Shown here: positions 1-29,481 of the stretch, piece after piece
Position numbering within the stretch: position 1 is the stretch's first letter
Layout: each line of letters starts with the position of its first letter
Virus record (IMG/VR): IMGVR_UViG_3300019135_000035
Span: 1-29,481 of that record
Length of the DNA stretch: 29,481 bases
Direction: 5' to 3' (one strand)
From: a virus
The notes under the pieces: generated by a model
What the model was told of the DNA's origin: nothing
Seen by the model: the letters and a program-made list of their open reading frames with translations, nothing else
Databases searched by the model: none
Made by a program: the position numbers and the translations under genes

Positions 1-27
1 GTTTGTAAAAAATGCAACGGCAAGTAA
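1..27 (+). CDS. 3' end of cassette gene 4 (zinc ribbon), copy 0, cut by window edge
   Basis: The last codons visible read C-K-K-C-N-G-K-stop (4-27), which matches the C-terminal CKECNRY of the zinc-ribbon gene that precedes the nuclease in cassettes B, C, D and E. Its stop codon (TAA 25-27) overlaps a possible ATG at 27 and lies 5 nt before the preferred tnpB start at 33. This shows that the tnpB at the left edge is the end of another copy of the same cassette. Identification rests on position and the CxxC tail only. Confidence 0.6.
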   Translation, partial: VCKKCNGK

Positions 28-32
28 TGGAA

Positions 33-1187
33 ATGTCCGAAAAGATTATTAAAACTTATAAATTCAGACTTTATCCAAGCAAGGCTCAAATTAAAAGTTT
101 AGAGCAGACTTTGGATATTTGCCGCGAGTTGTATAACGCCGCTTTGCAGGAACGCCGCGATGCGTGGAAATTGAATCGCGTTTCGGTTGGCTTTTTCGAC
201 CAGAGCAGACAATTACCTGAAATTAAAACGATTCGCGGCGACGTTGCCGACGTAAACAGCACGGTTTTGCAGGACGTTTTGCGACGCTTATCGAAGACTT
301 TCGACGCTTTCTTTTCCCGCGTCAAAAAAGGCGAAAAAGCTGGTTTTCCGCGATTTAAAAATCAAAATAGATTTAACTCATTTACTTATCCGCAAGTCGG
401 CAATTCATCGGTCAGAATAGAAAATAACAAGCTGAATCTGCCGAAAATCGGCAAAGTTAAAATAAAACTTTCGCGCCTTGTCGAAGGTCTAATTAAAACC
501 TGCACGATTAAAAGAGAAATTGATAAATGGTTTGTTCTGTTTTCGGTTGAAACGTCGCCGGAAACGCTGCCGAAAACGTGCAAACAAATCGGCATTGACG
601 CCGGAATCGAATCTTTTGCGACGCTTTCGGACGGCACACAGATTGAAAATTTCAGATTCTTTGAACGAACTCAAAAACAATTAAGAAAAGCGCAAAGAAA
701 AGTCGCGCGGCGAAAGAAGTTTTCCAATCAATGGCGCAAAGCCGTTAAACAGGTTTCTAAAATTCACGAGAAAATTAAACACCAGAGAAGCGATTTTCAA
801 CATAAAATCTCGACGAAACTAGTAAAAGATTTTGACTTTTTAGCAATCGAAAACCTGAACATTCGAGGAATGAGCAGAGGCTTTTTAGCCAAACAAATCA
901 ATGATGCCGGATGGAGCGGCTTCTTTCAAAAACTGAAATATAAAGCTGAAAACGCTGGTAAATCGGTGATGGAAGTCAGTCCCAAATGCACATCTCAAAC
1001 CTGCATTTGCGGCGAAACAGTAAAAAAGGACTTATCCGTTCGCTGGCATCATTGCCGGAGTTGCGGATTGTCGGAACACCGCGATGTTGTTTCGGCAAAA
1101 GTAATTCTGCAACGTGCGCTCGGACAGAGCGTTAAAACGCAAACGTATGCCGTTAGGCAAAGCGTAGTTTTAGAATCTGCTTTATAA
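33..1187 (+). CDS. tnpB: TnpB RNA-guided nuclease, cassette copy 0
   Basis: This 384-residue protein is a TnpB (IS200/IS605 OrfB family), the omegaRNA-guided ancestor of Cas12. It has the N-terminal KTYKFRLYP motif, a RuvC nuclease with D189 (IGIDAG), E273 (AIENLNI) and D351 (EHRDVVSAK), and an inserted zinc finger C324-x-C326 ... C341-x2-C344, so it looks catalytically intact. I chose ATG 33 (MSEK) because it aligns with MSEKTIKTYKF of copy C; ATGs at 12 and 27 are also in frame. It belongs with copies C and D in one sub-clade (TSQTCICG finger); A and B form another (TSQNCSGCG). No TnpA is nearby; instead it follows the conserved cassette gene 4. Its 3' flank runs into a methylase gene fragment. 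Confidence 0.93.
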   Translation: MSEKIIKTYKFRLYPSKAQIKSLEQTLDICRELYNAALQERRDAWKLNRVSVGFFDQSRQLPEIKTIRGDVADVNSTVLQDVLRRLSKTFDAFFSRVKKGEKAGFPRFKNQNRFNSFTYPQVGNSSVRIENNKLNLPKIGKVKIKLSRLVEGLIKTCTIKREIDKWFVLFSVETSPETLPKTCKQIGIDAGIESFATLSDGTQIENFRFFERTQKQLRKAQRKVARRKKFSNQWRKAVKQVSKIHEKIKHQRSDFQHKISTKLVKDFDFLAIENLNIRGMSRGFLAKQINDAGWSGFFQKLKYKAENAGKSVMEVSPKCTSQTCICGETVKKDLSVRWHHCRSCGLSEHRDVVSAKVILQRALGQSVKTQTYAVRQSVVLESAL

Positions 1188-1220
1188 ATCAGAGTGTCAA
1201 AGCCACGAAATGACGGATTT
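1110..1220 (+). ncRNA. candidate omegaRNA 3' end and guide of TnpB copy 0
   Basis: TnpB omegaRNAs overlap the tnpB 3' end and end with a guide taken from the flank. The stretch from about 1146 shares blocks with the same region of copy C (ACGTATGCCG-TAGGCAAAGCG, TTTAGAATCT, GAGTGTCAA). A short TCTG...CAGA hairpin sits at about 1175-1194. The flank after GAGTGTCAA (1201 on) reads AGCCACGAAATGACGGATTT, which encodes H-E-M-T-D, a motif of D12 adenine methylases. The boundary is uncertain because the stretch from 1183 can also be read as methylase sequence. Confidence 0.45.
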
Positions 1221-1258
1221 TATAAAACAGAATGTCAATCGCACGAGATGACGAATGA
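1183..1258 (+). repeat. imperfect tandem duplication of a methylase segment at the TnpB-0 3' flank
   Basis: 1183-1200 (TATAAATCAGAGTGTCAA) and 1221-1238 (TATAAAACAGAATGTCAA) agree at 16 of 18 bases. The stretches that follow encode H-E-M-T-D and H-E-M-T-N-D with a synonymous GAA/GAG difference. The left unit coincides with the predicted guide of TnpB-0; the right unit is part of the methylase remnant. Confidence 0.7.
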
Positions 1259-1330
1259 TTTGCACCGAGAGTTTGCGGAGTTGCTTTACGCGCTTAAAGG
1301 ATTCGTCGTTTTGAGCGGTTATTTTTCGAG
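1221..1330 (+). pseudogene. fragment of a D12-class DNA adenine methylase gene
   Basis: The translation YKTECQSHEMTNDLHREFAE and the following LLYALKGFVVLSGY match the C-terminal part of Dam/D12-class N6-adenine methyltransferases, where a HEMT..DH segment is followed by K-G-x-V-x-L-S-G-Y. Both ends are missing: it starts at the TnpB-0 flank, and after LSGYFS (about 1330) the family pattern is lost where cassette A begins. It is probably not functional. The likely source is a phage methylase gene disrupted by cassette insertion or recombination. Confidence 0.7.
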
Positions 1331-1399
1331 ATGTGCCGCAAATAATAAACAACCGAACAGAATTAAAATAACGGGCTTGCTAATTTTCATAATCCCTTT

Positions 1400-2095
1400 T
1401 TAGTCGTTATTCTTATTTTTAGGTTTGTCGAGAGTTCTCACTATTCCAAGTGTAAGAAAGAAAAGCAAAGTGATTATTATACTCACAGAAGCACTAAAAA
1501 CTCCGCTAATAATTAACGCAAAAAATGCGCCAAACATAAGCCCGGCAGCACTGAAAAATAGCTGCTTAACTGGAAACTCTCTAAGTTCTTTAACTTCTCG
1601 AACTCCGATAATTCTTGTATCTGGCTTAAAACTAAATTTTTCTCCATTTATTAAGGCTTTTATTTTAATAAAGTCTTTGCTGTTGAGTAATAAAGGTTCA
1701 ACTGCGATAAATTCATCGTCAAATGAAATTGACGGGTTAAGGTTTTCAGGCTTTGTTGAGACTACTTCGGCAGATAAAATCTGAGTACCACCGAAAAAAC
1801 TGAAATATAACGGCTTTTCAAAATCACCAGTCGCAATTGGCTGATTTCCGTCATTTATTATTTTTAGAACAAACAAACGGACGTTTTTAACAGGCGTTCC
1901 TTTATAGAGAATTTGTAAATCGTTTTTTATTTCTTCGCTTGTACTTAGAAGCGGCGTATTAGAGATAACTTCATAGGATAAAGATTTTTTGCTTCTTTGC
2001 AATAAATAAATTACAAATCCGGCAATGATAGCTAAAACCGCTATTCCTGAACTGATAATGAATTGCCAAGAAGTGTCACGAAGTATTTCGTTCAT
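1400..2095 (-). CDS. membrane protein with N-terminal anchor and C-terminal membrane hairpin, cassette A cargo
   Basis: A 231-residue protein. Residues about 12-32 (FIISSGIAVLAIIAGFVIYL) form a transmembrane segment, followed by a roughly 130-residue, beta-rich domain (SYEVISNTPLLS ... VKNVRLFVLKIINDGNQPI), then two closely spaced hydrophobic segments at about 178-220. I recognise the SYEVIS...PLL...LKIIN.G..PI pattern from widespread uncharacterised bacterial membrane proteins but know no function. It starts 3 nt after the stop of the 414-residue gene, so the two are probably co-transcribed with the cassette A regulator. As lysogenic cargo it could act in exclusion at the cell envelope; that is inference from position. 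Confidence 0.8.
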   Translation of the reverse strand: MNEILRDTSWQFIISSGIAVLAIIAGFVIYLLQRSKKSLSYEVISNTPLLSTSEEIKNDLQILYKGTPVKNVRLFVLKIINDGNQPIATGDFEKPLYFSFFGGTQILSAEVVSTKPENLNPSISFDDEFIAVEPLLLNSKDFIKIKALINGEKFSFKPDTRIIGVREVKELREFPVKQLFFSAAGLMFGAFFALIISGVFSASVSIIITLLFFLTLGIVRTLDKPKNKNND

Positions 2096-2098
2096 TCA

Positions 2099-3343
2099 TT
2101 AAGCCTTATCCTTAAAAAGTTTTTTCAATCGTCGCCAAATCTCGGCAATATTCACATCGGCAACTTTTGCGTCATAAGTTTTCAGCGAAACGATTCCTTC
2201 AATCAAATCTTCTTTGTCCGTGACTTTTCTGCGCGGTGTGACATCCTTTACCGAGCTTGAAATATCACCGCTTAATAATCGTTTTTGCTGGTCAACAGTC
2301 AATTGCAAAAGTTGAATAGTGGTGTCTTTTAATTCAATAGCAGATTCGGCTGCTCGTAATTCCGCTTTGACTAAAGATAACTGCCCTTTGAAATGTTGAA
2401 TGTTGGCGATGTGTCTTTGCAGTTCTATCTCGGTCGAAGCGTCTGGATAAGCATCAATCGGACTTGCAGGTAATTGCAAATAAACTTCCAAAGCCGTGCG
2501 AATCTTATCGAGAGCTTGTTCTGGGTTTTCCGGCGTAACAGTAAAAAGAACCTGTCCGGCTTCGTGGCTTAAATCGGAAGTAGCTTTAACGCCCAAATCT
2601 CGCAGAAATTGAGAGAAATATATTAGATATTGCTCGCACGGCGCTTTGACTTCATCGGGAAAGTCGAAGGTTAAAACGATAGAATTATCTTGTTTTAACG
2701 ATAAAAGTTTGCTTTCGACTTGTCGGTGAGCTTCAGCTAATCCGACAAGCAATTTATTTATAGACGGTTCAAAAGGCGAATCTATAATTTCAAAGGACGC
2801 GATTCCTTCTAGACTTGAAGTAAACAGCCTTTCGTTTTTATAAGCCGTAAGCTTTATTCCCAGCTGTTTATTAGTATTTATAAGATTTAAAAACTCTTCT
2901 AAGTATTCGCTAAAAGTATATCTCCTTGACCAGTTAGATAAATCAGGCTCAAAAATAAAAGACACTTCAAAAATGCTTTTATAAGGAGAAGAAGTTCTTA
3001 TTATAGGGCGCAAAAACTCTGGAATGTTTTTGTATTGGTTTGATAAATTCGTGAATTCCGAGATTGAAATTTCTACATATCTTGGACTTAAAGAAATATA
3101 AGAAAGAAAGGGTAATTCATTAATATTAGAATTAAATGAAATATTTTCAAAAAATGACGGGAATTCTGTAAATTTGTGAGATAACAGTGTTTTGCTTGTT
3201 CCGGTATCGAGCGACCTAATTGTATAAGTTAAGCTATTTGGGCGAAACCACACACCAACTTTTGAATGCTCAATATTCTTGCCGTCTATATATATCGTAC
3301 CGAAATTTTCTTTTTCAGGGTCTTCGCGTTTTATTTCTATCAT
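2099..3343 (-). CDS. unknown 414-residue protein with C-terminal coiled coil, cassette A cargo
   Basis: I do not recognise a defined family. The N-terminal half is beta-rich with no membrane segment. A segment at about 225-295 (FDFPDEVKAPCEQYLIYFSQ, then FLRDLGVKA) resembles a short domain I have seen in other bacterial conflict-type proteins, but this is weak. Residues about 305-355 look like a coiled coil (LQRHIANIQHFKGQLSLVKA). The C-terminus is basic. The gene lies between the HTH regulator and the membrane protein gene, with 3 nt to the latter, so the pair may work together, for example as a cytosolic sensor and a membrane partner. Confidence 0.75.
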   Translation of the reverse strand: MIEIKREDPEKENFGTIYIDGKNIEHSKVGVWFRPNSLTYTIRSLDTGTSKTLLSHKFTEFPSFFENISFNSNINELPFLSYISLSPRYVEISISEFTNLSNQYKNIPEFLRPIIRTSSPYKSIFEVSFIFEPDLSNWSRRYTFSEYLEEFLNLINTNKQLGIKLTAYKNERLFTSSLEGIASFEIIDSPFEPSINKLLVGLAEAHRQVESKLLSLKQDNSIVLTFDFPDEVKAPCEQYLIYFSQFLRDLGVKATSDLSHEAGQVLFTVTPENPEQALDKIRTALEVYLQLPASPIDAYPDASTEIELQRHIANIQHFKGQLSLVKAELRAAESAIELKDTTIQLLQLTVDQQKRLLSGDISSSVKDVTPRRKVTDKEDLIEGIVSLKTYDAKVADVNIAEIWRRLKKLFKDKA

Positions 3344-3405
3344 CTGCTTTTTACCCTTTAGTTTTTGCTTTTGACGGTCTGCCTGCTTTTGTCTGTAAAA
3401 TAACT

Positions 3406-3606
3406 TTATTCGTTAATAGACTTTTTAAGTTCTTCGATTTTCCGTTTCTCCAGCGCCTCGAAAATTAAATCCATCCATTCAGGAATTTCAACCGCGCCCG
3501 TTTCGTAGCGTGAGATTGTGTTCGTTGCAACGCCTAAAATTTTTGCCAAGTCAACTTGCGTTAATCCTAATCTCTCGCGCTTTTGTTTTAATTCTGCTTT
3601 TTCCAC
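3406..3606 (-). CDS. HTH (Xre/Cro-type) repressor of cassette A
   Basis: A 66-residue protein that is little more than an HTH_3 domain: LKQKRERLGLTQVDLAKILG then VATNTISRYETG. GTG 3606 is preferred over the upstream TTG at 3642 because a predicted promoter (TTGCGA, 17 nt, TATATT on the minus strand, 3642-3614) ends 7 nt before the GTG, implying a leaderless mRNA as for the other cassettes' regulators. It faces away from the SWIM-operon promoter and probably represses it by binding the ACACA/TGTGT repeats in between, while maintaining its own expression and that of the cargo. Confidence 0.85.
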   Translation of the reverse strand: MEKAELKQKRERLGLTQVDLAKILGVATNTISRYETGAVEIPEWMDLIFEALEKRKIEELKKSINE

Positions 3607-3745
3607 GTTGCTGAATATACATAAATTGTTTATAGCTCGCAAATTCCTGTATTAATATCTACACAATGTGTTGACATATCAGCAAAATGTGTAGTAAAAT
3701 TTATTTGCAAGTCAGAAATGACTAATCAACAACAGGAGACAAAAA
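3607..3745 (+). promoter_or_regulatory. divergent control region of cassette A: promoters, operator and 5' hairpin
   Basis: The plus-strand promoter is TTGACA (3671-3676), 18 nt, TAAAAT (3695-3700), predicting a start near 3707. CTACACA (3659-3665) and TGTGTAG (3688-3694) form an inverted repeat bracketing the -35 box, the likely operator. AGTCAGAAATGACT (3710-3723) forms a 5-bp stem with a GAAA loop at the very start of the mRNA, conserved in B, C and D. AGGAG (3734-3738) is the ribosome binding site for ATG 3746. The minus-strand promoter TTGCGA-17-TATATT serves the regulator. Confidence 0.75.
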
Positions 3746-4051
3746 ATGATTGAACTGAAAACCCGCCGGGAACTCGAAAACGCAATAAATAAAGCTAAAT
3801 CCGAAGCTAAAAACTTGGTCGTTCGGATGACTAACGCATCGCGTATGTATCGCGTCGAAAGCAAACAAAGCGGCAATGTTTACACCGTCAATTTCTTTAT
3901 CAGAAACAATCGCAGGTACGGGCATTGCAGCTGCAAAGCGGGACTAAACAATCTCGCCTGCAAACATCTGGCTGCTGCGGCGGCTCTAAATATGTCTTTG
4001 GCTGAACGCGGACTTCTCCAAACACGAAAACCAGCCGTGAGTGTTGGTTAA
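3746..4051 (+). CDS. SWIM zinc-finger protein, cassette gene 1, copy A
   Basis: A 101-residue protein. Residues about 62-75 give the SWIM zinc signature C-x-C-x(n)-C-x-H (CSCKAGLNNLACKH), preceded by a basic N-terminal half (IELKTRRELENAINKAKSEA) and strands with a conserved YRVES...YTVNFF pattern. SWIM fingers bind DNA or protein partners and occur in transposases, SNF2 ATPases and recombination partners; free-standing small versions have no assigned role. It is the first gene of the operon, has a strong AGGAG site, and is separated from gene 2 by a conserved terminator hairpin, so it is probably made in excess. Nearly identical to copies B and D; copy C has a different SWIM protein here. 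Confidence 0.85.
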   Translation: MIELKTRRELENAINKAKSEAKNLVVRMTNASRMYRVESKQSGNVYTVNFFIRNNRRYGHCSCKAGLNNLACKHLAAAAALNMSLAERGLLQTRKPAVSVG

Positions 4052-4055
4052 AACA

Positions 4056-4090
4056 AAAAGCAGAGGTGATTCGCACTCACCTCTGCTTTT
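4056..4090 (+). terminator. intra-operon terminator/attenuator after SWIM gene, cassette A
   Basis: AAAAGCAGAGGTGA (4056-4069) and TCACCTCTGCTTTT (4077-4090) pair perfectly over 14 bp with a 7-nt loop and end in four T's. It lies between genes 1 and 2 of one operon, so it should attenuate the downstream nuclease genes rather than end the operon. Copies B and D carry the same arms; copy C has a different sequence forming a similar hairpin. Confidence 0.85.
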
Positions 4091-4123
4091 CTACCTTCCA
4101 TTAAAAAACGAAAGGAACCAGTT

Positions 4124-4459
4124 ATGTCTAAGAATACAACAAATATCTTATCGCTTCCAAAATTAGCGATAAAGCTCAATACACGAATCACGGATTCGTG
4201 TCCGCTCTGCGGTGAAGCGACAAATCCCAATATCGGAGTCGAGGTGGTTGACGATGAAACGGGACTGGTCGTTTGCCGACGTTGCACGCTCCGACACGCG
4301 CCTGAATTGGCTTATTTGATGTCGTTGTCCGATACCGCAAGATTACTTGCCGTTTCGGAGCGCGAATTTGGCGTTAAATACGAAAACAATTTCAGTTGGA
4401 ATGAATTCAGCGAGCGCGACAACGTGATTCAGTTTCCCGTAATGGAGGTGGCGAGATGA
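4124..4459 (+). CDS. C4 zinc-finger protein, cassette gene 2, copy A
   Basis: A 111-residue protein of unknown family. A four-cysteine zinc finger is formed by CPLC (about residue 26) and CRRC (about residue 49), separated by a conserved GEATNPNIGVEVV stretch; this is followed by a helical segment APELAYLMSLSDTARLLAVS and an acidic, variable C-terminus. The start is ATG 4124 behind AAAGGA. The stop overlaps the next gene's ATG (ATGA, 4456-4459), indicating translational coupling. The conserved ARLLAVSEREFG helix could be a DNA- or partner-binding surface, but no function is known to me. One copy exists in every complete cassette. Confidence 0.85.
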   Translation: MSKNTTNILSLPKLAIKLNTRITDSCPLCGEATNPNIGVEVVDDETGLVVCRRCTLRHAPELAYLMSLSDTARLLAVSEREFGVKYENNFSWNEFSERDNVIQFPVMEVAR

Positions 4460-4941
4460 TTTTTCCCGACACTCCGCACGGTAACGCAAAATCCGCATTA
4501 GAGGTTTTATTCAAAATCAAAGCATTGTTCCGGCTCTTGATTCTGATTGACGATGAAAACAGTCTCGCCAAAATGAGCGAAATGGATTTCATCGAGACGA
4601 TTCAAACGACGGGCGAATTAGGCGAGGATGAGGTTGGCAAAGCGGTTCATTTTGTTTCGATGATTGAAACTCAAACAAATGATTCAACCGAAAGTCTTGA
4701 GGAAAGATTCACTTTGCCCGCGCTCGTTTCAGCCGTTCTCAAACACCGGGACGCGCCTGAGCCTTTAACGGATTGTATCGGCGACGCATTATCGTTTATG
4801 TCGCAATACGCCGACCGGGACGCGCCGCACACGATTGAAGTCTTTCTCGACGCTTATCGCAGAAACGGCGACGGCGCGCGTATCGAAGTCACCAGAGCGA
4901 ACGGCGTTTCCGTTGTCGGAGAAGATGAAAGCTCGGCTTGA
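4456..4941 (+). CDS. helical protein with invariant C-terminus, cassette gene 3, copy A
   Basis: A 161-residue, mainly helical protein without cysteine pairs or membrane segments; family not recognised. The N-terminus DTPHGNAKSALEVLFKIKAL and following LFRLLILIDDENSLAKMSEM is highly conserved between copies; a central stretch (about 70-95) varies; the C-terminus RIEVTRANGVSVVGEDE is almost identical in all copies. That last stretch also contains the start region of gene 4, which may explain part of its constraint. It overlaps gene 2 by ATGA and gene 4 by 17 nt. In copy A the C-terminus ends GEDESSA rather than GEDEGEI. Confidence 0.8.
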   Translation: MIFPDTPHGNAKSALEVLFKIKALFRLLILIDDENSLAKMSEMDFIETIQTTGELGEDEVGKAVHFVSMIETQTNDSTESLEERFTLPALVSAVLKHRDAPEPLTDCIGDALSFMSQYADRDAPHTIEVFLDAYRRNGDGARIEVTRANGVSVVGEDESSA

Positions 4942-5179
4942 AAAGCTCCGCAGGAAAATCTGTCAACTGCCGACGGAAGAGCAATCTTTTATTCGGCAGT
5001 TGATTGAAGTCGTTGAAAGAGAAGTTGACCGGAAATTGATGGAAAAATCAGGCGCGGTCAAATGGTGCGGCAAAGGAAAGCATTTCGTCCTGCGCTCGAA
5101 TTTTTACGCTCGCAAAAACGGTTTGCGCGCCGAATGCAAGGATTGCGGTTATGGAAAGAAAAATCTGCAAAACTTATAA
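4925..5179 (+). CDS. zinc-ribbon protein related to HNH-nuclease N-termini, cassette gene 4, copy A
   Basis: An 84-residue protein: an N-terminal helix (CQLPTEEQSFIRQLIEVVER) and a C-terminal zinc ribbon, KWCGKGKHFVLRSNFYARKN...CKDC. The F-Y-x-R-K-x-G-L-R-x-x-C-K-x-C pattern is typical of the zinc module found at the N-terminus of many phage HNH endonucleases; here it is a separate gene just before the nuclease slot. In copies B-E the protein stops after CNRY; in copy A it reads through CGYGKKNLQNL into tnpB, overlapping it by 29 nt, a sign that the tnpB joined here by a different junction. It starts inside the end of gene 3. Confidence 0.8.
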   Translation: MKARLEKLRRKICQLPTEEQSFIRQLIEVVEREVDRKLMEKSGAVKWCGKGKHFVLRSNFYARKNGLRAECKDCGYGKKNLQNL

Positions 5180-6248
5180 ATTCAGAATCTATCCGACGAA
5201 ATCTCAGGTGAAAACCTATGAGCATTGGCTGGATTTATGCCGCGAATTATACAACGCCGCTATGCAGGAACGGCGCGAAGCGTGGAAGCTCGAAAGAAAA
5301 AACATTACTTTTTTCGACCAGCAAAGGGTATTGCCGGAAATAAAAGCCGTTCGAGAAGATTTGGCGGAAATTTACAGCCAAGTTTTGCAGGACGTTTTGC
5401 TGCGATTGGATAAAGCATTTAAAGCGTTCTTTGCTCGCGTGAAAAAAGGAGAAAAAGCGGGCTATCCGAGATTTAAAGGCAAGAACCGTTACGACAGCTT
5501 CACGTTTACGCAAAGCGGCTTTGATTTAAATGATAACAAGCTGCGGCTCTCGAAAATAGGATTGGTCAAAATCAAACGGCATCGGAACATTGCCGGGAAA
5601 ATCAAAACACTCACGATTTCGAGAAGCAAAACCGGAAAATGGTTTGCCTGTTTTGTCGTGGAAACAGATGAAAATTTGCTTGAGCCGACCAATCAGCAAG
5701 TTGGCGTTGATGTCGGTATTAAATCTTTTGCCGTTTTATCCGACGGCGGCAAAATTGATAATCCGAAATTCTTTCGCCGTGATGAGAAAGACTTGGCAAA
5801 AGCGGAGCGAAAGAAAAACCGGAAACGAGCGGCAAAGATTCACGAAAGAATCAAAAATCGCCGCAATAACTTTATTCACCAAACATCTCGTTATTTGGTG
5901 AATAAGTTTGATTTGATTGTTTTCGAGAAGCTGAAAATCTCGAATATGGTCAAAAACAAATATCTCGCAAAAAGCATTTCCGATGCGGCTTGGGGAAAAT
6001 TGATTGAACTTTGTCTGTATAAAGCTGAGAACGCTGGACGGAAAATGATTCAAGTCAATCCTAAAAACACATCTCAGAATTGCTCAGGATGCGGCGCGAG
6101 CGTGAAAAAAGATTTGTCCGAACGTACGCATCATTGCATAGGCTGCGGTTTGACTTTAGACCGTGATTTGAACGCCGCCAAGAATCTTCTTGCTTTGGGA
6201 TTACAAAGCATTGGTAACCAATCCATAGAAGCCGCTTCCAATCGTTAG
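5151..6248 (+). CDS. tnpB: TnpB RNA-guided nuclease, cassette A
   Basis: A 365-residue TnpB with all catalytic features: D187 (VGVDVG), E259 (VFEKLKI) and D339 (LDRDLNAAKN) of the RuvC site, and the zinc finger C311-x2-C314 ... C329-x2-C332. The start is ATG 5151 (MERKICKTYKF), inside the end of gene 4. It is closest to copy B; the two share the NCSGCG finger and a common 3' scaffold sequence. At about 365 residues it is a little shorter than the roughly 400-residue TnpB of ISDra2. It is expected to cut DNA next to a TAM when guided by RNA made from its own 3' flank; a TnpA partner is absent. Confidence 0.94.
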   Translation: MERKICKTYKFRIYPTKSQVKTYEHWLDLCRELYNAAMQERREAWKLERKNITFFDQQRVLPEIKAVREDLAEIYSQVLQDVLLRLDKAFKAFFARVKKGEKAGYPRFKGKNRYDSFTFTQSGFDLNDNKLRLSKIGLVKIKRHRNIAGKIKTLTISRSKTGKWFACFVVETDENLLEPTNQQVGVDVGIKSFAVLSDGGKIDNPKFFRRDEKDLAKAERKKNRKRAAKIHERIKNRRNNFIHQTSRYLVNKFDLIVFEKLKISNMVKNKYLAKSISDAAWGKLIELCLYKAENAGRKMIQVNPKNTSQNCSGCGASVKKDLSERTHHCIGCGLTLDRDLNAAKNLLALGLQSIGNQSIEAASNR

Positions 6249-6294
6249 ATTGGCTGCGGAGTAATCACGCGGTTATCCGTCGAAAATCTACGAA
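6190..6294 (+). ncRNA. candidate omegaRNA 3' end and guide of TnpB-A
   Basis: The tnpB-A 3' end and the 26 nt beyond it align with the same part of copy B: TTAGATTGGCTGCGGAGTAA then TCACGCGGTT, against TTAAGTTGGCGGCGGAATAA then TCACAAGCGGTT. Similarity ends at GCGGTT (6269-6274), so the guide would start at 6275, ATCCGTCGAAAATCTACGAA. That guide is in frame with, and continuous with, the gene fragment that follows, so the presumed target is another allele of that gene. Confidence 0.55.
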
Positions 6295-6426
6295 GAACTG
6301 TTTGAAGAAAAAGGCTGGCAAAGAGTAGATAAAGAAGCGCGAATCTTAGGCGGCGGCAAAAAAACCGAATGTCTTTGGCTTAGCCCGCGCACTGTTGCAG
6401 CTTTGGATTCTCAAAATCAAAATTAG
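6274..6426 (+). pseudogene. C-terminal fragment of an unidentified phage gene next to TnpB-A
   Basis: An open frame from 6274 to TAG 6424-6426 reads YPSKIYEELFEEKGWQRVDK, then EARILGGGKKTECLWLSPRT and VAALDSQNQN. It has no start of its own and abuts the predicted TnpB-A scaffold, so it is the 3' part of a gene whose 5' part is absent from the window. The short winged-helix-like ending with a basic GGG-K-K stretch would suit the C-terminus of a phage primase/helicase-type replication protein, but I cannot name the family. Confidence 0.55.
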
Positions 6427-6455
6427 AATTCCCAATCGGCAAGCATAAAGGAATC

Positions 6456-6548
6456 AAATAGCAACACAATATTAGGAAATTGCTAATAGGCGGCGGCGAA
6501 AAGCGGAAAACAACCGCTCGCACAAAAATCTTTAATCTTCCACTTGGT
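6456..6548 (+). pseudogene. second allele fragment of the same gene (LLIGGGEKRK)
   Basis: The frame entering the VRR-NUC gene reads LLIGGGEKRKTTARTKIFNL, then PLG, before the chosen ATG 6549. LLIGGGEKRK resembles RILGGGKKTE of the preceding fragment, and the DNA shares TAGGCGGCGGC. This suggests a second, diverged C-terminal piece of the same gene lying just downstream, as with the portal and methylase remnants. It could instead be an N-terminal extension of the VRR-NUC protein. Confidence 0.35.
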
Positions 6549-7004
6549 ATGAACAAGAACTTATCAGGCGGATTATTCGCTCAGAAACCGAAACAACTCG
6601 AAATCAAGGAAACTCCCCTCTCCGCACAATTCGCTCAATATCTCAACACGCAAAAGGTCTATCACGACCGCCTTAATTCGGGAAAAGTAAACGTCGTTAA
6701 AAAATACTTTTGCTGGAAGACAAGCCAGTGGAAAGAGTTTTCCAACTGGCTTTGGCTCTGTAAAGAAGGGACGCCCGACAGATATTTCCTATTGCCTCTA
6801 AAAATCGGCGATTTAGTGCTTGCAGTAACTTGTTATGTCGAAGTCAAAACGCGCGGCAAAAAGCCCGCGCGTGAACAGCTCGTCAGGCATCAGGAGTTGC
6901 GAGAAAGCGGCGCAATCGTCATCATTGCCGACTCGCTCGATTCATTTATCACTCAATTCAAGGAAGTAAAAAATAAAATTGATTCGCTTTTCCCCGAAAG
7001 CTGA
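6549..7004 (+). CDS. VRR-NUC domain nuclease
   Basis: A 151-residue protein whose second half is a VRR-NUC (PD-(D/E)XK) domain: EGTPDRYFLLPL supplies the catalytic Asp, YVEVKTRGKKPAREQLVRHQ the E-x-K pair and trailing Gln, and GAIVIIADSLDSF the last strand. Phages use such stand-alone VRR-NUC proteins as structure-specific nucleases, often as Holliday-junction resolvases. The N-terminal 70 residues are variable. ATG 6549 is chosen because the family domain starts after it; the frame is open to about 6456. It sits between remnants of a replication-like gene and a promoter, so it probably belongs to the phage replication module rather than to a cassette. Confidence 0.8.
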   Translation: MNKNLSGGLFAQKPKQLEIKETPLSAQFAQYLNTQKVYHDRLNSGKVNVVKKYFCWKTSQWKEFSNWLWLCKEGTPDRYFLLPLKIGDLVLAVTCYVEVKTRGKKPAREQLVRHQELRESGAIVIIADSLDSFITQFKEVKNKIDSLFPES

Positions 7005-7010
7005 TTCCTG

Positions 7011-7117
7011 TTGACTTTTAAAACGAAAACTAATATAAACGATTGATGACGGTCGCATCTACCGAGAGCGGCATTCATTAAAACTCCCAATACAATCTAT
7101 CAACTTCTTAAAAGTGC
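7011..7117 (+). promoter_or_regulatory. phage promoter and leader, left copy, interrupted by cassette B
   Basis: TTGACT (7011-7016), 17 nt, TATAAA (7034-7039) is a sigma-70-like promoter. The leader that follows contains AACTCCCAATACAAT (7082-7096) and ends at the TnpB-B scaffold. The same arrangement, TTGACT-17-TATAAA then AACTCCCAACACAAT, is found at 11303-11400 on the other side of cassette B. The left copy has no gene to express because the cassette follows immediately. Confidence 0.6.
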
Positions 7118-7200
7118 AACCGCTTGTGATTATTCCGCCGCCAACTTAATTGATGGGAGCGACTTCTACGGATTTAATACCGATGCTTTGTAACCCCAAA
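7098..7200 (-). ncRNA. candidate omegaRNA 3' end and guide of TnpB-B
   Basis: Read on the minus strand, the tnpB-B 3' end and the following scaffold, ending GCGGTT at 7118, match copy A. The guide would begin at 7117, GCACTTTTAAGAAGTTGATA on the minus strand, which is antisense to the interrupted leader at 7011-7117. The homologous leader at 11303 onward is diverged at this site. Confidence 0.5.
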
Positions 7201-8243
7201 GCAAGAATATTTAGAGCGGCGTTTTCGTCGCGGTCTAAGGTTAGAGCGCAATTTGTGCAATGATGAACACGAACCGACAAGTCTTTTTTGACTAATTCGC
7301 CGCATCCAGAGCAATTCTGAGATGTGTTTCGCGGGTTGACTTGAATCATTTTCCGTCCGGCGTTTTCAGCTTTATACGAAGTCAGTTCAAATAATTTATT
7401 CCACGAAGCGTCATTGATGCTCTTAGCAAGTTTAGAGTTTTTGACCATATTCGAGATTCTTAATTTCTCGAAAACAATCAAATCAAAATTGTTTACCAAA
7501 TAACGGGATACTTGATGCGCAAAGTTATTGCGGCGATTTTTAATTCTTTCGTGAATCTTTGCCGCGCGTTTTCGGTTTTTCTTTCTTTGCGCTTTTGCTA
7601 AATCTTTTTCATCTCTCTTAAAAAATTTCGGGTTGGCAATTTCGCTGCCGTCAGAGAAAACAGCGTAAGACTTTATGCCGACATCAATTCCTATTTGTCG
7701 GTTAGTCGGCTCAAAAATTTCTTCTTTTGTTTCCACGACAAAACACGCAAACCATTTTCCCGTCGAACTTCGAGTAATCGTCAAAGTTTTGATTTTGCCG
7801 ACGATTTCACGATGCCATTTGATTTTGAAAAGTCCGAGTTTGGAAAGGTGAAGTTTGTTTCCTTTCAGAGCAAAACCGCTTTGTGCGAATGTGAAACTGT
7901 CATACCGATTTTTACCTTTGAAACGCGGAAAGCCCGCTTTTTCTCCTTTTTTGATTCGACTGAAAAACGCTTTGAAACCTTTGTCCAAACGCCGCAAAAC
8001 GTCTTGCAAAACTTGAGAATGGATTTCGGCAACATCTTCTCGAACGGCTTTGATTTCAGGCAAGACGTTTTGCTGGTCAAGGTAAGAAATACTTTTTCTT
8101 TCGAGTTTCCACGCCTCGCGCCGTTCGCTCAAAGCGGCATTATAAAGTTCACGGCACAATTCCAGAGTGTTCTCAAGTTTTGCGGTCTGGGACTTACTCG
8201 GATAAAGCCTGAATTTATAAGTTTTGATTACCGTTTTCGACAT
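7146..8243 (-). CDS. tnpB: TnpB RNA-guided nuclease, cassette B
   Basis: A 365-residue TnpB, closest to copy A. RuvC residues D187 (IGIDVG), E259 (VFEKLRI) and D339 (LDRDENAALN) and the zinc finger C311, C314, C329, C332 are all present, so it should be active. ATG 8243 follows the gene 4 stop by 3 nt (TGA-GTT-ATG), indicating translational coupling. Together with genes 1-4 it would be expressed from the cassette B promoter under the cassette B repressor. Confidence 0.94.
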   Translation of the reverse strand: MSKTVIKTYKFRLYPSKSQTAKLENTLELCRELYNAALSERREAWKLERKSISYLDQQNVLPEIKAVREDVAEIHSQVLQDVLRRLDKGFKAFFSRIKKGEKAGFPRFKGKNRYDSFTFAQSGFALKGNKLHLSKLGLFKIKWHREIVGKIKTLTITRSSTGKWFACFVVETKEEIFEPTNRQIGIDVGIKSYAVFSDGSEIANPKFFKRDEKDLAKAQRKKNRKRAAKIHERIKNRRNNFAHQVSRYLVNNFDLIVFEKLRISNMVKNSKLAKSINDASWNKLFELTSYKAENAGRKMIQVNPRNTSQNCSGCGELVKKDLSVRVHHCTNCALTLDRDENAALNILALGLQSIGIKSVEVAPIN

Positions 8244-8246
8244 AAC

Positions 8247-8483
8247 TCAATAGCGATTGCATTCCTTGCAGGTCGAGCGCAGACCGCCCGTCTTTCGAGG
8301 GTAAAAGTTCGTACGCAAGACGAAGTGCTTGCCCTTGTTACACCATTTGACCGACGCGCCCCGGATTATCAATTTCCGGTCAATTTCGCGCTCCAAGACA
8401 TCAATCAACTGCCGAATAAAGATTTGTTCTTCGGTCGGCAGTTGATTGATTTTTAGTGCGATTTGCTCAAATCTCTCCTTCAT
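8247..8483 (-). CDS. zinc-ribbon protein, cassette gene 4, copy B
   Basis: A 78-residue protein: helix INQLPTEEQIFIRQLIDVLE, then WCNKGKHFVLRTNFYPRKTG and the end GLRSTCKECNRY. The single WC plus CKEC and the His of GKHF could make a C3H zinc site. I start it at the ATG giving MKERFEQ (8483), shared by copies C, D and E. It overlaps the end of gene 3 by 17 nt. It matches the N-terminal zinc module of HNH nucleases but has no nuclease domain of its own. Confidence 0.8.
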   Translation of the reverse strand: MKERFEQIALKINQLPTEEQIFIRQLIDVLEREIDRKLIIRGASVKWCNKGKHFVLRTNFYPRKTGGLRSTCKECNRY

Positions 8484-8958
8484 CTTCACCGACTACCGAA
8501 ACGCCGTTAGCGCGTGTTACTTCAATACGCGCGCCATTGCCGTTTCGCTTGTATGCGTCAAGAAAGACTTCAATCGTTTGCGGCGCGTCGCGGTCGGCGT
8601 ATTGCGACATAAATGAGAGCGCGTCATTGATACAATCCATTAAAGGCTCAGGCGCGTCCTTGTGCTTTAGAACGGCGGAAATCAGCGCGGGCAGGGTGAA
8701 TCTTTCCTCAAGCCCGGAAACCTCGTCGTTCGTATGCAGTTCGACTAAAGAAATATGGTGCAGCGCCTGCCCGACCAAATCTTCGCCTAATTCGCCTGCC
8801 GTTTGAATGGCTTCGATAAAATTCATCTCGCCTAATTTGTGAACGGAATTGTCATCGTCAACTAAAATCAGCAGCCGAAATAATCCTTGAAGCCGGAAAA
8901 GTGTTTGTTGCGCCGCCTCTGCGTTGCCGCGCGGGGTGTTCGGGTAATCGGTTTTCAT
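8467..8958 (-). CDS. helical protein, cassette gene 3, copy B
   Basis: A 163-residue protein like copy A: N-terminal NTPRGNAEAAQQTLFRLQGL and the following LFRLLILVDDDNSVHKLGEM, a variable middle, KHKDAPEPLMDCINDALSFM, and the common C-terminus RIEVTRANGVSVVGEDEGEI. Function unknown. ATG 8958 overlaps the stop of gene 2 (8955-8958). No cysteine clusters or membrane segments are seen. Its constant linkage to genes 2 and 4 suggests these products act as a complex. Confidence 0.8.
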   Translation of the reverse strand: MKTDYPNTPRGNAEAAQQTLFRLQGLFRLLILVDDDNSVHKLGEMNFIEAIQTAGELGEDLVGQALHHISLVELHTNDEVSGLEERFTLPALISAVLKHKDAPEPLMDCINDALSFMSQYADRDAPQTIEVFLDAYKRNGNGARIEVTRANGVSVVGEDEGEI

Positions 8959-9293
8959 CTTGCGGACACCTCCTTGCGGCGAAACGGCACAACATTGTCG
9001 CGCTCTCTGAACTCATTCCAAGTCATTCCGCGTGTCACAGAGACGCCGAACTCTTGCTCGGAAACGGCAAGCAATCTTGCCGTATCGGACAACGACATCA
9101 AATACGCCAATTCAGGCGCGTGAGAGAGCGTGCATTTTCGGCAAACTACTAATCCCGTTTCATCGCAAACGACTTCGACGCCGATGTTCGGATTAGTCGC
9201 CTCACCGCATAACGGGCAAAGGTCGGTAATTCGTGTGTTTAATTTAATCGCTAATTTTGGAAGCGATAAGATATTCGTGATATTCTTTTTCAT
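8955..9293 (-). CDS. C4 zinc-finger protein, cassette gene 2, copy B
   Basis: A 112-residue protein with the CPLC ... CRKC zinc finger and the conserved NIGVEVVCDETGLVVCRKCT and ELAYLMSLSDTARLLAVSEQ stretches. It differs from copy A mainly after residue 85. A ribosome site (AAAGGAG) precedes ATG 9293, downstream of the intra-operon terminator. Unknown function; C4 fingers of this type bind DNA, RNA or protein. Confidence 0.85.
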   Translation of the reverse strand: MKKNITNILSLPKLAIKLNTRITDLCPLCGEATNPNIGVEVVCDETGLVVCRKCTLSHAPELAYLMSLSDTARLLAVSEQEFGVSVTRGMTWNEFRERDNVVPFRRKEVSAR

Positions 9294-9328
9294 AACTAAC
9301 TCCTTTCGTTATTCATAATGGAAGGTAG

Positions 9329-9363
9329 AAAAGCAGAGGTGAATGCGAATCACCTCTGCTTTT
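9329..9363 (-). terminator. intra-operon terminator/attenuator, cassette B
   Basis: The same 14-bp arms as in cassette A (AAAAGCAGAGGTGA and its complement) with a different 7-nt loop, between genes 1 and 2 on the minus strand. Loop changes with conserved arms support selection on the hairpin. Confidence 0.85.
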
Positions 9364-9367
9364 TGTT

Positions 9368-9670
9368 TTAGCCAGCACTTACGGCTGGTTTTCGATTGAG
9401 AAGTCCGCGTTCGGCGAGACTCATATTTAGCGCAGCCGCAGCAGCCAAGTGTTTGCAGGCGAGATTGTTTAGTCCCGCTTTGCAGCTACAATGACCGTAG
9501 CGGCGTGAGTTTCTGATAAAGAAATTAACGGTGTAAGTGTTGCCCGAAATTTTACTTTCGACACGGTACATACGGGCTGCGGTGGTCATCCGAACGACTA
9601 AATTTTTAGCTTCGGATTTGGCTTTATTGATTGCGTTTTCCATTTGTCGGCGGGTTTTTAATTCAATCAT
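9368..9670 (-). CDS. SWIM zinc-finger protein, cassette gene 1, copy B
   Basis: A 100-residue protein almost identical to copies A and D, with the SWIM signature CSCKAGLNNLACKH at about residues 62-75 and basic N-terminal helix IELKTRRQMENAINKAKSEA. A ribosome site AAAGGA precedes ATG 9670. It is the first product of the cassette B operon. No partner or substrate can be inferred beyond a likely DNA- or protein-binding role of the SWIM finger. Confidence 0.85.
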   Translation of the reverse strand: MIELKTRRQMENAINKAKSEAKNLVVRMTTAARMYRVESKISGNTYTVNFFIRNSRRYGHCSCKAGLNNLACKHLAAAAALNMSLAERGLLNRKPAVSAG

Positions 9671-9696
9671 TTTCTTTTATCCTTTTTGATTAATTC

Positions 9697-9802
9697 GTCG
9701 TTTCCGACTCTTTAGATATTATACGGCTCGTATAGTTATTTGTCAATACGATTCGTATAGTTTTTGCGTTTTTTTTATACGATTCGTATTATTAATATCT
9801 AT
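9697..9802 (-). promoter_or_regulatory. divergent control region of cassette B with three ATACG-N3-CGTAT operators
   Basis: On the minus strand TTGACA (9746-9741), 17 nt, TATAAT (9723-9718) is a perfect consensus promoter for the operon. Three palindromes ATACG-N3-CGTAT lie at 9721-9733 (over the -10), 9746-9758 (at the -35) and 9777-9789 (over the regulator's promoter). This three-operator layout resembles lambda-type switches. The mRNA would start with a GTCG-GAAA-CGAC hairpin (9708-9697), the counterpart of AGTCA-GAAA-TGACT in A, C and D with paired base changes. The plus-strand regulator promoter is about TTGCGT-17-TATTAT (9764-9792). Confidence 0.82.
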
Positions 9803-10000
9803 ATGAACGGAAGCGAGCTAAGAGAGAAACGAAAGCAGTTGAAACTAACTCAAGAGCAATTAGCCCAAGAGTTAAAAGTAACTGCAAACACTATCGCCAG
9901 GTGGGAAAGAAGCGAGATGGCTATTCCGCCTTTTCTTGAACTTGCAATCAAAACAATCGAACGCGAAAAAGGAGAGCAGACCGCCGAAAGCGAAGAATAA
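9803..10000 (+). CDS. HTH (Xre/Cro-type) repressor of cassette B
   Basis: A 65-residue HTH_3 protein: LREKRKQLKLTQEQLAQELK then VTANTIARWERSEM. The start is ATG 9803 (MNGSELREK); no ribosome site precedes it and the predicted promoter ends about 10 nt upstream, so the mRNA is leaderless or nearly so. It should bind the three ATACG-N3-CGTAT palindromes, shutting the nuclease operon. It reads into two cargo genes, the first starting 2 nt after its stop. It is distinct from the regulators of A, C and D. Confidence 0.87.
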   Translation: MNGSELREKRKQLKLTQEQLAQELKVTANTIARWERSEMAIPPFLELAIKTIEREKGEQTAESEE

Positions 10001-10002
10001 AA

Positions 10003-10476
10003 ATGAGCAGGATTGAACGGAAAGATAATCTTCAAGAACCGGAAGAATTTGAAGTTTTTACAGATGAAGAAAAACACGCCTTAGCAAAGTCTTTTGTCTT
10101 TATACCAAGCAAGGATGAGATTGAAAGATTTACGGAATGGGCGCGTTTCGCTCAATTTGAAAGCCTTGTCTTAAGCAATTTGATTGAAGGTCGGGCAAAG
10201 ATTACCGCCATTAACGAAAACGGCGCTCCGCAATTTGAACTCATTAAAAACAAAGAAAGTGAAGTAAATAATTTTATGGGGAAAATCGAACCGCGTGAAG
10301 GCGTTGAAGTTTACGTCAGCGTAAAATGCAATGTCATTATTAAACAGGAAACCAGCTTTGGTGAAAATATGATTATTATTCACCCGGACGATGTGCCGAA
10401 AGTTATCGAATTTCTACAGGAAGCTCTTCAGCAAGCTCTTAATTGTGAGCCGGAAAACGACGAAAACGAAGTATGA
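10003..10476 (+). CDS. unknown protein, cassette B cargo 1
   Basis: A 157-residue soluble acidic protein without recognised domain. It begins MSRIERKDNLQEPEEFEVFT and includes a mixed alpha/beta core (EGVEVYVSVKCNVIIKQETS, then IIIHPDDVPKVIEFLQEALQ). It starts 2 nt after the regulator stop and overlaps cargo 2 by 4 nt (ATGA, 10473-10476), so it is expressed with the repressor, when the nuclease operon is presumably silent. Such placement is typical of lysogenic conversion genes; what it does is not visible. Confidence 0.75.
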   Translation: MSRIERKDNLQEPEEFEVFTDEEKHALAKSFVFIPSKDEIERFTEWARFAQFESLVLSNLIEGRAKITAINENGAPQFELIKNKESEVNNFMGKIEPREGVEVYVSVKCNVIIKQETSFGENMIIIHPDDVPKVIEFLQEALQQALNCEPENDENEV

Positions 10477-11180
10477 AGATTAACATTGACGAATTAATCA
10501 ATAAACTAGAATCCGATGGTTTTATCCCTATTCGTGTTATTTATCAAAAATCCCCAAGAATTGACGTATTAACGCGCGGCGATTTGGACTATTTTCTGAA
10601 ATCCGTTAAATCTCTCGGAGAAAAGGCAGTTTTCATCTCCGAATATATTTTTGACGAATCGTATTTTATTTATGAGCCGGAAACAAAGGTTTTAGGTTCT
10701 TATAACAAAAGCGGCGAAACTGTGCTTGAAAATACAATTCATTTGCCGGATGTAAAGCCGGAATTAAATGACTTTAAGCAGTATATCGGTGAAGCTGCGG
10801 TTTTAATTTTATCGTCCGTTTACCGAGATAAAACCTTGACCTATCTTCATAACGCTGGTTGGTATGACGAATTTCAACTGTCGGAAAGCGAGGCGATTGA
10901 AGCGATTGACGCTAACGAGCAAAAATTAAGAGCCGAGCGCGAAACAAATCAGGCATTACAAGACGAAGAAAACAGAAAACAAGAAGCCGTTTTAATTGAG
11001 AAACTAAAGGCTTTGGTGGATGATGAAAAATTTACTCGACTTGAAACGCAAAGAGCAATGCAATCATACGCTTTGGAACTAATGCCGGAACTTGCGGACT
11101 TGTCGTCATCAGTTTTTAAAAATGAGATTCAGCTTTTAAGTGACAGGGTAAAAACGAGAAAACTTTTAAATAAAACTTAA
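10473..11180 (+). CDS. unknown protein with coiled-coil stretch, cassette B cargo 2
   Basis: A 235-residue protein with an N-terminal alpha/beta region (MKINIDELINKLESDGFIPI; VFISEYIFDESYFIYEPETK) and a charged helical stretch at about 148-185 (AIDANEQKLRAERETNQALQ, then DEENRKQEAVLIEKLKAL). No membrane segment, no recognised family. Overlap of 4 nt with cargo 1 suggests a pair. Downstream lies the cassette-end repeat. Confidence 0.72.
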   Translation: MKINIDELINKLESDGFIPIRVIYQKSPRIDVLTRGDLDYFLKSVKSLGEKAVFISEYIFDESYFIYEPETKVLGSYNKSGETVLENTIHLPDVKPELNDFKQYIGEAAVLILSSVYRDKTLTYLHNAGWYDEFQLSESEAIEAIDANEQKLRAERETNQALQDEENRKQEAVLIEKLKALVDDEKFTRLETQRAMQSYALELMPELADLSSSVFKNEIQLLSDRVKTRKLLNKT

Positions 11181-11588
11181 CAGGGATATTAAATAATGAG
11201 AGCCTTTCAAATATATCTAAGCTAAAAAGTCTCTTTTTCTTTTGCGAAAAAATAATTTTGTAAAGCCGAATTAAGTTATTCTTTAAAATTATTCAAACTT
11301 AGTTGACTTTCGGTTTAAGAAAAGTTATAAAACTTTGAGGACGCTTTAGATTTCTACTCGCGTCAATAACTCCCAACACAATTAAATCTAAAATTACTGC
11401 GACAACCGCTTTTAAATAAATCTATACCCTTAGTTTGGCTCGACTCGGACTTTGTAGGAAGCCTTGCCTAGAATCTTTCCCGGCTTCTGCCAGATTCCTT
11501 CCGCTTATCCGCCCGAAACACGTCCCCGAGACTTTTTATTAATTCCGAGTTAACCGAGCAAATTAAGGCGTTTCATCAAAAAAACAAA
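11181..11588 (+). other. gene-free stretch: cassette B end repeat, then promoter and long leader
   Basis: No convincing gene. ATATCTAAGCTAAAAAGTCT, CTTTTTCTTTTGCG (11202-11246) resembles the end repeat of cassettes C and D. A promoter TTGACT (11303-11308), 17 nt, TATAAA (11326-11331) follows, with a leader that aligns with the interrupted leader at 7040-7117 (shared AACTCCCAAyACAAT and AACCGCTT). The roughly 250-nt leader up to 11589 may be structured; nothing else is recognised in it. Confidence 0.55.
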
Positions 11589-11939
11589 ATGGAAAACGCT
11601 ATTCTCCTGAAACAAAATCTGCTCGATTTATCACGCCTTCCCGAAAACAAACCTTTTAAATCCATTCTTCGGCAAGCTGCCGATTCAATCAGAAACACGG
11701 CTTTCGGTTACAACCGCGAAGTCACGAAAAAGAAAATAATCCGCTTGCTCGACGCCGCAAACGGCGGCTACGACTGTCTCGAAATTGACGACTTCGTTGA
11801 CGAAACCGGTTTGCCCGAAACCGAGCTGCGTCCCGCTTTGATCGAGCTTGAAAAAGCAGGAAAAATTGAAAAGGACAAACGCCGTAGGTGGCAGGAACCC
11901 GGAAAACACTACAACGATCTCTGGTTGTTAAAGAAATAA
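11589..11939 (+). CDS. small winged-helix-like protein
   Basis: A 116-residue protein. Residues about 48-100 (KKKIIRLLDAANGGYDCLEI; TGLPETELRPALIELEKAGK; IEKDKRRRW) look like a winged-helix DNA-binding domain with helix-turn-helix and a basic wing. It is the first gene after the phage promoter at 11303 and is followed at once by a strong terminator. It may be a late-gene regulator; that is inference from position. Confidence 0.7.
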   Translation: MENAILLKQNLLDLSRLPENKPFKSILRQAADSIRNTAFGYNREVTKKKIIRLLDAANGGYDCLEIDDFVDETGLPETELRPALIELEKAGKIEKDKRRRWQEPGKHYNDLWLLKK

Positions 11940-11960
11940 ATTATTCGAGATTCAAGTTTA

Positions 11961-11986
11961 AAAAGCGGTTTCATACCGCTTTTTTT
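11961..11986 (+). terminator. Rho-independent terminator
   Basis: AAAAGCGGT, loop TTCAT, ACCGCTTTT (11961-11983) followed by more T's, directly after the winged-helix gene. Confidence 0.9.
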
Positions 11987-12157
11987 TATTCGGGCATTAT
12001 CTGCAATGATGCCTCGCAGGGCAGTTCCACACAGAAGCCGTCAGGCTTGCTGGTTTCGGCTTTGCCGCGTGAGCCAACAATTCATGCAGCATCAATTCCA
12101 AAAAAAAGCGGTCAACCGACCGCTTTTTTTATTTCCGGCATTATCTGGAATGAGGTT
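11977..12157 (+). repeat. direct repeat containing terminator tail and CATTATCTG box
   Basis: GCTTTTTTTTATTCGGGCAT plus TATCTGCAATGA (11979-12010) recurs as GCTTTTTTTATTTCCGGCAT plus TATCTGGAATGA (12122-12153). Each follows a terminator hairpin; the second runs into the endolysin start. The 120 nt between hold no gene I can support. This looks like a small duplication of the terminator-leader unit. Confidence 0.6.
12104..12130 (+). terminator. Rho-independent terminator upstream of endolysin
   Basis: AAAAGCGGTC, loop AACC, GACCGCTTTT plus T's. The stem is related to that of the terminator at 11961. It lies about 30 nt before the endolysin start, so the endolysin either depends on read-through/antitermination or has a promoter in the overlap. 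Confidence 0.85.
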
Positions 12158-12158
12158 A

Positions 12159-13283
12159 ATGCCGCTCATGTTGACTCCCGAAAAATTACGTCAAATCTGC
12201 CCGATGCCGGGCGCGAGAGCTTTAGAATTGCTGCCGCTGCTCGCAGCGGCAATGGTTGAGTTCAAAATCACATCCAGAACGCGCGCAGCAGCTTTCCTTG
12301 CGCAGTGCGGACACGAATCAATTGATTTTAAAGTCTGGACGGAAAATCTGAACTATTCCGCTTCCGGTCTTTTAAAAACTTTCGGCAAATATTTTAACGT
12401 CGCTACAGCTAACACATACGCCCGCAATCCGCGAATGATTGCCAATCGCGTGTATGCCAATCGAATGAGAAACGGCGCGGAGCAATCGGGCGACGGCTGG
12501 CGTTATCGCGGGCGCTGTCCGATTCAAGCCACCGGCAAAGAAATGTATGAGTGGCTTTCCGAAGCTCTCGGTTTGGATTTAGTCAATAACCCGGATTTGC
12601 TGCTCGAACCCAAAACCGGTTTGCGCGCAGCGTGCGCGATTTTCGCCGTCAACAAACGCTGCAACCAGCTTGCCGACCAATTAACCGGCACGGGCGACGC
12701 GGTTGATCTGGCGAGATTCGATAGAACGACGAAAGCCATCAACGGCGGATTGAACGGCGCGGCGGACAGGCGCGCTCGATACAAACGAGCTTTGGCGGTT
12801 TTGACGAAAAATTTCACGCTGAAGCCGTCATCGTCAGATGCAGCGAGTTCGCCGACGAAAGCGGTAAAACCGGATGTAAAATGTCCGAATCCGAACTGCA
12901 ATTATTCAGCCGCGCCGCCCGTATGTACGAAGTGTGGAACTTTAGTTGCGGACGGTGCGGCTAACTCCGCTACTAATGAATCCGGCTCCGCTACTAACAC
13001 CGTCCAACCGACTGAAGGTTCGGCATCTGCTTCGGTCAAAGACTTCACCAAAAAATATTTAGTCCACACTCCCACCGATTCGGTTAAAAACATCTTTTTC
13101 GTTATTTGCGCCCGAATCGCTTCAACCGCTACAGCGTTGTGGAATTTTGGCTTTACCGGGCGCGCGCTGCTGTTTCTCATCGCTTTCGCGGCTATTGTGC
13201 CAGTCGTGATTGCCGTCACTTATTACCGCCCTCGACTGATTGATTGGGGCAAGCAAATCTGGGACGGATCCTTCGGAGAATGA
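12159..13283 (+). CDS. GH19 endolysin with zinc ribbon and C-terminal membrane segment
   Basis: A 374-residue protein. Residues 1-210 are a glycoside hydrolase family 19 (chitinase-like) lysozyme: FLAQCGHES with catalytic Glu53, ENLNYSASGLLKTFGKYF, IANRVYANRMRNG, GDGWRYRGRCPIQATGK, and INGGLNGAADRRARYKRA, cutting peptidoglycan. The usual RGRG-IQ-TG loop is RGRCPIQATG. Around 241-260 a zinc ribbon (CPNPNCNY ... CTKCG) follows, then a Ser/Thr/Ala-rich linker and a transmembrane segment at about 335-356. ATG 12159 is preferred because GAGG lies just upstream; 12150 and 12168 are alternatives. The zinc ribbon plus membrane anchor are unusual for a phage GH19 endolysin. It overlaps the next frame by ATGA. 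Confidence 0.88.
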   Translation: MPLMLTPEKLRQICPMPGARALELLPLLAAAMVEFKITSRTRAAAFLAQCGHESIDFKVWTENLNYSASGLLKTFGKYFNVATANTYARNPRMIANRVYANRMRNGAEQSGDGWRYRGRCPIQATGKEMYEWLSEALGLDLVNNPDLLLEPKTGLRAACAIFAVNKRCNQLADQLTGTGDAVDLARFDRTTKAINGGLNGAADRRARYKRALAVLTKNFTLKPSSSDAASSPTKAVKPDVKCPNPNCNYSAAPPVCTKCGTLVADGAANSATNESGSATNTVQPTEGSASASVKDFTKKYLVHTPTDSVKNIFFVICARIASTATALWNFGFTGRALLFLIAFAAIVPVVIAVTYYRPRLIDWGKQIWDGSFGE

Positions 13284-13315
13284 AAAAACAAATTCTTTTA
13301 GTTGGAGCAGGAACA

Positions 13316-13528
13316 ATGAAACATCACTTAGTCAGTTTGTTGGGTTTAGCCGTGGGTCTGGGCTTTGCGCCGATGCCCCGCGCCCGCGTTGAATTTCCTG
13401 AAATTCAAAAAGGCAAATCAACAACCTTGGACCGCCTTAATCCATTTGTAGTTTCCGCGATTGAAAAAGCGGAAGCGAGACGCAAGAAGCGCAATCAAAA
13501 ACGGGTTCAAAATCGCGCAATCGCATAA
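13316..13528 (+). CDS. small exported or membrane-associated protein in lysis block
   Basis: A 70-residue protein with an N-terminal hydrophobic stretch (MKHHLVSLLGLAVGLGFAPM), then VEFPEIQKGKSTTLDRLNPF and a very basic tail (EARRKKRNQKRVQNRAIA). GGAG eight nt before ATG 13316 supports this start; ATG 13280 overlapping the endolysin stop is possible. Position between endolysin and spanin-like genes suggests a lysis role or a minor structural role, but no family is recognised. Its stop overlaps the next ATG. Confidence 0.6.
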   Translation: MKHHLVSLLGLAVGLGFAPMPRARVEFPEIQKGKSTTLDRLNPFVVSAIEKAEARRKKRNQKRVQNRAIA

Positions 13529-13965
13529 TGAAAATTAAAGAATTCTGTAAAACTCCGACCGGCGTTGTTTCAATTTTAGCCGCGCTTTTTATCTTAGCTT
13601 TTCTCGCCATCGCCGTTTACGATTGGGGGCGCGAAAAAAGTATTAACTCACAGGTTAACACTCGAACGACCGAAGCGACTCGCCAAATTGGAATTGCCGA
13701 ACAATCCACAGCGAACGCAAACGTCTCACAAGCAACTCGCCAATCCGAAGACACGCGGCGCGAAAAAGTCATTGAGCCGCGCCGCCGCGACGATACCGCC
13801 AAATCCGCCGATGCCCGACAAAGAACAGCACGGGCAAAACAAAATTATGAAAATTCCAGGACCTCTAATTTTAATCGCACTGTTTCTGACGCTGACCTTC
13901 ATCGCTCCAACTGCGATGAATTGTCAAACCTCTTCCCCGGCGAGCAATTCGCAGATTGTCAGTAA
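13528..13965 (+). CDS. spanin-like protein with N-terminal membrane anchor
   Basis: A 145-residue protein: one transmembrane segment at about 13-33 (VVSILAALFILAFLAIAVYD), then a long charged helical region rich in Thr, Arg and Ala (RTTEATRQIGIAEQSTANAN). This is the layout of an inner-membrane spanin (Rz-like) or of phage structural coiled-coil proteins. It overlaps the following gene by 119 nt in another frame, as Rz/Rz1 pairs often do. Assignment is by topology and position, not by sequence similarity. Confidence 0.6.
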   Translation: MKIKEFCKTPTGVVSILAALFILAFLAIAVYDWGREKSINSQVNTRTTEATRQIGIAEQSTANANVSQATRQSEDTRREKVIEPRRRDDTAKSADARQRTARAKQNYENSRTSNFNRTVSDADLHRSNCDELSNLFPGEQFADCQ

Positions 13966-14302
13966 AGAACAAACCGTTGCTCGCCTCGTTTCGGAAGTCA
14001 AAGCCGCCCGCACCCTCGTCAACGCTCAAAACGACCAAATCGCGGCTCTCGAAAATCAGGTTAAAACCGAAACCGAAAACTCAACCTCACTCAATCGCAG
14101 TTACCAGAATGCCAAGTCAGAAATAAATTCTCTGCGAGCTGCGAACGATGCTCTGACGAAGGCTATTGTCCTCAATGAACAAACAATAGCCTTACTTCAG
14201 GGCGACCTCCGCGAAGAGCGGGCAAGCAAAAAGAAATGGCGTTCAAGGACATTTAAAGTCGGAGCGACGCTTGCCGCCATTGTCCTTACGAAAATGTTAT
14301 GA
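13847..14302 (+). CDS. unimolecular-spanin-like protein (export signal, coiled coil, C-terminal anchor)
   Basis: A 151-residue protein starting inside the previous gene. N-terminal signal MKIPGPLILIALFLTLTFIA ends near Cys26 (PTAMNC, not a canonical lipobox). The middle is a predicted coiled coil (NAQNDQIAALENQVKTETEN; SEINSLRAANDALTKAIVLN). The C-terminus is a hydrophobic segment (VGATLAAIVLTKML). N-terminal lipoprotein-like signal plus C-terminal membrane anchor is the topology of u-spanins such as T1 gp11, which fuse inner and outer membranes. It overlaps the next gene by ATGA. Alternatively it and the upstream protein form a two-component spanin. Confidence 0.6.
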   Translation: MKIPGPLILIALFLTLTFIAPTAMNCQTSSPASNSQIVSKEQTVARLVSEVKAARTLVNAQNDQIAALENQVKTETENSTSLNRSYQNAKSEINSLRAANDALTKAIVLNEQTIALLQGDLREERASKKKWRSRTFKVGATLAAIVLTKML

Positions 14303-14505
14303 CCGATTTTAAATCAATCTTCATCGCCGGCGTCTCCGCCTCTCCCAGTTTCGTTTTCGCGTTCGCCGAACCCGAAACTCTCGCCATTATTTCTTCAATC
14401 GTTTTGCCGATTGTTTTTTTTATTGCTTCCAAAGCAATTGACGTTCTGGTTCAGATTTATCTTCGCCGCGCACCGAAGCGAAAAATAGTTGAACAGGAAA
14501 GTTGA
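14299..14505 (+). CDS. holin-like small membrane protein
   Basis: A 68-residue protein with two hydrophobic stretches (FIAGVSASPSFVFAFA; IISSIVLPIVFFIASKAIDV) and a basic C-terminus (YLRRAPKRKIVEQES), the general form of a phage holin. It is coupled to the spanin-like gene by ATGA and is followed 3 nt later by the metallopeptidase gene. Holins lack sequence conservation, so the call is by size, topology and place in the lysis block. Confidence 0.6.
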   Translation: MTDFKSIFIAGVSASPSFVFAFAEPETLAIISSIVLPIVFFIASKAIDVLVQIYLRRAPKRKIVEQES

Positions 14506-14508
14506 AAA

Positions 14509-14979
14509 ATGCCGAAAGAATACGCGCCCAGCCCGGAAGTTGAGCATATTGCCGAAAACTTGATCTCAATACTCAAGCCCGAGCTTGAAGCGTTGGAGAT
14601 TCGCTATATTTTCTGCAATGAGAACCCGAAAAAAGACGGTCAGGAAAAAGCCGGATTAATGCGAAAAATTACCGGGCTGAACGCTTATCTGGCTGGACAT
14701 CCGGAAGGTTTTTTTGTTTTGGAGACGGGAAAGCCGGCTTTCGATGCGATGACAGGGGCGCAGCAAATCGCATACGTCCACCACGAATTATGTCATCCGG
14801 GCGTCAATGAGCAGGGAAATTTAGCTTTGATTCCGCACGACGTGGAGGAATTCAACGAAGTTGTAGAAGTTCACGGCGCTTATGAAAACAGCCTTGTTTT
14901 GTTCGGCAATGCACTTAAAAAAGGCGATGGCGATTCCGCAACGCGCGAAGAATTGATTCAGCGATTATTAAATGGCTAA
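14509..14979 (+). CDS. putative phage metallopeptidase
   Basis: A 156-residue protein. HHELCHPG near residue 93 and the later PHDVEEFNEVVEVHG match the phage metallopeptidase domain (HExxH-like H-E-L-x-H plus HDVEEF) found in many tailed phages just before terminase genes. The natural substrate is unknown. GAAAG upstream of ATG 14509 is a plausible ribosome site. It overlaps the small terminase gene by 8 nt. Confidence 0.8.
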   Translation: MPKEYAPSPEVEHIAENLISILKPELEALEIRYIFCNENPKKDGQEKAGLMRKITGLNAYLAGHPEGFFVLETGKPAFDAMTGAQQIAYVHHELCHPGVNEQGNLALIPHDVEEFNEVVEVHGAYENSLVLFGNALKKGDGDSATREELIQRLLNG

Positions 14980-15376
14980 AACATCGGCAAAGGATATTAC
15001 ATACCAAAATCTGGTCGCACAAGCCGTCGCGCTGCGCAGCGCCAAAACTCCGTACGATGAAATCATCGCTGCGCTTGGACATTGGAACTCAATACAAGCC
15101 TGTCAAAAGGCGGTCTCCGCTTATCTGAAGCGAAACCAGACCAAAGTCGTCGAAGACAGTCGTGCAGAATCAATCGCATTATTGGAAGATTTAATTTTCG
15201 AGCTGAAAGCGAAATTTAAACTTAATAAGTCAATTTTAATCTCCCGCGAAATTAGAAACCTCAACGACCAGATAAACAAATTGCAGGGCAATTACGCGCC
15301 GACGAAACTCGCTCACGAAGGCGATTTAGGTTTTGAAATCATCATCCGCGATGAAACGGACAAGCCGAAACAGTAA
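14972..15376 (+). CDS. terS: small terminase subunit
   Basis: A 134-residue protein: an N-terminal helix-turn-helix-like segment (SAKTPYDEIIAALGHWNSIQ), then a long central helix (ESIALLEDLIFELKAKFKLN; REIRNLNDQINKLQGNYAPT), the usual plan of small terminases that recognise the packaging site and oligomerise. It lies directly before the large terminase, overlapping it by about 26 nt. The call depends on position and helix pattern. Confidence 0.72.
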   Translation: MAKTSAKDITYQNLVAQAVALRSAKTPYDEIIAALGHWNSIQACQKAVSAYLKRNQTKVVEDSRAESIALLEDLIFELKAKFKLNKSILISREIRNLNDQINKLQGNYAPTKLAHEGDLGFEIIIRDETDKPKQ

Positions 15377-16592
15377 AAAAGTTGAAATATACTTACCCAA
15401 ACTTCACGCCAAACAACAGCTTGTAGATTCGTCAAAAGCTAAATTCAAAATTTGCGCGGCTGGACGGCGCGGCGGAAAAACGACCTACGGCGCGCGAAAA
15501 GCCGCTCGCAGCTTGCTCGCTCATCGCCGCGTTTTGCTTGCCAGTCCGTCGCAAAATCAGGTCGACGCTTTCTGGGATAAATTACGCGAATGGTTTTACG
15601 ATGCGATTGAAGCCGGAGCAGTCATTAAAAACGAGCAGCGCCGAATTATGACTTTGCCCGGCAATGTGCGCGGAAGAATTGAATGTCGGACGGCTCGTTA
15701 CGCCAACGATTTGCGCGGCGGTTTTGCTGATGAAATTATTCTCGATGAATTCGCTTATTTGAAAGACGCCGAAATCGCGTTGCACGAAGTTATCGAGCCG
15801 ATGCTGCTCGACATGGATGGCGACCTCGATATTTATTCTTCACCGCGTGCGGGTAGTTATTTCAACAAAATTTATAAACAGGTCGAAGCCGGTTTGATGG
15901 AGGAATGGGAATCATTTCATTTTATTTCTTCCGACAACCCGACGCTTTCGACCGACGCTTTAAAACGGCTCGAAACCAATTCCAAAGCGCGCGGCGGAAG
16001 TCGAGCTTACGCACAGGAAATTCTCGCGCAAATTTTGGATGAAGTCGAAGGCGCGATGTGGAAACGGGCGTGGATTCATCACGAACCAGTTCCGGCAGGC
16101 GTCCGGCTGATTCGTATTGTGGTTGCCGTTGATCCGGCGGTTTCAGCGACCGCCAAATCGGACGAAACCGGCATTATCGTTTGCGGCAAAGGCTCAAACG
16201 GAAAATACTACGTTCTTGCAGATTATTCCGGCATTTATACACCGCACGGCTGGGCGAAAAAAGCCGTCGAAGCGTACGAAGAATTTAAAGCCGACAAAAT
16301 CGTTGCCGAAAAAAACAACGGCGGCGATATGGTTAAAACAACTCTCAAAACTGTTAATAAATCCGTTCCCGTTAAGCTAGTTTGGGCATCGCGCAGCAAA
16401 GACGCCCGTGCCGAGCCGATTGCATCGCTTTACGAAGACGGAGAAGTTTGTCACGCCGAAATGTTTCCGTTTTTGGAGGAACAAATGATGACCTGGACAA
16501 TTGAAGCGGATTTCAGTCCCGATAGGAGGGACGCATTGGTCTGGGGATTGTCTGAATTAGCGTTGACGGATTCAGGCGCAGCCGGCTTCTAA
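15351..16592 (+). CDS. terL: large terminase subunit
   Basis: A 413-residue packaging ATPase/nuclease. The ATPase has Walker A AAGRRGGKTT and Walker B IILDEF; the C-terminal RNase-H-fold nuclease has VAVDPA (first Asp), a central DKIVAEKNNGGDMV and RRDALVW (last Asp). It drives DNA into the capsid and cuts it. ATG 15351 (MKRTSRNSKK) is chosen; ATG 15333 is also in frame, both within the terS end. The gene looks complete. Its 3' end overlaps an antisense remnant. Confidence 0.92.
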   Translation: MKRTSRNSKKVEIYLPKLHAKQQLVDSSKAKFKICAAGRRGGKTTYGARKAARSLLAHRRVLLASPSQNQVDAFWDKLREWFYDAIEAGAVIKNEQRRIMTLPGNVRGRIECRTARYANDLRGGFADEIILDEFAYLKDAEIALHEVIEPMLLDMDGDLDIYSSPRAGSYFNKIYKQVEAGLMEEWESFHFISSDNPTLSTDALKRLETNSKARGGSRAYAQEILAQILDEVEGAMWKRAWIHHEPVPAGVRLIRIVVAVDPAVSATAKSDETGIIVCGKGSNGKYYVLADYSGIYTPHGWAKKAVEAYEEFKADKIVAEKNNGGDMVKTTLKTVNKSVPVKLVWASRSKDARAEPIASLYEDGEVCHAEMFPFLEEQMMTWTIEADFSPDRRDALVWGLSELALTDSGAAGF

Positions 16593-16795
16593 ATATATTC
16601 AAATTCAATTCGGCTAATAATTGCGTCAACCGGGCATTTATTATGCTCGCTGAAAAATCGAATAAATTCAGACGGCGACATTTCGGGAAAGCCTTCCGCG
16701 ACACAATCGGTTTGAGTCATTTGATTGAGCGGTTCGCGCCGAAAGCCGGTAATACGGATTCTCGCTAAAACGACCGGCTTTTCTCTTTTGCACAC
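16589..16795 (-). pseudogene. C-terminal half of an ASCH-domain-like phage protein
   Basis: The 68 codons read RIRITGFRREPLNQMTQTDC, then VAEGFPEMSPSEFIRFFSEH and a final RIEFEYI. Phage ASCH-type proteins have the same ending: an (RREPL..IT..DA..EGF) block followed by a final (RIEFEY) strand. The N-terminal half with the conserved nucleic-acid-binding GxKxxT part is absent: similarity stops at the leader repeat beginning 16801. It is therefore probably a remnant left by recombination at that repeat. Confidence 0.6.
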
Positions 16796-16800
16796 TCAAA

Positions 16801-16870
16801 AACAACCGCTCAATAAAATTTATCTAAACTTAAAGAGGCTCATAAAGAGTCTCTTTTGCTTTTGCGCGGA
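16801..16870 (+). repeat. leader/end repeat copy 1 with terminator hairpin
   Basis: Starts AACAACCGCTCAATAAAATT; its first 30 bases are identical at 20892 and 27061. The hairpin AAAGAGGCT...AGTCTCTTT (16832-16856) with T-rich tail follows. After TTTTGCG the sequence continues into a portal-upstream region shared with copy 2. Confidence 0.85.
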
Positions 16871-16941
16871 AAAGGGAAAGCCGCAAAATGCTTGAGAACT
16901 CACCGCTTTTTTACAACCGCCGCAACTTCTTACACCTTTTT

Positions 16942-17028
16942 ATGGAAACTCAAAATCCTGACATTTCAACAGCCGTCGAGCGTCTTTCAGCGCAGCGCTC
17001 ATCGCTTCAACAGTTTTACGATTATTGA
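16942..17028 (+). pseudogene. 5' remnant of a second portal gene (28 codons)
   Basis: METQNPDISTAVERLSAQRS then SLQQFYDY corresponds to the start of the intact portal (ELPNTSTADIKLAVERLSAQ, RQSLQVFYDYY). It is about three-quarters identical in DNA and stops where the TnpB-C scaffold begins: TTTTACGATTATT (17014-17026) is common to both portals, then the remnant runs into GACACTC of cassette C and a stop. The rest of this allele is missing except for the 3' remnant at 27124. Confidence 0.88.
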
Positions 17029-17110
17029 CACTCTCCAGCCTAACGCTGAATCTTGTTGCTTGGAGATTCTAAAGACACGCTTTGCCTATCGGCATACGTT
17101 ACGTCTTTAC
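17005..17110 (-). ncRNA. candidate omegaRNA 3' end and guide of TnpB-C
   Basis: On the minus strand the tnpB-C end contains ATCTCCAAGC...GCTGGAGA, which folds into a hairpin, followed by GTGTC(AA), as in copy 0. The guide would start near 17024: TAATCGTAAAACTGTTGAAG, antisense to the portal remnant. The intact portal (21118-21130) keeps the first 11 nt of this sequence and then differs. Confidence 0.6.
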
Positions 17111-18203
17111 GGGCAAGCCCTGCCCGATTAAGAATTATTTTTGCGCTGACAATATCACGATGCAGAGATAAACCGCATTTTTCGCATTTATGCCGACGAA
17201 CCGATAAGTTTTTCTTAACGCCCGCGCCGCAAATACAGGTTTGACTTGTGCCTTTGGCGTCAACTTTCCAAACTCTTTTACCAGCGTTTTCAGCTTTGTA
17301 TTCGAGTAGATTCAGAAAGTTTCCCCAACTCGCATCGGATATGCTTTTTGCAAGATGATGATTTTTCACCATATTGCGGATTTGCAGATTTTCAACTGCG
17401 ATTTCATCAAATCTTTTAATTAAATTCGTGCTTTGTTTGTGCAGGAAATCCAATCTTTGACGTTTGATTTTCAGGTGTTGTTTTCGTAGTAAACGAACTG
17501 CATCCTGACGGTTATTACTGCCTTTTTTCTTGCGCGACAGCTTTCTCTGCAAGCGTTTCAATTTTCTTTCGGCAACGCGCAAAAAGCGCGGATTTTCTAT
17601 TTTCTCGCCGTTCGATAGCGTTGCGAAATTTTCCAGCCCGACATCAACGCCGATTGTCGCGCCTGTTTTCTCAAGAAGTTGTTTTTCGATTTCAGCCGTA
17701 AAAATTACGAACCAGCCGTCAACCTCTCGTTTAATCTGACAGGTTTTGATTTTGCCTTCGATTTCACGGCTCAAGCGGATTTTAAAGCTGCCGATTTTGG
17801 AAAGAATCAACCTATCGCCTATCAATTTAAAACCTGCTTGCGGATAGCAAAACGAGTTATAGCGGCTTGCGCTTTTGAAACGGGGAAAACCCGCTTTTTC
17901 ACCTTTTTTGACTCTGCCGAAAAACGCTTTGAAAGTTTTGTCGAGGCGATTTAAAACATCCTGCAAAACCTGAGCATAGACCGCATTTAAATCTTCTCTG
18001 ATTTTTTTTACTTCCGGTAATTGGCTTTGTTGGTTTTTATGTGAAATCGAGATTAGATTAAATTTCCAAGCGTCGCGCCTTTCCTGTAACGCGGCGTTAT
18101 ACAACTCGCGGCAAAGCGTAAGTGTTTCTTCAAATTTCGCCGCAACCGCTTTTGACGGTCTGCAAATTTTGAATTTATAGGTTTTGATAGTCTTTTCGGA
18201 CAT
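17040..18203 (-). CDS. tnpB: TnpB RNA-guided nuclease, cassette C
   Basis: A 387-residue TnpB with RuvC D187 (IGVDVG), E271 (AVENLQI) and D350 (SLHRDIVSAK) and the zinc finger C323-x-C325 ... C340-x2-C343. ATG 18203 lies 10 nt after the gene 4 stop (AAAAAGG before ATG), a longer gap with its own ribosome site, unlike the 3-nt gap in B, D and E. It groups with copies 0 and D by finger type. The 3' flank is antisense portal DNA, so the predicted target is a portal gene. Confidence 0.94.
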   Translation of the reverse strand: MSEKTIKTYKFKICRPSKAVAAKFEETLTLCRELYNAALQERRDAWKFNLISISHKNQQSQLPEVKKIREDLNAVYAQVLQDVLNRLDKTFKAFFGRVKKGEKAGFPRFKSASRYNSFCYPQAGFKLIGDRLILSKIGSFKIRLSREIEGKIKTCQIKREVDGWFVIFTAEIEKQLLEKTGATIGVDVGLENFATLSNGEKIENPRFLRVAERKLKRLQRKLSRKKKGSNNRQDAVRLLRKQHLKIKRQRLDFLHKQSTNLIKRFDEIAVENLQIRNMVKNHHLAKSISDASWGNFLNLLEYKAENAGKRVWKVDAKGTSQTCICGAGVKKNLSVRRHKCEKCGLSLHRDIVSAKIILNRAGLARKDVTYADRQSVSLESPSNKIQR

Positions 18204-18213
18204 CCTTTTTAAA

Positions 18214-18450
18214 TCAATACCGATTACATTCTTTACAGGTCGAACGCAGACCGCCCGTTTTGCGAGGGTAAAAGTTCGAGCGTAAGACGAAATGTTTGCC
18301 CTTGTTGCACCATTTGACCGACGCGCCTTGAATTATCAATTTGCGGTCAACTTCGCGCTCTACGACATCAATCAACTGCCGGATAAAGATTTGTTCTTCC
18401 GTCGGCAGTTGATTGAATTTGTCCGCTAATTGCTCAAATCTCTCCTTCAT
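18214..18450 (-). CDS. zinc-ribbon protein, cassette gene 4, copy C
   Basis: A 78-residue protein: MKERFEQLADKFNQLPTEEQ, IFIRQLIDVVEREVDRKLII and the zinc part KWCNKGKHFVLRSNFYPRKT, GGLRSTCKECNRY. Nearly identical to B, D and E. It starts within the 3' end of gene 3 (17-nt overlap). As in the other copies, the nuclease slot follows. It probably binds nucleic acid or assists the nuclease, by analogy with HNH enzymes in which this module precedes the catalytic domain. Confidence 0.8.
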   Translation of the reverse strand: MKERFEQLADKFNQLPTEEQIFIRQLIDVVEREVDRKLIIQGASVKWCNKGKHFVLRSNFYPRKTGGLRSTCKECNRY

Positions 18451-18961
18451 CTTCTCCGACAACCGAGACGCCGTTAGCGCGCGTCACCTCAATGCGCGCC
18501 CCGAATCCGTTTTCTTCGTAAGCCGACAGATACATCTCGATAACTTCCGGCGTTTCATCGTCGGCGTATTGAGACATAAAAGACAAAGCATCGTGAATCG
18601 TGTCTTTCAAAGGCTGCGGTGTGGCGGGATTATTCAAGACCTGTGAAATCAATTCAGCCAACTCTTTTTTACCCGTTTTTTCCTGCGCCTCCGGTTTGTC
18701 CGGTTTTTCCTGCCCGTCTTTTCTTTCCTGCGAGTAAGCGAAGTTGTCGAGCAGCGAGACATAATGCACTGCTCGTCCTACCAAATCTTCTCCTAACTCG
18801 CCCGTATATTGAATCGTTTCGATAAGACTCATCTCGCTTAATCTGCTCAAGGAATTTTCATCGTCAACGAGAATCAAGAGCCGAAACAGGGCTTGCATTT
18901 TGAATAAAACCTGTAACGCGGATTGCGCGTTTCCGTGCGGAGTATTGGGAAAATCTTTCAT
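18434..18961 (-). CDS. helical protein, cassette gene 3, copy C
   Basis: A 175-residue version of gene 3. N-terminus NTPHGNAQSALQVLFKMQAL and C-terminus RIEVTRANGVSVVGEDEGEI are as in the other copies, but the middle has a charged insertion (SQERKDGQEKPDKPEAQEKT) and diverged helices (LKDTIHDALSFMSQYADDET, PEVIEMYLSAYEENG). The partial copy E shares the C version of the last 40 residues, so C and E are sister lineages. ATGA overlap with gene 2. Confidence 0.8.
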   Translation of the reverse strand: MKDFPNTPHGNAQSALQVLFKMQALFRLLILVDDENSLSRLSEMSLIETIQYTGELGEDLVGRAVHYVSLLDNFAYSQERKDGQEKPDKPEAQEKTGKKELAELISQVLNNPATPQPLKDTIHDALSFMSQYADDETPEVIEMYLSAYEENGFGARIEVTRANGVSVVGEDEGEI

Positions 18962-19293
18962 CTTGCCACCTCCAATTTTCTAAACGGAATCACATTGTCG
19001 CGGTCGGAAAAATCAGCCCAACTGAAATTGTTTTCAACGCGCGCGCCGAACTCTCGTTCGGAAACGGCAAGTAATCTGGCTGTGTCGGAAAGAGACATCA
19101 GGTAAGCCAATTCAGGCGCGTGTTGGAGCGTGCACGCGCGGCAAACCACTAATCCCGTTTCATCGCAAACGACCTCGACGCCGATGTTCGGGTTGGTTGC
19201 TTCATTGCATAACGGACACGAATCCGTGATTCGTGTATTTAATTTAATCGCTAATTTTGGAAGCGATAAGATATTTGTTGTATTCTTAGACAT
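18958..19293 (-). CDS. C4 zinc-finger protein, cassette gene 2, copy C
   Basis: An 111-residue protein with CPLC ... CRAC finger, NIGVEVVCDETGLVVCRACT and ELAYLMSLSDTARLLAVSER. ATG 19293 (MSKNTTN) fits copies A and B and has AAAGGA upstream (on the minus strand); ATG 19299 is a minor alternative. The finger region is nearly identical to A although gene 1 is different, which points to recombination between cassettes. Confidence 0.85.
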   Translation of the reverse strand: MSKNTTNILSLPKLAIKLNTRITDSCPLCNEATNPNIGVEVVCDETGLVVCRACTLQHAPELAYLMSLSDTARLLAVSEREFGARVENNFSWADFSDRDNVIPFRKLEVAR

Positions 19294-19325
19294 AAGCAAA
19301 GTCCTTTCTTAATTGATTGGATTGG

Positions 19326-19361
19326 AGGCTTAGACAGGTTTGGTAGAACTTGCCTAAGCCT
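19326..19361 (-). terminator. intra-operon terminator/attenuator, cassette C
   Basis: On the minus strand AGGCTTAGGCAAG pairs with CTGTCTAAGCCT across a loop of about 10 nt with one or two mismatches. The sequence differs entirely from the A/B/D hairpin but sits at the same place between genes 1 and 2, so the hairpin itself is what is kept. Confidence 0.75.
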
Positions 19362-19368
19362 TTTTGTT

Positions 19369-19683
19369 TTAGTTGGTTCTTTCAACGTAGATTTGAATCA
19401 AACGGCTAGCCGCGCGGTGATAACACGGATAACCTTTTCGATGCGCTTCACACTGACAAGTGCCGTTGGCGGTGTAGATTTGCCCGCTTCGCTCGGAAAG
19501 CATTAAAAGCGAGTGCGAATCGTGGTTATAAGTCATAAACGGGTTGTTTTCGATTTCAACCGTCGCTTTGGCGATTGCGTTAATCCAGCGTTTGCCGTTC
19601 TCTTGTCGCGGGTTGATTTTTGCAATTGATTCGGCGGCGATTTCACCTAATAGTTCTTTGTTGATTTCGGTTGCTACGTTCAT
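19369..19683 (-). CDS. divergent SWIM zinc-finger protein, cassette gene 1, copy C
   Basis: A 104-residue protein occupying the gene 1 place but with little similarity to the A/B/D version. It keeps the SWIM signature CQCEAHRKGYPCYH at about residues 76-89, with INAIAKATVEIENNPFMTYN and LLMLSERSGQIYTANGTCQC before it. A second SWIM protein at the same locus suggests the SWIM function is needed while sequence is free to vary or be swapped. AGGAG precedes ATG 19683. Confidence 0.82.
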   Translation of the reverse strand: MNVATEINKELLGEIAAESIAKINPRQENGKRWINAIAKATVEIENNPFMTYNHDSHSLLMLSERSGQIYTANGTCQCEAHRKGYPCYHRAASRLIQIYVERTN

Positions 19684-19709
19684 TTCTTTTCTCCTGTTTT
19701 CGGTTAATT

Positions 19710-19811
19710 AGTCATTTCTGACTTACAAATAAAGATTAACAGATTCGTTAATCTTTATCAATAGAAAATTAACATTTGTGTTAATCTTTTTAGTGATTTA
19801 TCATTTTGCCG
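19710..19811 (-). promoter_or_regulatory. divergent control region of cassette C with two GTTAAT-type operators
   Basis: AAAGATTAAC-N6-GTTAATCTTT (19731-19756, 10-bp perfect arms) and ATTAAC-N6-GTTAAT (19768-19785) are the operators. The operon promoter on the minus strand is TTGATA (19761-19756), 17 nt, TAATCT (19738-19733), inside the first palindrome. The mRNA would begin just before AGTCAGAAATGACT (19723-19710), the same GAAA-loop hairpin as in A and D. The regulator promoter on plus is a weak TTGTGT-17-TATCAT (19776-19804), overlapping the second operator. Confidence 0.75.
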
Positions 19812-20012
19812 ATGAATAAATTGACTGCAAAACAAGTTGCTGGAAAATTAGGCGTAAATGACAGTCGCGTAAGGCAGTTGATTAAATCAGGCAAGCTGCC
19901 AGCCGAAAAATACGGCAATCTTTGGTTAATTAATGAAGAAGATTTAGAACTTGTACAGAATCGTAAACCGACAGGCAGACCGCCGAAAGCGAAGATTGAA
20001 GGTGAAAAATAA
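19812..20012 (+). CDS. excisionase/MerR-like HTH regulator of cassette C
   Basis: A 66-residue protein: LTAKQVAGKLGVNDSRVRQL then IKSGKLPAEKYGNLWLINEE and DLELVQNRKPTGRPPKAK. This is the HTH_17/excisionase-type winged helix, not the Xre fold used by A, B and D. The C-terminal TGRPPKAK resembles an AT-hook-like basic tail. ATG 19812 follows the predicted -10 box by 7 nt, so the mRNA is leaderless. It should bind the GTTAAT palindromes. Cargo starts 5 nt downstream. Confidence 0.82.
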   Translation: MNKLTAKQVAGKLGVNDSRVRQLIKSGKLPAEKYGNLWLINEEDLELVQNRKPTGRPPKAKIEGEK

Positions 20013-20017
20013 ATACT

Positions 20018-20863
20018 ATGGGTGTAGTACCTCCAACCGTAAATACAACTCCAAAACAATTCTGCTTTGTCTTGATGCCGTTCGACGAGGCTTTTGACGA
20101 TGTTTACAACTTAGGTATTAAAGAAGCCTGTAAAAGCGCCGGAGCTTATTGCGAGCGAATAGATGAACAGATATTTAGTGAAAGCATTCTGGAACGAGTT
20201 TACAATCAAATCTCGAAAGCCGACATTATTATTGCCGATATGACGGGGCGTAATGTTAATGTCTTTTATGAAGTCGGCTATGCTCACGCTTTAGGTAAGT
20301 CAGTCATTTTGCTTACTCGAAATGCGGATGATATTCCTTTTGATTTAAAGCACTATCCTCACATTGTTTACGGAGGCAAAATTACTAGGCTGGTCGAAGC
20401 ATTGGAACGCAGGGTGAGATGGTGCGTAGAAAATCCCCGGCAAATGCTAAGCAAGGTTGATTTGAATCTGGAGTTTTTTCTGGAGGGGAAGAAGTTGGAA
20501 GAGAATGTCGAGGTGCAAAAATCTTTCAAGGATTTCAACGCCGTCACAGACATAATTTTTCGTTTGAATGTACACAACACCGATAGAAGTATATGCGATG
20601 CGTCTTTCGTGGAACTTGGCTTGATATTACCGAAAGAATTTCGCAGATTGAATACAAGCACCTCGGCAGTTACTTTATCGGATAATGAATATATGCATCT
20701 TCTCAAAGGCATCGGCAAGCTTCTTCCGGGCGGCTGGACGGGGCTTGATGTTAAAACGTATGTCAACAATGCGGATGAATTAAAAAACAGAAAGTTGGAT
20801 TGCTGTTTGCGCATATTTTCAGAATTGGGTACGAGAGATATTCCGTTCAAACTTTTGACTTGA
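20018..20863 (+). CDS. TIR-like / nucleoside deoxyribosyltransferase-like protein, cassette C cargo
   Basis: A 281-residue protein. Residues about 15-130 match the TIR-like, nucleoside 2-deoxyribosyltransferase-like fold: FCFVLMPFDEAFDDVYNLGI, a CERIDEQIFSESILERVYNQ block, ADIIIADMTGRNVNVFYEVG (with the catalytic-type Glu) and YAHALGKSVILLTRN, then DIPFDLKHYPHIVY. Proteins of this group occur in phage-defence systems as NAD or nucleotide-processing effectors. The C-terminal half (about 150-281) is an unrecognised domain that could sense or regulate. Expressed with the repressor, it would suit a lysogen-encoded defence against other phages. Confidence 0.75.
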   Translation: MGVVPPTVNTTPKQFCFVLMPFDEAFDDVYNLGIKEACKSAGAYCERIDEQIFSESILERVYNQISKADIIIADMTGRNVNVFYEVGYAHALGKSVILLTRNADDIPFDLKHYPHIVYGGKITRLVEALERRVRWCVENPRQMLSKVDLNLEFFLEGKKLEENVEVQKSFKDFNAVTDIIFRLNVHNTDRSICDASFVELGLILPKEFRRLNTSTSAVTLSDNEYMHLLKGIGKLLPGGWTGLDVKTYVNNADELKNRKLDCCLRIFSELGTRDIPFKLLT

Positions 20864-20891
20864 ACCAGCGTTCTTGGCGTACATTATTCCT

Positions 20892-20960
20892 AACAACCGC
20901 TCAATAAAATTTATCTAAACTCAAAGAGGCTTTGAAGGAAGTCTCTTTTTCTTTTGCGCG
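20892..20960 (+). repeat. leader/end repeat copy 2 with terminator hairpin
   Basis: The 30-nt conserved start is followed by AAAGAGGCTT...AAGTCTCTTT (20923-20948) and T-rich CTTTTGCG. It ends cassette C cargo transcription and leads into the portal-upstream region. The region after it (GCGGAAAAGGGAAAG) is shared with copy 1. Confidence 0.85.
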
Positions 20961-21036
20961 GAAAAGGGAAAGACGGAACTTGGCTGAACTAACCGCTTTT
21001 TTACAACCGCAGCAACTTCTTACGCCTTTATTTACA

Positions 21037-22377
21037 ATGGAACTACCGAACACATCCACAGCGGACATAAAACTCGCCGTTGAGCGCCTCTCAGCACAGA
21101 GGCAATCTTTACAAGTCTTTTACGATTATTACGGCGGAAAACATCAACTAAACTATTCCTCGCAAAAGTTTAAAAACAAATTCGGGCGTCGCCTTCAGAG
21201 CCTCAGAGAAAACCTTTGCCGCGTTGTCGTCAAAGCTCCCGCCTCGCGGCTTGAAACAATCGGTTTCCAATCTGACTCAAAAGAAATCGAAAAAGCGGCG
21301 TGGGGCGTCTGGAAGCAAAACAATCTGCCGTTTAACGCCGGAAAAGTTCACCGCGAAGCGTTTAAAACCGGCTCTGCTTATGTCATCGTCTGGGCTGATA
21401 AAAACAATAAAGCGAGAATTTATCCGCAGGTTTCAAGCAACATTACGGTTTGGCGCGATCCGGAAACCGGCGAAATCAATAAAGCCGCAAAAATGTGGCA
21501 GGAAAATAAAAAATGGTTTTTGACGCTTTATTATCCGGACCGAATTGAAAAATACATTTCGGAAAACGAAAACAGCCGGGCTAGTTTTATCCCCCGCCGA
21601 GTGGAGGGTGAAGATTTTCCCTTAAAGAACGAATGGGGCGTTGTTCCGGTTTTTGAATTTGTACCCGAAGCGGAAACGGACGACCGCGGCGTTTCGATTC
21701 TTTCCGACGTAATTCCCTTAAATGACGTTCTGAATAAGTCCTGGAGCGACATCATCGGCGCTCAGGAAGAAAATATGCGCCGTCGCCGTTTTGTCGCCGG
21801 TCTGCAAGTCGAGACGGACGAAGAAACCGGAAAGAAAATCAATCCCTTTAAACCGGATGATGATGTTTGGATTGCGGGCGAATCCGAAACCAAATTCGGA
21901 GAATTTTCCGACGCCGATTTAACTAAAATGCTGGAAGTTCTTGACCGCGCGGTCAAAGCGATTGCATTGGTTTCGGGCATTCCGCCTTCATACTTCAACA
22001 TCGAGTCGGTCGGCACTGCTGTTTCGGGCGAGGCTCTGCGGAAAATCGAAGCTCGCTTTATCGCGATTGTGCAGGATGCTCAGCGTTCATTCGGCGAATC
22101 GTGGGCAAATGTGATGAGCCTTTGTCTCCAAATTGAAGACAAAAAAGTCGGTTCGATTGAAACGCAGTGGACGCCCGCCGCGCCCATCGGCGAACTTGAG
22201 GCTTTGGACATAAATCTTAAAAAACTTTCTTTGGGCTGGTCGGTAGAGCAAATTCAAAGGGATTATGGTTTAAGTGACACACAAATTTCTCTAATGGCTA
22301 AAGAAATTGATGAAAGAAAGAAAAAAGCAGTAGAAACCTCTGCTAAATTTTTCGACGGCGGAAGTCTATTTGAATAA
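21037..22377 (+). CDS. portal protein (Gp6/SPP1-like), intact allele
   Basis: A 446-residue portal, the dodecameric DNA gateway of the capsid. Typical elements are the N-terminal ERLSAQRQSLQVFYDYYGGK, the early helix LQSLRENLCRVVVKAPASRL, the GVVPVFEFVPEAETDDRGVS segment, SYFNIESVGTAVSGEALRKI, and the C-terminal QWTPAAPIGELEALDINLKK, LGWSVEQIQRDYGLSD. I start it at ATG 21037, not 20932, because the upstream region has a 5-nt length difference from the homologous remnant at 16942 and so is not coding. It differs from the portal remnants on both sides at the predicted target sites of TnpB-C and TnpB-D. Confidence 0.92.
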   Translation: MELPNTSTADIKLAVERLSAQRQSLQVFYDYYGGKHQLNYSSQKFKNKFGRRLQSLRENLCRVVVKAPASRLETIGFQSDSKEIEKAAWGVWKQNNLPFNAGKVHREAFKTGSAYVIVWADKNNKARIYPQVSSNITVWRDPETGEINKAAKMWQENKKWFLTLYYPDRIEKYISENENSRASFIPRRVEGEDFPLKNEWGVVPVFEFVPEAETDDRGVSILSDVIPLNDVLNKSWSDIIGAQEENMRRRRFVAGLQVETDEETGKKINPFKPDDDVWIAGESETKFGEFSDADLTKMLEVLDRAVKAIALVSGIPPSYFNIESVGTAVSGEALRKIEARFIAIVQDAQRSFGESWANVMSLCLQIEDKKVGSIETQWTPAAPIGELEALDINLKKLSLGWSVEQIQRDYGLSDTQISLMAKEIDERKKKAVETSAKFFDGGSLFE

Positions 22378-22378
22378 A

Positions 22379-22500
22379 GGCATCCGTCCACTGCGGCGGC
22401 AATCTACAAATTAAATTTGTAGATTCTCAAACAACGTACAAACTATTGTTTCACGTTAGCGTTTGAACGCTCTACCTGAGCGCGTTTTAAAATCACCTGA
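22379..22500 (-). ncRNA. candidate omegaRNA 3' end and guide of TnpB-D
   Basis: Minus-strand sequence after the tnpB-D stop forms a perfect hairpin, AATCTACAAATT and its complement around one base (22425-22401). Then comes GCCGCCGCAGTGGACGGATG (22400-22381). CGCAGTGGACG also occurs in the intact portal (22163-22173), where it encodes part of Q-W-T; the guide continues GATGCC instead of CCCGCC. The guide therefore fits a different portal allele. Confidence 0.65.
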
Positions 22501-23555
22501 GCCGACACTAAATCTCTGTCAGATTCAAGCCCGCACGAATCACATTTATGATTCCGAACGGCTAAAGTTTTCGGAACATTTGCCCCGCAAATACAAGTTT
22601 GGCTCGTGCCGTATGGCGAAACTTCAACCAATGTTCTACCAGCATTTTCAGCTTTGTAGCGTAATTTGAAGAAGAAACTAGACCAACTTGCATCTAATAC
22701 CTGTCTGGCTAATGCTCCTTTGCACAAACCTTTGATATTTAATTTTTCAATCGCTATCAAATCATTTTCAGAAATTATTTTTGTAGATATTTTATGCTGA
22801 AAATCGTTTCGCTGATTAAAGATTGTTTGATAAACCTTTTGCAGCAACAATAGTGCTTTTCTTCGGCGGTTGCTGCCTTTTTTTCGCCGTGCTACGTGGC
22901 GGTGCGCTTTTCTCAGTTTCTTTTGCGATTTTTCGGCTTCTCTTTGGTTGTCAATAATCGTGCCGGATGAAAGAGCGGCAAAACTTTTTAAACCGACATC
23001 TATACCGATTTCGTTTCCTGTTTTAGGTAACAATTTCGGCTCAAATTCAACAACTATAGAAACATACCATTTTCCACATTGACGTTTAACGGTTGCGGTT
23101 TTCATCTTCCCGTCAATATTCTGATGTTGTTTTATTTTTATTAAACCTAGACGCGAAAGATTAAATTTGCCGTTTTTAAAATTGTATCTTGTATTTGGCA
23201 CTGAGAATGAATTAAAACGGCGGTAACTTTTAAATCGGGGAAAACCCGATTTTTCGCCCCTTTTAACTCTGCGGTAAAAGCCTTTAAATGATTCATCCAA
23301 TCTTCGCAGGCAATTTTGAAAAACAGAAGAATTTACGTCTTTTAATTCAGGTCTTATTTGTTTAATTTCCGGCAACTGGTTTTGCTGGTCAAAATAATTA
23401 ACGGAGATTTGGTTTAATCGCCAAGCATCGCGCCGTTCCTGCAAAGCAGCGTTATATAACTCACAACAAAAACTTAGCCAAGTTTCGAGTTTTTCGGTTT
23501 GCGCTTTCGTTGGGTATATCCTGAATTTATAAGTTTTGATAACCGTTTTCGACAT
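22443..23555 (-). CDS. tnpB: TnpB RNA-guided nuclease, cassette D
   Basis: A 370-residue TnpB with D186 (IGIDVG), E270 (AIEKLNI), D348 (SDRDLVSAQ) and the zinc finger C321-x-C323 ... C338-x2-C341. ATG 23555 follows the gene 4 stop by 3 nt (TGA-ATT-ATG), the same junction as the unrelated nuclease of copy E. It belongs to the CICG sub-clade. Its C-terminal tail is short, so the presumed omegaRNA scaffold hairpin is just outside the gene. Confidence 0.94.
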   Translation of the reverse strand: MSKTVIKTYKFRIYPTKAQTEKLETWLSFCCELYNAALQERRDAWRLNQISVNYFDQQNQLPEIKQIRPELKDVNSSVFQNCLRRLDESFKGFYRRVKRGEKSGFPRFKSYRRFNSFSVPNTRYNFKNGKFNLSRLGLIKIKQHQNIDGKMKTATVKRQCGKWYVSIVVEFEPKLLPKTGNEIGIDVGLKSFAALSSGTIIDNQREAEKSQKKLRKAHRHVARRKKGSNRRRKALLLLQKVYQTIFNQRNDFQHKISTKIISENDLIAIEKLNIKGLCKGALARQVLDASWSSFFFKLRYKAENAGRTLVEVSPYGTSQTCICGANVPKTLAVRNHKCDSCGLESDRDLVSAQVILKRAQVERSNANVKQ

Positions 23556-23558
23556 AAT

Positions 23559-23795
23559 TCAATACCGATTACATTCTTTACAGGTCGAGCGCAGACCGCC
23601 CGTTTTGCGAGGATAGAAGTTAGAGCGCAAGACGAAATGCTTTCCCTTGTTGCACCATTTGACCGACGCGCCCCGAATTATCAATTTCCGGTCAATCTCT
23701 CTTTCGACGACATCAATCAACTGCCGAATGAAAGTTTGTTCTTCCGTCGGCAGTTGGTTGATTTTCTCAGCAATTAATTCAAATCTCTCCTTCAT
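23559..23795 (-). CDS. zinc-ribbon protein, cassette gene 4, copy D
   Basis: A 78-residue protein starting MKERFELIAEKINQLPTEEQ and ending SNFYPRKTGGLRSTCKECNR-Y. ATG 23795 is used for consistency with the other copies; an upstream in-frame start exists only within gene 3. Zinc site as in copy B. The stop TGA is 3 nt before tnpB. Confidence 0.8.
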   Translation of the reverse strand: MKERFELIAEKINQLPTEEQTFIRQLIDVVEREIDRKLIIRGASVKWCNKGKHFVLRSNFYPRKTGGLRSTCKECNRY

Positions 23796-24270
23796 CTTCT
23801 CCGACAACCGAAACGCCATTAGCGCGGGTTACTTCAATATCCGCGCCGTTGCCGTTTCTGCGATAAGCGTCAAGAAACACTTCAATCGTCTGCTCATCGT
23901 CCGTGTCGGCAAACGAAGCCATAAAACGCAAGGCGTCCGAAATCATATCGGTCAAAGGCTGCGGCACGTCCTTGTGCTTTAAAACGGCGGAAAGCAGCAC
24001 GGGCAAAGTGAATCTTTCCTCAAGCCCGTCAATTTCATTGTTCGTCTGCAACTCGACTAATGAGACGAAATGCAGCGCGTTTCCAACTAAATCCACGCCC
24101 GTTTCGCCCGTTGCCTGAATGGTTTCGATAAAATACATCTCGCCTAATTTGGAGAGAGAATTATCATCGTCAACTAAAATCAGCATCCGCATTAAGGCTT
24201 GTATTTTGTATAAAGCCTGCAATGCGGATTGGGAGTTTCCGTGCGGCGTGTTGGGAAAATCGGTTTTCAT
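23779..24270 (-). CDS. helical protein, cassette gene 3, copy D
   Basis: A 163-residue protein: MKTDFPNTPHGNSQSALQAL, a central FVSLVELQTNNEIDGLEERF, LPVLLSAVLKHKDVPQPLTD, and C-terminus DIEVTRANGVSVVGEDEGEI. ATG 24270 overlaps the gene 2 stop (ATGA), which is the arrangement in all copies. Function unknown. Confidence 0.8.
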   Translation of the reverse strand: MKTDFPNTPHGNSQSALQALYKIQALMRMLILVDDDNSLSKLGEMYFIETIQATGETGVDLVGNALHFVSLVELQTNNEIDGLEERFTLPVLLSAVLKHKDVPQPLTDMISDALRFMASFADTDDEQTIEVFLDAYRRNGNGADIEVTRANGVSVVGEDEGEI

Positions 24271-24608
24271 CTCGCCACCTCCATATTTTGGAGTTCGTCG
24301 AAACCGTTCCAATTCAAGCCGCTAAACGCTTCGGGAAAGTTTTCTTTCTCGAACGTCACTCCGAATCTGCGCTCTGAAATCGCTAATAATCTCGACGCTT
24401 CCGCGAGGTTGAGCAGGTAAGCCAAATCAAGACCGTAGCTAGTCGCGCAATCTTTACAGACCGGATGCTTTGTGGTTTCTTCGACAATCTCAAGACCGAT
24501 GTTTGCATTGGTCGCTTCGGTGCAAACAGGACATAATTCGCCGATTATGCGGTTCATCCTGATTGCCAATTCTGGAATTAGAGTTAGATTTGTTGTATTG
24601 TTTTTCAT
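24267..24608 (-). CDS. C4 zinc-finger protein, cassette gene 2, copy D (most divergent)
   Basis: A 113-residue protein with CPVC ... CKDC finger. The framework is kept (TEATNANIGLEIVEETTKHP; DLAYLLNLAEASRLLAISER) but this copy differs from A, B and C at many positions. Its gene 1 and gene 4 neighbours are nearly identical to those of A and B, so the cassette is a mosaic. The C-terminal region (NWNGFDELQNMEVAR) ends in the MEVAR also seen in copy A. Confidence 0.83.
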   Translation of the reverse strand: MKNNTTNLTLIPELAIRMNRIIGELCPVCTEATNANIGLEIVEETTKHPVCKDCATSYGLDLAYLLNLAEASRLLAISERRFGVTFEKENFPEAFSGLNWNGFDELQNMEVAR

Positions 24609-24641
24609 TGAATCCTTTCATTTGTTAAAAGTGGAAGAAAG

Positions 24642-24676
24642 AAAAGCAGAGGTGATTGGTACTCACCTCTGCTTTT
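24642..24676 (-). terminator. intra-operon terminator/attenuator, cassette D
   Basis: The same 14-bp arms as A and B (AAAAGCAGAGGTGA) with loop TTGGTAC, between genes 1 and 2, ending in T's on the minus strand. Confidence 0.85.
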
Positions 24677-24682
24677 TGATTT

Positions 24683-24985
24683 TTAGCCAGCGCTCACGGC
24701 TGGTTTTCGATTGAGCAGACCGCGTTCCGCCAAAGACATATTGAGCGCAGCCGCAGCAACCAAATGTTTGCAGGCTTGATTGTTAAGACCTGCTTTGCAC
24801 GAGCAGTGACCGTATCTGCGGTTGTTGCGGATAAAGAAATTAACTGTATAAGTGTTGCCGCTAATTTTGCTTTCGACGCGATACATACGAGAGGCGTTCG
24901 TCATTCTGACGACAAGATTACGAGCTTCCGATTTAGCTTTATTAATGGCGTTTTCGAGTTGTGCGCGGGTTTTGAGTTCAATCAT
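24683..24985 (-). CDS. SWIM zinc-finger protein, cassette gene 1, copy D
   Basis: A 100-residue protein nearly identical to A and B; SWIM signature CSCKAGLNNQACKH. AGGAG precedes ATG 24985. It is the promoter-proximal gene of the operon and the only one before the conserved terminator hairpin. Confidence 0.85.
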   Translation of the reverse strand: MIELKTRAQLENAINKAKSEARNLVVRMTNASRMYRVESKISGNTYTVNFFIRNNRRYGHCSCKAGLNNQACKHLVAAAALNMSLAERGLLNRKPAVSAG

Positions 24986-25008
24986 TTTCTTGTCTCCTGT
25001 TATTGATT

Positions 25009-25120
25009 AGTCATTTCTGACTCTTTTAAGAGTATAATATCTATGCATACTATATGTCAAGATATAAATGCGCGAATATATTATCTTGACATATAATTTC
25101 AGAGGTATTATATTTCTGGT
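25009..25120 (-). promoter_or_regulatory. divergent control region of cassette D with 13-bp inverted repeat
   Basis: ATATGTCAAGATA (25052-25064) and TATCTTGACATAT (25082-25094) form a perfect 13-bp inverted repeat 17 nt apart; each arm contains the -35 box (TTGACA) of one of two divergent promoters. Operon promoter (minus): TTGACA-17-TTATAC (25060-25032). Regulator promoter (plus): TTGACA (25086)-17-TATATT (25109-25114). The operon mRNA would start 3-4 nt before AGTCAGAAATGACT (25022-25009), the conserved GAAA-loop hairpin. One repressor could shut both directions. Confidence 0.82.
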
Positions 25121-25348
25121 ATGATTTCGGGCGTGGTTAGAATTAAATTAAGCGAGTTGTTAGAAAAGCGGGGAAAAAGTCTATATGCCGTATCGAAAGA
25201 AACGGGCGTAGCTTATAACGCTTTGAGCAAGATAAAAAACAACAAAGTTAGCGGAATTACTTTTGATGTAATGGAAAAACTTTGTTTGAATTTGGATTGC
25301 TCGCCAAACGATTTGTTTCAAATCACGCCGGACAAGATAGCAAAATGA
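25121..25348 (+). CDS. HTH (Xre/Cro-type) repressor of cassette D
   Basis: A 75-residue protein: IKLSELLEKRGKSLYAVSKE, TGVAYNALSKIKNNKVSGIT, FDVMEKLCLNLDCSPNDLFQ. This is the short Cro/CI-type HTH (HTH_26-like) used by many small phage repressors. ATG 25121 is 6 nt after the predicted -10 box and lacks a ribosome site, so the mRNA is leaderless. It presumably binds the TATCTTGACATAT arms. Confidence 0.85.
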   Translation: MISGVVRIKLSELLEKRGKSLYAVSKETGVAYNALSKIKNNKVSGITFDVMEKLCLNLDCSPNDLFQITPDKIAK

Positions 25349-25392
25349 GCCGAGAAAATATTACTTCACCAAAAACTTTTATGAGGGAAATT

Positions 25393-25890
25393 ATGAAGAA
25401 ACAATTATTTACAATGTCAGCAATAGTGATATTACTTTTAACCTCTAACGCAACTACCTTCGGGCAGAAAGAATACACGGTTGCGTTCCGAACTGTAGCC
25501 GGAGAACCTAGCCGGTATATTACTTATCCTGGAAATTGCGAAGCAGGTTTAAATTCAGGACGTAACGAAATCACCGCTAACGCAATTTTTACGCTAATTG
25601 ACTTAAACGAAGGCGTGATAGAAGATGGGGATTCTGTGAGAATTAAATGCGGCGATAAACATTGGCGAGCTAGTGGAAATTCTATTGCGCTAGAAGGCGG
25701 AATAGTAGATAAAGCAACTAAGTTTAAAGTCAAGAGATTTGGAAACTTCATTATGCTTTATACATACAACAGACGCAGCTTTGTAGTTGCACCAGCAAAT
25801 GGCGGCAGTCTATCAACGAACTTTAGTAAAATAGAAGAAGACAAACAGCTTGGTATATTTGAACTGAAATTCAACCCAGCTATACGTTAA
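25393..25890 (+). CDS. secreted beta-rich protein, cassette D cargo
   Basis: A 165-residue protein with a clear signal peptide (MKKQLFTMSAIVILLLTSNA, cleavage probably after TTFGQ). The mature part is beta-rich with repeated short motifs (SVRIKCGDKHWRASGNSIAL; FKVKRFGNFIMLYTYNRRSF), suggestive of a fascin-like beta-trefoil, though this is a guess. AGGG lies before ATG 25393; ATG 25381 is a less likely start. As an exported product co-expressed with a repressor, surface exclusion of other phages is possible. Confidence 0.72.
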   Translation: MKKQLFTMSAIVILLLTSNATTFGQKEYTVAFRTVAGEPSRYITYPGNCEAGLNSGRNEITANAIFTLIDLNEGVIEDGDSVRIKCGDKHWRASGNSIALEGGIVDKATKFKVKRFGNFIMLYTYNRRSFVVAPANGGSLSTNFSKIEEDKQLGIFELKFNPAIR

Positions 25891-26225
25891 AGTTAGTAAT
25901 GCGGCTAACAATTCATTGGACGGGATGTTTCAATCAGCCGCTCCTCTTAAATCATTCAAACTCCTCTCGAATGAAGCCGCTTTTATAGCGGCTTTTCACA
26001 TTTCGCACACCTCGAAAAATAATTCAATTTTCAAGTTTTTTATTTTCGATGATAGGTTTTGTGTTTGTTTGGGGCGTTAATGAATAAGAGCGGGCTTTAC
26101 TCTCAAAAATATGTTTAATCGGTGTTGTCTATGTCATATGTAAGTGAGATTATGTTCATCTTAAAATAGTTATAATAAGTAAAGACAAGAATCTTGTTGA
26201 ATTTGTTAGTAATGGTAAAAGGAAT
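25891..26225 (+). other. gene-free stretch after secreted cargo
   Basis: Contains a Rho-independent terminator (25974-25996) that closes the regulator-secreted protein unit, then AT-rich DNA without an open frame I can support. A promoter for the next two genes is expected here but none is clearly consensus. A ribosome site AAAGGAAT precedes the next ATG. Confidence 0.6.
25974..25996 (+). terminator. Rho-independent terminator
   Basis: AAGCCGCT, loop TTTAT, AGCGGCTT, then TT; ends the cassette D regulator and secreted-protein transcript. Confidence 0.88.
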
Positions 26226-26657
26226 ATGCAAAAGCAGGAAACATCTAGTGAACGCCATTTAATTAGAAAAGATGAGAATCTTGAACAGCCTCCAAAATAT
26301 TTTAACGAATTGAGTCCTACAGACCAAATGCTTTTTGCTAAAGAAGTGGCGCTTCGTGAAGAAAAGAATCACAAACGTATTCGAGAGGAATCATTAATAA
26401 TGCAACTCTTGGATATTCTTCTTTCCTCTTCCGGTTTGTTAGGTATATTCTTCGGAACAATCTACTTGATTGATTATCTTATACCTTTTTTAAATTTAAA
26501 AAAATCTTTGGAATCAATATCACCTGTTATTTTAGTTTTAATCTTAGTTTCTGTAGGTTCAAGAATCTTGGTGCTTTATTTAGATTTTCTGATTTCTGAC
26601 CTTAGACTTTTAAAAGCAAAAATCTTATTTACTGAGATTTTTAGCCGAAATAAATAA
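26226..26657 (+). CDS. two-span membrane protein, cassette D cargo
   Basis: A 143-residue protein: a charged N-terminal half (MQKQETSSERHLIRKDENLE; QMLFAKEVALREEKNHKRIR), then two transmembrane segments at about 66-86 (SSSGLLGIFFGTIYLIDYLI) and 97-118 (ISPVILVLILVSVGSRILVL). It resembles small DUF2335/holin-like membrane proteins of prophages in layout but is not assigned. Its stop codon overlaps the next gene's ATG (TAATGG), so the two are coupled. Confidence 0.72.
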   Translation: MQKQETSSERHLIRKDENLEQPPKYFNELSPTDQMLFAKEVALREEKNHKRIREESLIMQLLDILLSSSGLLGIFFGTIYLIDYLIPFLNLKKSLESISPVILVLILVSVGSRILVLYLDFLISDLRLLKAKILFTEIFSRNK

Positions 26658-27001
26658 TGGACAAGCAATTATCGAAACTTAAGTCCTCAAAAAACAAATT
26701 AAAAAAAGTTGGAACGGCAGTTACATTTGGAACGGTTGGTGAAGTTGTCGGTTTGATAGCTGCGCAATTTATCTCTGATGCTTTTTTACCAGATTATTTG
26801 ATTGCTCACGGAACAGGCGTCCTATTTGGTTTGATTGGTACGCTTTTCTTTTCCTCCAAATATAACACCGAGCCGGGAAAAACCCTTAGAGATTGCCTTT
26901 CTGACGCTGATTTGATGTTCCTCGATAATTTAATTGACGAAAAGCAACGTTTGAGAATGCGAGACAGTTGTATGGAGAAGTTTTTGAAATCTAATGAATA
27001 A
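26657..27001 (+). CDS. membrane protein with Gly-rich spans, cassette D cargo
   Basis: A 114-residue protein. Basic N-terminus (MDKQLSKLKSSKNKLKKVGT), two Gly-containing hydrophobic segments (AVTFGTVGEVVGLIAAQFIS; LIAHGTGVLFGLIGTLFFSS) and a charged C-terminal helix (DEKQRLRMRDSCMEKFLKSN). Coupled to the upstream membrane protein. The pair may form a membrane complex; toxin or exclusion activity is possible but not shown by the sequence. Confidence 0.7.
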   Translation: MDKQLSKLKSSKNKLKKVGTAVTFGTVGEVVGLIAAQFISDAFLPDYLIAHGTGVLFGLIGTLFFSSKYNTEPGKTLRDCLSDADLMFLDNLIDEKQRLRMRDSCMEKFLKSNE

Positions 27002-27060
27002 AGAACACTTTACCTGTTAGGAAGTTTTATTTCATATGTATTTTGTATCTATTCAAAACT

Positions 27061-27125
27061 AACAACCGCTCAATAAAATTTATCTAAACTCTAAGAGGCT
27101 CATTTGAGTCTCTTTTTCTTTTGCC
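27061..27125 (+). repeat. leader/end repeat copy 3 fused to portal 3' remnant
   Basis: The first 30 nt are identical to copies 1 and 2; hairpin TAAGAGGCTC...GAGTCTCTTT (27092-27116) and CTTTTTCTTTTGC follow. Copies 1 and 2 continue GCGGAAAAGGG, but here CCCACCGGCGAG of a portal gene follows at once, marking a recombination or insertion junction. Confidence 0.85.
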
Positions 27126-27321
27126 CACCGGCGAGAGCGAAACGCTCGACAACATGAATAAAAAACAGCGTCTCGGCTGGTCGAACGAACAGTTGCAGCG
27201 CGATTTCGGATTGTCTGATGAGCACATCAAAAAGATGACGGAAGAAAACCAGCGGCGCGCGGTCGCAGAATCCGAAGCAAAAGCTAAGATGTTCGATTCG
27301 GGAATGAGCTTGATGAGTTAG
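27124..27321 (+). pseudogene. 3' remnant of a second portal gene
   Basis: The frame reads PTGESETLDNMNKKQRLGWS, NEQLQRDFGLSDEHIKKMTE and ends SGMSLMS. It matches the intact portal's PIGELEALDINLKKLSLGWS, VEQIQRDYGLSDTQISLMAK at about half of the residues. It lacks everything upstream and a proper start. It begins where the predicted TnpB-D target ends. With the 5' remnant at 16942 it probably represents the original portal of the genome now flanking the insert. Confidence 0.88.
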
Positions 27322-27323
27322 TT

Positions 27324-27500
27324 ATGAAGTGTATTTCTGTTCTTGTCAAAAGGTTATTTTGTTCTCACGTTTTTAGGTACCGCCGAAATATTTACGGCGA
27401 CGAAATAATTTATTCCGGTTTTAAACGAACTCTTTACAAATGCATTTCTTGCAAAAGCTATAAAGGCATTGAAGATTTCACAACACAAGAGATTTTATGA
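27324..27500 (+). CDS. small zinc-binding phage protein
   Basis: A 58-residue protein: CSHVFRYRRNIYGDEIIYSG and FKRTLYKCISCKSYKG. The pattern C-x-H ... R-N-I-Y-G-D-E-I ... Y-x-C-x-x-C is that of a widespread small phage protein found near portal genes and probably binds zinc. ATG 27324 lies 2 nt after the portal remnant stop, and its TGA overlaps the ATG of the MuF gene (27497), so this part keeps the order portal-zinc protein-MuF of the original phage. Confidence 0.75.
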   Translation: MKCISVLVKRLFCSHVFRYRRNIYGDEIIYSGFKRTLYKCISCKSYKGIEDFTTQEIL

Positions 27501-28432
27501 CGCCGGAACAATTAGCAGCCGAGCAGCGCGCCTTTCTGATCAGAACCGAAAAGCAGTCGGCAATTTTGTTGGCGGCTGAATTCGACGCGCTAAAACGAGA
27601 GATTTCCGACTATTTGACAGCAACTTTACCCGGCGAAATTACGCTCGCCAAAATCGAGGAAAGAAACTTTCTCGCGCGGTTTTTGGACAAACTGACCGAA
27701 GAAATTGACATTTTGTCATCGCCGCTTGCCGTAGCGGTCGCCAGAGCGCAAAAACGAGTCATTAATTTTGCCGCCGATTCTCTGAAAAGATTCTTGCCGG
27801 AAATTAGAGCTTCAATTTTCGAGACTGACAAAGAAGCGATTCGACAATTAATCAACCGGACGCAGCGGGGCGAATCTTTGCTAAAAGCATTTTCGCGTTT
27901 GAGCGAGCCAATCGCGCTCAGAACCAAACAGGAATTGATTGAAGGTTTTCGAGAGGGCGAAACGGCGGCAAACATCGCAGCTCGGATTAACGATGTTTCA
28001 GATGTCGGATTGACTCGCGCGATGACGCTCGCTCGAACCGAAACAAATGAAGCATATCGAGCTGCAAGCCGTGACTTTTTTCGGGACGCGGATATTAAAA
28101 AATACGTCTGGTTATCTGTACTCGATGTGAGAACCTGTAGTCGCTGTTGGTTTTTACACGGAAAAGTCTTTAAAACCAAACATAAAGTCACAAGTCATCC
28201 CAATTGTCGTTGTACCCTTATACCAAAGCAGTCGAATATTGAAATTGTTTCAGGTGCGGAAAGGTTTGCCATTCTGAACGAAGGTTATCAAAGACAAATC
28301 ATCGGAAGTAGAAGGCTGGAAATGTATAAGCAAGGCGTTAAATTTGATTCGTTTTTCGACTCGCGCCAAACTGAACATTACGGAGAGCAGATTTTTATAA
28401 AACCGCTTGCCGATTTTTCAGATTACAGCTAA
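27497..28432 (+). CDS. MuF-like minor head protein
   Basis: A 311-residue protein. The N-terminal 150 residues are helical; the C-terminal third is the phage Mu F-like head morphogenesis domain: LARTETNEAYRAASRDFFRD, YVWLSVLDVRTCSRCWFLHG, KVF...SHPNCRCTLIP. Such proteins bind the portal and are packaged or needed in head assembly. It follows the portal-zinc protein block. Its 3' end overlaps the end of the antisense endonuclease of cassette E by 15 nt; the C-terminus (PLADFSDYS) may have been changed by that joining. Confidence 0.88.
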   Translation: MTPEQLAAEQRAFLIRTEKQSAILLAAEFDALKREISDYLTATLPGEITLAKIEERNFLARFLDKLTEEIDILSSPLAVAVARAQKRVINFAADSLKRFLPEIRASIFETDKEAIRQLINRTQRGESLLKAFSRLSEPIALRTKQELIEGFREGETAANIAARINDVSDVGLTRAMTLARTETNEAYRAASRDFFRDADIKKYVWLSVLDVRTCSRCWFLHGKVFKTKHKVTSHPNCRCTLIPKQSNIEIVSGAERFAILNEGYQRQIIGSRRLEMYKQGVKFDSFFDSRQTEHYGEQIFIKPLADFSDYS

Positions 28433-29137
28433 CTTAATCAGCAATTCTTTTCGCATATCCGCATTAGCTCTTTTGTAAAACGGCGTGGCAATAAGGCGCA
28501 AAACTCGAAAACCTTTGTTACTCAAAAAAACGTCTTTTTTAGCGTCGCGCGTTTTGGATTTTTCGTGCCAATAAGGTTCGTCAACTTCTAAGATTAAGTT
28601 CAAATCCGGCAGGTAAAAATCCATTGAACCCTGCCAACCTTTTATTCTGTATTCTTGAATAAATCGAATATCAAGCTGTCCTAACAATAACCGAACGTTT
28701 TTTTCCGGCTCTGTCTCGCCCTGATATTTTCTGTAACAGCTAACAGAGCAAAATTTCGCTGTTTTTAGGTGAACAGGCGAAATACGAAAAGACTTTCCGC
28801 AATTAAGACAGGAAACCGAAACAACAGGGCGGCGACAAGTTTCCGAACAATGTTTATGTCCTACGCGCCTTTTTGGAAATCTCTTTCCACAGCGTTGACA
28901 ATTAATGTAACAAGTTTTCGCAAAGGAACATTCTTGAGAGCAATTGGTATAACGATTCTGATTTGAACGCGGCACTGCGAAATCTTTTCCACAATTAGCG
29001 CACGTTTTAACAACGTTCGTAATTTTCTGACGACAAGCTAAAGAGCAATAATCGCCGTACTTTGAAAGACTCCGCTTCTTAAATTGCGAAGGAAAAAGTT
29101 TAAACTGTTTTCCGCAAACGGAGCAGATTTTTTCCAT
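28418..29137 (-). CDS. Vsr-like endonuclease with four zinc knuckles in the nuclease slot of cassette E
   Basis: A 239-residue protein. Residues 1-135 hold four zinc fingers of the type C-x2-C ... C-x3-C (C5/C8/C31/C35, C46/C49/C66/C70, C80/C83/C97/C101, C110/C113/C130/C134). Residues 145-239 are a Vsr/DUF559-type PD-(D/E)XK nuclease: SMDFYLPDLNLILEVDEPYW (D173, E184, D186) then H191 and KGFRVLRL. Related EDxHD enzymes such as I-Bth0305I are phage homing endonucleases. It starts 3 nt after the gene 4 stop (TGA-ATT-ATG), the junction also used by tnpB-D, so it has replaced tnpB in an otherwise normal cassette. Confidence 0.87.
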   Translation of the reverse strand: MEKICSVCGKQFKLFPSQFKKRSLSKYGDYCSLACRQKITNVVKTCANCGKDFAVPRSNQNRYTNCSQECSFAKTCYINCQRCGKRFPKRRVGHKHCSETCRRPVVSVSCLNCGKSFRISPVHLKTAKFCSVSCYRKYQGETEPEKNVRLLLGQLDIRFIQEYRIKGWQGSMDFYLPDLNLILEVDEPYWHEKSKTRDAKKDVFLSNKGFRVLRLIATPFYKRANADMRKELLIKLAVI

Positions 29138-29140
29138 AAT

Positions 29141-29377
29141 TCAATACCGATTGCATTCTTTGCAGGTTGAGCGCAGACCGCCCGTTTTGCGCGGGTAAAA
29201 GTTTGTACGCAGAACAAAGTGTTTGCCCTTATTGCACCATTTGACCAACGCGCCTTTAATTATCAATTTCCGGTCAATCTCTCTTTCGACGACATCAATC
29301 AACTGCCGGATGAATGTTTGTTCTTCCGTCGGCAGTTGATTGATTTTTAGTGCGATTTGCTCAAATCTCTCCTTCAT
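29141..29377 (-). CDS. zinc-ribbon protein, cassette gene 4, copy E
   Basis: A 78-residue protein, MKERFEQIALKINQLPTEEQ ... NFYPRKTGGLRSTCKECNRY, nearly identical to copies B and D although the nuclease downstream is of a different superfamily. This shows that gene 4 is tied to the nuclease position rather than to TnpB. It overlaps the end of gene 3. Confidence 0.8.
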   Translation of the reverse strand: MKERFEQIALKINQLPTEEQTFIRQLIDVVEREIDRKLIIKGALVKWCNKGKHFVLRTNFYPRKTGGLRSTCKECNRY

Positions 29378-29481
29378 CTTCTCCGACAACGGAAACGCCG
29401 TTTGCGCGGGTTACTTCAATGCGCGCCCCGAATCCGTTTTCTTCGTAAGCCGACAAATACATCTCGATAACTTCCGGCGTT
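29361..29481 (-). CDS. helical protein, cassette gene 3, copy E (cut by window edge)
   Basis: The last 39 codons are visible: TPEVIEMYLSAYEENGFGAR then IEVTRANGVSVVGEDEGEI. They match copy C exactly over the visible part, whereas copies A, B and D differ (FLDAYRRNGNGA). Genes 2 and 1 of this cassette must lie to the right of the window. Confidence 0.85.
   Translation of the reverse strand, partial: TPEVIEMYLSAYEENGFGARIEVTRANGVSVVGEDEGEI

What the first reader, a model, noticed from the sequence alone, without database searches (positions are those of the whole stretch)
1146..1330. TnpB-0 flank carries a second copy of a methylase motif next to the broken methylase
The predicted guide encodes H-E-M-T-D and is followed by the remnant encoding H-E-M-T-N-D-L-H-R-E, with synonymous differences (GAA/GAG). 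Upstream, 16 of 18 bases also match. This is what one expects if the guide came from one methylase allele and the flank from another. A methylase is also a plausible competitive target between phages.
Basis: partly seen in the sequence, partly recalled or inferred. Interest (0 to 1): 0.68.

Follow-up and report, generated by a model that had tools for sequence, protein, structure and literature searches.

The report
Gene-cutter's guide from another phage's allele
In a bacterial virus, an RNA-guided DNA-cutting element sits inside a broken DNA-methylating gene with two of its end-plus-guide segments in a row, each copied from a different version of that gene, which looks like the scar of viruses recombining where these cutters strike.

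Summary
Window 1181-1218 and 1219-1256 are two in-register 38-nt units (31/38 identical; best of 301 Markov controls 25/38). The upstream half that "also matches" is not methylase. It is the right end (RE) of the T0 TnpB element, and the second copy (1219-1238) is a truncated RE. Intact methylases in two related Pyrinomonadaceae prophages align from exactly 1239 and have a Tyr codon where the window has RE sequence. The structure is therefore RE1 | 18 nt of methylase allele A (the T0 guide) | partial RE2 | methylase allele B. Both alleles encode SHEMT, with AGC against TCG for Ser and GAA against GAG. Random drift would rarely keep that (P about 2e-5 to 2e-4), so two alleles is the better reading. 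A phage methylase matching the guide 18/18 exists, but it is distant. I read the site as a recombination scar between two methylase alleles that each carried this element at the same codon. The wider context (stumps of methylase, portal and, in a relative, small terminase beside TnpB cassettes) supports TnpB-driven homing.

The parts
12..1187 (+). T0 tnpB, 391 aa (RNA-guided nuclease)
   Evidence: Pfam OrfB_IS605 1.1e-27, Cas12f1-like_TNB 7.8e-19; aligned with four other tnpB of the window
1173..1200 (+). RE1, right end of T0: GAAT, short inverted repeat TCTG...CAGA, terminus GTGTCAA
   Evidence: same terminus in T3 and in the G001 homologue; RE family in the class. RNA folding gave no significant structure
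1201..1218 (+). guide 1: 18 nt of methylase allele A, SHEMTD (a 20-nt guide would run to 1220)
   Evidence: follows the RE terminus; 18/18 match in methylase of L117
1219..1238 (+). RE2, truncated second right end (loop, 3' arm, terminus)
   Evidence: 18/20 to RE1; G001 RE ends CTGAATGTCAA; not present in methylases, which have Tyr here
1239..1331 (+). 5'-truncated remnant of D12 methylase, allele B
   Evidence: tblastn to intact prophage methylases starts at 1239: 83% G001, 68% G091
1332..6268 (+). T1 cassette that splits the methylase: cargo 1400-3343, HTH 3406-3642, module ORFs 3746-5179, tnpB 5151-6248, RE ending AATCAC
   Evidence: flanked by methylase pieces on both sides; ORFs, Pfam
6269..6426 (+). 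3' part of methylase, starting with the T1 guide GCGGTTATCCGTCGAAAATC
   Evidence: 65% G001, 60% G091; guide 17/20 to G091 methylase
7146..8243 (-). T2 tnpB, same right-end type as T1
16801..17024 (+). stump A' of portal gene (leader plus start), abutting the T3 right end; its last bases are the T3 guide
   Evidence: direct repeats with 20892-21130; guide 17/20 with 13-nt seed to G001 portal
17040..18203 (-). T3 tnpB
20932..22377 (+). intact portal gene, allele B, 5 mismatches to the T3 guide
   Evidence: PHROG portal 3.9e-75
22443..23555 (-). T4 tnpB, right end next to the 3' end of portal B
27061..27321 (+). portal remnant C: leader copy plus C-terminal part, middle missing
28418..29137 (-). 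homing-endonuclease-like protein in the slot that tnpB takes in the other cassettes
   Evidence: PADLOC HEase 3.4e-9, DUF559 5e-6; preceded by module ORF 29141-29389

Best explanation
T0 is an IS200/IS605-type TnpB whose guide is the DNA next to its right end. At 1173-1331 the order is RE1, 18 nt of methylase allele A, a truncated second right end RE2, then allele B. This is an out-of-register recombination or repair junction, offset by 38 nt, between two phage genomes (or genome copies) that both carried a T0-type element after the same methylase codon but in diverged alleles. Shown: the two RE-flank junctions, their identical position in the gene, the allele-like codon differences, and the splitting of the same methylase by a second TnpB cassette (T1). 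Inferred: that TnpB cutting of element-free alleles, followed by repair from the element-bearing phage (homing), brought the alleles together; and that T0 now programs TnpB against allele-A-type methylases that lack the element, while the resident remnant B is not a target.
For: The 38-nt units are real. RE2 has the terminus of T0, T3 and the G001 element. Methylase homology begins exactly at 1239, and relatives read TAT|TCN CAY GAR ATG there. AGC/TCG and GAA/GAG changes keep SHEMT; simulated chance of SHEMT plus N/D with 5 random changes is 2e-5 to 2e-4. A natural methylase carries guide 1 exactly. Wider pattern: T1 joins a left methylase flank that runs at least 12 nt past the site to a right flank differing from it. 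T3 abuts portal stump A' with an intact divergent portal B across the cassette. In prophage G001 a 67%-identical TnpB abuts a small-terminase stump, with an intact copy carrying 5 of 20 mismatches to the guide across the cassette. The 18-nt allele-A piece lies within the 15-21 bp from the TAM at which ISDra2 TnpB cuts (PMC8612924, passages). T4 homing nucleases give co-conversion of flanks (PMC2988022, passages).
Against: No close relative with allele A was found. No other contig shows an RE-HEMT junction: 7 pattern hits, none a methylase. No TAM could be fixed from T0, T3 and G001. The left side of T0 is off the contig. The small mismatch numbers of the intact alleles to the guides are about what background allele divergence would give, so they do not prove selection for escape. 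A TnpB near the G091 prophage shows neither module nor stump-plus-copy. No sequencing reads were available to exclude a mis-join at 1218/1219.
Confidence: 0.6

Rival explanations
1. Slippage duplicated a 38-nt RE-plus-guide unit within one element, and the two copies drifted apart; only one methylase allele was ever involved.
For: The units are exactly tandem and in register; the methylase is already dead here, so drift is allowed.
Against: Five changes in 18 nt that keep SHEMT and N/D are improbable under drift, 2e-5 to 2e-4; Ser AGC and TCG differ at all three bases; the RE part changed less (2/20) than the guide part (5/18).
Confidence: 0.2
2. RE1-guide1-RE2-guide2 is a functional two-guide unit: the single 5' arm TCTG can pair with either CAGA arm, so one TnpB could use either guide, a primitive array.
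For: Both 3' arms are complementary to the one 5' arm by sequence; in the fold of 1165-1258 the distal pairing is the predicted one.
Against: Fold z-scores are not significant (0.47 to -1.58); RE2 lacks its own scaffold; by eye no second full right end among the 28 other TnpB 3' regions printed (L125 has a second TGTCAA 34 nt on but no arm); no RNA data.
Confidence: 0.07
3. Assembly artefact: two strain variants of the same locus joined end to end.
For: Virus record from an assembly collection, ending at both sides in repeated module sequence.
Against: The units differ at 7 of 38 positions, so an assembler would be expected to make a bubble rather than a serial join; the mixed-allele pattern recurs at portal in this contig and at small terminase in a separate genome.
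Confidence: 0.08

Closest known systems
IS200/IS605 TnpB with omegaRNA (ISDra2; PMC8612924, passages read)
   Same: TnpB domains, guide taken from DNA beside the right end, TCAA-like terminus (the last recalled from IS608)
   Different: No tnpA recognised in the window; the tnpB genes follow directly on accessory ORFs; the flank here is a mosaic of two alleles with a second truncated right end
TnpB gene drive in plasmids (PMC11870625, abstract and passages)
   Same: guide records the insertion site and would cut element-free copies
   Different: here between phage alleles, with a cassette of about 5 kb and recombination scars; not shown experimentally
Intronless homing by free-standing phage nucleases (PMC2988022, passages)
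   Same: nuclease genes beside conserved phage genes, allele replacement around the site
   Different: nuclease is RNA-guided; cassettes carry accessory ORFs, HTH and cargo; one cassette has a homing-endonuclease-like protein in the same slot

Membership tests
IS200/IS605-type TnpB | OrfB_IS605 and Cas12f1-like TNB domains | tested here: met
   catalytic-type conserved D, E, D columns by eye
IS200/IS605-type TnpB | right end with conserved terminus directly followed by target DNA | tested here: met
   methylase at T0 and T1, portal at T3
IS200/IS605-type TnpB | TAM next to the empty site | tested here: inconclusive
   T0 xTAY, T3 TAA, T1 TTGA or CTAA, from relatives or own flank; no common motif fixed
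IS200/IS605-type TnpB | linked tnpA transposase or left end | tested here: inconclusive
   no tnpA recognised among the window ORFs listed; only 20 window ORFs went to Pfam in all; left end of T0 off the contig
D12 class DNA adenine methylase (remnant) | homology to D12 methylases | tested here: met
Homing element | occupies a site that is empty in relatives | tested here: met
   intact methylase in G001 and G091 and intact portal in G001 at the T3 site
Homing element | nuclease cuts element-free alleles and is copied in | not testable with these tools
   needs cleavage and co-infection assays
CRISPR-like array | several identical repeats with full scaffold and different spacers | tested here: not met
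   two unequal repeats, second lacks scaffold, spacers lie in the same gene

The most novel reading that the evidence does not exclude
Pyrinomonadaceae phages use TnpB as an RNA-guided homing nuclease in a swappable cassette (HTH and cargo || SWIM-like, zinc-finger and other small ORFs, nuclease). The cassettes target core genes (methylase, portal, small terminase), keep the stump of the targeted allele as guide, and, for essential genes, carry an intact guide-mismatched allele: a natural cleave-and-rescue drive. The tandem right ends at T0 record repeated homing at one codon.
Probability: 0.3. Interest if true: 0.85.

Novelty: new variant of a known kind. Interest (0 to 1): 0.57.

Why it matters
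TnpB is abundant and its natural role is debated: retention in the genome, or a drive. A guide and flank from different alleles, at the same codon, in a phage full of such cassettes, is sequence evidence that TnpB guides act across phage lineages. If the stump-plus-intact-allele pattern is a rule, phages carry a natural cleave-and-rescue drive, testable in laboratory strains.

Tried and rejected
1) 'FYK[ST]ECQ is methylase': rejected; intact methylases have Tyr then SHEM, and homology starts at 1239. 2) Close relatives in viral contigs by methylase, module, portal or T0 TnpB: none; module in genome contigs: none; module ORF 18434-18961 in the phages collection: none. 3) Guide 1 in Blastocatellia with 2 mismatches or fewer: 31 places in 28 of 162 genomes against 13 for the reversed-pattern control, none on a contig with a methylase match. 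4) Other phages with an RE-HEMT junction: 7 pattern hits, all chance. 5) RNA folding of the RE: not significant. 6) T2 stump 7056-7124: no source gene found. 7) G091 TnpB near the integrase: no module and no duplicated target, against a universal rule. 8) Module search with A4 in 162 class genomes: one weak match, G111, not followed. 9) A common TAM: not found. 10) Loci of G094 fetched; only the portal matched.

Full report
What is there. The window is a 29,481-base virus record. It carries five tnpB genes, T0 to T4; T1 to T4 are 55-59% identical to T0. T1 to T4 each follow a set of small ORFs whose copies are in part much more alike than the TnpBs: 68-94% to the first row for the last ORF, and about 91% for three of the four SWIM-like ORFs, the fourth being 34%. 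That the first ORF is SWIM-like is my reading of its cysteine pattern; Pfam gave no match. At 28418-29137 the last module ORF is followed instead by a homing-endonuclease-like protein (PADLOC HEase 3.4e-9).

The observation. 1201-1218 encodes SHEMTD and 1239-1256 SHEMTN, the latter followed by DLHRE. The whole units 1181-1218 and 1219-1256 match at 31 of 38 positions; among 301 Markov sequences of 185 nt the best was 25 of 38. So the repeat is not chance.

The correction. In D12 methylases the residues before HEM are DPPY..TR...Y-x. Intact methylases lie in two prophages of the host clade. One is in G001, which is Pyrinomonadaceae bacterium cam-2 (locus L011); the other is in G091. Both read TAT then a Ser codon, CAC/CAT, GAA/GAG, ATG. 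Window homology to them starts exactly at 1239 (83% and 68%). What precedes it, TTTATAAAACAGAATGTCAA, is instead a right end: T0 ends CAGAGTGTCAA, T3 GGAGAGTGTCAA, and the G001 TnpB (67% to T0) CTGAATGTCAA. In 28 TnpB 3' regions printed from the class (29 rows, one empty), many end GAGTGTCA or TAATCAC-like after a stem. That GAAT and TCAA are the pairing partners in IS608-type ends is recalled, not tested.

Two alleles or one. The guide parts differ at 5 of 18 bases. In simulation, 5 random changes keep SHEMT and N/D with frequency 2e-5 to 4e-5 (uniform changes) or 1.6e-4 to 2.1e-4 (transition-biased). A degenerate scan of viral contigs for TAY-AGY-CAY-GAR-ATG-ACN-GA gave 5 contigs, all with methylase similarity; one, L117, has the 18-nt guide exactly. 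L117 shares only the methylase with the window, so it shows that the guide is a natural methylase sequence, not that L117 is the source. Against this, no methylase in 162 class genomes matches within two mismatches. The three class methylases with a Ser codon visible (L078, L079, L080) use TCN, like copy 2.

The surroundings. The rest of the methylase lies at 6269-6426, after the T1 cassette. The T1 left flank continues at least 12 nt in gene coordinates past the point where the right flank begins, with different bases (TTT against CCG). T1 therefore also seems to join two alleles rather than showing a clean insertion. The T1 guide matches the G091 methylase at 17/20. The T3 guide matches the G001 portal at 17/20 with a 13-nt seed, and its own intact portal at 15/20. 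T3 abuts a portal stump (16801-17024) and an intact divergent portal lies across the cassette; a third portal remnant is at 27061-27321. In G001 the TnpB right end abuts the first codons of a small-terminase allele, with the intact small terminase across the cassette differing from the guide at 5 of 20. G001 also has a second module copy followed by HNH-type and endonuclease-VII-like ORFs (read by eye). These patterns suggest homing cassettes with exchangeable nucleases. The mismatch counts are within ordinary allele divergence and do not by themselves show selection. A TnpB near the G091 prophage shows none of this.

Mechanism. ISDra2 TnpB cuts 15-21 bp from its TAM and takes about 16 nt of flank as guide (PMC8612924, passages). 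T4 homing nucleases cause co-conversion of flanks and allele exclusion (PMC2988022, passages). TnpB can act as a gene drive in plasmids (PMC11870625, abstract and passages). I infer that repeated homing or recombination at one methylase codon between phages with alleles A and B left RE1-A-RE2-B. The 18-nt length of the A piece fits the cutting range but is one case.

Print check. Searches for TnpB with homing and phage; right end and tandem; bacteriophage, IS605 and competition; homing endonuclease; and prophage with allele (listings and starts of abstracts only) showed no listed title or abstract start describing this mosaic guide-flank scar or TnpB cleave-and-rescue cassettes in phages. Subscription papers are not covered.

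Noticed in passing
3746-5179, 8247-9670, 18214-19683, 23559-24985, 29141-29389: Repeated module of small ORFs upstream of each nuclease. ORF X (A4) and ORF Y (A1) gave no relatives in viral contigs; A4 also none in genome contigs, one X copy none in phages, and one weak match in 162 class genomes. Diverged SWIM-like and X-like ORFs occur in prophage G001.
   Followed up: partly
20018-20863: TIR-like / nucleoside deoxyribosyltransferase-like protein (PADLOC TIR effector 1.8e-9; Pfam Nuc_deoxyrib_tr 2.4e-7) as cassette cargo; possible defence gene.
   Followed up: no
16801-17024, 20892-22377, 27061-27321: Three portal copies or pieces with the same leader and a terminator-like hairpin (by eye), separated by the T3 and T4 cassettes.
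   Followed up: partly
L053:3977-3996 and L052 (G001:C7:1135996-1136412): G001 TnpB guide lies in a small-terminase 5' stump; the intact small terminase elsewhere differs at 5 of 20 guide positions.
   Followed up: yes
28418-29137: Homing-endonuclease-like protein with cysteine-rich repeats in the tnpB slot, overlapping the end of the head gene (27497-28432).
   Followed up: partly
7005-7128: T2 right flank, possible gene stump HLPRAAFIKTPNTIYQLLKSATA; no source found.
   Followed up: partly

Follow-up and report, generated by a model that had tools for sequence, protein, structure and literature searches.

The window analysed here is the whole linear IMG/VR record IMGVR_UViG_3300019135_000035, 29,481 bases in length. 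A map of its open reading frames (ORFs) revealed five cassettes of near-parallel layout (B, C, D', D and E) and a lone TnpB gene, copy A, which lies inside a Dam methylase gene where the record begins (12-1187, + strand). From ORFs and alignments, cassette B spans 3746-6248 (+) with TnpB at 5151-6248, and cassette C spans 7146-9670 (-) with TnpB at 7146-8243. With Pfam matches as additional evidence, D' is the name given to the copy at 17040-19683 (-), with TnpB at 17040-18203 and gene 1 at 19369-19683, and D lies at 22443-24985 (-). Cassette D is made up of a SWIM gene (gene 1, 24683-24985), gene 2 (24267-24608), gene 3 (23779-24312), gene 4 (23559-23819) and a TnpB gene for 370 amino acids (22443-23555), all on the - strand. 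The record ends within copy E, where the alignment shows the 3' end of gene 3 (29361-29481, -) and gene 4 (29141-29389, -), which encodes a helical segment and a small zinc module. Slot 5 of copy E holds a nuclease of 239 amino acids (28418-29137, -) that was assigned from its ORF, Pfam, PHROG, a match to the solved structure 3r3p and alignment. Next to it a MuF-like phage gene occupies 27497-28432 (+), as judged from its ORF, Pfam and comparison with relatives. The SWIM protein encoded by gene 1 of D' (-) belongs to a family other than that in B, C and D, so gene 1 is exchangeable too. The zinc module of gene 4 weakly resembles that of endonuclease-VII/HNH nucleases (phrog_1035 for the D copy, 9e-4) and may, speculatively, be the leftover of an earlier nuclease.

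The cassettes are accompanied by divergent helix-turn-helix (HTH) regulators and by cargo. Island B carries an HTH_3 regulator (3406-3642, -) and two cargo genes of 231 and 414 amino acids (1400-3343, -) to which Pfam and PADLOC assigned no function. The same holds for the cargo of island C (157 and 235 amino acids, 10003-11180, +), whose regulator is also of the HTH_3 family (9764-10000, +). Island D' combines an HTH_17 regulator (19806-20012, +) with a TIR/nucleoside-deoxyribosyltransferase-like gene (20018-20863, +; PADLOC TIR effector 1.8e-9, PF05014 2.4e-7), and the regulator of island D is an HTH_26 protein (25121-25348, +), these regulators all being identified with Pfam. Regulator family and cargo thus differ from island to island, and the part of the islands that holds them is exchanged as well as the nuclease. 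Sliding DNA identities showed that the core of copy E is itself a mosaic, with the end of gene 3 resembling D' (59/60), the start of gene 4 resembling C (57/60) and the middle resembling D (58/60). Recombination between cassettes is therefore frequent and gives an ordinary route for exchanging the last module.

The preliminary description had placed a swap of nucleases right after gene 4, where D continues as TnpB and E as a zinc-knuckle nuclease, and direct DNA alignment confirmed it. Copies E and D are identical at 60 of 66 positions through the end of CGGTATTGAATTATG and match at chance level beyond, so that DNA that is about 90% identical up to this point is unrelated past it. Sliding windows gave about 50/60 identical positions ahead of the junction and 18-27/60 past it and, together with an alignment of all five copies, agree with the break found in the pairwise comparison; the gene 4 proteins of E and D share 93% identity. 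The aligned junction CGGTATTGAATTATG comprises the gene 4 stop, ATT and the start of the nuclease in copy E (29135-29149, -), and the gene 4 stop, ATT and the start of TnpB in copy D (23553-23567, -). The start codon of the E nuclease therefore occupies the exact position of the TnpB start, with equal spacing. In its literal form the ...TTGAATTATG junction belongs to the gene-4 cassettes of the window, and in other phages the change comes after gene 3. We considered whether copy E could be an assembly chimera. This is unlikely, since assembly joins typically need a longer identical stretch than the last 18 bases shared by D and E at the junction, and since a like swap recurs in independent genomes. 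Gene 4 of E ends just as it does where TnpB follows, and the simplest history for this phage would therefore be TnpB first and EDxHD second, with the TnpB module replaced exactly behind gene 4.

The E nuclease consists of an array of CxxC zinc knuckles (residues 1-138, 29137-28724) and an EDxHD-type catalytic domain (residues 143-239, 28711-28418). In PHROG the N-terminal knuckles matched phage HNH-endonuclease families (phrog_1271, 1.8e-17; phrog_559, 5.8e-16) and the C-terminal part matched a homing endonuclease family (phrog_9084, 6.9e-8), while Pfam assigned DUF559 to the C-terminal domain over its cut-off (5e-6). Among solved structures the top sequence match of this domain was I-Bth0305I (PDB 3r3p; phmmer 6.1e-8, the next match being at 0.11). 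The same structure was best in a Foldseek search (E 7.5e-6, target TM 0.73) with a predicted model whose pLDDT is mostly >80 in the catalytic domain. Residues E145, D173, H191 and D198 are invariant in an alignment of four homologues. The nuclease had earlier been called Vsr-like; its EDxHD character stood, by sequence and by fold, but membership of Vsr proper did not, the Pfam Vsr profile scoring 17.6 bits against a cut-off of 27. Judged from its sequence and predicted model, the protein is of the EDxHD homing-endonuclease type and a predicted cutter. I-Bth0305I is the type member of these enzymes (PMC3943268). Both proteins are phage-borne and have a similar catalytic sequence and fold, the E/D/H/D residues and an extended DNA-binding arm. 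They differ in that the arm of the E nuclease is built of several zinc knuckles, and in that its gene is the last of a multi-gene island whereas I-Bth0305I resides in a group I intron. Phylum-wide matches to an HMM of the E nuclease were set aside, as they were chromosomal C-terminal nuclease domains only, none of them close to a SWIM gene.

TnpB, the ancestor of Cas12, fills the same slot in the other cassettes. The copy in D matched OrfB_IS605 (5e-26) and the TNB domain (5e-18) in Pfam, and the remaining copies align at 46-57% identity. Since the three RuvC residues D186, E270 and D348 are invariant in all five TnpB copies of the window, this nuclease looks catalytically intact as well. A search of the window with Rfam matched no known RNA family, and the right flank of TnpB is its presumed (putative) guide; at island B this putative guide position consists of Dam coding sequence. 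TnpB acts as a homing-like drive for IS elements (PMC11870625). The slot-5 TnpB of B, C, D', D and island 2 of a related prophage (G001, below) shares with IS200/IS605 elements the retained RuvC residues and the presumed guide on the right flank, but here TnpA was not seen among the ORFs examined, TnpB is one gene of an operon of 4-5 genes and the whole is an island of several kilobases with cargo and a regulator. It could still be argued that the TnpB copies are ordinary IS200/IS605-type insertions behind gene 4 and that E escaped them and gained its nuclease independently, in which case there would be no functional slot. TnpB is indeed a common IS gene in phages (our search matched 578 phage records), and the borders of island B are IS605-like with a shared ...TTAT. 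However, TnpB starts 3-11 bases past the gene 4 stop in C, D' and D and ahead of that stop in B, so that the left end of an IS would not fit in between. This relation between gene and TnpB is kept in four diverged copies of the window and in G001, and the Dam insertion is marked by the borders of the island, not by those of TnpB. Furthermore, no match to the Y1 transposase TnpA was found among the window proteins scanned with Pfam, a subset of the ORFs. We therefore regard insertion of ordinary IS elements as very improbable.

The core of the cassettes was also found in two other phages. One is a prophage on the Pyrinomonadaceae MAG contig JAJQRF010000002.1 (G001), which is syntenic with the window phage (portal 58%, MuF 47%, small terminase 65%) and carries two islands, L111 (island 1) and L149 (island 2). 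Their DNA is nearly identical over a stretch that begins with the SWIM gene and reaches into gene 3, and it is unrelated to the left and right of this stretch. Slot 5 of L149 is occupied by TnpB and that of L111 by an HNH nuclease (PF14279, 2.8e-12) followed by a zinc-knuckle endonuclease-VII protein (PF02945, 3e-21), both above the Pfam cut-offs (HNH_5, 46.8 bits vs 27.5; Endonuclease_7, 75.6 bits vs 23.6). The latter protein (12787-13506) has a C-terminal EndoVII domain with a DHxH...R...N pattern, and in BLASTP its zinc-knuckle arm proved a relative of the E nuclease arm (3e-10). As the arms are related and the catalytic domains different, exchange has also taken place within the nucleases, where one kind of DNA-binding arm is followed by different catalytic domains. 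C-terminal EndoVII domains are typical of the F-CphI homing family and not of resolvases (PMC6083498). With its C-terminal EndoVII domain and DHxH...R...N pattern the L111 protein resembles these DHHRN free-standing homing endonucleases, from which it differs in the arm it has in common with the E nuclease and in being part of a cargo island, whereas they work together with an intron. The other phage is the contig IMGVR_UViG_3300034002_000004 (L153), which encodes, in this order, an HTH protein, a SWIM protein, a gene 3 relative (detected by HMM, 3e-6) and a zinc-knuckle EDxHD nuclease of 307 amino acids. A second zinc-knuckle EDxHD nuclease lies near the capsid genes of the same contig (6735-7643, -), with no cassette core.

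In scans that covered IMG/VR and about 500 Acidobacteriota genomes, all eight core-bearing cassettes, a small sample from three viral genomes, ended in a nuclease: five in TnpB (B, C, D', D and L149), two in EDxHD (E and L153) and one in HNH plus EndoVII (L111). Further nuclease types at the slot had been named as support in the preliminary description, and the HNH and EndoVII proteins behind the same core in G001 and the second EDxHD protein in L153, where the change follows gene 3, are such cases; a non-nuclease gene in slot 5, which would have spoken against the idea, was absent from the eight. The earlier proposal that the cassette needs a DNA-cutting activity and not TnpB in particular thus gains support, the use of that activity for homing being inferred. 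HMM searches of the G001 prophage and L153 did not find genes 2 and 4. Scans of viral contigs with gene 4, gene 3, the portal and the D'-type SWIM protein gave no matches and those with SWIM gave L153 only. A scan of genome contigs with gene 3 gave no matches, and with TnpB it led to L003, a part of the G001 prophage. Several candidates were rejected. The best viral relative of TnpB (L037) has no cassette; gene 4 HMM matches in the same order (L074-L076) are chance similarities to the C-terminal tails of HTH repressors or to a zinc module inside an HNH protein; and a gene 3 HMM match (G090), also due to chance, lies within a tryptophan-synthesis-like cluster.

The islands occupy distinct sites in the phage genome. 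In the relative prophage G070 the Dam gene and the peptidase-terS, terL-portal and portal-MuF neighbourhoods are all uninterrupted, so the insertions are optional. The Dam gene of the window is in pieces, being cut by the TnpB copy A and by island B. As located by tblastn with the Dam proteins of G001 and G070, the fragment to the left of island B (1239-1322, +) ends in GCGGTTAT (1315-1322). The C-terminal fragment on its right (6269-6408, +; tblastn) begins with the same 8-bp repeat GCGGTTAT (6269-6276), and in its intact, joined form the dam site would read GGTTAT followed by CCGTCGAAAATCTACGAAGA. Island D ends at the stop of the portal gene. At its far end lies an orphan second, diverged portal 3' end (27124-27309, +; tblastn, 55% over 62 amino acids with the portal of a relative), as if the island had come with a complete portal 3' end and the old one had been left behind. 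A terminator-like stretch (AGAGGCTCATTTGAGTCTCT and its neighbours, about 27060-27120) is found at the same far end and recurs beside D' (about 16790-16900); the two islands may thus have an end in common.

Island E ends at the 3' end of MuF, where the final SDYS codons and the stop of MuF lie opposite the 3' end of the nuclease gene on the other strand. MuF of G001 ends at a Phe codon, directly past which the window phage has the antisense stop of the E nuclease. Both in E and in L153 the nuclease frame extends a few codons into the adjoining phage gene on the opposite strand, MuF in one case and a gp10-like structural gene in the other. In G001 a DNA methyltransferase gene (L149, 3717-5384, +) lies on the opposite strand directly behind MuF, at the site that island E occupies in the window phage. 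The overlap of the E nuclease with MuF would also be expected if the nuclease had belonged to the MuF locus all along, as a free-standing homing endonuclease alongside which genes 1-4 had landed by chance recombination, and phages commonly have free-standing homing genes between their conserved genes (PMC2988022, PMC6083498). Yet the MuF genes of both relative prophages lack an E-type nuclease, and the core with a related nuclease in L153 adjoins the gp10-like gene and not MuF, so the nuclease is not always linked to MuF. The precise placement of the E start codon at the TnpB position, with the same spacing, and the third nuclease type behind the core in G001 also speak against a native MuF nuclease, which we hold to be unlikely.

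Taken together, the swap, its recurrence, the conserved catalytic residues, the insertions seen against an island-free prophage and the modular recombination point to a probable reading, in which these are regulated phage islands that carry variable, partly defence-like cargo and spread by homing with an exchangeable nuclease module. The cassettes would be the mobile ends of optional islands, each laid out as variable cargo with an HTH regulator, a divergent promoter region, a constant core and a nuclease as the last gene, which would abut the 3' end of a phage gene or lie inside one. The constant core would comprise the SWIM gene and gene 3, joined in the window phage by genes 2 and 4. We infer that a relative, co-infecting or resident, has its island-free allele of that phage gene cut by the nuclease and that repair off the island-bearing copy then transfers the island, which amounts to homing. 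In B, C, D' and D the exchangeable module would be TnpB together with its right end, in E the EDxHD nuclease, and in the relative the HNH and EndoVII-type proteins. Because they are constant across islands, the SWIM gene and gene 3 are candidate helpers or regulators of the transfer. Both EDxHD and EndoVII (DHHRN) proteins are homing endonuclease families whose free-standing members home without introns (PMC6083498, PMC3943268).

Some of the cargo could suggest another purpose. L111 carries an AbiTii protein (3.9e-37), and this and the TIR effector-like protein of D' would fit nucleases that are weapons or defence effectors against competing phages or host DNA, within islands that are defence or competition cassettes and not homing elements. 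A phage intron endonuclease can moreover impair a co-infecting phage (PMC11620839). However, the nucleases sit at the island end against a target gene, in the fashion of homing genes, EDxHD and DHHRN are homing families, and island B lies inside the very gene that its putative TnpB guide would match. The two roles are also compatible. We consider a weapon role in place of homing improbable; spread by homing is the reading we prefer, and a benefit in phage competition besides homing is possible.

Introns, inteins and simple IS elements are known to exchange their homing nucleases. Like IStrons, group I introns and inteins, the islands join one mobile scaffold with unrelated nucleases, but their scaffold encodes proteins, namely the SWIM and gene 3 core, along with cargo that varies, and no self-splicing part is known. 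As with the free-standing seg and mob homing genes of T4-like phages, homing would be intronless and take place between conserved phage genes; those are single genes, whereas here a whole regulated cargo island is joined to the nuclease. In the literature searched, which covered few subscription papers, we found no description of such islands. The parts are of known kinds, and what is new is their combination, a single cargo-carrying core with one slot that takes either TnpB or protein homing nucleases unrelated to it. In these multi-gene cargo islands of Acidobacteriota phages, TnpB and protein homing endonucleases take each other's place. That like gene sets have different terminal cutters suggests that cleavage of island-free relatives is how the islands spread, and that the kind of cutter does not matter so long as it is suitable. 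Natural matched pairs, such as D and E in one genome or the two islands of one prophage, make RNA-guided and protein cutters testable as equivalent drives, and by way of the islands defence-like genes may pass from phage to phage.

Chromosomes of the same order commonly carry SWIM genes without gene 3. In 8 of 35 such loci a tyrosine integrase comes next (L113, L116, L117, L118, L119, L120, L122 and L130; Pfam identified the integrase in six), and most of these eight loci have a divergent HTH gene upstream. Most of the other loci have no recognisable mobility gene next to SWIM, and with so few that do, SWIM alone does not define an element. More tentatively, and with less confidence than in the phage islands themselves, we speculate that there could be a single island family with a mobility slot, in which the SWIM core is paired with a tyrosine integrase in chromosomes and with at least three kinds of homing nuclease, RNA-guided or protein, in phages. 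The core would then supply transfer helpers that work with any cutter, and the cargo, often anti-phage, would be spread by homing. About 36 genomes of the order also encode a portal-like protein at a similar distance (E about 1e-40 to 1e-94; L156-L183 and others), mostly in single copy, which possibly belongs to a domesticated prophage or a gene transfer agent.
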